Notes: generated by a model from the sequence alone, not told the origin. 32,260 nt of DNA from a virus (IMGVR_UViG_3300023174_000438:1-32260), one strand, 5' to 3'. Counted from the stretch's first letter, positions 1-32,260 are shown. Translations and numbers: made by a program.

Positions 1-198
1 AATCTGAAAGTCCCCTACCATAGGCATATCAATCATTCGGTCATAGTCTTCCTCATAGTATGCGTCAATAGCCTCGATGCAAGGTTTTACCATTTCTGCG
101 GGGACTGGTGGATAGTGATTACCCTTGAGGTGATAAAGTATCTGAGTTTCTAAGTCTAAGACTGTATCTTGAATTCCTAGCGCTGTTACTGATCCCAT
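1..198 (-). CDS. Hypothetical phage mini-protein, C-terminus cut by window edge
   Basis: An open frame of 66 codons runs from ATG at 198 off the left edge, so the C-terminus is missing. The start has a strong Shine-Dalgarno (AGAAGGAG) 7 nt upstream. The visible part begins MGSVTALGIQDTVLDLETQI and is acidic towards its end. I do not recognise the family. It is the last visible gene of the first minus-strand operon and starts one base after the stop of its neighbour. Confidence 0.7.
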   Translation of the reverse strand, partial: MGSVTALGIQDTVLDLETQILYHLKGNHYPPVPAEMVKPCIEAIDAYYEEDYDRMIDMPMVGDFQI

Positions 199-199
199 A

Positions 200-337
200 T
201 TAGTATGCTCCTTCTGCTATGTCTGGTGTTAGGTTTAGTGCATATACGCACTCTTGGCAAACTGGTCGTTCAAATCTGTAATGAAAGTCTTCGTCTTTAG
301 TTATTCTTAGACATTCCTCACAATAAGTTTCTTCCAT
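200..337 (-). CDS. 45-aa zinc-ribbon-like mini-protein
   Basis: A 45-codon frame with two CxxC pairs (C6/C9 and C27/C30) that could hold one zinc ion. No other domain is visible. Its ATG overlaps the stop of the upstream gene (TAATG at 337), so translation is probably coupled. Its 3' end carries the Shine-Dalgarno of the next gene. The function is unknown; zinc binding is inferred from cysteine spacing only. Confidence 0.65.
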   Translation of the reverse strand: MEETYCEECLRITKDEDFHYRFERPVCQECVYALNLTPDIAEGAY

Positions 338-546
338 TATTTTACGCTCACATTTCCATTACGATAAAAAGTCTTAGTGTACATTTTACCAATAGGGTCA
401 GACAAGTTGTAAGTTGCGTATTCTTTAGCATCGCCAAAGTCCACACACTTATTCCACGCAGATACTATTTCTAGCATATCTGCGCTTCGTGTTGTTGATA
501 CAAGTTCGCCGTCATAGGCAATAGTTAGTGAGTAGTTATATTCCAT
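337..546 (-). CDS. Hypothetical mini-protein (69 aa)
   Basis: A 69-aa protein, begins MEYNYSLTIAYDGELV, with a C-terminal half rich in Tyr, Lys and Asn. The alternating hydrophobic pattern suggests a small beta-rich fold. No family is recognised. Both ends overlap neighbouring genes through TAATG junctions, as expected for a coupled operon. Confidence 0.7.
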   Translation of the reverse strand: MEYNYSLTIAYDGELVSTTRSADMLEIVSAWNKCVDFGDAKEYATYNLSDPIGKMYTKTFYRNGNVSVK

Positions 547-656
547 TAGTTATATCCTTTCGTGCAGTTGGTACAAATTGAATGATTAGTGCAATAGCAA
601 TCTTTAGCATCTGGGCGTATCATATCTGTTTCATAGTAGTCGTCATAGAAATCCAT
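546..656 (-). CDS. 36-aa cysteine-rich mini-protein
   Basis: A very short acidic frame (MDFYDDYYETDMIRP start) with C20, C22, C28 and C31, arranged CxC then CxxC, plus His24. This could be a zinc knuckle. The start overlaps the stop of the preceding gene (TAATG at 656) and a GAGAGGC Shine-Dalgarno lies just upstream. It is supported by operon spacing and cysteine pattern rather than homology. Confidence 0.55.
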   Translation of the reverse strand: MDFYDDYYETDMIRPDAKDCYCTNHSICTNCTKGYN

Positions 657-799
657 TATCGTGCCTCTCCTGTTAGAAATAATTGGTTGATATTAGCATA
701 GTCTATCATCGCTTCTGCCTCTCGGTCAAGGTAGCAAGGGTAGCAATATAGTTCGGTAACACTTACGGCGTTCTCATTACAAGCAATACAAGTATCCAT
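656..799 (-). CDS. 47-aa zinc-ribbon-like mini-protein
   Basis: Begins MDTCIACNENAVS and carries CxxC pairs at C4/C7 and C19/C22, a minimal zinc-ribbon layout, followed by an acidic helix-like tail. TAATG overlaps link it to the genes on either side. The function is unknown; nucleic-acid or host-protein binding is possible but not shown. Confidence 0.6.
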   Translation of the reverse strand: MDTCIACNENAVSVTELYCYPCYLDREAEAMIDYANINQLFLTGEAR

Positions 800-909
800 T
801 AGTTTCCTTCTTTCTTTACAATAATACTAGCAGATAGTACCGACAAGGCTTCTGCCTTGCTTGCTTCACGTTGGGCTTGAACGTGAGCCTTGAATTCATC
901 TAGGTTCAT
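799..909 (-). CDS. 36-aa helical mini-protein, first gene of operon 1
   Basis: Begins MNLDEFKAHVQAQREASK and is predicted largely helical, rich in Ala, Lys and Glu. It has a good Shine-Dalgarno (AGAAGG) 8 nt upstream and is the first gene after regulatory region A. No family is recognised. Short length limits confidence, but start, ribosome site and TAATG coupling agree. Confidence 0.55.
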   Translation of the reverse strand: MNLDEFKAHVQAQREASKAEALSVLSASIIVKKEGN

Positions 910-963
910 ATGAGACCTTCTTTCTTTAGTTGATATAAATATCCTATCATCTATCACCGACAA

Positions 964-991
964 ATACTATTCGCCACGCCGTAATTCTCAA
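964..991 (-). promoter_or_regulatory. Promoter of minus-strand operon 1 (region A)
   Basis: Reading the minus strand there is TTGAGA (986-991), a 16-nt gap and TAGTAT (964-969). The predicted start is near 957, giving a leader of about 48 nt before the ATG at 909. The CRP-like dyad at 1011-1026 is then centred near -61.5, the classic class I activator position. Confidence 0.5.
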
Positions 992-1077
992 ATAATGGTA
1001 CGGCAAACCCTGTGAAAAATATCACATCGTACGTAAGGTTATCCACAGCCTGTGGACGACACGCCGGGCTTACTTTG
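970..1077. promoter_or_regulatory. Regulatory module A: CRP-like dyad plus DnaA box
   Basis: The gap holds TGTGAAAAATATCACA (1011-1026), a perfect TGTGA-N6-TCACA dyad. TTATCCACA (1039-1047), the consensus DnaA box, lies next to it inside the dyad TCCACAG-C-CTGTGGA (1042-1056). The blocks ACGCCGTAA, ACGTAAG and GCCGGGCT recur in the same order in module B. A short inverted repeat, TGAGCA...TGCTCA (1076-1098), follows. Role is inferred: operator and/or replication-initiation site. Confidence 0.55.
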
Positions 1078-1108
1078 AGCAGTTTTAGATCTTGCTCAGG
1101 ATTTTTAT

Positions 1109-1285
1109 TTAGAAATTATTTTTTAGACATGCTTCTCTAAATATTTCATGTTTGAAATTTGGATTATCTTCTGCAAACATTCCAGAAAAATCCTCTACCA
1201 AATCCTCAAAAGTAAATTCATCACCTATCAAATCTTTATAAGATGAAAGAATTTCTGCAACGGCTACATAGTCTTTGCGAGTCAT
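1109..1285 (-). CDS. MTRKDY-type actinophage mini-protein
   Basis: Begins MTRKDYVAVAEILSS, the opening I associate with a small, widespread phage protein of unknown function. The chosen ATG gives 58 aa. An ATG one codon upstream (1288) overlaps the preceding stop as TAATG and would add one Met. The body is acidic and mostly helical. It is the last gene of the second minus-strand operon. Confidence 0.75.
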   Translation of the reverse strand: MTRKDYVAVAEILSSYKDLIGDEFTFEDLVEDFSGMFAEDNPNFKHEIFREACLKNNF

Positions 1286-1287
1286 CA

Positions 1288-1494
1288 TTAGTCGGCCACC
1301 CTTAGAATTGCATAAGTGCCGTTTTCATTTATATGGTCAAGAATTGGCTGAATCTTTGGCGCTATCAAATCTTTTAGCATACTTTCTAGCATAGCCCGTT
1401 GTGCAAATTCATCTAGTGTTAGAAATTGCTGTGCTACTGGGTGAGTCTCGTCAAATTCTGTAACGAAACGGAGTGTGTGTTCTACTGTTTTCAT
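1288..1494 (-). CDS. Hypothetical mini-protein (68 aa)
   Basis: Begins MKTVEHTLRFVTEFDETHPV. The pattern suggests a beta hairpin followed by two amphipathic helices and a final strand. No family is recognised. A weak ribosome site (GGAAC) is present and the stop overlaps the following MTRKDY gene, so the two are probably translated together. Confidence 0.65.
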   Translation of the reverse strand: MKTVEHTLRFVTEFDETHPVAQQFLTLDEFAQRAMLESMLKDLIAPKIQPILDHINENGTYAILRVAD

Positions 1495-1511
1495 TTTCTG
1501 TTCCTTTTCTA

Positions 1512-1655
1512 TTAGTCGTTTTCAGGTGTTCTGAATAGTTGTACGCATTGGCATTGTGTTACATTTATTGTATCAGCGCCCACCGACACATAAGCAATAG
1601 TGTCGCAATTATCGCAAATCCACATTCCCGCAATTTCATCAAATAAATTTCCCAT
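1512..1655 (-). CDS. 47-aa cysteine-rich mini-protein
   Basis: Begins MGNLFDEIAGMWICDNCDT. It has C14/C17 (CDNC) and C36/C38 (CQC), a likely zinc-ribbon pair. The start overlaps the upstream stop as TAATG. The function is unknown. It is one of several neighbouring mini-proteins with the same cysteine logic. Confidence 0.6.
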   Translation of the reverse strand: MGNLFDEIAGMWICDNCDTIAYVSVGADTINVTQCQCVQLFRTPEND

Positions 1656-1831
1656 TAGTTTTGACCTTTCTCAAATAGTTCTTTACATTTATTAGGGTTT
1701 TCCCAATATGGTTCGCCCTCGTGATATAGTGCAGGGGCTAACACAACCTGACCGCAAGGGCAAGTGTTCATCATGCCGAGGGGATAGTGAGTAGCCTTAG
1801 CGAAAGTAGTTCTCATTAGTCTATTTCTCAT
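1655..1831 (-). CDS. 58-aa mini-protein with CPCG motif
   Basis: Two in-frame starts are possible: 1831 overlaps the upstream stop as TAATG, and 1816 (MRTTFAKATHYPLG) gives 53 aa. I choose 1831 because every other junction in this operon uses TAATG. A CPCG motif sits mid-protein and a single Cys near the end. The family is not recognised. Confidence 0.55.
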   Translation of the reverse strand: MRNRLMRTTFAKATHYPLGMMNTCPCGQVVLAPALYHEGEPYWENPNKCKELFEKGQN

Positions 1832-2046
1832 TATTCACCCACCTTTACGGCTACTGTGCGATAAGTCTTGCGACCCCAATTATTGTAACCGCTATTGGGT
1901 GCAATTTCTACAAGGTAAGTTTCGCAACCCTGATACCATACGGCTTTAGGGTGTACCTGTGCAGATACAATTTCACCCTGCAAGGTTTTGGAATAGTAGT
2001 TTTTCCCTACGAGTAGGTTTTCTATTGTATATACATTTGCAGACAT
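1831..2046 (-). CDS. Hypothetical mini-protein (71 aa), first gene of operon 2
   Basis: Begins MSANVYTIENLLVGKNYYSK. It is a probable small beta-barrel, with alternating strands and a basic patch near GRKTYRTVAVK at the end. It is first in its operon, about 28 nt downstream of the predicted start from the strong TTGAGA/TATAAT promoter. No family is recognised. Confidence 0.7.
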   Translation of the reverse strand: MSANVYTIENLLVGKNYYSKTLQGEIVSAQVHPKAVWYQGCETYLVEIAPNSGYNNWGRKTYRTVAVKVGE

Positions 2047-2080
2047 AAGTTTGTCTCACTTTCTTTTTCTTTATATTACC

Positions 2081-2109
2081 ATTATAGCATTTTGGAGCGA
2101 CATTCTCAA
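2081..2109 (-). promoter_or_regulatory. Strong sigma-70-type promoter of operon 2 (region B)
   Basis: On the minus strand TTGAGA (2104-2109) is separated by exactly 17 nt from a perfect TATAAT (2081-2086). This is the best consensus promoter in the left part of the window. A TCGGA-CATA-TCCGA dyad (2118-2131) sits just upstream of the -35, and a perfect CRP-like dyad lies at 2141-2156. Confidence 0.75.
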
Positions 2110-2140
2110 ATCCAAAATCGGACATATCCGACATTATGAA

Positions 2141-2156
2141 TGTGAGGTTGGTCACA
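2141..2156. promoter_or_regulatory. CRP/GlxR-like dyad TGTGA-N6-TCACA
   Basis: TGTGAGGTTGGTCACA is a perfect match to the CRP-type palindrome that GlxR-family regulators recognise in Actinobacteria. It is centred about 74 nt upstream of the predicted operon 2 start. The binding protein is unknown, as no CRP homologue is encoded in this window. Confidence 0.5.
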
Positions 2157-2221
2157 TTGTTTAGGGCATTATTCAATTGTTTATATAACTATACTAACAC
2201 ACAAATCCAAAAAAGTCAAAT

Positions 2222-2300
2222 CGACACGCCGTAAACTGGGAGTGAATTACATCACACGTAAGTTATCCACAGCCTGTGGAAAACGGGCCGGGCTAACTTT
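2222..2300. promoter_or_regulatory. Regulatory module B: CRP-like dyad plus DnaA box
   Basis: Second copy of the module seen in region A. ACGCCGTAA is followed by AGTGAATTACATCACA (2241-2256), ACGTAAG, TTATCCACA (2263-2271) within the dyad TCCACAG-C-CTGTGGA (2266-2280), then GCCGGGCT. Conservation of block order in non-coding DNA implies a shared binding function. AT-rich sequence follows. Confidence 0.55.
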
Positions 2301-2303
2301 TGA

Positions 2304-2405
2304 TCATTCTTTTAAAAATAAATAAATTCCTGAAAAGAAAGTTACAAAAGAAAACCAGAGCAGTGCATTACCACTTACAAAAAAAGTTTGATAAAAATTA
2401 TTCAT
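2304..2405 (-). CDS. 33-aa single-span membrane peptide
   Basis: Begins MNNFYQTFFVSGN and is almost entirely hydrophobic and aromatic up to a LKE tail, enough for one membrane span. The start overlaps the stop of the upstream gene (ATGA at 2402-2405), which supports real translation. The function is unknown. Such peptides in phages can be membrane effectors or lysis helpers, but nothing specific is visible. Confidence 0.45.
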   Translation of the reverse strand: MNNFYQTFFVSGNALLWFSFVTFFSGIYLFLKE

Positions 2406-2542
2406 TGTTCAACCTCTTTCCATTCAAAACAATAAGAGTCTGAAACAAAAGTGTTTTTCACAACGCTATCAAATAAAGATAACGCCATCTCTTCATCCTC
2501 TGCATCAATATCTAGCCAAACGCCAAATGTGTATTTTTTCAT
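2402..2542 (-). CDS. Hypothetical mini-protein (46 aa)
   Basis: Begins MKKYTFGVWLDIDAEDEEMA. The layout is one beta strand, an acidic helix and a second strand ending near WKEVEQ, so it may be a half ferredoxin-like fold that dimerises. Similar short strand-helix-strand proteins are common in phage early regions. It overlaps the membrane peptide downstream by ATGA. Confidence 0.55.
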   Translation of the reverse strand: MKKYTFGVWLDIDAEDEEMALSLFDSVVKNTFVSDSYCFEWKEVEQ

Positions 2543-2545
2543 TAG

Positions 2546-2689
2546 TTACCCCCACTGAATAAAATAAAATAAAAAGTTTAGCAAAATGTTTGCTTGGTTT
2601 GTTAGCATATCAATTACCTTCAAGTCTGTTGCTTCGTTTATCCAGTCAATGTACTGAAAGATATCTAAGAATAGTGCGTTTATGTTCAT
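2546..2689 (-). CDS. Hypothetical hydrophobic mini-protein (47 aa)
   Basis: Begins MNINALFLDIFQYIDWINEA and ends in a hydrophobic segment rich in Phe and Leu (FLFYFIQWG) that may contact the membrane. The ATG overlaps the upstream stop (ATGA at 2686-2689). No family is recognised. Confidence 0.5.
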   Translation of the reverse strand: MNINALFLDIFQYIDWINEATDLKVIDMLTNQANILLNFLFYFIQWG

Positions 2690-2868
2690 TTATTTTTCTC
2701 CTGCTCATTTAGGTCATTTTGAAATGTTTTAGCAATTTGTTTGCGTTGCTTTTCTGATAAGGTAGCCCATAGGTAGCCCAATAAGTAGTGGGCACCTGAA
2801 TCTCTATCATTACCACGAATTTGACGGCATGTAGAAAGTACATCTGTTAGTTCTGTGTTTATAGTCAT
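2686..2868 (-). CDS. Hypothetical helical mini-protein (60 aa)
   Basis: I chose ATG at 2868 (MTINTELTDVLSTCRQ) rather than an upstream in-frame ATG at 2913, because AGAGGAGT lies at ideal spacing before 2868 and the preceding gene stops there (TAATG). The protein is mostly helical, with a basic segment LSEKQRKQIAKTFQ and a charged tail. The family is unknown. Confidence 0.65.
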   Translation of the reverse strand: MTINTELTDVLSTCRQIRGNDRDSGAHYLLGYLWATLSEKQRKQIAKTFQNDLNEQEKNK

Positions 2869-3044
2869 TACTTTACTCCTCTGATATGTCCTGATAGTGT
2901 TAGAGCGTCGCACTCTACTTGCAGGGTAATTGCTTTAGGTAGCGCATTAGGTAGCGCTGTTATGTATTTTTTAGCGAGGTATGCGGTAGGAAATTCCATA
3001 CGCTTAGTGTTACCATTGAACGAGGTTAGTTTTACTTGTACCAT
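2868..3044 (-). CDS. 58-aa mini-protein, paralogue of the 4044-4220 product
   Basis: Begins MVQVKLTSFNGNTKRMEF. It aligns without gaps over all 58 residues with the plus-strand protein at 4044-4220. Both have GNT at 11-13, Ala24, CD at 45-46, G52, G56 and a final K, with hydrophobic positions kept elsewhere. The predicted layout is strand-turn-strand, helix, two strands. The function is unknown. TAATG overlaps link it to both neighbours. Confidence 0.65.
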   Translation of the reverse strand: MVQVKLTSFNGNTKRMEFPTAYLAKKYITALPNALPKAITLQVECDALTLSGHIRGVK

Positions 3045-3241
3045 TAGTTAGTACCTACTTTCTTATTTAGAAACATTGAGCGATAGCGTTTTACTATCAT
3101 TGAGGCTTTTTCATAGCCGTATTTATTATTTAGGATTTGGCATTGACGGATAGTCAACGCATATGTACGAGGTGCATATCCTGCAGCCTCTAAGCCAAAC
3201 TCTATGGCTATGTCCTTGCGGATTTCGTTATAGTGAGTCAT
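3044..3241 (-). CDS. Hypothetical helical mini-protein (65 aa), first gene of operon 3
   Basis: Begins MTHYNEIRKDIAIEFGLEAA, with a strong AAAGGAG ribosome site 7 nt upstream. It is basic and helical, with the second half (KASMIVKRYRSMF) strongly positive, so it may bind nucleic acid. No family is recognised. It heads the operon just below regulatory region C. Confidence 0.65.
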   Translation of the reverse strand: MTHYNEIRKDIAIEFGLEAAGYAPRTYALTIRQCQILNNKYGYEKASMIVKRYRSMFLNKKVGTN

Positions 3242-3303
3242 ATTTGACTCCTTTCTTTTATTTTCTTACTCTGTAAGTCTAACAGATAAAGTCGCTACTG
3301 TCT

Positions 3304-3309
3304 AGTATA
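3304..3309 (-). promoter_or_regulatory. Candidate -10 box of operon 3
   Basis: TATACT on the minus strand, about 62 nt before the ATG at 3241. The -35 position (3327-3332, CATATA) is poor and lies inside the loop of the GTCTCAC-N10-GTGAGAC inverted repeat. A protein bound there could therefore block or activate the promoter. Confidence 0.4.
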
Positions 3310-3344
3310 CTGGTGGGTAGTCTCACTATATGGAGCGTGAGACT

Positions 3345-3360
3345 TGTGATTTAGGTCACT
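3345..3360. promoter_or_regulatory. CRP/GlxR-like dyad in region C
   Basis: TGTGATTTAGGTCACT matches TGTGA-N6-TCACA at nine of ten half-site positions. It lies upstream of the operon 3 promoter. Confidence 0.45.
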
Positions 3361-3406
3361 TATTTGCTAGGCTCACCCTCTAGTGGAGGTTTATTTGCTA
3401 GGCTCA
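3360..3406. repeat. 16-bp direct repeat pair
   Basis: TTATTTGCTAGGCTCA occurs at 3360-3375 and again at 3391-3406, 31 bp apart (three helical turns). CCTCTAGTGGAGG-type dyad sequence lies between the copies. Perfect identity in a non-coding regulatory region suggests a protein-binding site. Confidence 0.55.
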
Positions 3407-3498
3407 TTGACCTGATTTATTACACTATTTTATTTTTTCTATACGAGAAGTATAACATAAAAATATCAAAAAGTCAAGTCCAAACACGGCGTGTCGTG

Positions 3499-3614
3499 TG
3501 TGATTTATACCACATAAGATCAGACACGCCCGAGTGCGCCGGGCCAAAGTTATCCACATGATGCACATCACATCCAGAATTGAGCGTGAGTTATCCACAT
3601 GACCTACATCACAT
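3499..3614. promoter_or_regulatory. Regulatory module C: two DnaA boxes overlapping CRP-like dyads
   Basis: TGTGATTTATACCACA (3499-3514) is followed by GCCGGGCC. Then come two 24-bp direct repeats (3550-3573 and 3591-3614; 21 of 24 identical, 41 bp apart). Each begins with a perfect DnaA box TTATCCACA and runs into ATGA-N6-TCACA, so box and dyad overlap. The whole-turn spacing suggests proteins on one face of the helix. Confidence 0.55.
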
Positions 3615-3669
3615 TTTCAAATGTCCGATTTGTACACATTACCAGTCAGTAGATGTCGGACCCCCCTGC

Positions 3670-3684
3670 TATACTTACTAGTAT
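3670..3684 (+). promoter_or_regulatory. Candidate promoter of the 3725-4220 operon
   Basis: Two overlapping -10 candidates: TATACT (3670-3675) and TAGTAT (3679-3684). No good -35 is seen. The second would start transcription near 3691, giving a leader of about 34 nt that contains the AAGAAAGG ribosome site. Confidence 0.4.
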
Positions 3685-3724
3685 AAAGAAAGTGAGAAAC
3701 TCTCACTAAGAAAGGTGGTCTCAA

Positions 3725-3928
3725 ATGACTACACTAAATAAAATAACAATAGGTACAGTTTGCCAAGGTGTTCCAAAAGAACACACTCCTCATGTATCTG
3801 CTATCTCATCTCACAATGATGAACAATTTACTTTCTGCGAAATGTGTGAGCAAAATATCTCACGATTTTGGTTAGAATTTGGTGGTGACCGCTTAGATAT
3901 GTGGTCAGAATGGAAGGTGTCTAAATGA
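3725..3928 (+). CDS. 67-aa mini-protein with CxxC motif
   Basis: Begins MTTLNKITIGTVCQGVPKEH. A single Cys13 and the pair C38/C41 (CEMC), followed by ISRFWLEFGGDR, suggest a partial zinc site or a small disulfide protein. A ribosome site (AAAGG) precedes it. It is the first gene of the rightward mini-operon and overlaps the next gene by ATGA. No family is assigned. Confidence 0.65.
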   Translation: MTTLNKITIGTVCQGVPKEHTPHVSAISSHNDEQFTFCEMCEQNISRFWLEFGGDRLDMWSEWKVSK

Positions 3929-4047
3929 AATTAGATGAATATAAGCAAATGGTTGAAGCACAACGCCTCTCCTCTCTTGCGATAGCGATGGATGCGCTAC
4001 GCAAATCAAAAGCAATTCAAGAATTAGAAAGTGAGAAAAATAAATGA
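3925..4047 (+). CDS. 40-aa helical mini-protein
   Basis: Begins MKLDEYKQMVEAQRLSSLAI and is one continuous amphipathic helix with a charged C-terminus (ELESEKNK), possibly a coiled coil. It is tied to its neighbours by ATGA overlaps at both ends. The function is unknown. Confidence 0.55.
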   Translation: MKLDEYKQMVEAQRLSSLAIAMDALRKSKAIQELESEKNK

Positions 4048-4220
4048 TAGATATTACAATAACAACCATGCAAGGTAACACTCGCAAGGTAAAACTTATG
4101 TCTAAGCAAGAAGCGTTAGATTTTGTAGAATTATTCAAATCAACGTTACACGCTAATCAACGTGTAAAAATCACATGCGATTTGCTTGGGATAAATGGTT
4201 ATGTGCAAGGCACAAAGTAA
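4044..4220 (+). CDS. 58-aa mini-protein, paralogue of the 2868-3044 product
   Basis: Begins MIDITITTMQGNTRKVKL. It has the same length as the minus-strand protein at 2868-3044 and aligns without gaps, with GNT at 11-13, CD at 45-46, G52, G56 and final K shared. It is the last gene of the rightward mini-operon, with a terminator 15 nt after the stop. The function is unknown. Confidence 0.65.
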   Translation: MIDITITTMQGNTRKVKLMSKQEALDFVELFKSTLHANQRVKITCDLLGINGYVQGTK

Positions 4221-4234
4221 GTCCTGCAAGATCT

Positions 4235-4281
4235 AGTGGGTGCGTTCTATACGTGCTCACTATTTTTTTGTGTTTTTATTT
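4235..4281 (+). terminator. Rho-independent terminator after the mini-operon
   Basis: An 11-bp stem (4235-4245 with 4251-4261, three G-U pairs) closes a 5-nt loop and is followed by a run of T interrupted by a few other bases. The remaining spacer, about 4282-4443, is AT-rich with no recognised gene. Confidence 0.75.
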
Positions 4282-4443
4282 TTAAATATGTGTATCGTAC
4301 ATCTCAGAAAAATATTCAGATTTTAGCAAAAGTCAATTTTTATAATTTTTCAGATTTTGCCAGGGTATAGAAATATCAAACCATCAATCCTAATATCCAC
4401 ATAAACCCTATAGCCACATAGATCGGATATGAAGGTTTTATAT

Positions 4444-4460
4444 TATAACGGTTTGTTATA
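4444..4460. repeat. TATAAC-N5-GTTATA dyad at the end of the 250-aa gene
   Basis: A perfect 6-bp inverted repeat with a 5-nt spacer that overlaps the stop codon of the 4456-5208 gene. The same dyad recurs at 5950-5966. It could be a weak RNA hairpin or a protein-binding site. Confidence 0.4.
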
Positions 4461-5208
4461 GTTTTAAAGGCTCTTCATCATAAAGGTTTTGGGTTATTTC
4501 ATGCAATATCTTCTCACGTAAACCAACAGATCTAAATTTTTCATATTTCTTTTTTAAAGATTGGTTTAAGCCAAACATCTGTGGAGTCTCCATACATGCA
4601 TGTGAAAATTTTGTTAAGGTTTCTGTATTTTTATATCTTTTAAGAATTATTGGTCTATCTGTATTAAACTCAGCATAGAATAAAGGCTCATCTTCAACAA
4701 ACTCAATATTTCCTTTATCACTCCAAGTTTGGATCTCTATTCCGTATGGTCTAAACCAGTTGCCAATATCAAAATTTCCAGGTATAGTAGAACAATTTTC
4801 CATATATTTTGTTTTATGAAAAAACGGGGAAGTGAATGAAACCTCTAGGCTTTCGCTGGCAAAGAAAGAATATCCCAATCCAATCTTAAAATTAGGACCA
4901 TTAGTAACCATTCTGGCTCTAGCAGGATACATTAAAAGGCCAGTCTTGCCACTAAAACTTAAATCTTCTTTGCCATCAGAGAAATCATAGTTATATCCAA
5001 AAGACATTGGAGAATGAAAAACTAAAGTTTTTTTCATTTTTACAGCACTTGCTGGACACATAAAAAAATGGTTTGTACTTTCTGGATCTTTGTTTTTAAA
5101 ATGATCTTTAAATAGCGTTGTTGGTTTGGGGTATAAAAATGACCAATCTGGATCTGATAAATTGTCAACATATGGAGACCAATATACAGTTATAGGTTTC
5201 TTACTCAT
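4456..5208 (-). CDS. Conserved phage protein of unknown function (250 aa)
   Basis: Begins MSKKPITVYWSPYVDNLSDP. I recall similar proteins (YWSP start, FFMCPA, FDIGNWFRPYGIE, DEPLFYAEF, TDRPIILKR) as hypotheticals in tailed phages of aquatic bacteria, but cannot name a family. The later section (WFRP...EPLFYAEF...RPIILKR) resembles in layout the GTP-AQVIPFKRE section of the DUF6065-type protein at 10553-11296, so a shared beta-barrel fold is possible. It follows the zinc protein at 5212 after 3 nt, with GGTGAG as ribosome site. Confidence 0.75.
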   Translation of the reverse strand: MSKKPITVYWSPYVDNLSDPDWSFLYPKPTTLFKDHFKNKDPESTNHFFMCPASAVKMKKTLVFHSPMSFGYNYDFSDGKEDLSFSGKTGLLMYPARARMVTNGPNFKIGLGYSFFASESLEVSFTSPFFHKTKYMENCSTIPGNFDIGNWFRPYGIEIQTWSDKGNIEFVEDEPLFYAEFNTDRPIILKRYKNTETLTKFSHACMETPQMFGLNQSLKKKYEKFRSVGLREKILHEITQNLYDEEPLKL

Positions 5209-5211
5209 ATC

Positions 5212-5409
5212 TCACCATTTCCCAATAGGACAAGTAGCATGTTCTAACTTGGTCTTTAACTTCATAAAGCAGCCACATAACTTACACTGATTTGTTTTAG
5301 CACGATAGTTCTCACAGCCAGAACATATTGCTAGTCTGGCTTGCTCTAATTCTTCTGGAGATCGGGGAGAACCATCAAATAGATTCCAAGGTTTAACTTC
5401 ATCACTCAT
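5212..5409 (-). CDS. DUF6171-type cysteine-rich protein (65 aa)
   Basis: The pattern C29-x2-C32, C42-x2-C45-x-C47 and C60 within CSGCENY, CKLCGCFM and ATCPIGKW matches the small DUF6171 phage/bacterial family as I remember it, presumably zinc-binding. I chose ATG at 5409, three codons inside the longest frame, because TATAAT ends 7 nt before it and no ribosome site exists. That makes the transcript leaderless. It is co-transcribed with the 250-aa gene. Confidence 0.75.
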   Translation of the reverse strand: MSDEVKPWNLFDGSPRSPEELEQARLAICSGCENYRAKTNQCKLCGCFMKLKTKLEHATCPIGKW

Positions 5410-5416
5410 ACAAACC

Positions 5417-5422
5417 ATTATA
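5417..5422 (-). promoter_or_regulatory. -10 box for a leaderless transcript (5409)
   Basis: TATAAT on the minus strand with 7 nt (GGTTTGT) to the ATG at 5409. This places the transcription start at or next to the start codon. No clear -35 is present. Confidence 0.6.
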
Positions 5423-5508
5423 GCCTATATTGGGGATATAAGCCATTCTTAGACACTATTGGGAGTGTGTCCCATAGATTGTCTAGGGTAGGGTTTGATA
5501 CCCTCTAT

Positions 5509-5536
5509 TTTCGGCTCGCTTTGTATCCCGCCGAAA
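5509..5536 (+). other. Small hairpin upstream of the 5576 gene
   Basis: TTTCGGC (5509-5515) and GCCGAAA (5530-5536) form a perfect 7-bp stem with a 14-nt loop between two divergent promoters. It has no T tract, so it is not a classic terminator; an operator is possible. Confidence 0.3.
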
Positions 5537-5562
5537 TTTAAGAATGGTATCTTAAATAATGA

Positions 5563-5568
5563 TATAAT
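5563..5568 (+). promoter_or_regulatory. -10 box for a leaderless transcript (5576)
   Basis: TATAAT followed by 7 nt (ACTTCTT) and then the ATG at 5576. No ribosome site is present, which fits a leaderless mRNA. Confidence 0.6.
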
Positions 5569-5575
5569 ACTTCTT

Positions 5576-5788
5576 ATGACCGTACAAGATTGGGCTTCAT
5601 TAATCGTCGCAATACTTACAATTGTATCTTCAATTGCTTTTGGAATTAAATGGCTTGTAAAACATTATCTGAGCGAACTTAAACCGAATTCTGGATCATC
5701 GCTAAAAGACTCTGTTAATAGACTTGAAGAAAAAACTGACAAGGTGTTTGATCTTTTGATTGAACATATTAAAGATCATAATAAGTAA
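5576..5788 (+). CDS. Small membrane protein with coiled-coil tail (holin candidate)
   Basis: Begins MTVQDWASLIVAILTIVSSI. Residues 7-28 form one membrane span, followed by a basic VKHYLSELKPNSGSS stretch and a coiled coil (SVNRLEEKTDKVFDLLIEH). I chose ATG at 5576 over an upstream in-frame ATG at 5495, since TATAAT lies 7 nt before it and the upstream 27 codons cover the promoter. Proteins of this layout occur in many actinophages. A holin or other lysis role is an inference, and the endolysin is 10 kb away. Confidence 0.65.
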   Translation: MTVQDWASLIVAILTIVSSIAFGIKWLVKHYLSELKPNSGSSLKDSVNRLEEKTDKVFDLLIEHIKDHNK

Positions 5789-6016
5789 TTCTTCTATATA
5801 TAATATATACTTAATATCTTAAAAACTTTTATACAGTATATTCTTTTCTTTATATATTTTAAGTATACACTATCAATACCCTGGCCATTTAGGATAAAAC
5901 GGACATAAGGTATATAACCATTTATAACTCTTTTATAACAATTTAATATTATAACTTTTTGTTATACAAATCATTAATAACCTGGTTTTATTTAAATAAT
6001 AAGATATAATCTTAAT
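5789..6016. other. AT-rich spacer with phased TATAAC repeats
   Basis: No gene is seen. TATAAC occurs at 5913-5918, 5923-5928, 5934-5939 and 5950-5955, the first three about one helical turn apart. The last is paired with GTTATA (5961-5966) as a dyad with a TTTTT spacer. A -10 box TATAAT (6005-6010) ends the spacer. Very high AT content also fits DNA unwinding or a binding site for an AT-specific protein. Confidence 0.4.
6005..6010 (+). promoter_or_regulatory. -10 box upstream of the 6017 hairpin
   Basis: TATAAT whose predicted start (about 6017) is the first base of the strong hairpin at 6017-6065. No good -35 is seen. Confidence 0.45.
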
Positions 6017-6065
6017 GCTAGCACCCAAGTTGCTACCCCCACCCCACTGCGCTTGGGTGCCTAGC
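6017..6065 (+). ncRNA. Hairpin at predicted 5' end: terminator or small structured RNA
   Basis: GCTAG-CACCCAAG (6017-6029) pairs with CTTGGGTG-C-CTAGC (6052-6065), a 13-bp stem with one bulge, around a 22-nt C-rich loop. It begins where transcription from 6005-6010 should start and ends just before the TGGTATAAT of the next unit. It could be a terminator, a 5' stabiliser or a short RNA. The following sequence CTTATTTTA is only a weak T tract. Confidence 0.4.
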
Positions 6066-6074
6066 CTTATTTTA

Positions 6075-6083
6075 TGGTATAAT
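6075..6083 (+). promoter_or_regulatory. Extended -10 promoter, leaderless start at 6091
   Basis: TGGTATAAT with 7 nt (CAATGAT) to the ATG at 6091; no -35 and no ribosome site. Confidence 0.65.
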
Positions 6084-6090
6084 CAATGAT

Positions 6091-6507
6091 ATGTGCTCAC
6101 CTACAATAGAACGATTTGGGGCTACCCCAGCAAATATTCAATGGACTGTCGTTCGTGGAGACTATGCTTCATTTACAGTTTCATTTCTTGAAAATGATGA
6201 AGTTACAGAATTTGACACTATTGGATGGGCTTTTGCTGCTACAGCCTATGATCCCACTACAGATGTTTTAGATGAATTAGATGTTGTTGTAGATGGTTCA
6301 GTTATTACTGTTAGTGCTCCCGCTTCAATTACTGAAAACTGGGGAACCAAATATAAGTCCGTAGTTGCAGAATTATCTTTTGATCTTCAAGCAATAGTTC
6401 CAGACGGTGCCACAACAATGACCTGGACTCCAGTAATTGGAACTATATGTGTTCTTGGAGATGTTTCTCCATCAACTACAAGAAATACTTTGGGTGGTGT
6501 ATCTTAA
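6091..6507 (+). CDS. Ig-like tail/baseplate protein (BppU-N-like), 138 aa
   Basis: The N-terminal part reads IQWTVVRGDYASFTVSF, the W-x(3)-RGD-x-A-x-F signature also seen in the proteins at 7365 and 17319. It is typical of the Ig-like N-terminal domain of baseplate/tail proteins (BppU-N type). The rest alternates beta strands and ends with TTRNTLGGVS. It likely sits in the tail or fibre attachment site. TATAAT lies 7 nt before ATG, so the mRNA is probably leaderless. The next mini-gene starts directly after the stop. Confidence 0.65.
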   Translation: MCSPTIERFGATPANIQWTVVRGDYASFTVSFLENDEVTEFDTIGWAFAATAYDPTTDVLDELDVVVDGSVITVSAPASITENWGTKYKSVVAELSFDLQAIVPDGATTMTWTPVIGTICVLGDVSPSTTRNTLGGVS

Positions 6508-6591
6508 ATGATAATTAAAATCAAAGATACAAATACTAAACTTCCACCAATCATAAAGATAAACGGTACTATTTTTAAAGTTAAGAAATAG
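6508..6591 (+). CDS. 27-aa basic peptide between tail genes
   Basis: The ATG directly follows the TAA of the upstream gene, and the frame runs MIIKIKDTNTKLPPIIKING to a stop 3 nt before the collagen-like gene. The regular hydrophobic/basic alternation looks like a beta hairpin. The contiguous spacing argues for translation by reinitiation, but there is no homology support. Confidence 0.4.
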   Translation: MIIKIKDTNTKLPPIIKINGTIFKVKK

Positions 6592-6594
6592 TCC

Positions 6595-7338
6595 ATGGCC
6601 ATATCAAAAAATATGGATGCTCCAAAAGCAAGGTATGCAGAAGCAGTAAAGTCAACCAAAAGTATAGAGGCTAACAATACTGAATATATTGCTGTTCCAG
6701 GAATTCAAGGTGAACGAGGAGAGCAAGGGCCAGCAGGACCTCAAGGACCAGAAGGACCTAAAGGCGATAGAGGTATTCCAGGAAAAGATGGTAGGGATGG
6801 ACCACAGGGGCCACAAGGACCTAAAGGGGATCCTGGTCGTGGCGGTGGAGAAGGGTATGTAAGTCCTTCAGGCCAATATCCAGGTTGGGCATATTATCAA
6901 AATAAAAATAAAAAACCGTTATTTTTAGGACCCGATAGAGGCGATGATGGTTGGGTAGATGTTTTAATGGATGATGATATAGATAACAATATTTTAAAGT
7001 TTCTTCCAGAAGGATCGGTATCTCTTTGGAATTCAGTTACTCAAAGAATTAATTTTAAACAACTAAAAGTAGGTGCTAGAGTAGATATTAGATATGATAT
7101 AGCGCTTACTACTGATACAAATAGCACAGAGGCATGGATTAGAACTTTTATTCCAAAGGTTGAGTCTCCAACGGGATATATCGGAATGCTCAAATATAAA
7201 TATCCTTATGAAATGTCTATTAACCAAACCCTATATGTTGATTTATCAAAGATTAGATCTGAAGGTGCAATAATTCAAGCAAGAGCAGATAATGAAAGCA
7301 CCATTATGTTAAAGGGTATGTACATATCGGTTTCTTAG
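6595..7338 (+). CDS. Collagen-like tail fibre protein (247 aa)
   Basis: After a short N-terminal segment, residues about 36-84 are uninterrupted Gly-x-y triplets ([17 protein letters not shown] and so on), a collagen-like triple helix that would trimerise as a fibre stalk. Residues about 90-247 form a beta-rich C-terminal domain ([16 protein letters not shown], then AWIRTFIPK, ending MYISVS), likely the tip. It follows the Ig-like protein and the 27-aa peptide with almost no gap, suggesting one unit. Host receptor binding is inferred from architecture. Confidence 0.8.
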
Positions 7339-7347
7339 TGGTATAAT
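7339..7347 (+). promoter_or_regulatory. Extended -10 promoter before 7365
   Basis: TGGTATAAT overlapping the end of the collagen-like gene. The predicted start near 7354 falls in the AGGAGG ribosome site, so the leader would be very short, or the motif may be used differently. Confidence 0.5.
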
Positions 7348-7364
7348 GGATCAGGAGGATCTCA

Positions 7365-7709
7365 ATGGCATTTCCAAGTACTTATAATTTTAACTATTAC
7401 CGTGGTGATACGGCACAATTTGTAGCCCGTCCAAAAAATGCAAATGATGGTTCATCTTTTGATTTAACAGGTTACACTGGAACATTTGTTATTGCTAACC
7501 AAAGAGGATCATCTGGAACACAGGTTTCTGCTACAGCAACAGTAAACGATACAACAGATATTGTAACTTGTACAATTAGTTCAGCCGTTGGAAGAAACCT
7601 TCTACCAGGCACTTATGTATATGACGTTCAGATTGCTAGCAATACTCAAACTTTTACGCTACTCACTGGAACAATAACAGTTACAGACGATATTGCTGGT
7701 GCCGTTTAA
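7365..7709 (+). CDS. Ig-like tail/baseplate protein (BppU-N-like), 114 aa
   Basis: Begins MAFPSTYNFNYYRGDTAQF. The YYRGDTAQF motif followed by FDLTGYTGTF is the typical BppU-N/Ig-like start, with a YVYDVQIAS strand and TGTITVTDDI ending. It is a paralogue in layout of the 6091 and 17319 proteins. A perfect AGGAGG ribosome site precedes it, and the stop overlaps the next gene as TAATG. Probably an adaptor holding a fibre to the tail. Confidence 0.65.
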   Translation: MAFPSTYNFNYYRGDTAQFVARPKNANDGSSFDLTGYTGTFVIANQRGSSGTQVSATATVNDTTDIVTCTISSAVGRNLLPGTYVYDVQIASNTQTFTLLTGTITVTDDIAGAV

Positions 7710-8287
7710 TGGCTGACGTTGTTATATCAAATGATGATATTACAGTTCTTGCACCACCAGAGGTTGTAGAACTTTTAGTTGATATTGGTCCAACAGGACA
7801 AAGAGGCAGCAAGTTTTTTGTAGGAACTGGAGATCCAAATACACTAACATCTGGACAAACCATTTTTTCACAAGATATACTTCTTTATGATATGTATATC
7901 AATACATCTCCAGGAGCCGACTATGGATATATGTATCAATATGTATCAGAGCCAGGTGGAAATGTATGGACTCAAGTTTTAAACATTAACCCTACTTTAT
8001 ATTCAAAAAAACATACAACTACTTTTACTGCTGGTGCAGCATCAATTACTGTTCCAATTGCAAATATTGTAACTGTATCTGGAACACCACTTACAGCATC
8101 TAATTTTAATATTCAGTATAGTATTGAAGGCGCTAACCCAGTTGCCTCTTCAATTCAAGTACCCGCACTTGCAGGTGCTGGAACAAACCTTGTTATTAAC
8201 CTAAAGGCTGTTAAGTCAGTAAGTGGAACATGGTCTAATTTAACAGGAGAGGTAACGGTGCATCTATTTATATCAGTAGTTATCTAA
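7709..8287 (+). CDS. Tail fibre-like protein with short Gly-x-y linker (192 aa)
   Basis: Begins MADVVISNDDITVLAPPEVV. A short collagen-like linker DIGPTGQRGSKFFVGTGDPN (about 26-45) leads to a domain with YGYMYQYVSEPGGNVWTQV. The last third is beta-rich and Ser/Ala/Val-heavy. Proteins with this linker are common phage fibre components. It is coupled to the upstream Ig-like gene by TAATG, so the pair probably forms an adaptor-fibre set. Confidence 0.6.
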   Translation: MADVVISNDDITVLAPPEVVELLVDIGPTGQRGSKFFVGTGDPNTLTSGQTIFSQDILLYDMYINTSPGADYGYMYQYVSEPGGNVWTQVLNINPTLYSKKHTTTFTAGAASITVPIANIVTVSGTPLTASNFNIQYSIEGANPVASSIQVPALAGAGTNLVINLKAVKSVSGTWSNLTGEVTVHLFISVVI

Positions 8288-8290
8288 CTA

Positions 8291-8299
8291 TGGTATAAT
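8291..8299 (+). promoter_or_regulatory. Extended -10 promoter before 8317
   Basis: TGGTATAAT 17 nt before ATG 8317, with GAGGTG between as ribosome site. Confidence 0.55.
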
Positions 8300-8316
8300 T
8301 TTGATGAGGTGAAAAA

Positions 8317-9342
8317 ATGGCAGCAGAATCAATTGGAACTTTAGTACCAACAAAAATACCAGGTCTTTCAGATGCTGCAGATATTCAGGCTGCCCTACGC
8401 CTATACCACTATGGATCTTATACTTTTGATACAGCAGAAACAGTTGCTGCAAACCTTGTAAACCCATCTGTAGCATATACAATTAATAACCTTCAGACAC
8501 AAATCAGTGCCCTTTCTGGTGGTAGTGCAATTCAAGCAACAAGTTTTAATGCTAAAGGAGACCTTCTTTCAGCATCAGCAAATGATACTCTATCTGTTTT
8601 AACAGTTGGGTCAAATGGAAGAGTTCTTACAGCAAATTCTGCAACAGCCACGGGACTTGAATGGGCAACAGTAGAAGTAACAGCAACTAGTGCAAATACA
8701 TTTACAAATAAAAAACTTTCAGACTCAACCACAACTATTGTAGATAATACAGATGCTACTAAGGCTATAAAGTTTGATGTTGCTGGTACTACAAATATTA
8801 CTGGAACTATTGCTACCGCTTTTACTACAGCAAAAACCCTTACTCTTCCTGATGCAACAGATACCCTTGTTGGAAGAGGAACATCAGATACATTAACAAA
8901 TAAAATTTTGACAAGCCCAACAATTAATGATTCATTAAGCAATTATCCAACAATAAAATCTCCTACAGAGACAACAAATATTGTTGCTTCTGCTGCAACA
9001 GGAACTATTAATATTAATTCAGAAACCGCAACAATTTGGTACTACACAACAAACGCTTCAGCAAACCATACATTAAACTTTAGATATAGTTCATCTGCTA
9101 GCCTTGATTCAGTGCTTTCGGTTGGAGAGTCAGTAACTGTTGTTTGGATGAATACAAATGGAACTACTCCATACTATCCAAACGTAATTCAAATTGATGG
9201 AAATACTGTAACTCCAAAATGGTCTGGAGGAACAGCACCATCTTCTGGCAATGCAAGCAGTGTTGACGTTTATGCATTTAATATTGTAAAAACAGCATCT
9301 GCAACTTTTGTTGTTCTTGGATCTCAATCAAAGTTTGCGTGA
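8317..9342 (+). CDS. Tail fibre protein with phage-fibre C-terminal domain (341 aa)
   Basis: It carries the fibre cassette AKGDLLSASANDTLSVLTVG / GRVLTANSATATGLEW (about 78-115) also found in the 18438 protein, then TLTLPDATDTL and TLTNKILTSPTIN segments. The C-terminus (YYPNVIQIDG, WSGGTAP, VLGSQSKFA) matches a domain I recognise from tail fibres of aquatic phages. The sequence is low-complexity, Thr/Ala-rich and beta-repeat-like. It is probably a long fibre or tail appendage protein. Confidence 0.65.
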   Translation: MAAESIGTLVPTKIPGLSDAADIQAALRLYHYGSYTFDTAETVAANLVNPSVAYTINNLQTQISALSGGSAIQATSFNAKGDLLSASANDTLSVLTVGSNGRVLTANSATATGLEWATVEVTATSANTFTNKKLSDSTTTIVDNTDATKAIKFDVAGTTNITGTIATAFTTAKTLTLPDATDTLVGRGTSDTLTNKILTSPTINDSLSNYPTIKSPTETTNIVASAATGTININSETATIWYYTTNASANHTLNFRYSSSASLDSVLSVGESVTVVWMNTNGTTPYYPNVIQIDGNTVTPKWSGGTAPSSGNASSVDVYAFNIVKTASATFVVLGSQSKFA

Positions 9343-9348
9343 TAAGAA

Positions 9349-10233
9349 ATGCCAATACGTTCTACTATCGGGGGTTCTAGACTATTAGGTAAAGGTCCAG
9401 TTTCTGTTGTTTCTGGAGGAACTCTTACTTCTGATTCAACATATTTTTATAGAAGTTTTACTGGTAATGGATCTTTAGTTGTTTCTGGCGCTCCACTTGC
9501 TTGTGAATATTTGGTTGTAGCAGGTGGTGGCGGAGGCGGACCTTCTGGTGGTGGCGGAGGCGGGGGCGTTAGAAAATCATCAGCAACACTTACTGCAAAT
9601 ACATATGCTGCTGTTGTAGGAGGTGGTGGCAATTTTACAAATGGAAATCCTTCAAGTTTTAATTCACTTTCAACATCGGGTGGAGGAATGGGTGGAGGCA
9701 ATGGAAATAGTCCTCAAGTAGGTGGCGCTGGAGGTGGAGCAGGAAGTACGGGTGGATCAAGTTTAACTGGTGCAAATGGTAACTCTGGTGGATATACTCC
9801 AGAAGAAGGACAAAAGGGTGGAGACACTAAATCTGGATCAGGTGGTGCTGGTGGTGGTGGAGGAGGTCCTTCATCACAAGGTGCTAACGAAGGTCAAAAT
9901 ATAGGAACAACAAACTATAAACCTGGAGCCAATGGTGGCGCAGGTTCATATTGGGCTGGATTTTCAGATTTGTTTGGATCAGGTGGAAGATTTGCAGGCG
10001 GCGGTGGTGGAGGAGCCATTCAGGTTGGTTATAGCGGAGGAACTGGCGGTCTTGGCGGAGGAGGTAGAGGTGGTCTTGGCGGAGGAGCACCCGACTATCT
10101 TGGAGACAATGGAGTTGCAGGTACAGAAAATACTGGCGGTGGTGGAGGTGGCTCTGGATACGAAGGAACTGGCGGAGGCATGCCTGGTGGAAAAGGAATT
10201 GTTATTGTGCGTTATTTGAAATCGGCGGTATAA
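9349..10233 (+). CDS. Glycine-rich adhesin (294 aa), founder-type
   Basis: Residues about 1-55 are a small beta-rich domain (MPIRSTIGGSRLLGKGPVSV). From about 56 on, long Gly runs alternate with short polar loops, ending GIVIVRYLKSAV. Glycine-rich domains of this kind form polyglycine-II sandwiches in distal fibre adhesins such as phage S16 gp38, where variable loops bind the receptor. The N-terminus differs from the four other glycine-rich proteins in the window, but the C-terminal pattern is shared. It follows the 8317 fibre by 6 nt. Confidence 0.75.
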   Translation: MPIRSTIGGSRLLGKGPVSVVSGGTLTSDSTYFYRSFTGNGSLVVSGAPLACEYLVVAGGGGGGPSGGGGGGGVRKSSATLTANTYAAVVGGGGNFTNGNPSSFNSLSTSGGGMGGGNGNSPQVGGAGGGAGSTGGSSLTGANGNSGGYTPEEGQKGGDTKSGSGGAGGGGGGPSSQGANEGQNIGTTNYKPGANGGAGSYWAGFSDLFGSGGRFAGGGGGGAIQVGYSGGTGGLGGGGRGGLGGGAPDYLGDNGVAGTENTGGGGGGSGYEGTGGGMPGGKGIVIVRYLKSAV

Positions 10234-10234
10234 A

Positions 10235-10516
10235 ATGTCACATTGGGCAGAAGTAGATAAAAACAATATTGTTATACGTGTTACAGCGGGAGATAATAAT
10301 GACCCTAATGGCGATGAGGGATACCAATGGCTATTAGATAATCTTGGTGGAACTTGGATTAAAACTTCTTATAATGCAAGAGGTGGAGGATTCAGAATGA
10401 ATTTTGCTGGACCTGGATATACTTGGGATGAAACAAATGATAGATTTATAGCACCACAACCAGGACCTTCTTGGATATTAAATGAAGAGACAGCACTCTG
10501 GGAATTGCCTTCTTAA
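10235..10516 (+). CDS. Phage structural/tail-fibre accessory protein (93 aa)
   Basis: Begins MSHWAEVDKNNIVIRVTAGD, followed by NDPNGDEGYQWLLDNLGGTW and a C-terminal PGPSWILNEETALWELPS. This is a conserved small protein of aquatic myo- and siphophages, usually near tail fibres and annotated as a virion or fibre-assembly protein. Two W-x-LNEE/W-x-P style repeats match the 12395 protein. It starts one base after the adhesin stop, so a chaperone or adaptor role for that adhesin is plausible. Confidence 0.65.
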   Translation: MSHWAEVDKNNIVIRVTAGDNNDPNGDEGYQWLLDNLGGTWIKTSYNARGGGFRMNFAGPGYTWDETNDRFIAPQPGPSWILNEETALWELPS

Positions 10517-10517
10517 A

Positions 10518-10546
10518 TTGAGTTTTAATTTTACTAATGCTATACT
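10518..10546 (+). promoter_or_regulatory. Promoter with -35 for a leaderless gene (10553)
   Basis: TTGAGT (10518-10523), 17 nt, then TATACT (10541-10546, preceded by TGC as an extended -10), and 6 nt later the ATG at 10553. The start of transcription should coincide with the start codon. Confidence 0.7.
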
Positions 10547-10552
10547 TTAACT

Positions 10553-11296
10553 ATGACGCAAAATATTAAATTTACAAATACTTCAGGGTACCAAGATTTA
10601 TTAAAACCAGTACCAGCATATACAATGGTTCCAGAATGGTATAAACAAACAGAATCTTATATTGGTGGAAAAAAGAAGCCAACTGGTGATGGTGGGACTA
10701 AGGCTACTATAAAACGTTGTATGCCAGTATTTGATGCTATATCAGCAGGATATTTAATTTTGCTTCCCGCCGATGTTTGGGTATCTCTTAAAGAAGCAAC
10801 TGCTGTAGATGCACAAACCAAAGAACCTATTCAAGATATGCCTACAAAAATGATGCAGCAGTTTGAGTGGTCTAATTTTAACCTTGTTTCTTTTCATCCA
10901 ATAGAGCAAGCCCCACTGCATCCCTCTAAAAATGAACATGCTTACCCAAAATGGATTAATCACTGGTCTATTAAAACACCAAAGGGGTATTCTACACAAA
11001 TCATTCAGCCAATGCACAGGGAATCAGTATTTACAATTATGCCTGGAATTGTAGATACAGATAAATACTCTGCCCCAATAAATTTTCCTATGGTTATTAA
11101 TGACCCTAATTTTGAAGGGCTTATTCCAAAAGGAACCCCAATAGCACAAGTAATCCCATTTAAAAGAGAGTCCTGGCAAATGGAAATTGGAAAAGATTCT
11201 GATATTATTGATCAGGCTAATATTACTACTGAACTACAGACCAAACTTTTTGACCGTTATAAGGGTATGTTTAGGACTATAAAAGAGTATAAGTAG
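10553..11296 (+). CDS. DUF6065-type phage protein (247 aa)
   Basis: The sections VPEWYKQTESYIGG, INHWSIKTPKGYSTQIIQPM, PINFPMVINDPNFEGLIPKG and TPIAQVIPFKRESWQMEI match a conserved phage family I know as DUF6065, beta-rich and of unknown function. It is not obviously structural, yet it lies among adhesin genes with its own TTGAGT/TATACT promoter and no ribosome site. The layout resembles the minus-strand protein at 4456-5208. Confidence 0.7.
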   Translation: MTQNIKFTNTSGYQDLLKPVPAYTMVPEWYKQTESYIGGKKKPTGDGGTKATIKRCMPVFDAISAGYLILLPADVWVSLKEATAVDAQTKEPIQDMPTKMMQQFEWSNFNLVSFHPIEQAPLHPSKNEHAYPKWINHWSIKTPKGYSTQIIQPMHRESVFTIMPGIVDTDKYSAPINFPMVINDPNFEGLIPKGTPIAQVIPFKRESWQMEIGKDSDIIDQANITTELQTKLFDRYKGMFRTIKEYK

Positions 11297-11305
11297 TGAT
11301 ATAAT
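11297..11305 (+). promoter_or_regulatory. Extended -10 promoter before 11332
   Basis: TGATATAAT; the predicted start near 11312 leaves a 20-nt leader with AGGAG. Confidence 0.55.
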
Positions 11306-11331
11306 ATAATTATCATACTTAGGAGTTATCG

Positions 11332-12330
11332 ATGGCAACCAATGTTTTTCCAATAGCATCAACGTCAACAACAAGTTTAAGCACACTTGTAAATACTATT
11401 ACTGCAACAACTGCTAATACAATATATAAAGGCACTGTAAATATGGCTCCCGCAGTCTACACAATCACAGTTCCGTCAGGCACCATGACAATGACATTTA
11501 TTGCTGCAGATAGATCTACTTCATCCACCTACACAAACTCTGTAACAACTGGTGTAACATTTAATATTGCCTTTACAGTAGATACAATTATTTATAGACA
11601 TAGTGCCAACTCTGGATCTGCAACAATTCAAGCAACAGGTAGTCCAGTATCTATAGCAGCATCAGGAATTCTTGATACTTTAACAACTTCACAGGCATAT
11701 GATAGGTCTGGTAAATATGTATATGTTTGTGCAGTTGGTGGTGGTGCTGGTGGCGGTGCAGGATGGGGAAACGGTTATGGAAGTTTTGGTGCTTCAGGAG
11801 GAACAAGTGGTGGTGTAACAAATTCAGAATTTTTAATGACAGCACCCGTCAATATTACAATTGGTTCACAAGGAAATGGTGGAAATACAGGAGGAGCAAG
11901 CGGCAATTCTGGTGGTACAACAAATTTTGGAAACTTAGTTTCTGCAGTTGGCGGCGCTGGTGGTGCAGGTGGCCAAGGAAATAATGGTGGAAGTCCTGGA
12001 AGTCCAACACCCCCATCGGGTGGCGGTAATGCTGGCGCAAATGGTGGTAACGGAGGTGCTTCTGGTTCTGCGGCTTCATGGGTAAAAACAGGAACTACTG
12101 GAGGCGGTGGTGGTGGTGCATATCAAAATGGCGCAGGTGGCAATGGAGGAGGTTCTGGAGGTATAGGAACTGGTGGTAAAGGTGGAGATGGCGCTGGCTC
12201 GGGAAGTGGTCCTGCTGTTGCGGGCAGCGGTTATGGTGCTGGCGGTGGCGGTGGAGCATCATGGAACAGTACTCTACAACCAGGAGCAGCAGGAACTCAA
12301 GGAGTGGTTTACGTAGTTTACAATACATAA
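11332..12330 (+). CDS. Glycine-rich adhesin paralogue 1 (332 aa)
   Basis: Begins MATNVFPIASTSTTSLSTLV. Residues about 1-115 form a beta-sandwich-like domain shared with the 13188, 14154 and 15133 proteins (NVFP start, YTIT strand, NSGSATIQATG, then a DTLTTSQ linker). The rest is a glycine-rich domain with the TGTTGGGGG motif and a GTQGVVYVVY ending. It is likely a receptor-binding tip. The ribosome site is AGGAG. Confidence 0.75.
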   Translation: MATNVFPIASTSTTSLSTLVNTITATTANTIYKGTVNMAPAVYTITVPSGTMTMTFIAADRSTSSTYTNSVTTGVTFNIAFTVDTIIYRHSANSGSATIQATGSPVSIAASGILDTLTTSQAYDRSGKYVYVCAVGGGAGGGAGWGNGYGSFGASGGTSGGVTNSEFLMTAPVNITIGSQGNGGNTGGASGNSGGTTNFGNLVSAVGGAGGAGGQGNNGGSPGSPTPPSGGGNAGANGGNGGASGSAASWVKTGTTGGGGGGAYQNGAGGNGGGSGGIGTGGKGGDGAGSGSGPAVAGSGYGAGGGGGASWNSTLQPGAAGTQGVVYVVYNT

Positions 12331-12338
12331 AATAAATC

Positions 12339-12347
12339 TGGTATAAT
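12339..12347 (+). promoter_or_regulatory. Extended -10 promoter before 12395
   Basis: TGGTATAAT. The predicted start near 12354 is followed at once by a hairpin, GATAG-TTTAAC-CTATC (12357-12372), then AAGGAG. Confidence 0.6.
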
Positions 12348-12394
12348 AATACCAAAGATAGTTTAACCTATCATTACTAAACAAGGAGTAAATA

Positions 12395-12703
12395 ATGGCA
12401 AATTATGCGGTAATTGATAACGAGACAGTTATTAACACAATCGTTGCAGACTCAGTAGAAGTCGCACAACAAGTTACAGGAAAGACCTGTATTGAATATA
12501 CAGATGAAGCCCCACTAGGAGTTAACTGGTATTGGGATGCTACAGCAGATGCTTATATCATGCCATCACCACATACAGGATGGATTTATAACTATGAGTC
12601 AAAGGTTTGGGAAGCACCAACACCTATGCCAGAAGTAGAAGGAAAATTCTATAATTGGAATGACGAAACACAGTCTTGGGATGAATTTACACCAGAAGCC
12701 TAA
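12395..12703 (+). CDS. Phage tail-fibre accessory protein (102 aa)
   Basis: Begins MANYAVIDNETVINTIVADS, followed by GVNWYWDATADAYIMPSPHT, then two W-based repeats (GWIYNYESKVWEAP and FYNWNDETQSWDEF). N-terminal MANYAVI-type proteins are small tail-fibre partners in many phages. The Trp repeats are like those of the 10235 protein. It lies between two glycine-rich adhesins and has an AAGGAG ribosome site. A fibre-assembly role is inferred. Confidence 0.6.
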   Translation: MANYAVIDNETVINTIVADSVEVAQQVTGKTCIEYTDEAPLGVNWYWDATADAYIMPSPHTGWIYNYESKVWEAPTPMPEVEGKFYNWNDETQSWDEFTPEA

Positions 12704-12725
12704 GTTTTAAATATTAAAAATAGTG

Positions 12726-12731
12726 TATAAT
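12726..12731 (+). promoter_or_regulatory. -10 box before 12791
   Basis: TAGTGTATAAT context; the same 11 bp precedes the box at 13156. The leader of about 53 nt holds GAAGAGG as a ribosome site and no clear hairpin. Confidence 0.5.
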
Positions 12732-12790
12732 TAGAATATACGTGATCCTACGATAAAAGCGGGGACACGGCTAAAGAAGAGGTAATATAA

Positions 12791-13093
12791 ATGGCAACAA
12801 CAACTAAGGCTCTTGCTAGAACAGCAGCAGCAACATCATCAACAACACTTTATACAGTTCCAGCATCAACAACTGCGGTAATTACAAATATTGTAGTTAC
12901 TAACACAGCAGCAACTTCAGCAACATTTACTATTACACTTGACGGAGTTGCAATGCAGTCTGGATCAACTATTGCTGCTAACTCAAGCGCATATTTTGAC
13001 TTGAAGCAGGTTCTTGCTACAACCAAGATTGTGGCTGGTTTTGCATCAGCAACAACTGTAAACTTCCACATCTCAGGTGTAGAAATTTTTTAA
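12791..13093 (+). CDS. Small beta-sandwich virion protein (100 aa)
   Basis: Begins MATTTKALARTAAATSSTTL. A YTVPASTTAVITNIVVTNTA section is followed by ATFTITLDGVAM and YFDLKQVL, typical of small phage proteins with a single jelly-roll-like domain that decorate tails or capsids. It is Thr/Ala-rich, 100 aa, in one piece. It has its own promoter and is followed by a terminator-like hairpin, so it may be a highly expressed single-gene unit. Confidence 0.6.
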   Translation: MATTTKALARTAAATSSTTLYTVPASTTAVITNIVVTNTAATSATFTITLDGVAMQSGSTIAANSSAYFDLKQVLATTKIVAGFASATTVNFHISGVEIF

Positions 13094-13108
13094 TTCTTTT
13101 AAGATAAG

Positions 13109-13145
13109 AATACCCCAGCCTATATGGTTTAAGGTATTTTTATTT
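13109..13145 (+). terminator. Probable rho-independent terminator after 12791-13093
   Basis: AATACC (13109-13114) pairs with GGTATT (13133-13138) and AGCC with GGTT inside, around a TATAT loop, followed by TTTATTT. Stem strength is moderate because of internal mismatches. Confidence 0.55.
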
Positions 13146-13155
13146 AATAGTAGTG

Positions 13156-13161
13156 TATAAT
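13156..13161 (+). promoter_or_regulatory. -10 box before 13188
   Basis: TATAAT in the context TAGTGTATAAT, directly after the terminator. AAGGAG serves as ribosome site for 13188. Confidence 0.55.
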
Positions 13162-13187
13162 ATCAGTATATACATAAGGAGTAACTA

Positions 13188-14147
13188 ATGGCTTCAAACG
13201 TTTTTCCAGCAGCAGCATCTGGCTCATCTTCACCAAGTACAATTGCTCAAACTGTAGTGGCGGCAAGTGCCAACACTATGTATGGTGCAAATGTAACTTT
13301 AACGCCAGGGACATATACTATAACATGCGTAAGTTCAACAAACGTAGAAGTAACATTTTGGTCAGGATCTTCACTAATTACAACAGCAACAACTGTATCA
13401 GGAACTATTTCTGTTAATATTGCAACTGAAGTAACAAGAATATCATATTATACAAATACTGGATCAGCCGTTGTTATTAATATTCAACTAACTGGAAATG
13501 CCTTAACATATGCCGCAAGTGGCACACTTGATACAATAACAACATCACAATCTCCTTACACCAGAACGGGAAGAGCCTATGTTGTAGTTGTAGGTGCTGG
13601 TGGCGGTGGCGGTCCTGCATACGTCAATGGTCCTAGAGGAGGAGCAGGTGGTTCAGGTGGAGTTGCTTCAGGTATAGTTTATTTAAATGGAAATTCAAAC
13701 ATAGTCATTGGTGCACCTGGCAATGGTGGTGGCTATAATGGTGGATCTGTTGTACAAGGTAACGCTGGAGGAGCAACTTCTTTAGGAAGTATAACAGCAA
13801 ATGGTGGCGGTGCTGGCGGCGGTGGTTGGAATACTTCAGGTGGTGGCGGTGGTGGAGGAGGAACTCCAGGCGGTGGAAACGGTGGCACTGCTCCAAATGG
13901 AGGAAATGCTAATACTGGTGGTGGCGCTGGTAACGCAAGTTCGGCACCAACATATAGTTTTGTTAAAAGTGGTACAACAGGTGGCGGTGGCGCAGTAGGT
14001 GGCGCAGGCGCAGGATCTGGAATTGGAACTGGTGGCTCAACCACAGGTGGTGGCACAGGATATGGTGCTGGTGGAGGTGGATATGGATGGTTTGGAGATA
14101 GTGGACCTGGTTCACAAGGTGTGGTCTATGTATTGTATGGAGTTTAA
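13188..14147 (+). CDS. Glycine-rich adhesin paralogue 2 (319 aa)
   Basis: Begins MASNVFPAAASGSSSPSTIA. It has the same N-terminal beta domain as the 11332, 14154 and 15133 proteins (TPGTYTITC, TNTGSAVVINIQLTGNALTY), then a linker DTITTSQSPYTRTGRAYVVV. The rest is a glycine-rich domain with KSGTTGGGG and a SQGVVYVLYGV ending. Loops between Gly runs differ from its paralogues, as expected for receptor-binding surfaces. The next paralogue starts 6 nt after the stop. Confidence 0.75.
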   Translation: MASNVFPAAASGSSSPSTIAQTVVAASANTMYGANVTLTPGTYTITCVSSTNVEVTFWSGSSLITTATTVSGTISVNIATEVTRISYYTNTGSAVVINIQLTGNALTYAASGTLDTITTSQSPYTRTGRAYVVVVGAGGGGGPAYVNGPRGGAGGSGGVASGIVYLNGNSNIVIGAPGNGGGYNGGSVVQGNAGGATSLGSITANGGGAGGGGWNTSGGGGGGGGTPGGGNGGTAPNGGNANTGGGAGNASSAPTYSFVKSGTTGGGGAVGGAGAGSGIGTGGSTTGGGTGYGAGGGGYGWFGDSGPGSQGVVYVLYGV

Positions 14148-14153
14148 TAAATA

Positions 14154-15113
14154 ATGGCAAATACAGTATTTCCCGTAGCAGTAACTAGTTCTACTGCTGG
14201 ACCAGACACAATCAAAAGAACTACTGTAGCAACTGCTGCAAATACATATTATAGTGCAGATATATCTTTACAAGCAGGGTATTATGCAATTACTTGCACA
14301 AGCACAACAGTAACAACAATATATTTCTTTAATGGTGATACATTTTTAGGTACAGGGGTAACATCAAGTGGTGTGCTTAATTACAATATTACAACACCTG
14401 TAACAAAAATAATCTTTTTTACAAACACTGGTTCAAATATTGAAATTAATATACAACTTTCTTCTATAAATCTTACAAAATTAGGATTAACTGCTGGTTC
14501 AGTAACTCAAATAACTTCTTCTCAAACTTATACAGGAGTTGGAACTGGTTTTGTTGTTGCAGTTGGCGGCGGCGGTGGCGGTGGCGGTGGTAGAGAATAC
14601 GGTGGTGGCCCAGCACATGCAGGCGGCGGAGGCTCTGGCGGAGTTTCAAGTACAATAAGATACTTTAATGGATCAACACCAGTAGTAATTGGAACTTATG
14701 GCACAGGTGAGCCAGTATACGGTTATTATGGATCTAGTGGTAATGGTGGTGGAACAACTACCGTTGACACAAATGCAGTAATTGCCAATGGCGGTGGTGG
14801 CGGTAGTGGTTTTGGCGGTGGCGGAGGAGGAACTAACGGAGTTACTGGAGCAGCCTCTGGTGGTAATGGTGGAGATATTGCAGGAGGTAGTGGCAACGCA
14901 TCTACTGCTTCTGCCTATAACAATGCAGTGTCTGGTACAACTGGAGGTGGATCTGGTGGAGGAAATCCAGGAGGAAGTGGTATTGGCCGTGGAGGAAACT
15001 CTGGCGGTGGAGCAGCATCTGGTAGAGGCGCAGGAGGCGGTGGTGGTAACGCCGCTGGTGGTCAAGGCGGAATTGGAACCGCAGGAGTTGTATACATCCA
15101 ACTACTAACATGA
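14154..15113 (+). CDS. Glycine-rich adhesin paralogue 3 (319 aa)
   Basis: Begins MANTVFPVAVTSSTAGPDTI. The N-terminal domain shares YYAITCTSTTVTT, TNTGSNIEINIQL and the TSSQTYTGVGTGFVV linker with the other paralogues. The glycine-rich part has SGTTGGGSGGG and ends TAGVVYIQLLT. There is no clear ribosome site and only 6 nt to the previous gene, so it is probably translated from the same mRNA. Divergence from paralogues 2 and 4 is spread over the whole gene, not only the loops. Confidence 0.75.
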   Translation: MANTVFPVAVTSSTAGPDTIKRTTVATAANTYYSADISLQAGYYAITCTSTTVTTIYFFNGDTFLGTGVTSSGVLNYNITTPVTKIIFFTNTGSNIEINIQLSSINLTKLGLTAGSVTQITSSQTYTGVGTGFVVAVGGGGGGGGGREYGGGPAHAGGGGSGGVSSTIRYFNGSTPVVIGTYGTGEPVYGYYGSSGNGGGTTTVDTNAVIANGGGGGSGFGGGGGGTNGVTGAASGGNGGDIAGGSGNASTASAYNNAVSGTTGGGSGGGNPGGSGIGRGGNSGGGAASGRGAGGGGGNAAGGQGGIGTAGVVYIQLLT

Positions 15114-15132
15114 TTATTATATAGGAGAAATT

Positions 15133-16020
15133 ATGGCAACAAATGTATTTCCAGTAGCAAGTAGTGCATCAGGTGGTTCAGACACGCTTGCAAAAACAAT
15201 ATCAGTTGCATCTCCATATACTTTAACTTACGGAACAGGCACTTTTGCTGTTGGAACATATACCATTACTTGTGCGTCTTCAACAATTGCTACAGTTTCA
15301 TTTTTTGGCAGTAATAATTCTTTAATAGGAACTGCAGTCACAGCAAGCGGCACTGTAGCATTTAATTTAGCCTCACCAGCAACTAGTGTGTCTGTACTTA
15401 CAAATACTGGATCAAACATAGTTGTTAATATTCAATTAACAGGTAGTGCAATAACAACAGCAAATTCAGGAACATTGGTTACACTTACTAACTCTCAAAC
15501 ATATACAGATACAGGACGAGCATATGTTGTTGCCGTAGCAGGTGGGGCTAATGGTGGAACTGGTTCTGCCAGTGTAGGTGCTAGTGGCGGTGCATCTGGT
15601 GGAATAACTTCTGGTGTTGTTGGTTTAACTGGAAGCACGGCAGTAGTAATTGGTGCAGGTGGCGGAGGATCAACATCTATTGGAAACGTAACTGCAAATA
15701 CTGGAGGAACAGGATCTGGCGCAGGCGGAGGATATTCAGGATATGGTGGTGGAGCAAACGGAACGGCATCTTCTGCTCCAGAATATACTTTTGTTAAAAC
15801 AGGCACAACTGGTGGAGGCGGAGCAAGTGGAGTAAACGTATCTAGATCTGGTGGAGGCTCAGGCATTGGCACTGGAGGCACGGGAGGATCTAACGTAAAT
15901 GGTGGTGCAACTGGCGGATCAGGATATGGTGCTGGCGGCGGCGGTGGCAGCATAGATAACGCAGGTGGTCGTGATGGAGGCCCAGGAACACAAGGCGTAA
16001 TCTATTTAATTAAATTTTAA
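15133..16020 (+). CDS. Glycine-rich adhesin paralogue 4 (295 aa)
   Basis: Begins MATNVFPVASSASGGSDTLA. It has the shared N-terminal domain (GTYTITCASSTIATVSFFGS, TNTGSNIVVNIQLTGSAIT) and TNSQTYTDTGRAYVV linker, with a shorter glycine-rich part (KTGTTGGGG, ending TQGVIYLIKF). The ribosome site is AGGAGA. It is the last adhesin before the bidirectional terminator and the oppositely oriented endolysin gene. Confidence 0.75.
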   Translation: MATNVFPVASSASGGSDTLAKTISVASPYTLTYGTGTFAVGTYTITCASSTIATVSFFGSNNSLIGTAVTASGTVAFNLASPATSVSVLTNTGSNIVVNIQLTGSAITTANSGTLVTLTNSQTYTDTGRAYVVAVAGGANGGTGSASVGASGGASGGITSGVVGLTGSTAVVIGAGGGGSTSIGNVTANTGGTGSGAGGGYSGYGGGANGTASSAPEYTFVKTGTTGGGGASGVNVSRSGGGSGIGTGGTGGSNVNGGATGGSGYGAGGGGGSIDNAGGRDGGPGTQGVIYLIKF

Positions 16021-16026
16021 ACCAAT

Positions 16027-16067
16027 AAAAAAATACCCCTACCAATTAAGGCAGGGGTTATTTTTTT
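16027..16067. terminator. Bidirectional terminator between adhesin and endolysin
   Basis: A seven-A run and TACCCCTACC (16027-16043) face GGCAGGGGTTA and a seven-T run (16050-16067) across AATTAA, with one bulge and one mismatch. A and T tracts on both sides let it end transcription in both directions between convergent genes. Confidence 0.85.
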
Positions 16068-16070
16068 GTA

Positions 16071-16643
16071 TTAAAGATATCGTTTAGGGAACTTCTTTAA
16101 CCATTTTTGGTATTGAACAGGCTTGGCATGTTTCCAAGACTTCCAATTTGTTCCACCCTCAGTCATATGAAATACAATTTCTGCATTTTTCACGGGACTG
16201 AATAACTCAGCATTAGTATCTAGGTTAAACTTATCTCTACGATCTGGTCCTAGATCACCGATCATATTTATTTGGAATACCCCGTAAGAACTGTCTCCAG
16301 TCTTAGCGTTTCCATTAAAAGCAAAAGGTCTTCCGTTTGATTCTGCTTTAGCAACAGCCCAAGCAGTCTTTAAACCTTTTCCTGTAAAACCTACAGCCTT
16401 TAACATTTGAACTAAGTCATAGTCACTCAAAGATACAGCATTTGTGTATTTTGCTAAGATTACCTTATTACTTGGTTTAGAAACCAAAAAAGCCGACTTG
16501 AGGTCGGCAGGGGCAGTCAAAGACTTATTATTCAATAAATTATTATCAGTTGCAGTTGTTAGCGCATTAGCAGAATTACTGACGGGTGCCAGAACTCCAA
16601 CCAATGATAGGATTCCAATCCAAGCCATTTTGTCTCTTCTCAT
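16071..16643 (-). CDS. Secreted lysozyme-like transglycosylase (endolysin), 190 aa
   Basis: Residues about 1-28 are a Sec-type signal peptide (MRRDK, hydrophobic WIGILSLVGVLAPV, likely cut near SANALT). The catalytic domain has AVAKAESNGRP with a likely catalytic Glu101, then DSSYGVFQIN (117-126) and a final NWKSWKHAK block. This is the layout of the lysozyme/transglycosylase superfamily that cuts peptidoglycan glycan strands. AGGAGG lies 9 nt before the ATG. Secretion means it may not need a classical holin. It is the only gene on this strand within the adhesin block. Confidence 0.8.
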   Translation of the reverse strand: MRRDKMAWIGILSLVGVLAPVSNSANALTTATDNNLLNNKSLTAPADLKSAFLVSKPSNKVILAKYTNAVSLSDYDLVQMLKAVGFTGKGLKTAWAVAKAESNGRPFAFNGNAKTGDSSYGVFQINMIGDLGPDRRDKFNLDTNAELFSPVKNAEIVFHMTEGGTNWKSWKHAKPVQYQKWLKKFPKRYL

Positions 16644-16668
16644 AATATAAACCTCCTAGAGCAAAATT

Positions 16669-16684
16669 GCTACCCTGCGGTAGC
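16669..16684 (-). other. 5' leader hairpin of the endolysin mRNA
   Basis: GCTACC-GCAG-GGTAGC on the minus strand: a perfect 6-bp stem with a 4-nt loop. It begins 2 nt after the predicted transcription start (16686) and lies 25 nt before the ATG, so it may protect the 5' end. Confidence 0.5.
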
Positions 16685-16692
16685 ATAGTATA

Positions 16693-16701
16693 AGTATAAC
16701 A
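16693..16701 (-). promoter_or_regulatory. Extended -10 promoter of the endolysin gene
   Basis: TGTTATACT on the minus strand with a predicted start near 16686; no evident -35. Confidence 0.6.
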
Positions 16702-16755
16702 TGATTTGGCCCCTAAAAGCAAACTTTTGATATTTTTCTATTATTGTTACCTATT

Positions 16756-16779
16756 TGTTATAATTCAAAGTGGTATAAT
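16756..16779 (+). promoter_or_regulatory. Two tandem extended -10 boxes before 16789
   Basis: TGTTATAAT (16756-16764) and TGGTATAAT (16771-16779). The second lies 9 nt before the ATG at 16789, giving a nearly leaderless mRNA; the first would give a leader of about 18 nt. Confidence 0.6.
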
Positions 16780-16788
16780 AGAAAGACT

Positions 16789-17319
16789 ATGGCTACAGGA
16801 TCAACAACTACTTATGGAATTCCTTACCCGCTTTCAAGCGACCCAGTAAATGTTCACGAAGATATTCAAGCATTATCTGAGGCAATTGAAACATTAATTG
16901 GCACAGTAGGTCCTTCTTATCATACCCTTGAAGTTACTAACAATAGTGGATCTTCAATTGCTAAAGGAGATCCAGTTTATATTTCTGGATATGGAACATC
17001 AAAACCAACAATTGCAAAATGTGATTCTGACGACTTGACAACTTTTCCATTTGTAGGTTTGGCAAAAGCAGCAATATCAAATAGTGCTGATGGTGTTATT
17101 GTTTTGTCTGGTGTATTTTCAGGAGTTAATACAAATGCGTATAATGTTGGTAATGTTTTATATGTTGCAAATAACGGGGGACTAACAGCAACACGGCCAG
17201 CAACAGGTTCTGGAGCAGTAGCAGTAGTATTAAAGAAAAATGCAACAACAGGCATATTACTAGTTGGACAACCAAAGGGCAACGGCTCTTGGGGATCACT
17301 GAAAGCAGGGTTAGCATAA
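16789..17319 (+). CDS. Tail protein with beta-barrel C-terminal domain (176 aa)
   Basis: Begins MATGSTTTYGIPYPLSSDPV followed by a helical NVHEDIQALSEAIETL segment, an opening I know from minor tail proteins of actinophages. From about residue 45, SGSSIAKGDPVYISGYG, VGLAKAAISNS and GVIVLSGVFSGVN form a beta-barrel-like domain common in phage structural proteins. I chose 16789, since the in-frame ATG at 16744 lies upstream of the promoter. The stop overlaps the next gene as TAATG. Confidence 0.7.
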   Translation: MATGSTTTYGIPYPLSSDPVNVHEDIQALSEAIETLIGTVGPSYHTLEVTNNSGSSIAKGDPVYISGYGTSKPTIAKCDSDDLTTFPFVGLAKAAISNSADGVIVLSGVFSGVNTNAYNVGNVLYVANNGGLTATRPATGSGAVAVVLKKNATTGILLVGQPKGNGSWGSLKAGLA

Positions 17320-17732
17320 TGGCAACTTATAGAGGTCAAGGCGCATCTACATATGATATTGGTGAGACACCACCGTTTGTTAATTGGACAATCGTAAAAG
17401 GCGATACAGCCTCTTTTAAGGTTTATCTAACAGATGATGCCAAGCAACCATTAAACATCCCTTCCTGGACTATAGAAGTAGAGTTTAAAAGACCAACAAA
17501 CCCTGTTACCCCACAAGTAATTACAGATGCCGCAACACTAATCTTTACTATTAACCCAGCACAAGATTTAGAAGATGCTGATGGTGAGTTTAAAGTTAAC
17601 CTAACTGCAGCCCAAACTGCACAGTTGCGAACAAATGATATTTTTGATATTGAAGTACGTCTTCCACAGAACACACTTGTTTGGACAGTTGCTCAAGGGA
17701 AGATTACTCTCCTTGAGGATGTTACAAACTAA
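17319..17732 (+). CDS. Ig-like tail/baseplate protein (BppU-N-like), 137 aa
   Basis: The section FVNWTIVKGDTASFKVYLTD is the same motif as in the 6091 and 7365 proteins, followed by LNIPSWTIEVEFKRP and a closing IEVRLPQNTLVWTVAQGKIT. It is probably an adaptor domain in the tail or baseplate. I start at 17319, the TAATG junction with the upstream stop, rather than an earlier ATG inside that gene. The 17732 gene follows by another TAATG overlap. Confidence 0.7.
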   Translation: MATYRGQGASTYDIGETPPFVNWTIVKGDTASFKVYLTDDAKQPLNIPSWTIEVEFKRPTNPVTPQVITDAATLIFTINPAQDLEDADGEFKVNLTAAQTAQLRTNDIFDIEVRLPQNTLVWTVAQGKITLLEDVTN

Positions 17733-17953
17733 TGGCAACAGTTGTTATAAATAACAATACCCCAGTTTTTACAAAAGCCATTGAAAGAGTTTCTTTCCCA
17801 AATGTAGAAATTACCCAACCAAATCGTGGGGTAAATATAAATTCAGTACTACCATTTAGAATAAGATTTACAGCAATAAAGGTTCCAACTAGCCTTGGTA
17901 ACATACCCGCAATTCCGCTACAAGTTATTGGCTTCTCTAACTATATACTTTAA
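17732..17953 (+). CDS. Hypothetical tail-region protein (73 aa)
   Basis: Begins MATVVINNNTPVFTKAIERV, with a conserved-looking SVLPFRIRFTAIKVPTSLGN followed by PAIPLQVIGFSNYIL. It is a small beta-rich protein coupled by TAATG to the Ig-like gene, so probably a partner in the same tail substructure. I know no named family. Confidence 0.6.
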   Translation: MATVVINNNTPVFTKAIERVSFPNVEITQPNRGVNINSVLPFRIRFTAIKVPTSLGNIPAIPLQVIGFSNYIL

Positions 17954-17959
17954 AATATG

Positions 17960-17968
17960 TGATATAAT
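17960..17968 (+). promoter_or_regulatory. Extended -10 promoter, leaderless start at 17975
   Basis: TGATATAAT with 6 nt (TCAATC) to the ATG at 17975; no ribosome site. Confidence 0.65.
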
Positions 17969-17974
17969 TCAATC

Positions 17975-18421
17975 ATGGCTAAATTATCAATTGCAAGCAT
18001 TAAGTCTCTGTTTCAAACTGGAGACCGTCCAAGTCAAACAAACTATGAAGATTTGATTGACAGTACCTCTGCAAGATCAACAGACCTTGGTTCAGATGGC
18101 AATAATGAGGTTACAATTAACGGCATTGAAAACTCAACAATTTTTGATAACTTTTTGGCAAGTGAATGGAGATCAGTAAAATACATGGTCTCAATTAAAA
18201 AGACTTCTGGCGGCGCAAATAAATACTGGGCCACAGAATTAACCATTGTTCCTGATAATACAAATGTAAATGTTAGCGAATATGGAACAGTAGACAATGA
18301 TGGGAATATTGGCACCATCTCCGTGTCTAGAGCAGGAGATACAGTTTCACTGACTGTAGTTCCAGTGGGTGGGCAAACACCAATAACCTTGCGCTATTTG
18401 CGTATTGGGTTAAAGGCCTAA
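17975..18421 (+). CDS. Tail protein with C-terminal domain shared with the 620-aa fibre (148 aa)
   Basis: Begins MAKLSIASIKSLFQTGDRPS, a short helical head. Residues about 60-148 (EWRSVKYMVSIKKTSGGANK, NVNVSEYGTVDNDGNIGTIS, then RYLRIGLKA) align in layout with the C-terminal domain of the 18438 protein (YSAAKYIVQLKNAGGD, VYLTEYADVQSNGELGTTN, KTYIKA). Two neighbours thus end in the same beta-sandwich domain. The start is leaderless by promoter position. Confidence 0.65.
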   Translation: MAKLSIASIKSLFQTGDRPSQTNYEDLIDSTSARSTDLGSDGNNEVTINGIENSTIFDNFLASEWRSVKYMVSIKKTSGGANKYWATELTIVPDNTNVNVSEYGTVDNDGNIGTISVSRAGDTVSLTVVPVGGQTPITLRYLRIGLKA

Positions 18422-18437
18422 CTAAGGAGATATAAAG

Positions 18438-20300
18438 ATGGCAACAGTAACAAAAGATTTTAGAGTAAAAGCGGGATTAGTAGTTGAAGGTACAACTGCA
18501 ACCGTTAATGGAAAGAATATTATCACAGCAGGTGTCGTTGACGCTAAAGGTGATTTGATTGTTGGTAGCGCAGATGATGCAGTAGCACGTCTTGGCGTTG
18601 GCTCAAACGGTCAAGTACTTACAGTAAACTCAGGCGCAACATACGGCGTTGAGTGGTCAGCACCAGCAGCAGTTGGCGTATTTGGTTCAAGCATTGAGTT
18701 TGAAGGTGCTACAGCAAATAACTTTGAAACAACTCTTGCAGTAACAGACCCAACAGCAGACCGTACAATTACACTACCTGATGCTTCTGGTACAGTAGCA
18801 CTTACAACAGACATTACAGTTAGTGCATCTTCAACAAACACATTTTCAAACAAGTCAATATCACTTGCTTCAAACACAGTAACTGGAACTACTGCAGAAT
18901 TTAACACTGCACTTTCAGATGCTAACTTTGTAACTACTGGAGATACTGGAACTGTTACAAGCACAATGATTGCAGACGGAACAATTGTTGACGGTGACAT
19001 TAATGCATCAGCAGCGATTGCTCAATCTAAGGTTTCAGGTCTTACTACTGATCTTGCTGCTAAGGCTTCAGCATCAGACCTTACAACTCACACAGGTGCT
19101 TCTACTGGAGTACACGGAGTAACTGGTGCAGTAGTTGGAACAACTGATACACAGACACTTACAAATAAGACACTTACAAGCCCAACAGTTTCAGGTCTTT
19201 ATCTTTCAGATGGTTCAATCGTTCTTGAAGGTGCAACCGCTGATGCGTTTGAGACAACACTTACAGTTACAGATCCAACTGCTGACCGTACAGTAACTTT
19301 CCCAGATGCTACAGGTACTGTTGCTCTTACAAATAACAAGTTAAGCGCTTTTGCTGCAACTTCATCATCAGAACTCGCTGGAGTAATTTCAGACGAGACT
19401 GGTACTGGAGCACTTGTTTTTGCTAACACACCAACACTTGTAACACCAAACATTGGTGCTGCAACTGGTACATCTTTGGTTCTTTCAGGGGACCTAACAG
19501 TTAATGGTACAACAACTACAATTAACTCAACAGAAATCACAATTGACGATAAGAACATTACACTTGGTTCAGTAGCATCTCCAACAGATGCAGGCGCTGA
19601 CGGTGGTGGTATTACACTTAAGGGTGCTACAGACAAGACCATCAACTGGGTAGATGCAACTGATGCATGGACATTCTCTGAGCACATTAACCTTGCTTCT
19701 GGTAAGGCATTCTATCTAAACGGTACACTAGAAACAGCAGCAGCCCAGACTCTTACAAACAAGACAATCAATGGTGCAGATAACACACTTACAGTACGAA
19801 TTGCAAATGATGTTTCTGGTCTTGGAACTGGCGTAGCCACATTCCTTGGAACACCAACATCTGCAAACCTTGCAGCAGCAGTAACTGGCGAAACAGGAAC
19901 TGGTGGTCTAGTATTTGCTAACACACCAACTCTTGTTACTCCAGTACTTGGCGCAGCAACTGCAACATCTATTGGATTTGCTGATACCCTCACAGGTTCT
20001 GCAACTGCAACTGCTGGCACTTCAGCAACAACAATTGACACATTTGCTGTAGCAACATACTCTGCTGCTAAGTATATTGTTCAATTGAAAAATGCTGGTG
20101 GCGACATTGAAGTAATTGAAGTTCTTGTAGCCGTAGATGGCGCAAACAATGTTTACCTAACAGAGTACGCTGATGTACAAAGCAATGGTGAACTAGGAAC
20201 AACAAACGCTGTACTTTCAGGTACAGATGTTCTTCTACAAGTTACTGCAGCAGCAGCAAACACTGCCGTTAAGGTAAGCAAGACTTACATCAAAGCATAA
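18438..20300 (+). CDS. Long repetitive tail fibre (620 aa)
   Basis: Residues about 35-73 hold the KGDLIVG / GSNGQVLTVNS / GVEW cassette. Repeat unit 1 (EFEGATANNFETTL...VALT) occurs at about 87-123 and 262-298. [16 protein letters not shown]...[15 protein letters not shown]...YLNG module spans about 351-428. TLTNKT linkers join the units and the last 90 residues are the domain shared with 17975. The same repeats appear in the 758-aa protein. Beta-repeat fibres of this kind form trimeric shafts. The ribosome site is AAGGAGA. Confidence 0.75.
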   Translation: MATVTKDFRVKAGLVVEGTTATVNGKNIITAGVVDAKGDLIVGSADDAVARLGVGSNGQVLTVNSGATYGVEWSAPAAVGVFGSSIEFEGATANNFETTLAVTDPTADRTITLPDASGTVALTTDITVSASSTNTFSNKSISLASNTVTGTTAEFNTALSDANFVTTGDTGTVTSTMIADGTIVDGDINASAAIAQSKVSGLTTDLAAKASASDLTTHTGASTGVHGVTGAVVGTTDTQTLTNKTLTSPTVSGLYLSDGSIVLEGATADAFETTLTVTDPTADRTVTFPDATGTVALTNNKLSAFAATSSSELAGVISDETGTGALVFANTPTLVTPNIGAATGTSLVLSGDLTVNGTTTTINSTEITIDDKNITLGSVASPTDAGADGGGITLKGATDKTINWVDATDAWTFSEHINLASGKAFYLNGTLETAAAQTLTNKTINGADNTLTVRIANDVSGLGTGVATFLGTPTSANLAAAVTGETGTGGLVFANTPTLVTPVLGAATATSIGFADTLTGSATATAGTSATTIDTFAVATYSAAKYIVQLKNAGGDIEVIEVLVAVDGANNVYLTEYADVQSNGELGTTNAVLSGTDVLLQVTAAAANTAVKVSKTYIKA

Positions 20301-20319
20301 TTAGGAAAAGAGGCTAGGG

Positions 20320-20781
20320 ATGGCAACTACAAATAGAGACTTTAAGGTAAAGCACGGGCTAGATGTAGCCCAAGGCGGTACTTTTGGCGGAACTGTTACA
20401 GTTGCCACCCCTACTCTTAATACACATGCAACAACAAAACTTTATGTAGATAGCAAAGGAGCAGTTGCTGCACCAGCATCAACAGCACCAGCAAATCCAG
20501 TAAATGGGCAGTTGTGGTTTGATACAGTATCACGCCATATATCTGTATATTCTACTGATCAGGCTGACTGGATTATGATTGCAACATTTTCAGATACCGC
20601 TGATCTTAGACAGCACATCCACGATACTGCAATTGATGGAACTGGACTTATTGTTTCAGTGTTCCAAGATGCAGGTTTCTATGACTCAATCTTTACATCA
20701 ACTGAAATTGCAGGATTTTATGATTCAGCATACTGGAATAACAGTTATGACGGCGGAAGCCCATTAGATAATTTCAGTTAA
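20320..20781 (+). CDS. Tail fibre-associated protein (153 aa)
   Basis: Begins MATTNRDFKVKHGLDVAQGG, an N-terminus like the 18438 fibre (MATVTKDFRVKAGLVVEG), suggesting the same attachment domain. A HATTKLYVDSKG helix and PANPVNGQLWFDTVSRHISV strand pair are common in phage fibre proteins. The C-terminus is acidic and aromatic (FYDSIFTSTEIAGFYDSAYW). It follows the 620-aa fibre by 19 nt. Confidence 0.65.
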   Translation: MATTNRDFKVKHGLDVAQGGTFGGTVTVATPTLNTHATTKLYVDSKGAVAAPASTAPANPVNGQLWFDTVSRHISVYSTDQADWIMIATFSDTADLRQHIHDTAIDGTGLIVSVFQDAGFYDSIFTSTEIAGFYDSAYWNNSYDGGSPLDNFS

Positions 20782-20786
20782 TTATC

Positions 20787-20795
20787 TGGTATAAT
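20787..20795 (+). promoter_or_regulatory. Extended -10 promoter before 20865
   Basis: TGGTATAAT. The long AT-rich leader includes a TAATTAT/ATAATTA inverted repeat (20809-20815, 20831-20837) and AAGGAG before the ATG. Confidence 0.55.
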
Positions 20796-20864
20796 TTGAT
20801 CATATAGTTAATTATTAAAAATAATGTAAGATAATTATCTAAAATATTAATAAGGAGACTATAA

Positions 20865-23141
20865 ATGGCAACAAGAATGCAACAGCGCAGAGGTACTGCT
20901 GCTCAATGGGTTTCAACAAACTCTGGCAATGGCCCAATCCTCAACGCAGGTGAAATCGGATATGAAACCGATACAAATAAATTTAAAATTGGTGACGGTA
21001 CAAATCACTGGATCAACCTTGACTACTTTGTTGATGCTAACTCAACAGTAAACCCTGCCTTTGGCTCAAGTATCACATTTGAAGGTGCTACAGATAACGC
21101 CTTTGAAACTACCCTGTCAATAACAGATCCAACTGCAGATCGGACTATTACATTCCCAGATGCAACTGGAACTGTTGTTTTGGCCGACGGTAGCGGAAAT
21201 GTTACAGTATCAGGAGACCTAACTGTAAGTGGTACAACTACTACTATTAATAGCACAACAATTAATGCTACAACAGGAATTGTTTTTGAAGGTGCTACAG
21301 CAAATGCTTTTGAAACAACATTAACAGTTACAGACCCTACAGCAGACAGAACGGTTACATTTCAAGATGCAACAGGAACAGTTGTCCTAAGAGACTCAAC
21401 AGACACTCTTACAAATAAAACCTTAACTTCTCCAGTAATCAATACACCTACTGGAATTACAAAATCAGATGTAGGGCTTGCAAACGTTGATAATACAACA
21501 GATGCTAATAAGCCAGTTTCAACTGCTACACAAACGGCGCTTGATCTTAAGGCACCGCTAGCAAATCCAACATTTACAGGAACTGTAACACTTCCTTCAG
21601 GAACAGTCACATCAACAATGATTCTTGATGGAACTATCTTGAATGCAGATATTAATGAATCAGCAGCAATTGCATTGTCTAAATTAGCAACAGACCCCCT
21701 TGCTCGTGCAAACCACACAGGCTCACAAACAGCATCAACAATTTCAGATTTTAATGAAGCAGCACAAGATGCCATTGGCGGAATTTTGGGTACTGGATTA
21801 ACTTATAACGATGCATCTAATACAATTACAGTAGATTCAACAAATATTCAGTTGCGAGTAACAGGCGTAACAGATACAGAAATTGGATATCTAGACGGTG
21901 TTACTTCTGCAATTCAGACTCAGATGGATGCTAAGGCACCACTTGCTTCCCCAACATTTACAGGTACTGTAGTATTACCTTCAACAGTAAATGGACCAGG
22001 TGCTAGCACATCAGTTAACTTGTTATTCCCAACAACTAGCGGACATATTACACTTGGTGGATCACAAACAACTGGAAACCTCACACTTGGCGGAGGATCA
22101 GGAAGAACAACTGGTGTAATTGGAATTGGAACTGGTGCAACAACATCTGGAACCAAGACAGTTGATATTGGAACTGGCTCAACAGGAGGAACCACAGCAA
22201 TTACAGTTGGTTCTTCTTCTGGAGCAACATCTAATATTACTTTAAATGGTACAGTAACAGCAGCAAACAATCTTGTAGTTACTGGCGATTTGACTGTAAA
22301 CGGAACAACCACAACAATTAACTCAACTACTCTTGCAGTAGATGATAAAAATGTTGTTCTTGGAGATATTGCATCCCCAACAGATGTAACAGCAGATGGT
22401 GGCGGTATAACATTAAAGGGTACAACAGATAAGACATTTAACTGGGTAGATGCTACAGATGCTTGGACTTCATCAGAACATATTAATATTGCTTCAGGAA
22501 AATCATATTATGTAAATGGAACAGCATTAAAAGATGTTACAGAAACTTTAACTAACAAAACTTTAACTTCACCAACTTTGACTACTCCAGCACTAGGAAC
22601 ACCAGCCTCTGGTGTACTTACAAACGCAACAGGTCTTCCTGTTTCAACTGGTATTTCAGGTCTAGGAACTGGTATTGCAACAGCACTAGCAGTTAATACA
22701 GGATCTGCAGGAGCACCAGTATTATTCAATGGAGCACTTGGAACACCTACAAGCGGTACTCTTACAAATGCTACAGGTCTTCCACTTACATCAGGTGTAA
22801 CTGGAACTCTCCCAATTGCAAATGGTGGTACAGGTGCAACAACAGCATCAACTGCTGCAGCAGCCTTACTTCCATCACAGACATCAAATTCTGGAAAATA
22901 TCTTACAACAGATGGTTCAGGTACACTATCTTGGGGCACAGTATCAGGATACTCAGCACCAACACTTGGTTCAACATCAATTGGATCTGGTGCAACAGTA
23001 ACTACTATTGCAGGACTAACATTAACAGCACCAACACTAACTGGAACAGTAACTGCATCAGGAGATATTAATTTGTCTGCTGCTAATGGTCCAGGAAGTT
23101 TAATTGATGAACTAACATTGTTAATGATGGGCGCTTTTTAA
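20865..23141 (+). CDS. Long repetitive tail fibre with Mtd-like N-terminal domain (758 aa)
   Basis: Residues 1-52 ([42 protein letters not shown]) are the short N-terminal fibre domain known from the major tropism determinant and many tail fibres. The EFEGAT-type repeat follows at about 72-107 and 141-176. [19 protein letters not shown] segments and a GDLTVNG...[15 protein letters not shown] module (about 474-552), both shared with the 18438 fibre, come next. After tandem [11 protein letters not shown] and TNATGLP repeats the protein ends near MMGAF. It is probably a host-binding fibre. Confidence 0.8.
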
Positions 23142-23173
23142 ATAATAAAGTACTAACCCTAAACTATAGATTG

Positions 23174-23205
23174 ACACGCTCTTATTGAGCGTGTTTTTCT
23201 TTTTA
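23174..23205 (+). terminator. Rho-independent terminator after the 758-aa fibre
   Basis: ACACGCTC-TTATT-GAGCGTGT is a perfect 8-bp stem with a 5-nt loop, followed by TTTTCTTTTT. It separates the tail genes from the ribonucleotide reductase. Confidence 0.9.
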
Positions 23206-23210
23206 AAGTA

Positions 23211-23219
23211 TGTTATACT
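23211..23219 (+). promoter_or_regulatory. Extended -10 promoter of the reductase gene
   Basis: TGTTATACT. Transcription should start near 23226, one base before a TACTTC-N9-GAAGTA hairpin (23227-23247). A 50-nt leader then leads to GAAAGG before ATG 23282. Confidence 0.6.
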
Positions 23220-23226
23220 TAGGTAC

Positions 23227-23247
23227 TACTTCGGAAATTAAGAAGTA
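23227..23247 (+). other. 5' leader hairpin of the reductase mRNA
   Basis: TACTTC pairs with GAAGTA around a 9-nt loop right at the predicted 5' end. It is too small for a cobalamin riboswitch and shows no B12-box sequence. Confidence 0.4.
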
Positions 23248-23281
23248 CTCATCTAATTTTACTTTGAAAGGTACATAATAA

Positions 23282-25315
23282 ATGTCAGAAAGCGTATTTT
23301 CTTTTCGTCTATCAGAAGAATTTGTAAATAAATATCAAACCATTCCAGCACCATTTGGATTCTCAGATGCAGGATCTAACTCGTTGGGAGAGGTAACATT
23401 TATTCGCACATATTCTCGTGTTAAAGAAGACGGGACTAAAGAACGCTGGCATGAAGTATGTCGTCGTGTAATCGAGGGTATGTACTCAGTTCAAAAAAAT
23501 CATGCCAAGGATAATCGTCTACCATGGAATGACAATAAAGCACAGAAGTCTGCCCAAGAAGCATTTCAAAGAATGTTTGAATTAAAGTGGACTCCACCAG
23601 GCCGTGGTCTCTGGGCATTTGGAACTCCTATGACTATGGAGAAGCGCAATTCTGCATCCCTTCAAAATTGTGCAATGGTCTCAACAAGAGATATTGATCG
23701 TAATGATCCAGGTGCACTTTTTGCTTGGGTAATGGATGCATTGATGTTAGGAATTGGTGTAGGGTTTGATACCCTTGGACAAGACAAGCAAATGTCTATT
23801 TATGCTCCAACAGAGCCAGCATCTATTTATGAAATCCCAGACACCCGTGAAGGATGGGTAGAATCTGTTAGATTACTTATTAATTCATTTCTTCGTGCAA
23901 ACCAGCCTATTCAGCAGTTTACCTATGACCTTATCCGTCCTCTAGGTGCCCCTATTAAGGGCTTTGGAGGCGTTGCAAGCGGTCCAGCACCACTTATTGA
24001 TCTCCATACACGTATTCGCAATGTAATCGGTTCTAGAGCGGGAGAAGCCCTTGATAGCCGTGCAATTGTAGACCTAGTAAATCTTATTGGTACCTGTGTG
24101 GTATCAGGAAATGTTCGTCGTTCTGCTACCCTTGCACTTGGTGTTCCAGAAGACGAAGGTTTTATTAATCTTAAAAATCCAGAAGTATTCCCAGAAAGAA
24201 ATTCATATGATCCAGAAAAACCAGGTTGGGCATGGATGAGTAATAACTCTATTGCTGCTGAGGTTGGAACTAAGTATGAAGACTATGTAGATTTAATTGC
24301 AGACAATGGAGAGCCAGGTTTTATCTGGTTAGACGTTGCTCGTAATTATGGCCGTCTTGCCGATGCACCTGATTATAAAGATGCTCGCATTATGGGCTTC
24401 AATCCTTGTGCGGAGCAGCCATTAGAATCATACGAACTTTGTACACTTGTAGAGGTGCACTTAAATCGTCATGAGTCCAAGGAGGACTTCCTCAAGACAT
24501 TGAAGTTTGCCTATCTTTATGGAAAGACTGTAACTCTTATGCCAACTCATTGGCAACAGACAAACGGAATTATGCAACGTAATCGCCGTATTGGAACATC
24601 CCTTACAGGCATCGCTGCATTTGCTGATGAACATGGTTTGCCAGTTATTCGTGAATGGATGGACGAAGGGTATAAAACAATTCGTAAATATGATCATTCA
24701 TATTCAGAATGGCTCTGTGTTCGTGAATCAGTTCGTGTAACAACAGTTAAGCCTTCAGGATCAGTATCACTTCTTTCTGGTGCTACCCCTGGAGTTCACT
24801 GGGGTCCTGGTGGAGAGTTCTATCTTCGTGCTATTCGTTTTGGAAATACTGATCCAATGCTTCATTTGTTTAAAGCAGCGGGGTATAAAATTGAAGCAGA
24901 CCTTGTATCAGCAAATACCTCAGTAGTATATTTCCCAGTAGCATCTGGACACAAACGTGCAGAGAAGCAAGTTAGCCTATTTGAAAAAATTGGTTTGGCA
25001 GCAACTGCTCAGAAGTATTGGTCAGATAATGGTGTTTCTGTAACACTTTCATTTGATAAGGAAGAGGAAAAGAAGTTCATTGCTCCAGCCCTTAATATGT
25101 ACGAGGGACAATTAAAGGCAGTTTCATTTCTTCCAATGGGAAATAAAACTTATCCTCAGCAACCTTATTCAGAAATATCAAGAGAAGAATACAACTCATA
25201 TGTAGGCAAGATTGGCAAGATTGATTGGTCTGCTATTTATGATGGTGTAGAAAATCTTGAAGCAGAGGGCGAAGCATATTGCTCAACTGACGCTTGTGAG
25301 ATTAAGTTTTACTAG
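23282..25315 (+). CDS. nrdJ: Adenosylcobalamin-dependent ribonucleotide reductase (class II), 677 aa
   Basis: Makes deoxyribonucleotides from ribonucleotides using a B12-generated thiyl radical. NPCAE at 374-378 gives the radical Cys376 and Glu378. The redox pair is C130 (SLQNC) and C387, and C376-C387 keeps the 11-residue step of the Lactobacillus leichmannii triphosphate reductase (C408-C419). The C-terminal CSTDAC (667-672) is the CxxxxC shuttle of that monomeric type. KPSGSVSLLSGATPG (490-504) is the phosphate loop. At 677 aa it is slightly shorter than the 739-aa reference. It stands alone between tail genes with its own promoter, preceded by a terminator. Confidence 0.95.
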   Translation: MSESVFSFRLSEEFVNKYQTIPAPFGFSDAGSNSLGEVTFIRTYSRVKEDGTKERWHEVCRRVIEGMYSVQKNHAKDNRLPWNDNKAQKSAQEAFQRMFELKWTPPGRGLWAFGTPMTMEKRNSASLQNCAMVSTRDIDRNDPGALFAWVMDALMLGIGVGFDTLGQDKQMSIYAPTEPASIYEIPDTREGWVESVRLLINSFLRANQPIQQFTYDLIRPLGAPIKGFGGVASGPAPLIDLHTRIRNVIGSRAGEALDSRAIVDLVNLIGTCVVSGNVRRSATLALGVPEDEGFINLKNPEVFPERNSYDPEKPGWAWMSNNSIAAEVGTKYEDYVDLIADNGEPGFIWLDVARNYGRLADAPDYKDARIMGFNPCAEQPLESYELCTLVEVHLNRHESKEDFLKTLKFAYLYGKTVTLMPTHWQQTNGIMQRNRRIGTSLTGIAAFADEHGLPVIREWMDEGYKTIRKYDHSYSEWLCVRESVRVTTVKPSGSVSLLSGATPGVHWGPGGEFYLRAIRFGNTDPMLHLFKAAGYKIEADLVSANTSVVYFPVASGHKRAEKQVSLFEKIGLAATAQKYWSDNGVSVTLSFDKEEEKKFIAPALNMYEGQLKAVSFLPMGNKTYPQQPYSEISREEYNSYVGKIGKIDWSAIYDGVENLEAEGEAYCSTDACEIKFY

Positions 25316-25324
25316 TCTCTAGCC

Positions 25325-25333
25325 TGCTATAAT
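25325..25333 (+). promoter_or_regulatory. Extended -10 promoter before 25351
   Basis: TGCTATAAT; the predicted start near 25340 leaves a leader of about 11 nt holding AGGAG. Confidence 0.55.
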
Positions 25334-25350
25334 AAGGGTATAGGAGAATT

Positions 25351-28300
25351 ATGTCTAACCCGTCAAATCTGTATGCAGAGAAAATTTTCTCAGAACACCC
25401 ACTGGTTTTGTGGGCACTTGATGATAAGGCTGACTACGTAAGTTTAATAACAGAAGCACAAAGAAATATTGAATCTCAGTGGACAGTCACTGGAGCAACA
25501 GTCAATACGGATCCTGGAAGTGGAGCAATAAACCCTCCATTTAAAGATAGTCTTTCAACTAATATTTTGGGAACTGTCCCATCTGGAGCAACAAGAACTA
25601 TATCTTTAGTTAGTCCAAATCTTACAAATTTTTCTAATATGGACTCTTTACTTGAGACATTTTCTATTGGTTCATATTTTTATTCTAATAGTGTTTATGT
25701 TAATTCTGTTTCAATTGGCTTTGAATATACAGATCCAAGCACATCTTCAATTGTTCAAGAACTTGAAACCTTTAATGAACCTCTTTATACAAAATGGTCT
25801 TTTATATCTTCAACTTTTAAAATACCAAATAAGATTGCTACATTTAGAATTGTAATTAAAATAGTAACTGCATCTGGAGGGGCAAATTCATCAGACTATG
25901 AGTTTGACATAAATGGAATAAGTGCAGGACAGTGGGCCGAAGAGTTTAACGCAACATCTCTTGGAGTACAGACAGTTGCTTTTCCAAATACAATTGCAAT
26001 AGAAGATAGTCGTGCAGTTCAAGCAGAGGCGTATGGGCTAGGGGATAAAAGTGGATACTACCTTTCAGGCACAACATCTTTATTTGCTAAAAACACAAGC
26101 ATACCATTAGTATATGGAGCATCTGGATTAACCAAGATTGTTCCAAATGGAGATAATCCATCATTAATAATTCCTGGACAAGGATTTTTAAATGAAGCGG
26201 GTAGGCACAAAGAGTATACTGTTGAATTTTGGGCAAGAATTAATTCAGATGCAACATTACCTAAAAGAATTTTTGGACCAATATCTTCATCAGATGGCTT
26301 ATATGTAGAGTCAGGGTTTCTTACTTTAAAAATTAATAAATCTTTTAAATCACATTTTGTTGGTGAGTGGTATAGACCAATGTTGATAAATATTAGATTA
26401 GTCAAAGACTCTGCAACACTTCTTGTAAATGGAGAAGAAGTTCTATCTATTTCTTTTGACACAAAGACTATTCCTTTACCATCAATACTAAATGATCCAA
26501 GTGGAAAAGAGCAGGACTGGCTTGGATTTTATGCACATGAAGATGTTCCAGAAATTGAGATTGATTGTGTTGCTATTTATCCATACCAAGTTCCAGTAAC
26601 AATGGCAAAGCGTAGGTGGGTATATGGCCAAGGAGTAGAATCACCAGAAGGAATTAATTCAGCATATGGAGGAACTTCTTCTTTTATTGACTATACTTTT
26701 GCAGACTATACCGCAAACTATTCTTATCCAAGTTTTGCAAAATGGCAACAGGCTAGTTTTGACAACTTATTTGCATCAAGAACATCTTTACAAACACCAA
26801 CATATAGTTTGCCTCAAATGTCTATTGGTTCAAAAACTACAGAAGATTTGTATAATGATAATCAAGCAGTACAGGTTGGATTAAATAATTTTATAACATT
26901 TAGACCTAATGAAACTTGGGCAACAACTCCTGCGTACTTTAATTTTCCACAACTTAATATTCTTAGTGATGAAATACATGCCATATATGCTGTAGTTCAA
27001 ATTAATGAAGATGATCTAACAGAACAAACAATTGTTGAAATAAAAAATACAATAAATGGAAATCGTTTTACTATTAGAAAAAATGGCTCAAGCATAGACT
27101 ATTGCCTAAAATATAATGGAGTAGAAGAAGATATTTTAGTTGGACAGGAATTTTTATTAGAAAGAAAGTTTGCAGTTGGAATCAACATAGAAACCCTAGT
27201 ATCTGAATTTGGTGGAAATGTTGCATCATTTTTTGGCAATAGAAATGGCCTAACTGTATATTTTGGTGGAGATGATTCTGGACAAAGAACATTTGCTGGA
27301 TATATGTACTCTATTGGATTTTCTACACTTTTTAATAAAACACAGATTACTGATCATTTTTTAAGTAATGGAACTGCAAATATTAATTCAGGAGACGAAC
27401 TCCTTGCTCATACAGCAAGTTATACACTGCTTCCTTTAGAGGCATACGATAACTTTTATCTAGATATCGGTGTTTCTGGATATTGGGAAGACTATATGCC
27501 ATTGTCTTATTTTGCACAATATGTTAAAAATGATATTGGCAATGAGTATTACGATTTAGATTTTTTGCAATTTAATGTTGACTACCCTTTGCCATCAAAA
27601 ATAACTGAAACTCAAGTTGGCATTGAGTCATTCTCATATGGAGAACTAGACAAAATGTACTCTTCTCCAACCCAAAAAACGTATGCAGATCTAGCAGATC
27701 AAGGGGCAGAGGGATGGTTAGACTATTTAGATATGGCTCAAGCATCCATAAGTGCATATGCGTATGACACTACAGGTGCATCAATAAAAAGTTATATTAC
27801 TTTTCAATATATAGACGAAGGTGCCAATTCTCCACAAAGTTATTTTCCTAAACTAGATAAGCCTTTAGCCAGTAGAATTTTAGATATAGATAATCATCCT
27901 CAATGGCTAACTACAAAGTTTGAAGTTGTTGACAATACACTTATTTATCCTACCAAAACAATTGATTTTAATAAATTAGCAATTGTCTATAGTCTTGAGT
28001 TTGATATTCGTGGATCACTAACTAAGCCAATAACACTGAGAAACCTATCACTTTCTTCTCAGGTGTTTAATAATAACTCGTTTAATCCAGTTGGAACAAA
28101 ATTTGGCACACAAGTCTATCCATATAAAAAGTCTGGACTATATTATGACTATAAGTCTAAAAACCCATATACCATTTATAAGGGCAGCACTCCATACCTT
28201 TATATGACAAGAAATTCGGGTATTGAAGTCCGTGGAACATTTGATCAGTCAATTGACAGAGGTATATCTATGCCAGTAAACTCAAGTCTTGCTGATAACT

Positions 28301-28947
28301 ACCGAGTTAGTGCTTTTCAAACTTGGTATAGAAATGATAATTCAAAGTTTGAGTCTACCCCTACACAATTTTTTGAAATAAAACACAAAAATGAAACTAT
28401 TAAGTTTTATGTTCAATCAACAAATACTGAGGGATCAAGAGCAAAGATTTTTGCTATTAATGATTCTACAGGAGAAGCAACCAATGGAATATCGTATTAC
28501 ATAAATGGCTCTGTTGTTAGAGAACCTGTTTTAACAATTAAAGAATGGTCAATTATTGGTATTTCTTTTAATAATTCTTTGATCTTTGACTCTTATATTG
28601 GCTCAGTAAATGTTAATGGTCCAGGAGTCTTTAATAATGTTTCTTATTATAAAACTAACAATCTTCAACAAATTCAAAGTAATATTACAAGGCCTTGGAC
28701 TAAGGTCAAGCAAGATGGGGCTACAAACTTTGATTGGCAGTATTGGGATACAAACTACACCTGGAATGGCATGCTTGTTGTTTCAACTTCAGAGACTTAT
28801 GGGGTAAATCCTTCAGAAATCTATAAAACATATATTGGCACTAATAAGATTATTATTGATGATGGGCAAGGAATGACGTTTGATTCAAACAAGATTAAGG
28901 TGTATAAGGATGCATCTTGGTCAAGTAGTATCGTAACTCCTGCCTAA
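25351..28947 (+). CDS. Large minor tail protein with LamG-like domains (1198 aa)
   Basis: Begins MSNPSNLYAEKIFSEHPLVL, followed by WALDDKADYVSLI, an opening I know from large actinophage tail proteins. Concanavalin A/LamG-like sandwiches are visible around residues 285-415 (KEYTVEFWARINSD to IDCVAIYPYQVP), about 547-660 (VEIKNTINGNRFTIRKNG to YMYSIGFS) and about 985-1110 (FEIKHKNETIKFYVQ to IIGISFNNS). Such domains bind sugars, so contact with host surface glycans is plausible. It has its own promoter and AGGAG site and precedes the portal block. Confidence 0.75.
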   Translation: MSNPSNLYAEKIFSEHPLVLWALDDKADYVSLITEAQRNIESQWTVTGATVNTDPGSGAINPPFKDSLSTNILGTVPSGATRTISLVSPNLTNFSNMDSLLETFSIGSYFYSNSVYVNSVSIGFEYTDPSTSSIVQELETFNEPLYTKWSFISSTFKIPNKIATFRIVIKIVTASGGANSSDYEFDINGISAGQWAEEFNATSLGVQTVAFPNTIAIEDSRAVQAEAYGLGDKSGYYLSGTTSLFAKNTSIPLVYGASGLTKIVPNGDNPSLIIPGQGFLNEAGRHKEYTVEFWARINSDATLPKRIFGPISSSDGLYVESGFLTLKINKSFKSHFVGEWYRPMLINIRLVKDSATLLVNGEEVLSISFDTKTIPLPSILNDPSGKEQDWLGFYAHEDVPEIEIDCVAIYPYQVPVTMAKRRWVYGQGVESPEGINSAYGGTSSFIDYTFADYTANYSYPSFAKWQQASFDNLFASRTSLQTPTYSLPQMSIGSKTTEDLYNDNQAVQVGLNNFITFRPNETWATTPAYFNFPQLNILSDEIHAIYAVVQINEDDLTEQTIVEIKNTINGNRFTIRKNGSSIDYCLKYNGVEEDILVGQEFLLERKFAVGINIETLVSEFGGNVASFFGNRNGLTVYFGGDDSGQRTFAGYMYSIGFSTLFNKTQITDHFLSNGTANINSGDELLAHTASYTLLPLEAYDNFYLDIGVSGYWEDYMPLSYFAQYVKNDIGNEYYDLDFLQFNVDYPLPSKITETQVGIESFSYGELDKMYSSPTQKTYADLADQGAEGWLDYLDMAQASISAYAYDTTGASIKSYITFQYIDEGANSPQSYFPKLDKPLASRILDIDNHPQWLTTKFEVVDNTLIYPTKTIDFNKLAIVYSLEFDIRGSLTKPITLRNLSLSSQVFNNNSFNPVGTKFGTQVYPYKKSGLYYDYKSKNPYTIYKGSTPYLYMTRNSGIEVRGTFDQSIDRGISMPVNSSLADNYRVSAFQTWYRNDNSKFESTPTQFFEIKHKNETIKFYVQSTNTEGSRAKIFAINDSTGEATNGISYYINGSVVREPVLTIKEWSIIGISFNNSLIFDSYIGSVNVNGPGVFNNVSYYKTNNLQQIQSNITRPWTKVKQDGATNFDWQYWDTNYTWNGMLVVSTSETYGVNPSEIYKTYIGTNKIIIDDGQGMTFDSNKIKVYKDASWSSSIVTPA

Positions 28948-28949
28948 TA

Positions 28950-28958
28950 TGGTATACT
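28950..28958 (+). promoter_or_regulatory. Extended -10 promoter, leaderless start at 28966
   Basis: TGGTATACT with 7 nt (GGTGGTT) to the ATG at 28966. The in-frame GTG at 28960 would lie upstream of the predicted start of transcription. Confidence 0.65.
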
Positions 28959-28965
28959 GGTGGTT

Positions 28966-29361
28966 ATGAATTCTTTAATAAATCCCGAAACTGGCGAACC
29001 CATTGTTAAAAATGTACGTAGGCAGGTAATCGAAAAGAAGTATAACTGGGGGCTATACGTATACAAAAAAGCAAGTGGCAAGTGGTTTACTGATGGAGAG
29101 GGAAATGTTCTTAATATTGAGGCAATGCGTAATGATGTAGCAAAGATTGCAGAACTCAAAGCAGCAGCAAAATACTATGGAGATGATGGCGATGGAGAAG
29201 CAGTATTTGTTCCAGGACTTACTCGTATTTCAGACGAAGAACACTCAGAGCAAATGGATCGTATGAAATCTGGTTTAATTCCATCCATGAACGACTTGGG
29301 TGCATGGCATGCAGCACAGCAAACTCTTAATAAAGCAGGAAAGGCTGCCTTCGATGAGTAA
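28966..29361 (+). CDS. Hypothetical protein before the portal (131 aa)
   Basis: Begins MNSLINPETGEPIVKNVRRQ. A basic N-terminal part (KKYNWGLYVYKKASGKWFTD) is followed by an acidic helical part (MRNDVAKIAELKAAAKYYGD) and DDGDGEAVFVPGLTRISDEE. No family is recognised. The portal start lies 8 bases inside its 3' end, so translation is coupled and a role in head or portal assembly is plausible. I chose 28966 because of the promoter position. Confidence 0.65.
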   Translation: MNSLINPETGEPIVKNVRRQVIEKKYNWGLYVYKKASGKWFTDGEGNVLNIEAMRNDVAKIAELKAAAKYYGDDGDGEAVFVPGLTRISDEEHSEQMDRMKSGLIPSMNDLGAWHAAQQTLNKAGKAAFDE

Positions 29362-30988
29362 TAGCGACTATATAGAGGCCAGACTTGGCACTACTGAAAA
29401 ACCAGAAAGCCAATTTAAAAACAGCGATCCATTTAATAAGTCTTGGGATGAATTAAAAAATCTTGGGGGACTTGAAGATAATTTTAAACGTCGTATTACA
29501 AGACAGGTAAATAAAGCAGTAACACAAGAAGGATATCTTGCAACCAACGGAAACATTGATCTACTTAGTGACTCATACTTAAATTCAGCAAATGCTGATC
29601 CAAAGGGCCTTAAAGATTCTGGATCTAAGGCAATCAATCCTGGTCTTGTTTATCGTAATGGATATGGTTTGTTTGATGTAATTACTCCACCATATAATAT
29701 GTACGAACTTGCTAATTTTTATGATACATCTTTTGCTAATCATGCTGCCATTGATGCAAAAGTAGAAAATGTTGTAGGTCTTGGTTATCGTTTTGATGTA
29801 ACAGATCGAACAATGATGAGCCTTGAAAACAATGCAGACAAAGGTGCAACTGATCGTGCACGTAATCGTATTGAAAGAGCAAAGTTAGAAATTCGTGATT
29901 GGCTAGAATCCTTAAATGACGATGATAGTTTTACACGTACAATGGAAAAAATTTATACAGACCTTCAGGCAACTGGAAATGGTTATATGGAAGTTGGCAG
30001 AATGGTAAATGGAGAAATTGGATATATTGGACACATTCCATCTACAACAATGAGAGTACGCCGAATTCGTGATGGCTATGTGCAGATCATTGGACCAAAG
30101 GTTGTTTACTTCCGTAACTTTGCCGCTACAAATAAAAACCCGCTAACTGGAGATAATCGTCCAAATGAGATTATTCATTTTAAAGATTATTCTCCATTAA
30201 ATACATATTATGGAGTGCCTGATATTATTGCTGCTCTTCCATCTTTAATTGGTGATCAACTTGCTTCTCAATACAATATTGATTATTTTGAAAACAAGGC
30301 AGTGCCAAGATATGTTATTACTCTTAAAGGCGCTAAACTGTCTGCTGATGCTGAAGATAAAATGTTTAGATTTTTGCAGACTGGGTTAAAATCTCAATCA
30401 CACAGAACCTTGTACATTCCGCTTCCAGGCGACAATGATCACTCTAAGGTTGAGTTTGATATGAAGCCAATCGAAAACGGTATTCAAGATGGTTCATTTA
30501 AGGAGTACCGCAAGCAAAATCGTGATGATATTTTAATTGCTCATCAGGTTCCAATTTCTAAACTTGGTGGTTCTGATTCGGGCGCAATCGCTGCAGCCTT
30601 AGCCCAAGACAGAACTTTCAAGGAACAGGTTTCACGTCCAGAGCAACAGCACCTTGAAAAAGTTATATCAAAAATTATCAAGGAACGAACAGATATTCTT
30701 CAATTTAAATTTAACGAACTAACCCTTACAGATGAAATTGCACAATCACAAATTCTTGAGCGTTATGTTAAAAATCAAATTATGCTACCTAATGAGGCTC
30801 GTGAAATTCTTGATCTTCCACAGGCAGAACATGGAGATGCCCCACTTGAACTTAGTCCAAGACAGGCAGCAGATTCAAGGGCAAATGGTAACCGCTCTAG
30901 GGATGCAGAAAGAACTAACAGCCAATCTGATGGGTCTGCAACAGTTGCTGGACGAAATCCGAAAGGTGAAGGTAGAGCATCTCAATAA
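29354..30988 (+). CDS. Phage portal protein, PBSX type (544 aa)
   Basis: Forms the dodecameric ring at the capsid vertex through which DNA is packaged and ejected. Typical parts are NHAAIDAKVENVVGLGYRF, then DLQATGNGYMEVGR, NEIIHFKDYSPLNTYYGVPD, the long helix IGDQLASQYNIDYFENKAVP, and PISKLGGSDSGAIAAALAQD with ERTDILQFKFNELTLTD near the end. The start is MSNSDYIEARLG at 29354, overlapping the upstream gene by 8 nt with AGGAAAGG ahead; an earlier in-frame ATG (29300) lies deep inside that gene. The C-terminus is low-complexity and polar. Confidence 0.9.
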   Translation: MSNSDYIEARLGTTEKPESQFKNSDPFNKSWDELKNLGGLEDNFKRRITRQVNKAVTQEGYLATNGNIDLLSDSYLNSANADPKGLKDSGSKAINPGLVYRNGYGLFDVITPPYNMYELANFYDTSFANHAAIDAKVENVVGLGYRFDVTDRTMMSLENNADKGATDRARNRIERAKLEIRDWLESLNDDDSFTRTMEKIYTDLQATGNGYMEVGRMVNGEIGYIGHIPSTTMRVRRIRDGYVQIIGPKVVYFRNFAATNKNPLTGDNRPNEIIHFKDYSPLNTYYGVPDIIAALPSLIGDQLASQYNIDYFENKAVPRYVITLKGAKLSADAEDKMFRFLQTGLKSQSHRTLYIPLPGDNDHSKVEFDMKPIENGIQDGSFKEYRKQNRDDILIAHQVPISKLGGSDSGAIAAALAQDRTFKEQVSRPEQQHLEKVISKIIKERTDILQFKFNELTLTDEIAQSQILERYVKNQIMLPNEAREILDLPQAEHGDAPLELSPRQAADSRANGNRSRDAERTNSQSDGSATVAGRNPKGEGRASQ

Positions 30989-31010
30989 TTGAGAAATCTA
31001 CAAAAACATT

Positions 31011-31019
31011 TGGTATAAT
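31011..31019 (+). promoter_or_regulatory. Extended -10 promoter before 31030
   Basis: TGGTATAAT, 10 nt before the ATG; the predicted leader is about 4 nt with no ribosome site. A TTGAGA lies 19 nt upstream (30989-30994), a poor spacing. Confidence 0.55.
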
Positions 31020-31029
31020 GGAATACACT

Positions 31030-32260
31030 ATGAACACAAATAAGGCTTTTTGGACCACTGACGGTGACAATGTTCGCCTATCAATGCCCTTCGGCAAAGT
31101 AGATATTGAAAAAAGAATTGTCTCTGGTTTTGCATCATTAGATAATGTCGACAAACAATTTGACATTGTTACAACAGAAGCATCTATGAATGCTTTTGCA
31201 AAGTTTCGTGGTAATATTCGTGAAATGCACCAACCTTCAGCAGTTGGCAAAATGATTTCATTTAAAGAAGAAAAGTATTTTGATCCAGAATCAAAAAAGT
31301 TTTATAAGGGAATCTATGTTTCTACATATATTTCTAAAGGTGCAAGCGATGCTTGGGAAAAAGTTCTTGACGGAACATATACTGGTTTTTCTATTGGGGG
31401 ACGAATGAATAAATGGGATGATGCATATAATGAAGAACTTGATAAGTCAATCAGAATCATCAAAGACTATGATCTAGTAGAATTATCTTTGGTAGATTCA
31501 CCAGCAAATCAATTTGCAAGCATTATGTCAGTTGAAAAAGTTGATGGCGTAAGCACAATTAAGGGTGACATAGCAAATACCGTTGTAGAAAATGTATTCT
31601 ACGATGAAGAAACAGGAATTGTCCTTACATCTGATGAAGAAACATATGTCAGCCCAGTAAGTGGCAACGAGATGAAAAACATTGGTTTTGTAGAAAAGAA
31701 TGACTTAGATAAAGCAGATATGATAAAATTCTTAGTTGATAGTGCTAAAGGCATTAATACTTCTAAGATTAACAAGGAGGTAAACCCTATGTCAGAAGAT
31801 ACAACAGTTCTTGATGCTCCAGCAGCAGAAGAGACAATAGAAGTATCAACAGAGGTTGCTCCAGAGGCACAACCAACAGAAGCAACAGAGGCAGTAGTAG
31901 AAGCGGAAGCACCAGTTGCTGAAGCAGAAAAATCTGATTCAGTTGTAGAAGATAGTGCTACATCTTCAGTAGAAGATGCAATTCAGACTCCAGAAGAGCC
32001 AGCAGCAGAAGATGCTGAAAAGGCTGACGAAGTAATTGCAAATGCAATTGCAGAAATCAAGGAATCTGTTACTAATGCCTTTGGCGATCTAACAGCAACA
32101 ATTAAGTCACTTAGTGATGAAGTTGCAAATATGAAGAAGTCTCTTGATGCCACAACAACTGATGTAAATCAGATCAAGGGTACTTTTAATGAAATTGGAA
32201 AGAGAGTTGATTCCGTAGAAAAGGACACCGCTTTCCGCAAGTCTGGCGATCTAGGCGAGA
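31030..32260 (+). CDS. HK97-type prohead protease fused to scaffold-like domain, C-terminus cut
   Basis: Residues 1-170 are a prohead protease (peptidase S78/U35 type): GFASLDNVDKQFDIVTTEAS, a likely catalytic His67 in REMHQPSAVGK, GTYTGFSIGGRM, and Ser153 in DLVELSLVDSPAN. It matures the capsid by cleaving scaffold and capsid proteins. Residues about 255-345 are very acidic (Glu/Ala/Pro), followed by a coiled coil (IAEIKESVTNAFGD onwards), a scaffold-like layout. The frame is open for 410 codons to the window edge. A strong internal ribosome site and ATG lie at codon 254. Confidence 0.85.
   Translation, partial: MNTNKAFWTTDGDNVRLSMPFGKVDIEKRIVSGFASLDNVDKQFDIVTTEASMNAFAKFRGNIREMHQPSAVGKMISFKEEKYFDPESKKFYKGIYVSTYISKGASDAWEKVLDGTYTGFSIGGRMNKWDDAYNEELDKSIRIIKDYDLVELSLVDSPANQFASIMSVEKVDGVSTIKGDIANTVVENVFYDEETGIVLTSDEETYVSPVSGNEMKNIGFVEKNDLDKADMIKFLVDSAKGINTSKINKEVNPMSEDTTVLDAPAAEETIEVSTEVAPEAQPTEATEAVVEAEAPVAEAEKSDSVVEDSATSSVEDAIQTPEEPAAEDAEKADEVIANAIAEIKESVTNAFGDLTATIKSLSDEVANMKKSLDATTTDVNQIKGTFNEIGKRVDSVEKDTAFRKSGDLGE
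31789..32260 (+). CDS. Nested in-frame scaffold protein (internal start), C-terminus cut
   Basis: ATG at 31789 is codon 254 of the protease frame and is preceded by AAGGAGG (31774-31780) at 8 nt, the best ribosome site nearby. The protease's own start has none. The product begins MSEDTTVLDAPAAEETIEVS, is acidic, and runs into a coiled coil. Known parallel: the lambda protease/scaffold pair C and Nu3, where the scaffold starts in frame within the protease gene. Separate expression is inferred from the sequence signal. Confidence 0.6.
   Translation, partial: MSEDTTVLDAPAAEETIEVSTEVAPEAQPTEATEAVVEAEAPVAEAEKSDSVVEDSATSSVEDAIQTPEEPAAEDAEKADEVIANAIAEIKESVTNAFGDLTATIKSLSDEVANMKKSLDATTTDVNQIKGTFNEIGKRVDSVEKDTAFRKSGDLGE

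Follow-up and report, generated by a model that had tools for sequence, protein, structure and literature searches.

The region described here is probably a receptor-binding cassette, hypervariable between relatives, of a freshwater-type tailed phage with an actinobacterial host. In it, a short N-terminal tag on glycine-rich tip proteins is associated with the type of a small neighboring gene, SMALL. The DNA analyzed (the window) is a 32,260-base linear IMG/VR record from a metagenome, with a GC content of 38%. Judged from its relatives, the likely host is an actinobacterium, since the window's portal protein has 45% identity to those of large Streptomyces siphophages and cultured phages infecting 'Ca. 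Planktophila' and Pontimonas, both actinobacteria, have the module as well. The features discussed below, with the basis of assignment in brackets for the tips and signals, are as follows:

6595..7338, + strand: left conserved anchor of the variable locus, collagen-like
8317..9342, + strand: fibre-like protein ending GSQSKFA, the tail type paired with MPIRS-type tips
9349..10233, + strand: glycine-rich tip protein, 294 aa, head type MPIRSxxGGSRLLG (ORF; Pfam, PHROG, model)
10235..10516, + strand: small downstream partner, phrog_7759 family, chaperone-like by position
10553..11296, + strand: conserved locus protein, phrog_7084
11299..11313, + strand: promoter-like element ATATAATATAATTAT, 5' of 11332 (one of two exact window matches)
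11332..12330, + strand: tip paralogue 1, 332 aa, with tag MATNVFP, beta head and glycine-rich tip (ORF, alignment, evolution)
12395..12703, + strand: small downstream partner, phrog_14370/7759
12791..13093, + strand: SMALL, 100 aa, proposed tag-reading adaptor
13105..13142, + strand: intrinsic-terminator-like hairpin and T run (fold z -4.1 to -4.6; conserved in L005 and L011)
13155..13169, + strand: promoter-like element GTATAATATCAGTAT, 5' of 13188 (alignment)
13188..14147, + strand: tip paralogue 2, 319 aa, with tag 1-14 disordered, beta head 20-105 and tip 111-319 (model)
14154..15113, + strand: tip paralogue 3, 319 aa (ORF, alignment, evolution)
15133..16020, + strand: tip paralogue 4, 295 aa (ORF, alignment, tree)
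16071..16643, - strand: lysozyme-like (SLT_3) gene, right edge of the variable region
17975..18421, + strand: right conserved anchor
20865..23141, + strand: fibre protein with Mtd_N start and LLMMGAF tail, the type paired with SMALL

Elsewhere in the window, a B12-dependent-type ribonucleotide reductase (23282-25315) lies within the structural gene region, and a 1198-aa protein without a PHROG or Pfam match (25351-28947) lies between it and the portal gene.

The glycine-rich proteins and the predicted tip fold

A reading of the sequence alone had described an array of five glycine-rich adhesins, four of them paralogues, and ORFs for all five are found at the coordinates above. The four paralogues align over their full length, with 43-49% identity to 11332. 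Their starts follow the proposed MA-x-x-VFP form, being MATNVFP (11332), MASNVFP (13188), MANTVFP (14154) and MATNVFP (15133), and their ends are G-VVY-like as described (GVVYVVY, GVVYVLY, GVVYIQL and GVIYLIK, in the same order). Two internal motifs needed adjustment: the linker given as TSQ is present in the paralogues in the exact form T-x-SQ, and GTTGGGG occurs in three of them, while 14154 reads GTTGGGS. Compared with composition-matched shuffles, both the heads (z 7.9-20.5) and the tips (z 9.8-13.9) are clearly related, with 0 of 500 shuffles scoring as high in either case. The shared N-terminus includes a start tag that unrelated proteins also carry, a point that the earlier reading overlooked, as it did the small partner genes. 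The array itself is real, but it is uninterrupted only for 13188-14154-15133; genes 10235, 10553, 12395 and 12791 lie between the others.

The fifth protein, 9349, is glycine-rich and has a different head, as had been proposed, but its sequence hints only faintly at the proposed kinship of its tip with those of the paralogues (shuffle z 1.4-3.3; hhalign probability 79% over 51 columns), and its structural model is poor (pLDDT 56). It matches phrog_2295 (E 1.6e-27) and reaches 21 bits with Pfam Gly_rich_2 (PF21722), under the gathering cut-off of 24.3 bits. With the same family 11332 reaches 22 bits, also under the cut-off, 13188, 14154 and 15133 have no match, and cultured relatives reach 62-85 bits. 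A tblastn search of isolated phages with 15133 likewise gave no match. In the Pontimonas phage phiPsal1 (L307:6349-7245), a 298-aa TTG-start Gly_rich_2 gene (84.6 bits) was missed in the GenBank annotation, which has two short ORFs instead.

To describe the fold, we modeled 13188 with AlphaFold2 on 42 homologues (pLDDT 88.4); residues 1-14, which form the tag, are disordered in this model. Residues 113-318 match the Bxb1 tail tip (9d93_Qb) with Z 21.2, at 2.5 A over 181 residues and 33% identity, and the tip domain matches the Pam3 fibre gp24 (7ypx) with Z 18.5. The two matches (rmsd 2.2-2.5 A over 173-181 residues) stand well clear of every other row of the fold search, and S16 gp38 is absent among the matches listed. 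Most BFVD matches are to glycine-rich domain proteins of phages, among them minor tail proteins of mycobacteriophages. On this model the tip domain of 13188 is of the Bxb1/Pam3 glycine-rich type, and the tips of 11332, 14154 and 15133 are shared with it at the sequence level. The head (residues 16-106) is modeled as a beta sandwich with generic matches to many unrelated beta proteins (best Z ~8.8). The model has no helix, and thus neither a helical shaft of the Pam3 gp24 type nor a helical N-terminus of the gp38 type. The expectation of adhesin-like tips is borne out by the predicted fold of 13188 and by the gene order shared with cultured phages and with viruses of haloarchaea in which the adhesin locus follows host range. 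These tips belong to a phage adhesin domain of a known kind.

Start tag, SMALL and fibre tail

Written as the pattern M[AGST]x(1-3)[VIY][FY]P, the tag begins 86 of 3893 non-redundant proteins, compared with 9 occurrences after 9595 internal Met residues. The tagged proteins comprise ~16 head groups unconnected by BLAST, including proteins that are not glycine-rich, and in 56 of the 86 the gene immediately upstream is SMALL. Two types of SMALL differ in length and start: the short one has at most 105 aa and reads MATTxKAL..., the long one has at least 107 aa and reads MATTYKVLGQ.... In the first data set, an x-FP tag follows short SMALL in 79 of 94 pairs and long SMALL in 0 of 22 (P 3e-14). The tag classes were defined after viewing this data set; held-out loci were tested with the regular expression and length cut fixed beforehand, and here the tag follows short SMALL in 43 of 65 cases and long SMALL in 2 of 42 (P 3e-11), the sole out-of-sample test. 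One long-SMALL case (L024) starts MAISVLP, near the tag pattern. Many of the exceptions among short-SMALL pairs (22 of 65 held-out pairs are without the x-FP tag) have the common start K-[LFM]-S-N-A-G-G, a possible third tag class judging by these starts. In held-out loci L449, L455, L422 and L420 this start follows a 101-aa SMALL variant, on glycine-rich and on other bodies.

The tag follows the SMALL type even where the bodies are alike: on near-identical or homologous bodies the tag is VFP where short SMALL precedes and SKL or SSL where long SMALL precedes (L228 or L188 compared with L236; L220 compared with L177). Within the 33 loci that have both SMALL types, the x-FP tag stands at the short one in 28 and at the long one in 1 borderline case.

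The C-terminal tail of the upstream fibre varies in the same manner. Among fibres with the 8317 head, the tail is LMGA/LIGG-like in 10/10 where SMALL is the next gene, SQS[KR]FA in 5/5 before MPIRS tips, and GDLxA-like in 5/6 before heads of the MP[IV]xG..SSG type, the sixth being MNQLLGNLSSGG. Thus the type of the fibre tail matches the next gene. More broadly, a hydrophobic-G tail is found on 74 of 116 proteins upstream of SMALL compared with 195 of 3893 overall, and in held-out loci on 45 of 89 compared with 146 of 1342. The window fibre 20865 ends in LLMMGAF, as expected for the SMALL-linked type.

The arrangement of the genes also bears on this association. SMALL and tip share a stop/start overlap, TAATG, in 81 of 107 held-out pairs, which is typical of coupled translation. 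The window departs from this, which counts against SMALL as an adaptor: a 94-nt gap with a terminator lies between SMALL (12791) and 13188, so that the two are not directly coupled, and no SMALL is paired with 11332, 14154 or 15133, although all three keep the tag. In the window, L005, L011 and L012, SMALL and the tip are separated by a hairpin terminator that is conserved and an element of the TATAATAT type. Searches with SMALL 12791 gave no tblastn match in isolated phages, where the long type did match; a sequence search of the PDB with SMALL returned nothing, and bacterial genomes returned five distant matches in MAGs of unrelated taxa, one of them within a longer frame.

We infer docking and an adaptor role for SMALL from these associations in sequence; presence in virions and receptor binding are inferences as well. 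In the explanation that we favor, with some reservation, each of the four tips would have three parts. A short N-terminal tag, MA-x-x-VFP, would be followed by a beta-sandwich head that can be exchanged and then by a glycine-rich tip of the Bxb1/Pam3 type, with loops that would contact the host. The tag would be a docking element, which SMALL would read, linking the tip to a fibre with the ...LMGA tail (20865 in the window). The downstream partner gene may help the tip to fold, by analogy with gp25 for Pam3 gp24. Recombination would swap whole tip bodies while tag, SMALL type and fibre tail remain matched, and tips with the same tag would share, or compete for, one socket.

Could the same pattern arise in an ordinary hypervariable adhesin locus, in which tag, SMALL and tail travel together as recombining neighbors and have no docking role? 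The pieces are adjacent, mostly with one-base overlaps, and linkage alone gives covariation; moreover, hafunaviruses are known to have hypervariable loci with glycine-rich adhesins (PMC8651126). However, one body bears different tags and one tag sits on many bodies, with breakpoints just past the tag, and window paralogues that adjoin no SMALL still have it. The third-base identity of the tag (0.595, compared with 0.553 expected) is close to expectation, which indicates that the tag is conserved as protein and not as DNA. Such near-random synonymous sites argue against a DNA homology arm, and a role of the tag as a DNA recombination site is disfavored for the same reason. We regard plain linkage as unlikely, though it deserves serious consideration.

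A second possibility, which we likewise hold to be doubtful, is that SMALL is an assembly chaperone or trimeriser of the tip or fibre that stays outside the virion, the tag being its recognition signal. Its small size and translational coupling fit this role, and the chaperone that Pam3 tips require does not occur in virions (PMC9608196). However, a separate partner family already stands directly downstream of many tips: it follows 105 of 220 glycine-rich genes, compared with 25 of 2734 other genes (a PDB sequence search with this partner gave chance-level matches). The phiPsal1 homologue of SMALL, in addition, is annotated as a virion structural protein, an annotation made by similarity only.

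The docking-tag explanation has a broader form, for which we see the balance as even: environmental phages would use a connector code, in which the SMALL family and the fibre tail read the tag and many unrelated tips are pluggable, and one genome could hold several tips per socket together with a second, orthogonal type of socket. If the tag does dock, tag and neighboring SMALL could reveal host-recognition proteins in metagenomes, even those with bodies unlike any known protein, and would define which unit is exchanged when host range turns over rapidly. A docking tag would also offer a way into the arms race proposed for abundant freshwater actinobacteria, in which phage predation is proposed as a driver of microdiversity (PMC10202952).

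Turnover and maintenance of the locus

To place the window among its relatives, we compared 56 non-identical loci that hold both anchors (homologues of 6595 and 17975, 48-100% identical). The distance between the anchors ranges from 1.4 to 11.3 kb. In 16 of the 56 the locus is empty, the left anchor leading directly to the 16071 lysozyme-like gene, and the others carry glycine-rich tips, a tandem set of four 125-aa 'IKSVQRG' proteins, or else unrelated genes. Thus the locus is a hypervariable island between shared flanking genes. The number of glycine-rich proteins per locus is 0 in 36, 1 in 12, 2 in 2, 3 in 1, 4 in 2 and 5 in 3, the window being one of these last three. The earlier assertion that most phages have one such adhesin does not hold in these relatives, where 36 have none, 12 one and 8 two to five.

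Other contents of the locus are also variable. In L171 (3817-5376), L173 and L274, four tandem 125-aa 'GGGIKSVQRG' paralogues replace the glycine-rich tips, a second kind of array at this site, and bear the related start tags MGILVIP, MGVRAIP, MALDTYP and MVISTYP. L303, L256, L095 and L124 hold non-adhesin genes, several of which resemble, by eye, 2OG-Fe oxygenases or sugar-modifying enzymes. The phrog_7084 protein (10553-11296 in the window; also L014, L059 and L083) often has two to three diverged copies near tip genes, sometimes on the opposite strand, and has homologues in haloarchaeal viruses.

For three of the window paralogues, the partner in the tree is an orthologue from a different phage (supports 99-100). 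An origin of the four by local duplication is rejected: they form a clade in 0 of 200 bootstrap trees. Comparison of 11332 with L005 reveals a head-tip mosaic, with dS of 0.71 in the head and 0.08 in the tip. Because dN/dS is 0.05-0.50 in each part compared, the tip genes are under purifying selection and maintained, and the window has no decaying copy of the kind that would have spoken against an array of adhesins. In L012, a close relative with anchors 98-99% identical to those of the window, an N-type tip copy (11519-12540) has an in-frame TGA after 200 residues, with the rest of the frame open; this may be a recent inactivation or else a sequencing error.

An element found by alignment, TATAATATNANTAT, has two exact occurrences in the window, immediately 5' of 11332 and 13188, and is promoter-like, a putative promoter on this evidence; matches in a generic sigma-70 promoter scan were no more numerous than in shuffles. 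Several receptor-binding tips on one virion, the other possibility raised in the earlier reading, may occur: the shared tag, the purifying selection and the promoter-like elements before two paralogues together suggest that more than one tip paralogue is made.

Turnover of the locus among close relatives supports, at population scale, the proposal that the array is a repertoire for switching hosts; switching within a genome gains no such support. A phase-variable array, in which inversion or retroelement diversification leaves one tip expressed at a time, is suggested by the several alternative tips per genome, which resemble such systems, but is very improbable: the inverted repeats around the tip genes are only short and imperfect (75-82%), and no recombinase or reverse transcriptase is present among the scanned proteins of this 32-kb fragment. 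Finally, the record is metagenomic and glycine repeats are difficult to assemble, but an artefact that merged genes of several phages is scarcely credible given the independent contigs L005, L009/L011, L012 and L286, which have like arrays and the same flanks.

Comparison with known systems

What is new here is the number of tips, the turnover of the cassette and, above all, the tag-SMALL association; a broad literature search for a tag-adaptor arrangement found no relevant report, a weak sign of novelty. The component parts have clear counterparts. The tip fold resembles that of Bxb1 (9d93 chain Qb), an actinobacterial siphophage in which the polyglycine domains reportedly associate with the central fibre protein (PMC13252515), but the window has four paralogues in one variable locus, each with a beta head and a VFP tag. 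Cyanophage Pam3 gp24, with its chaperone gp25 (7ypx), offers a TNF-like plus glycine-rich tip and a small partner gene; Pam3, however, has a helical N-terminal shaft and a single fibre protein, whereas the window has a disordered tag, a beta head and small flanking genes on both sides. The T-even gp38 adhesins (S16, PP01) share the glycine runs, the variable loops at the fibre tip and modular exchange, but attach through short N-terminal helices, which the 13188 model does not have.

The layout of the locus and docking by a short peptide also have precedents. In hafunaviruses, a glycine-rich adhesin and a small gene occupy a hypervariable locus that tracks host range (PMC8651126), and the homologue of 10553, gp36, adjoins the tail-gene cluster of these haloarchaeal viruses; one adhesin gene per genome is described there, compared with up to five here. 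Klebsiella phage KP32 RBP2 has a conserved peptide, short and N-terminal, through which one receptor-binding protein docks on another (PMC13082707), but these are depolymerase tailspikes, and neither a small adaptor nor a many-body association code is described for them. The module itself recurs in the cultured phages E7 and F5 of 'Ca. Planktophila', for which a variable island at the tail-fibre region is described (PMC10202952), and in phiPsal1. Like the window, they have SMALL, one or more glycine-rich tips and a downstream partner; unlike the window, they carry the tags MSISSLKTG, MAIRSLKTG and MSIRSLS, together with the long type of SMALL.
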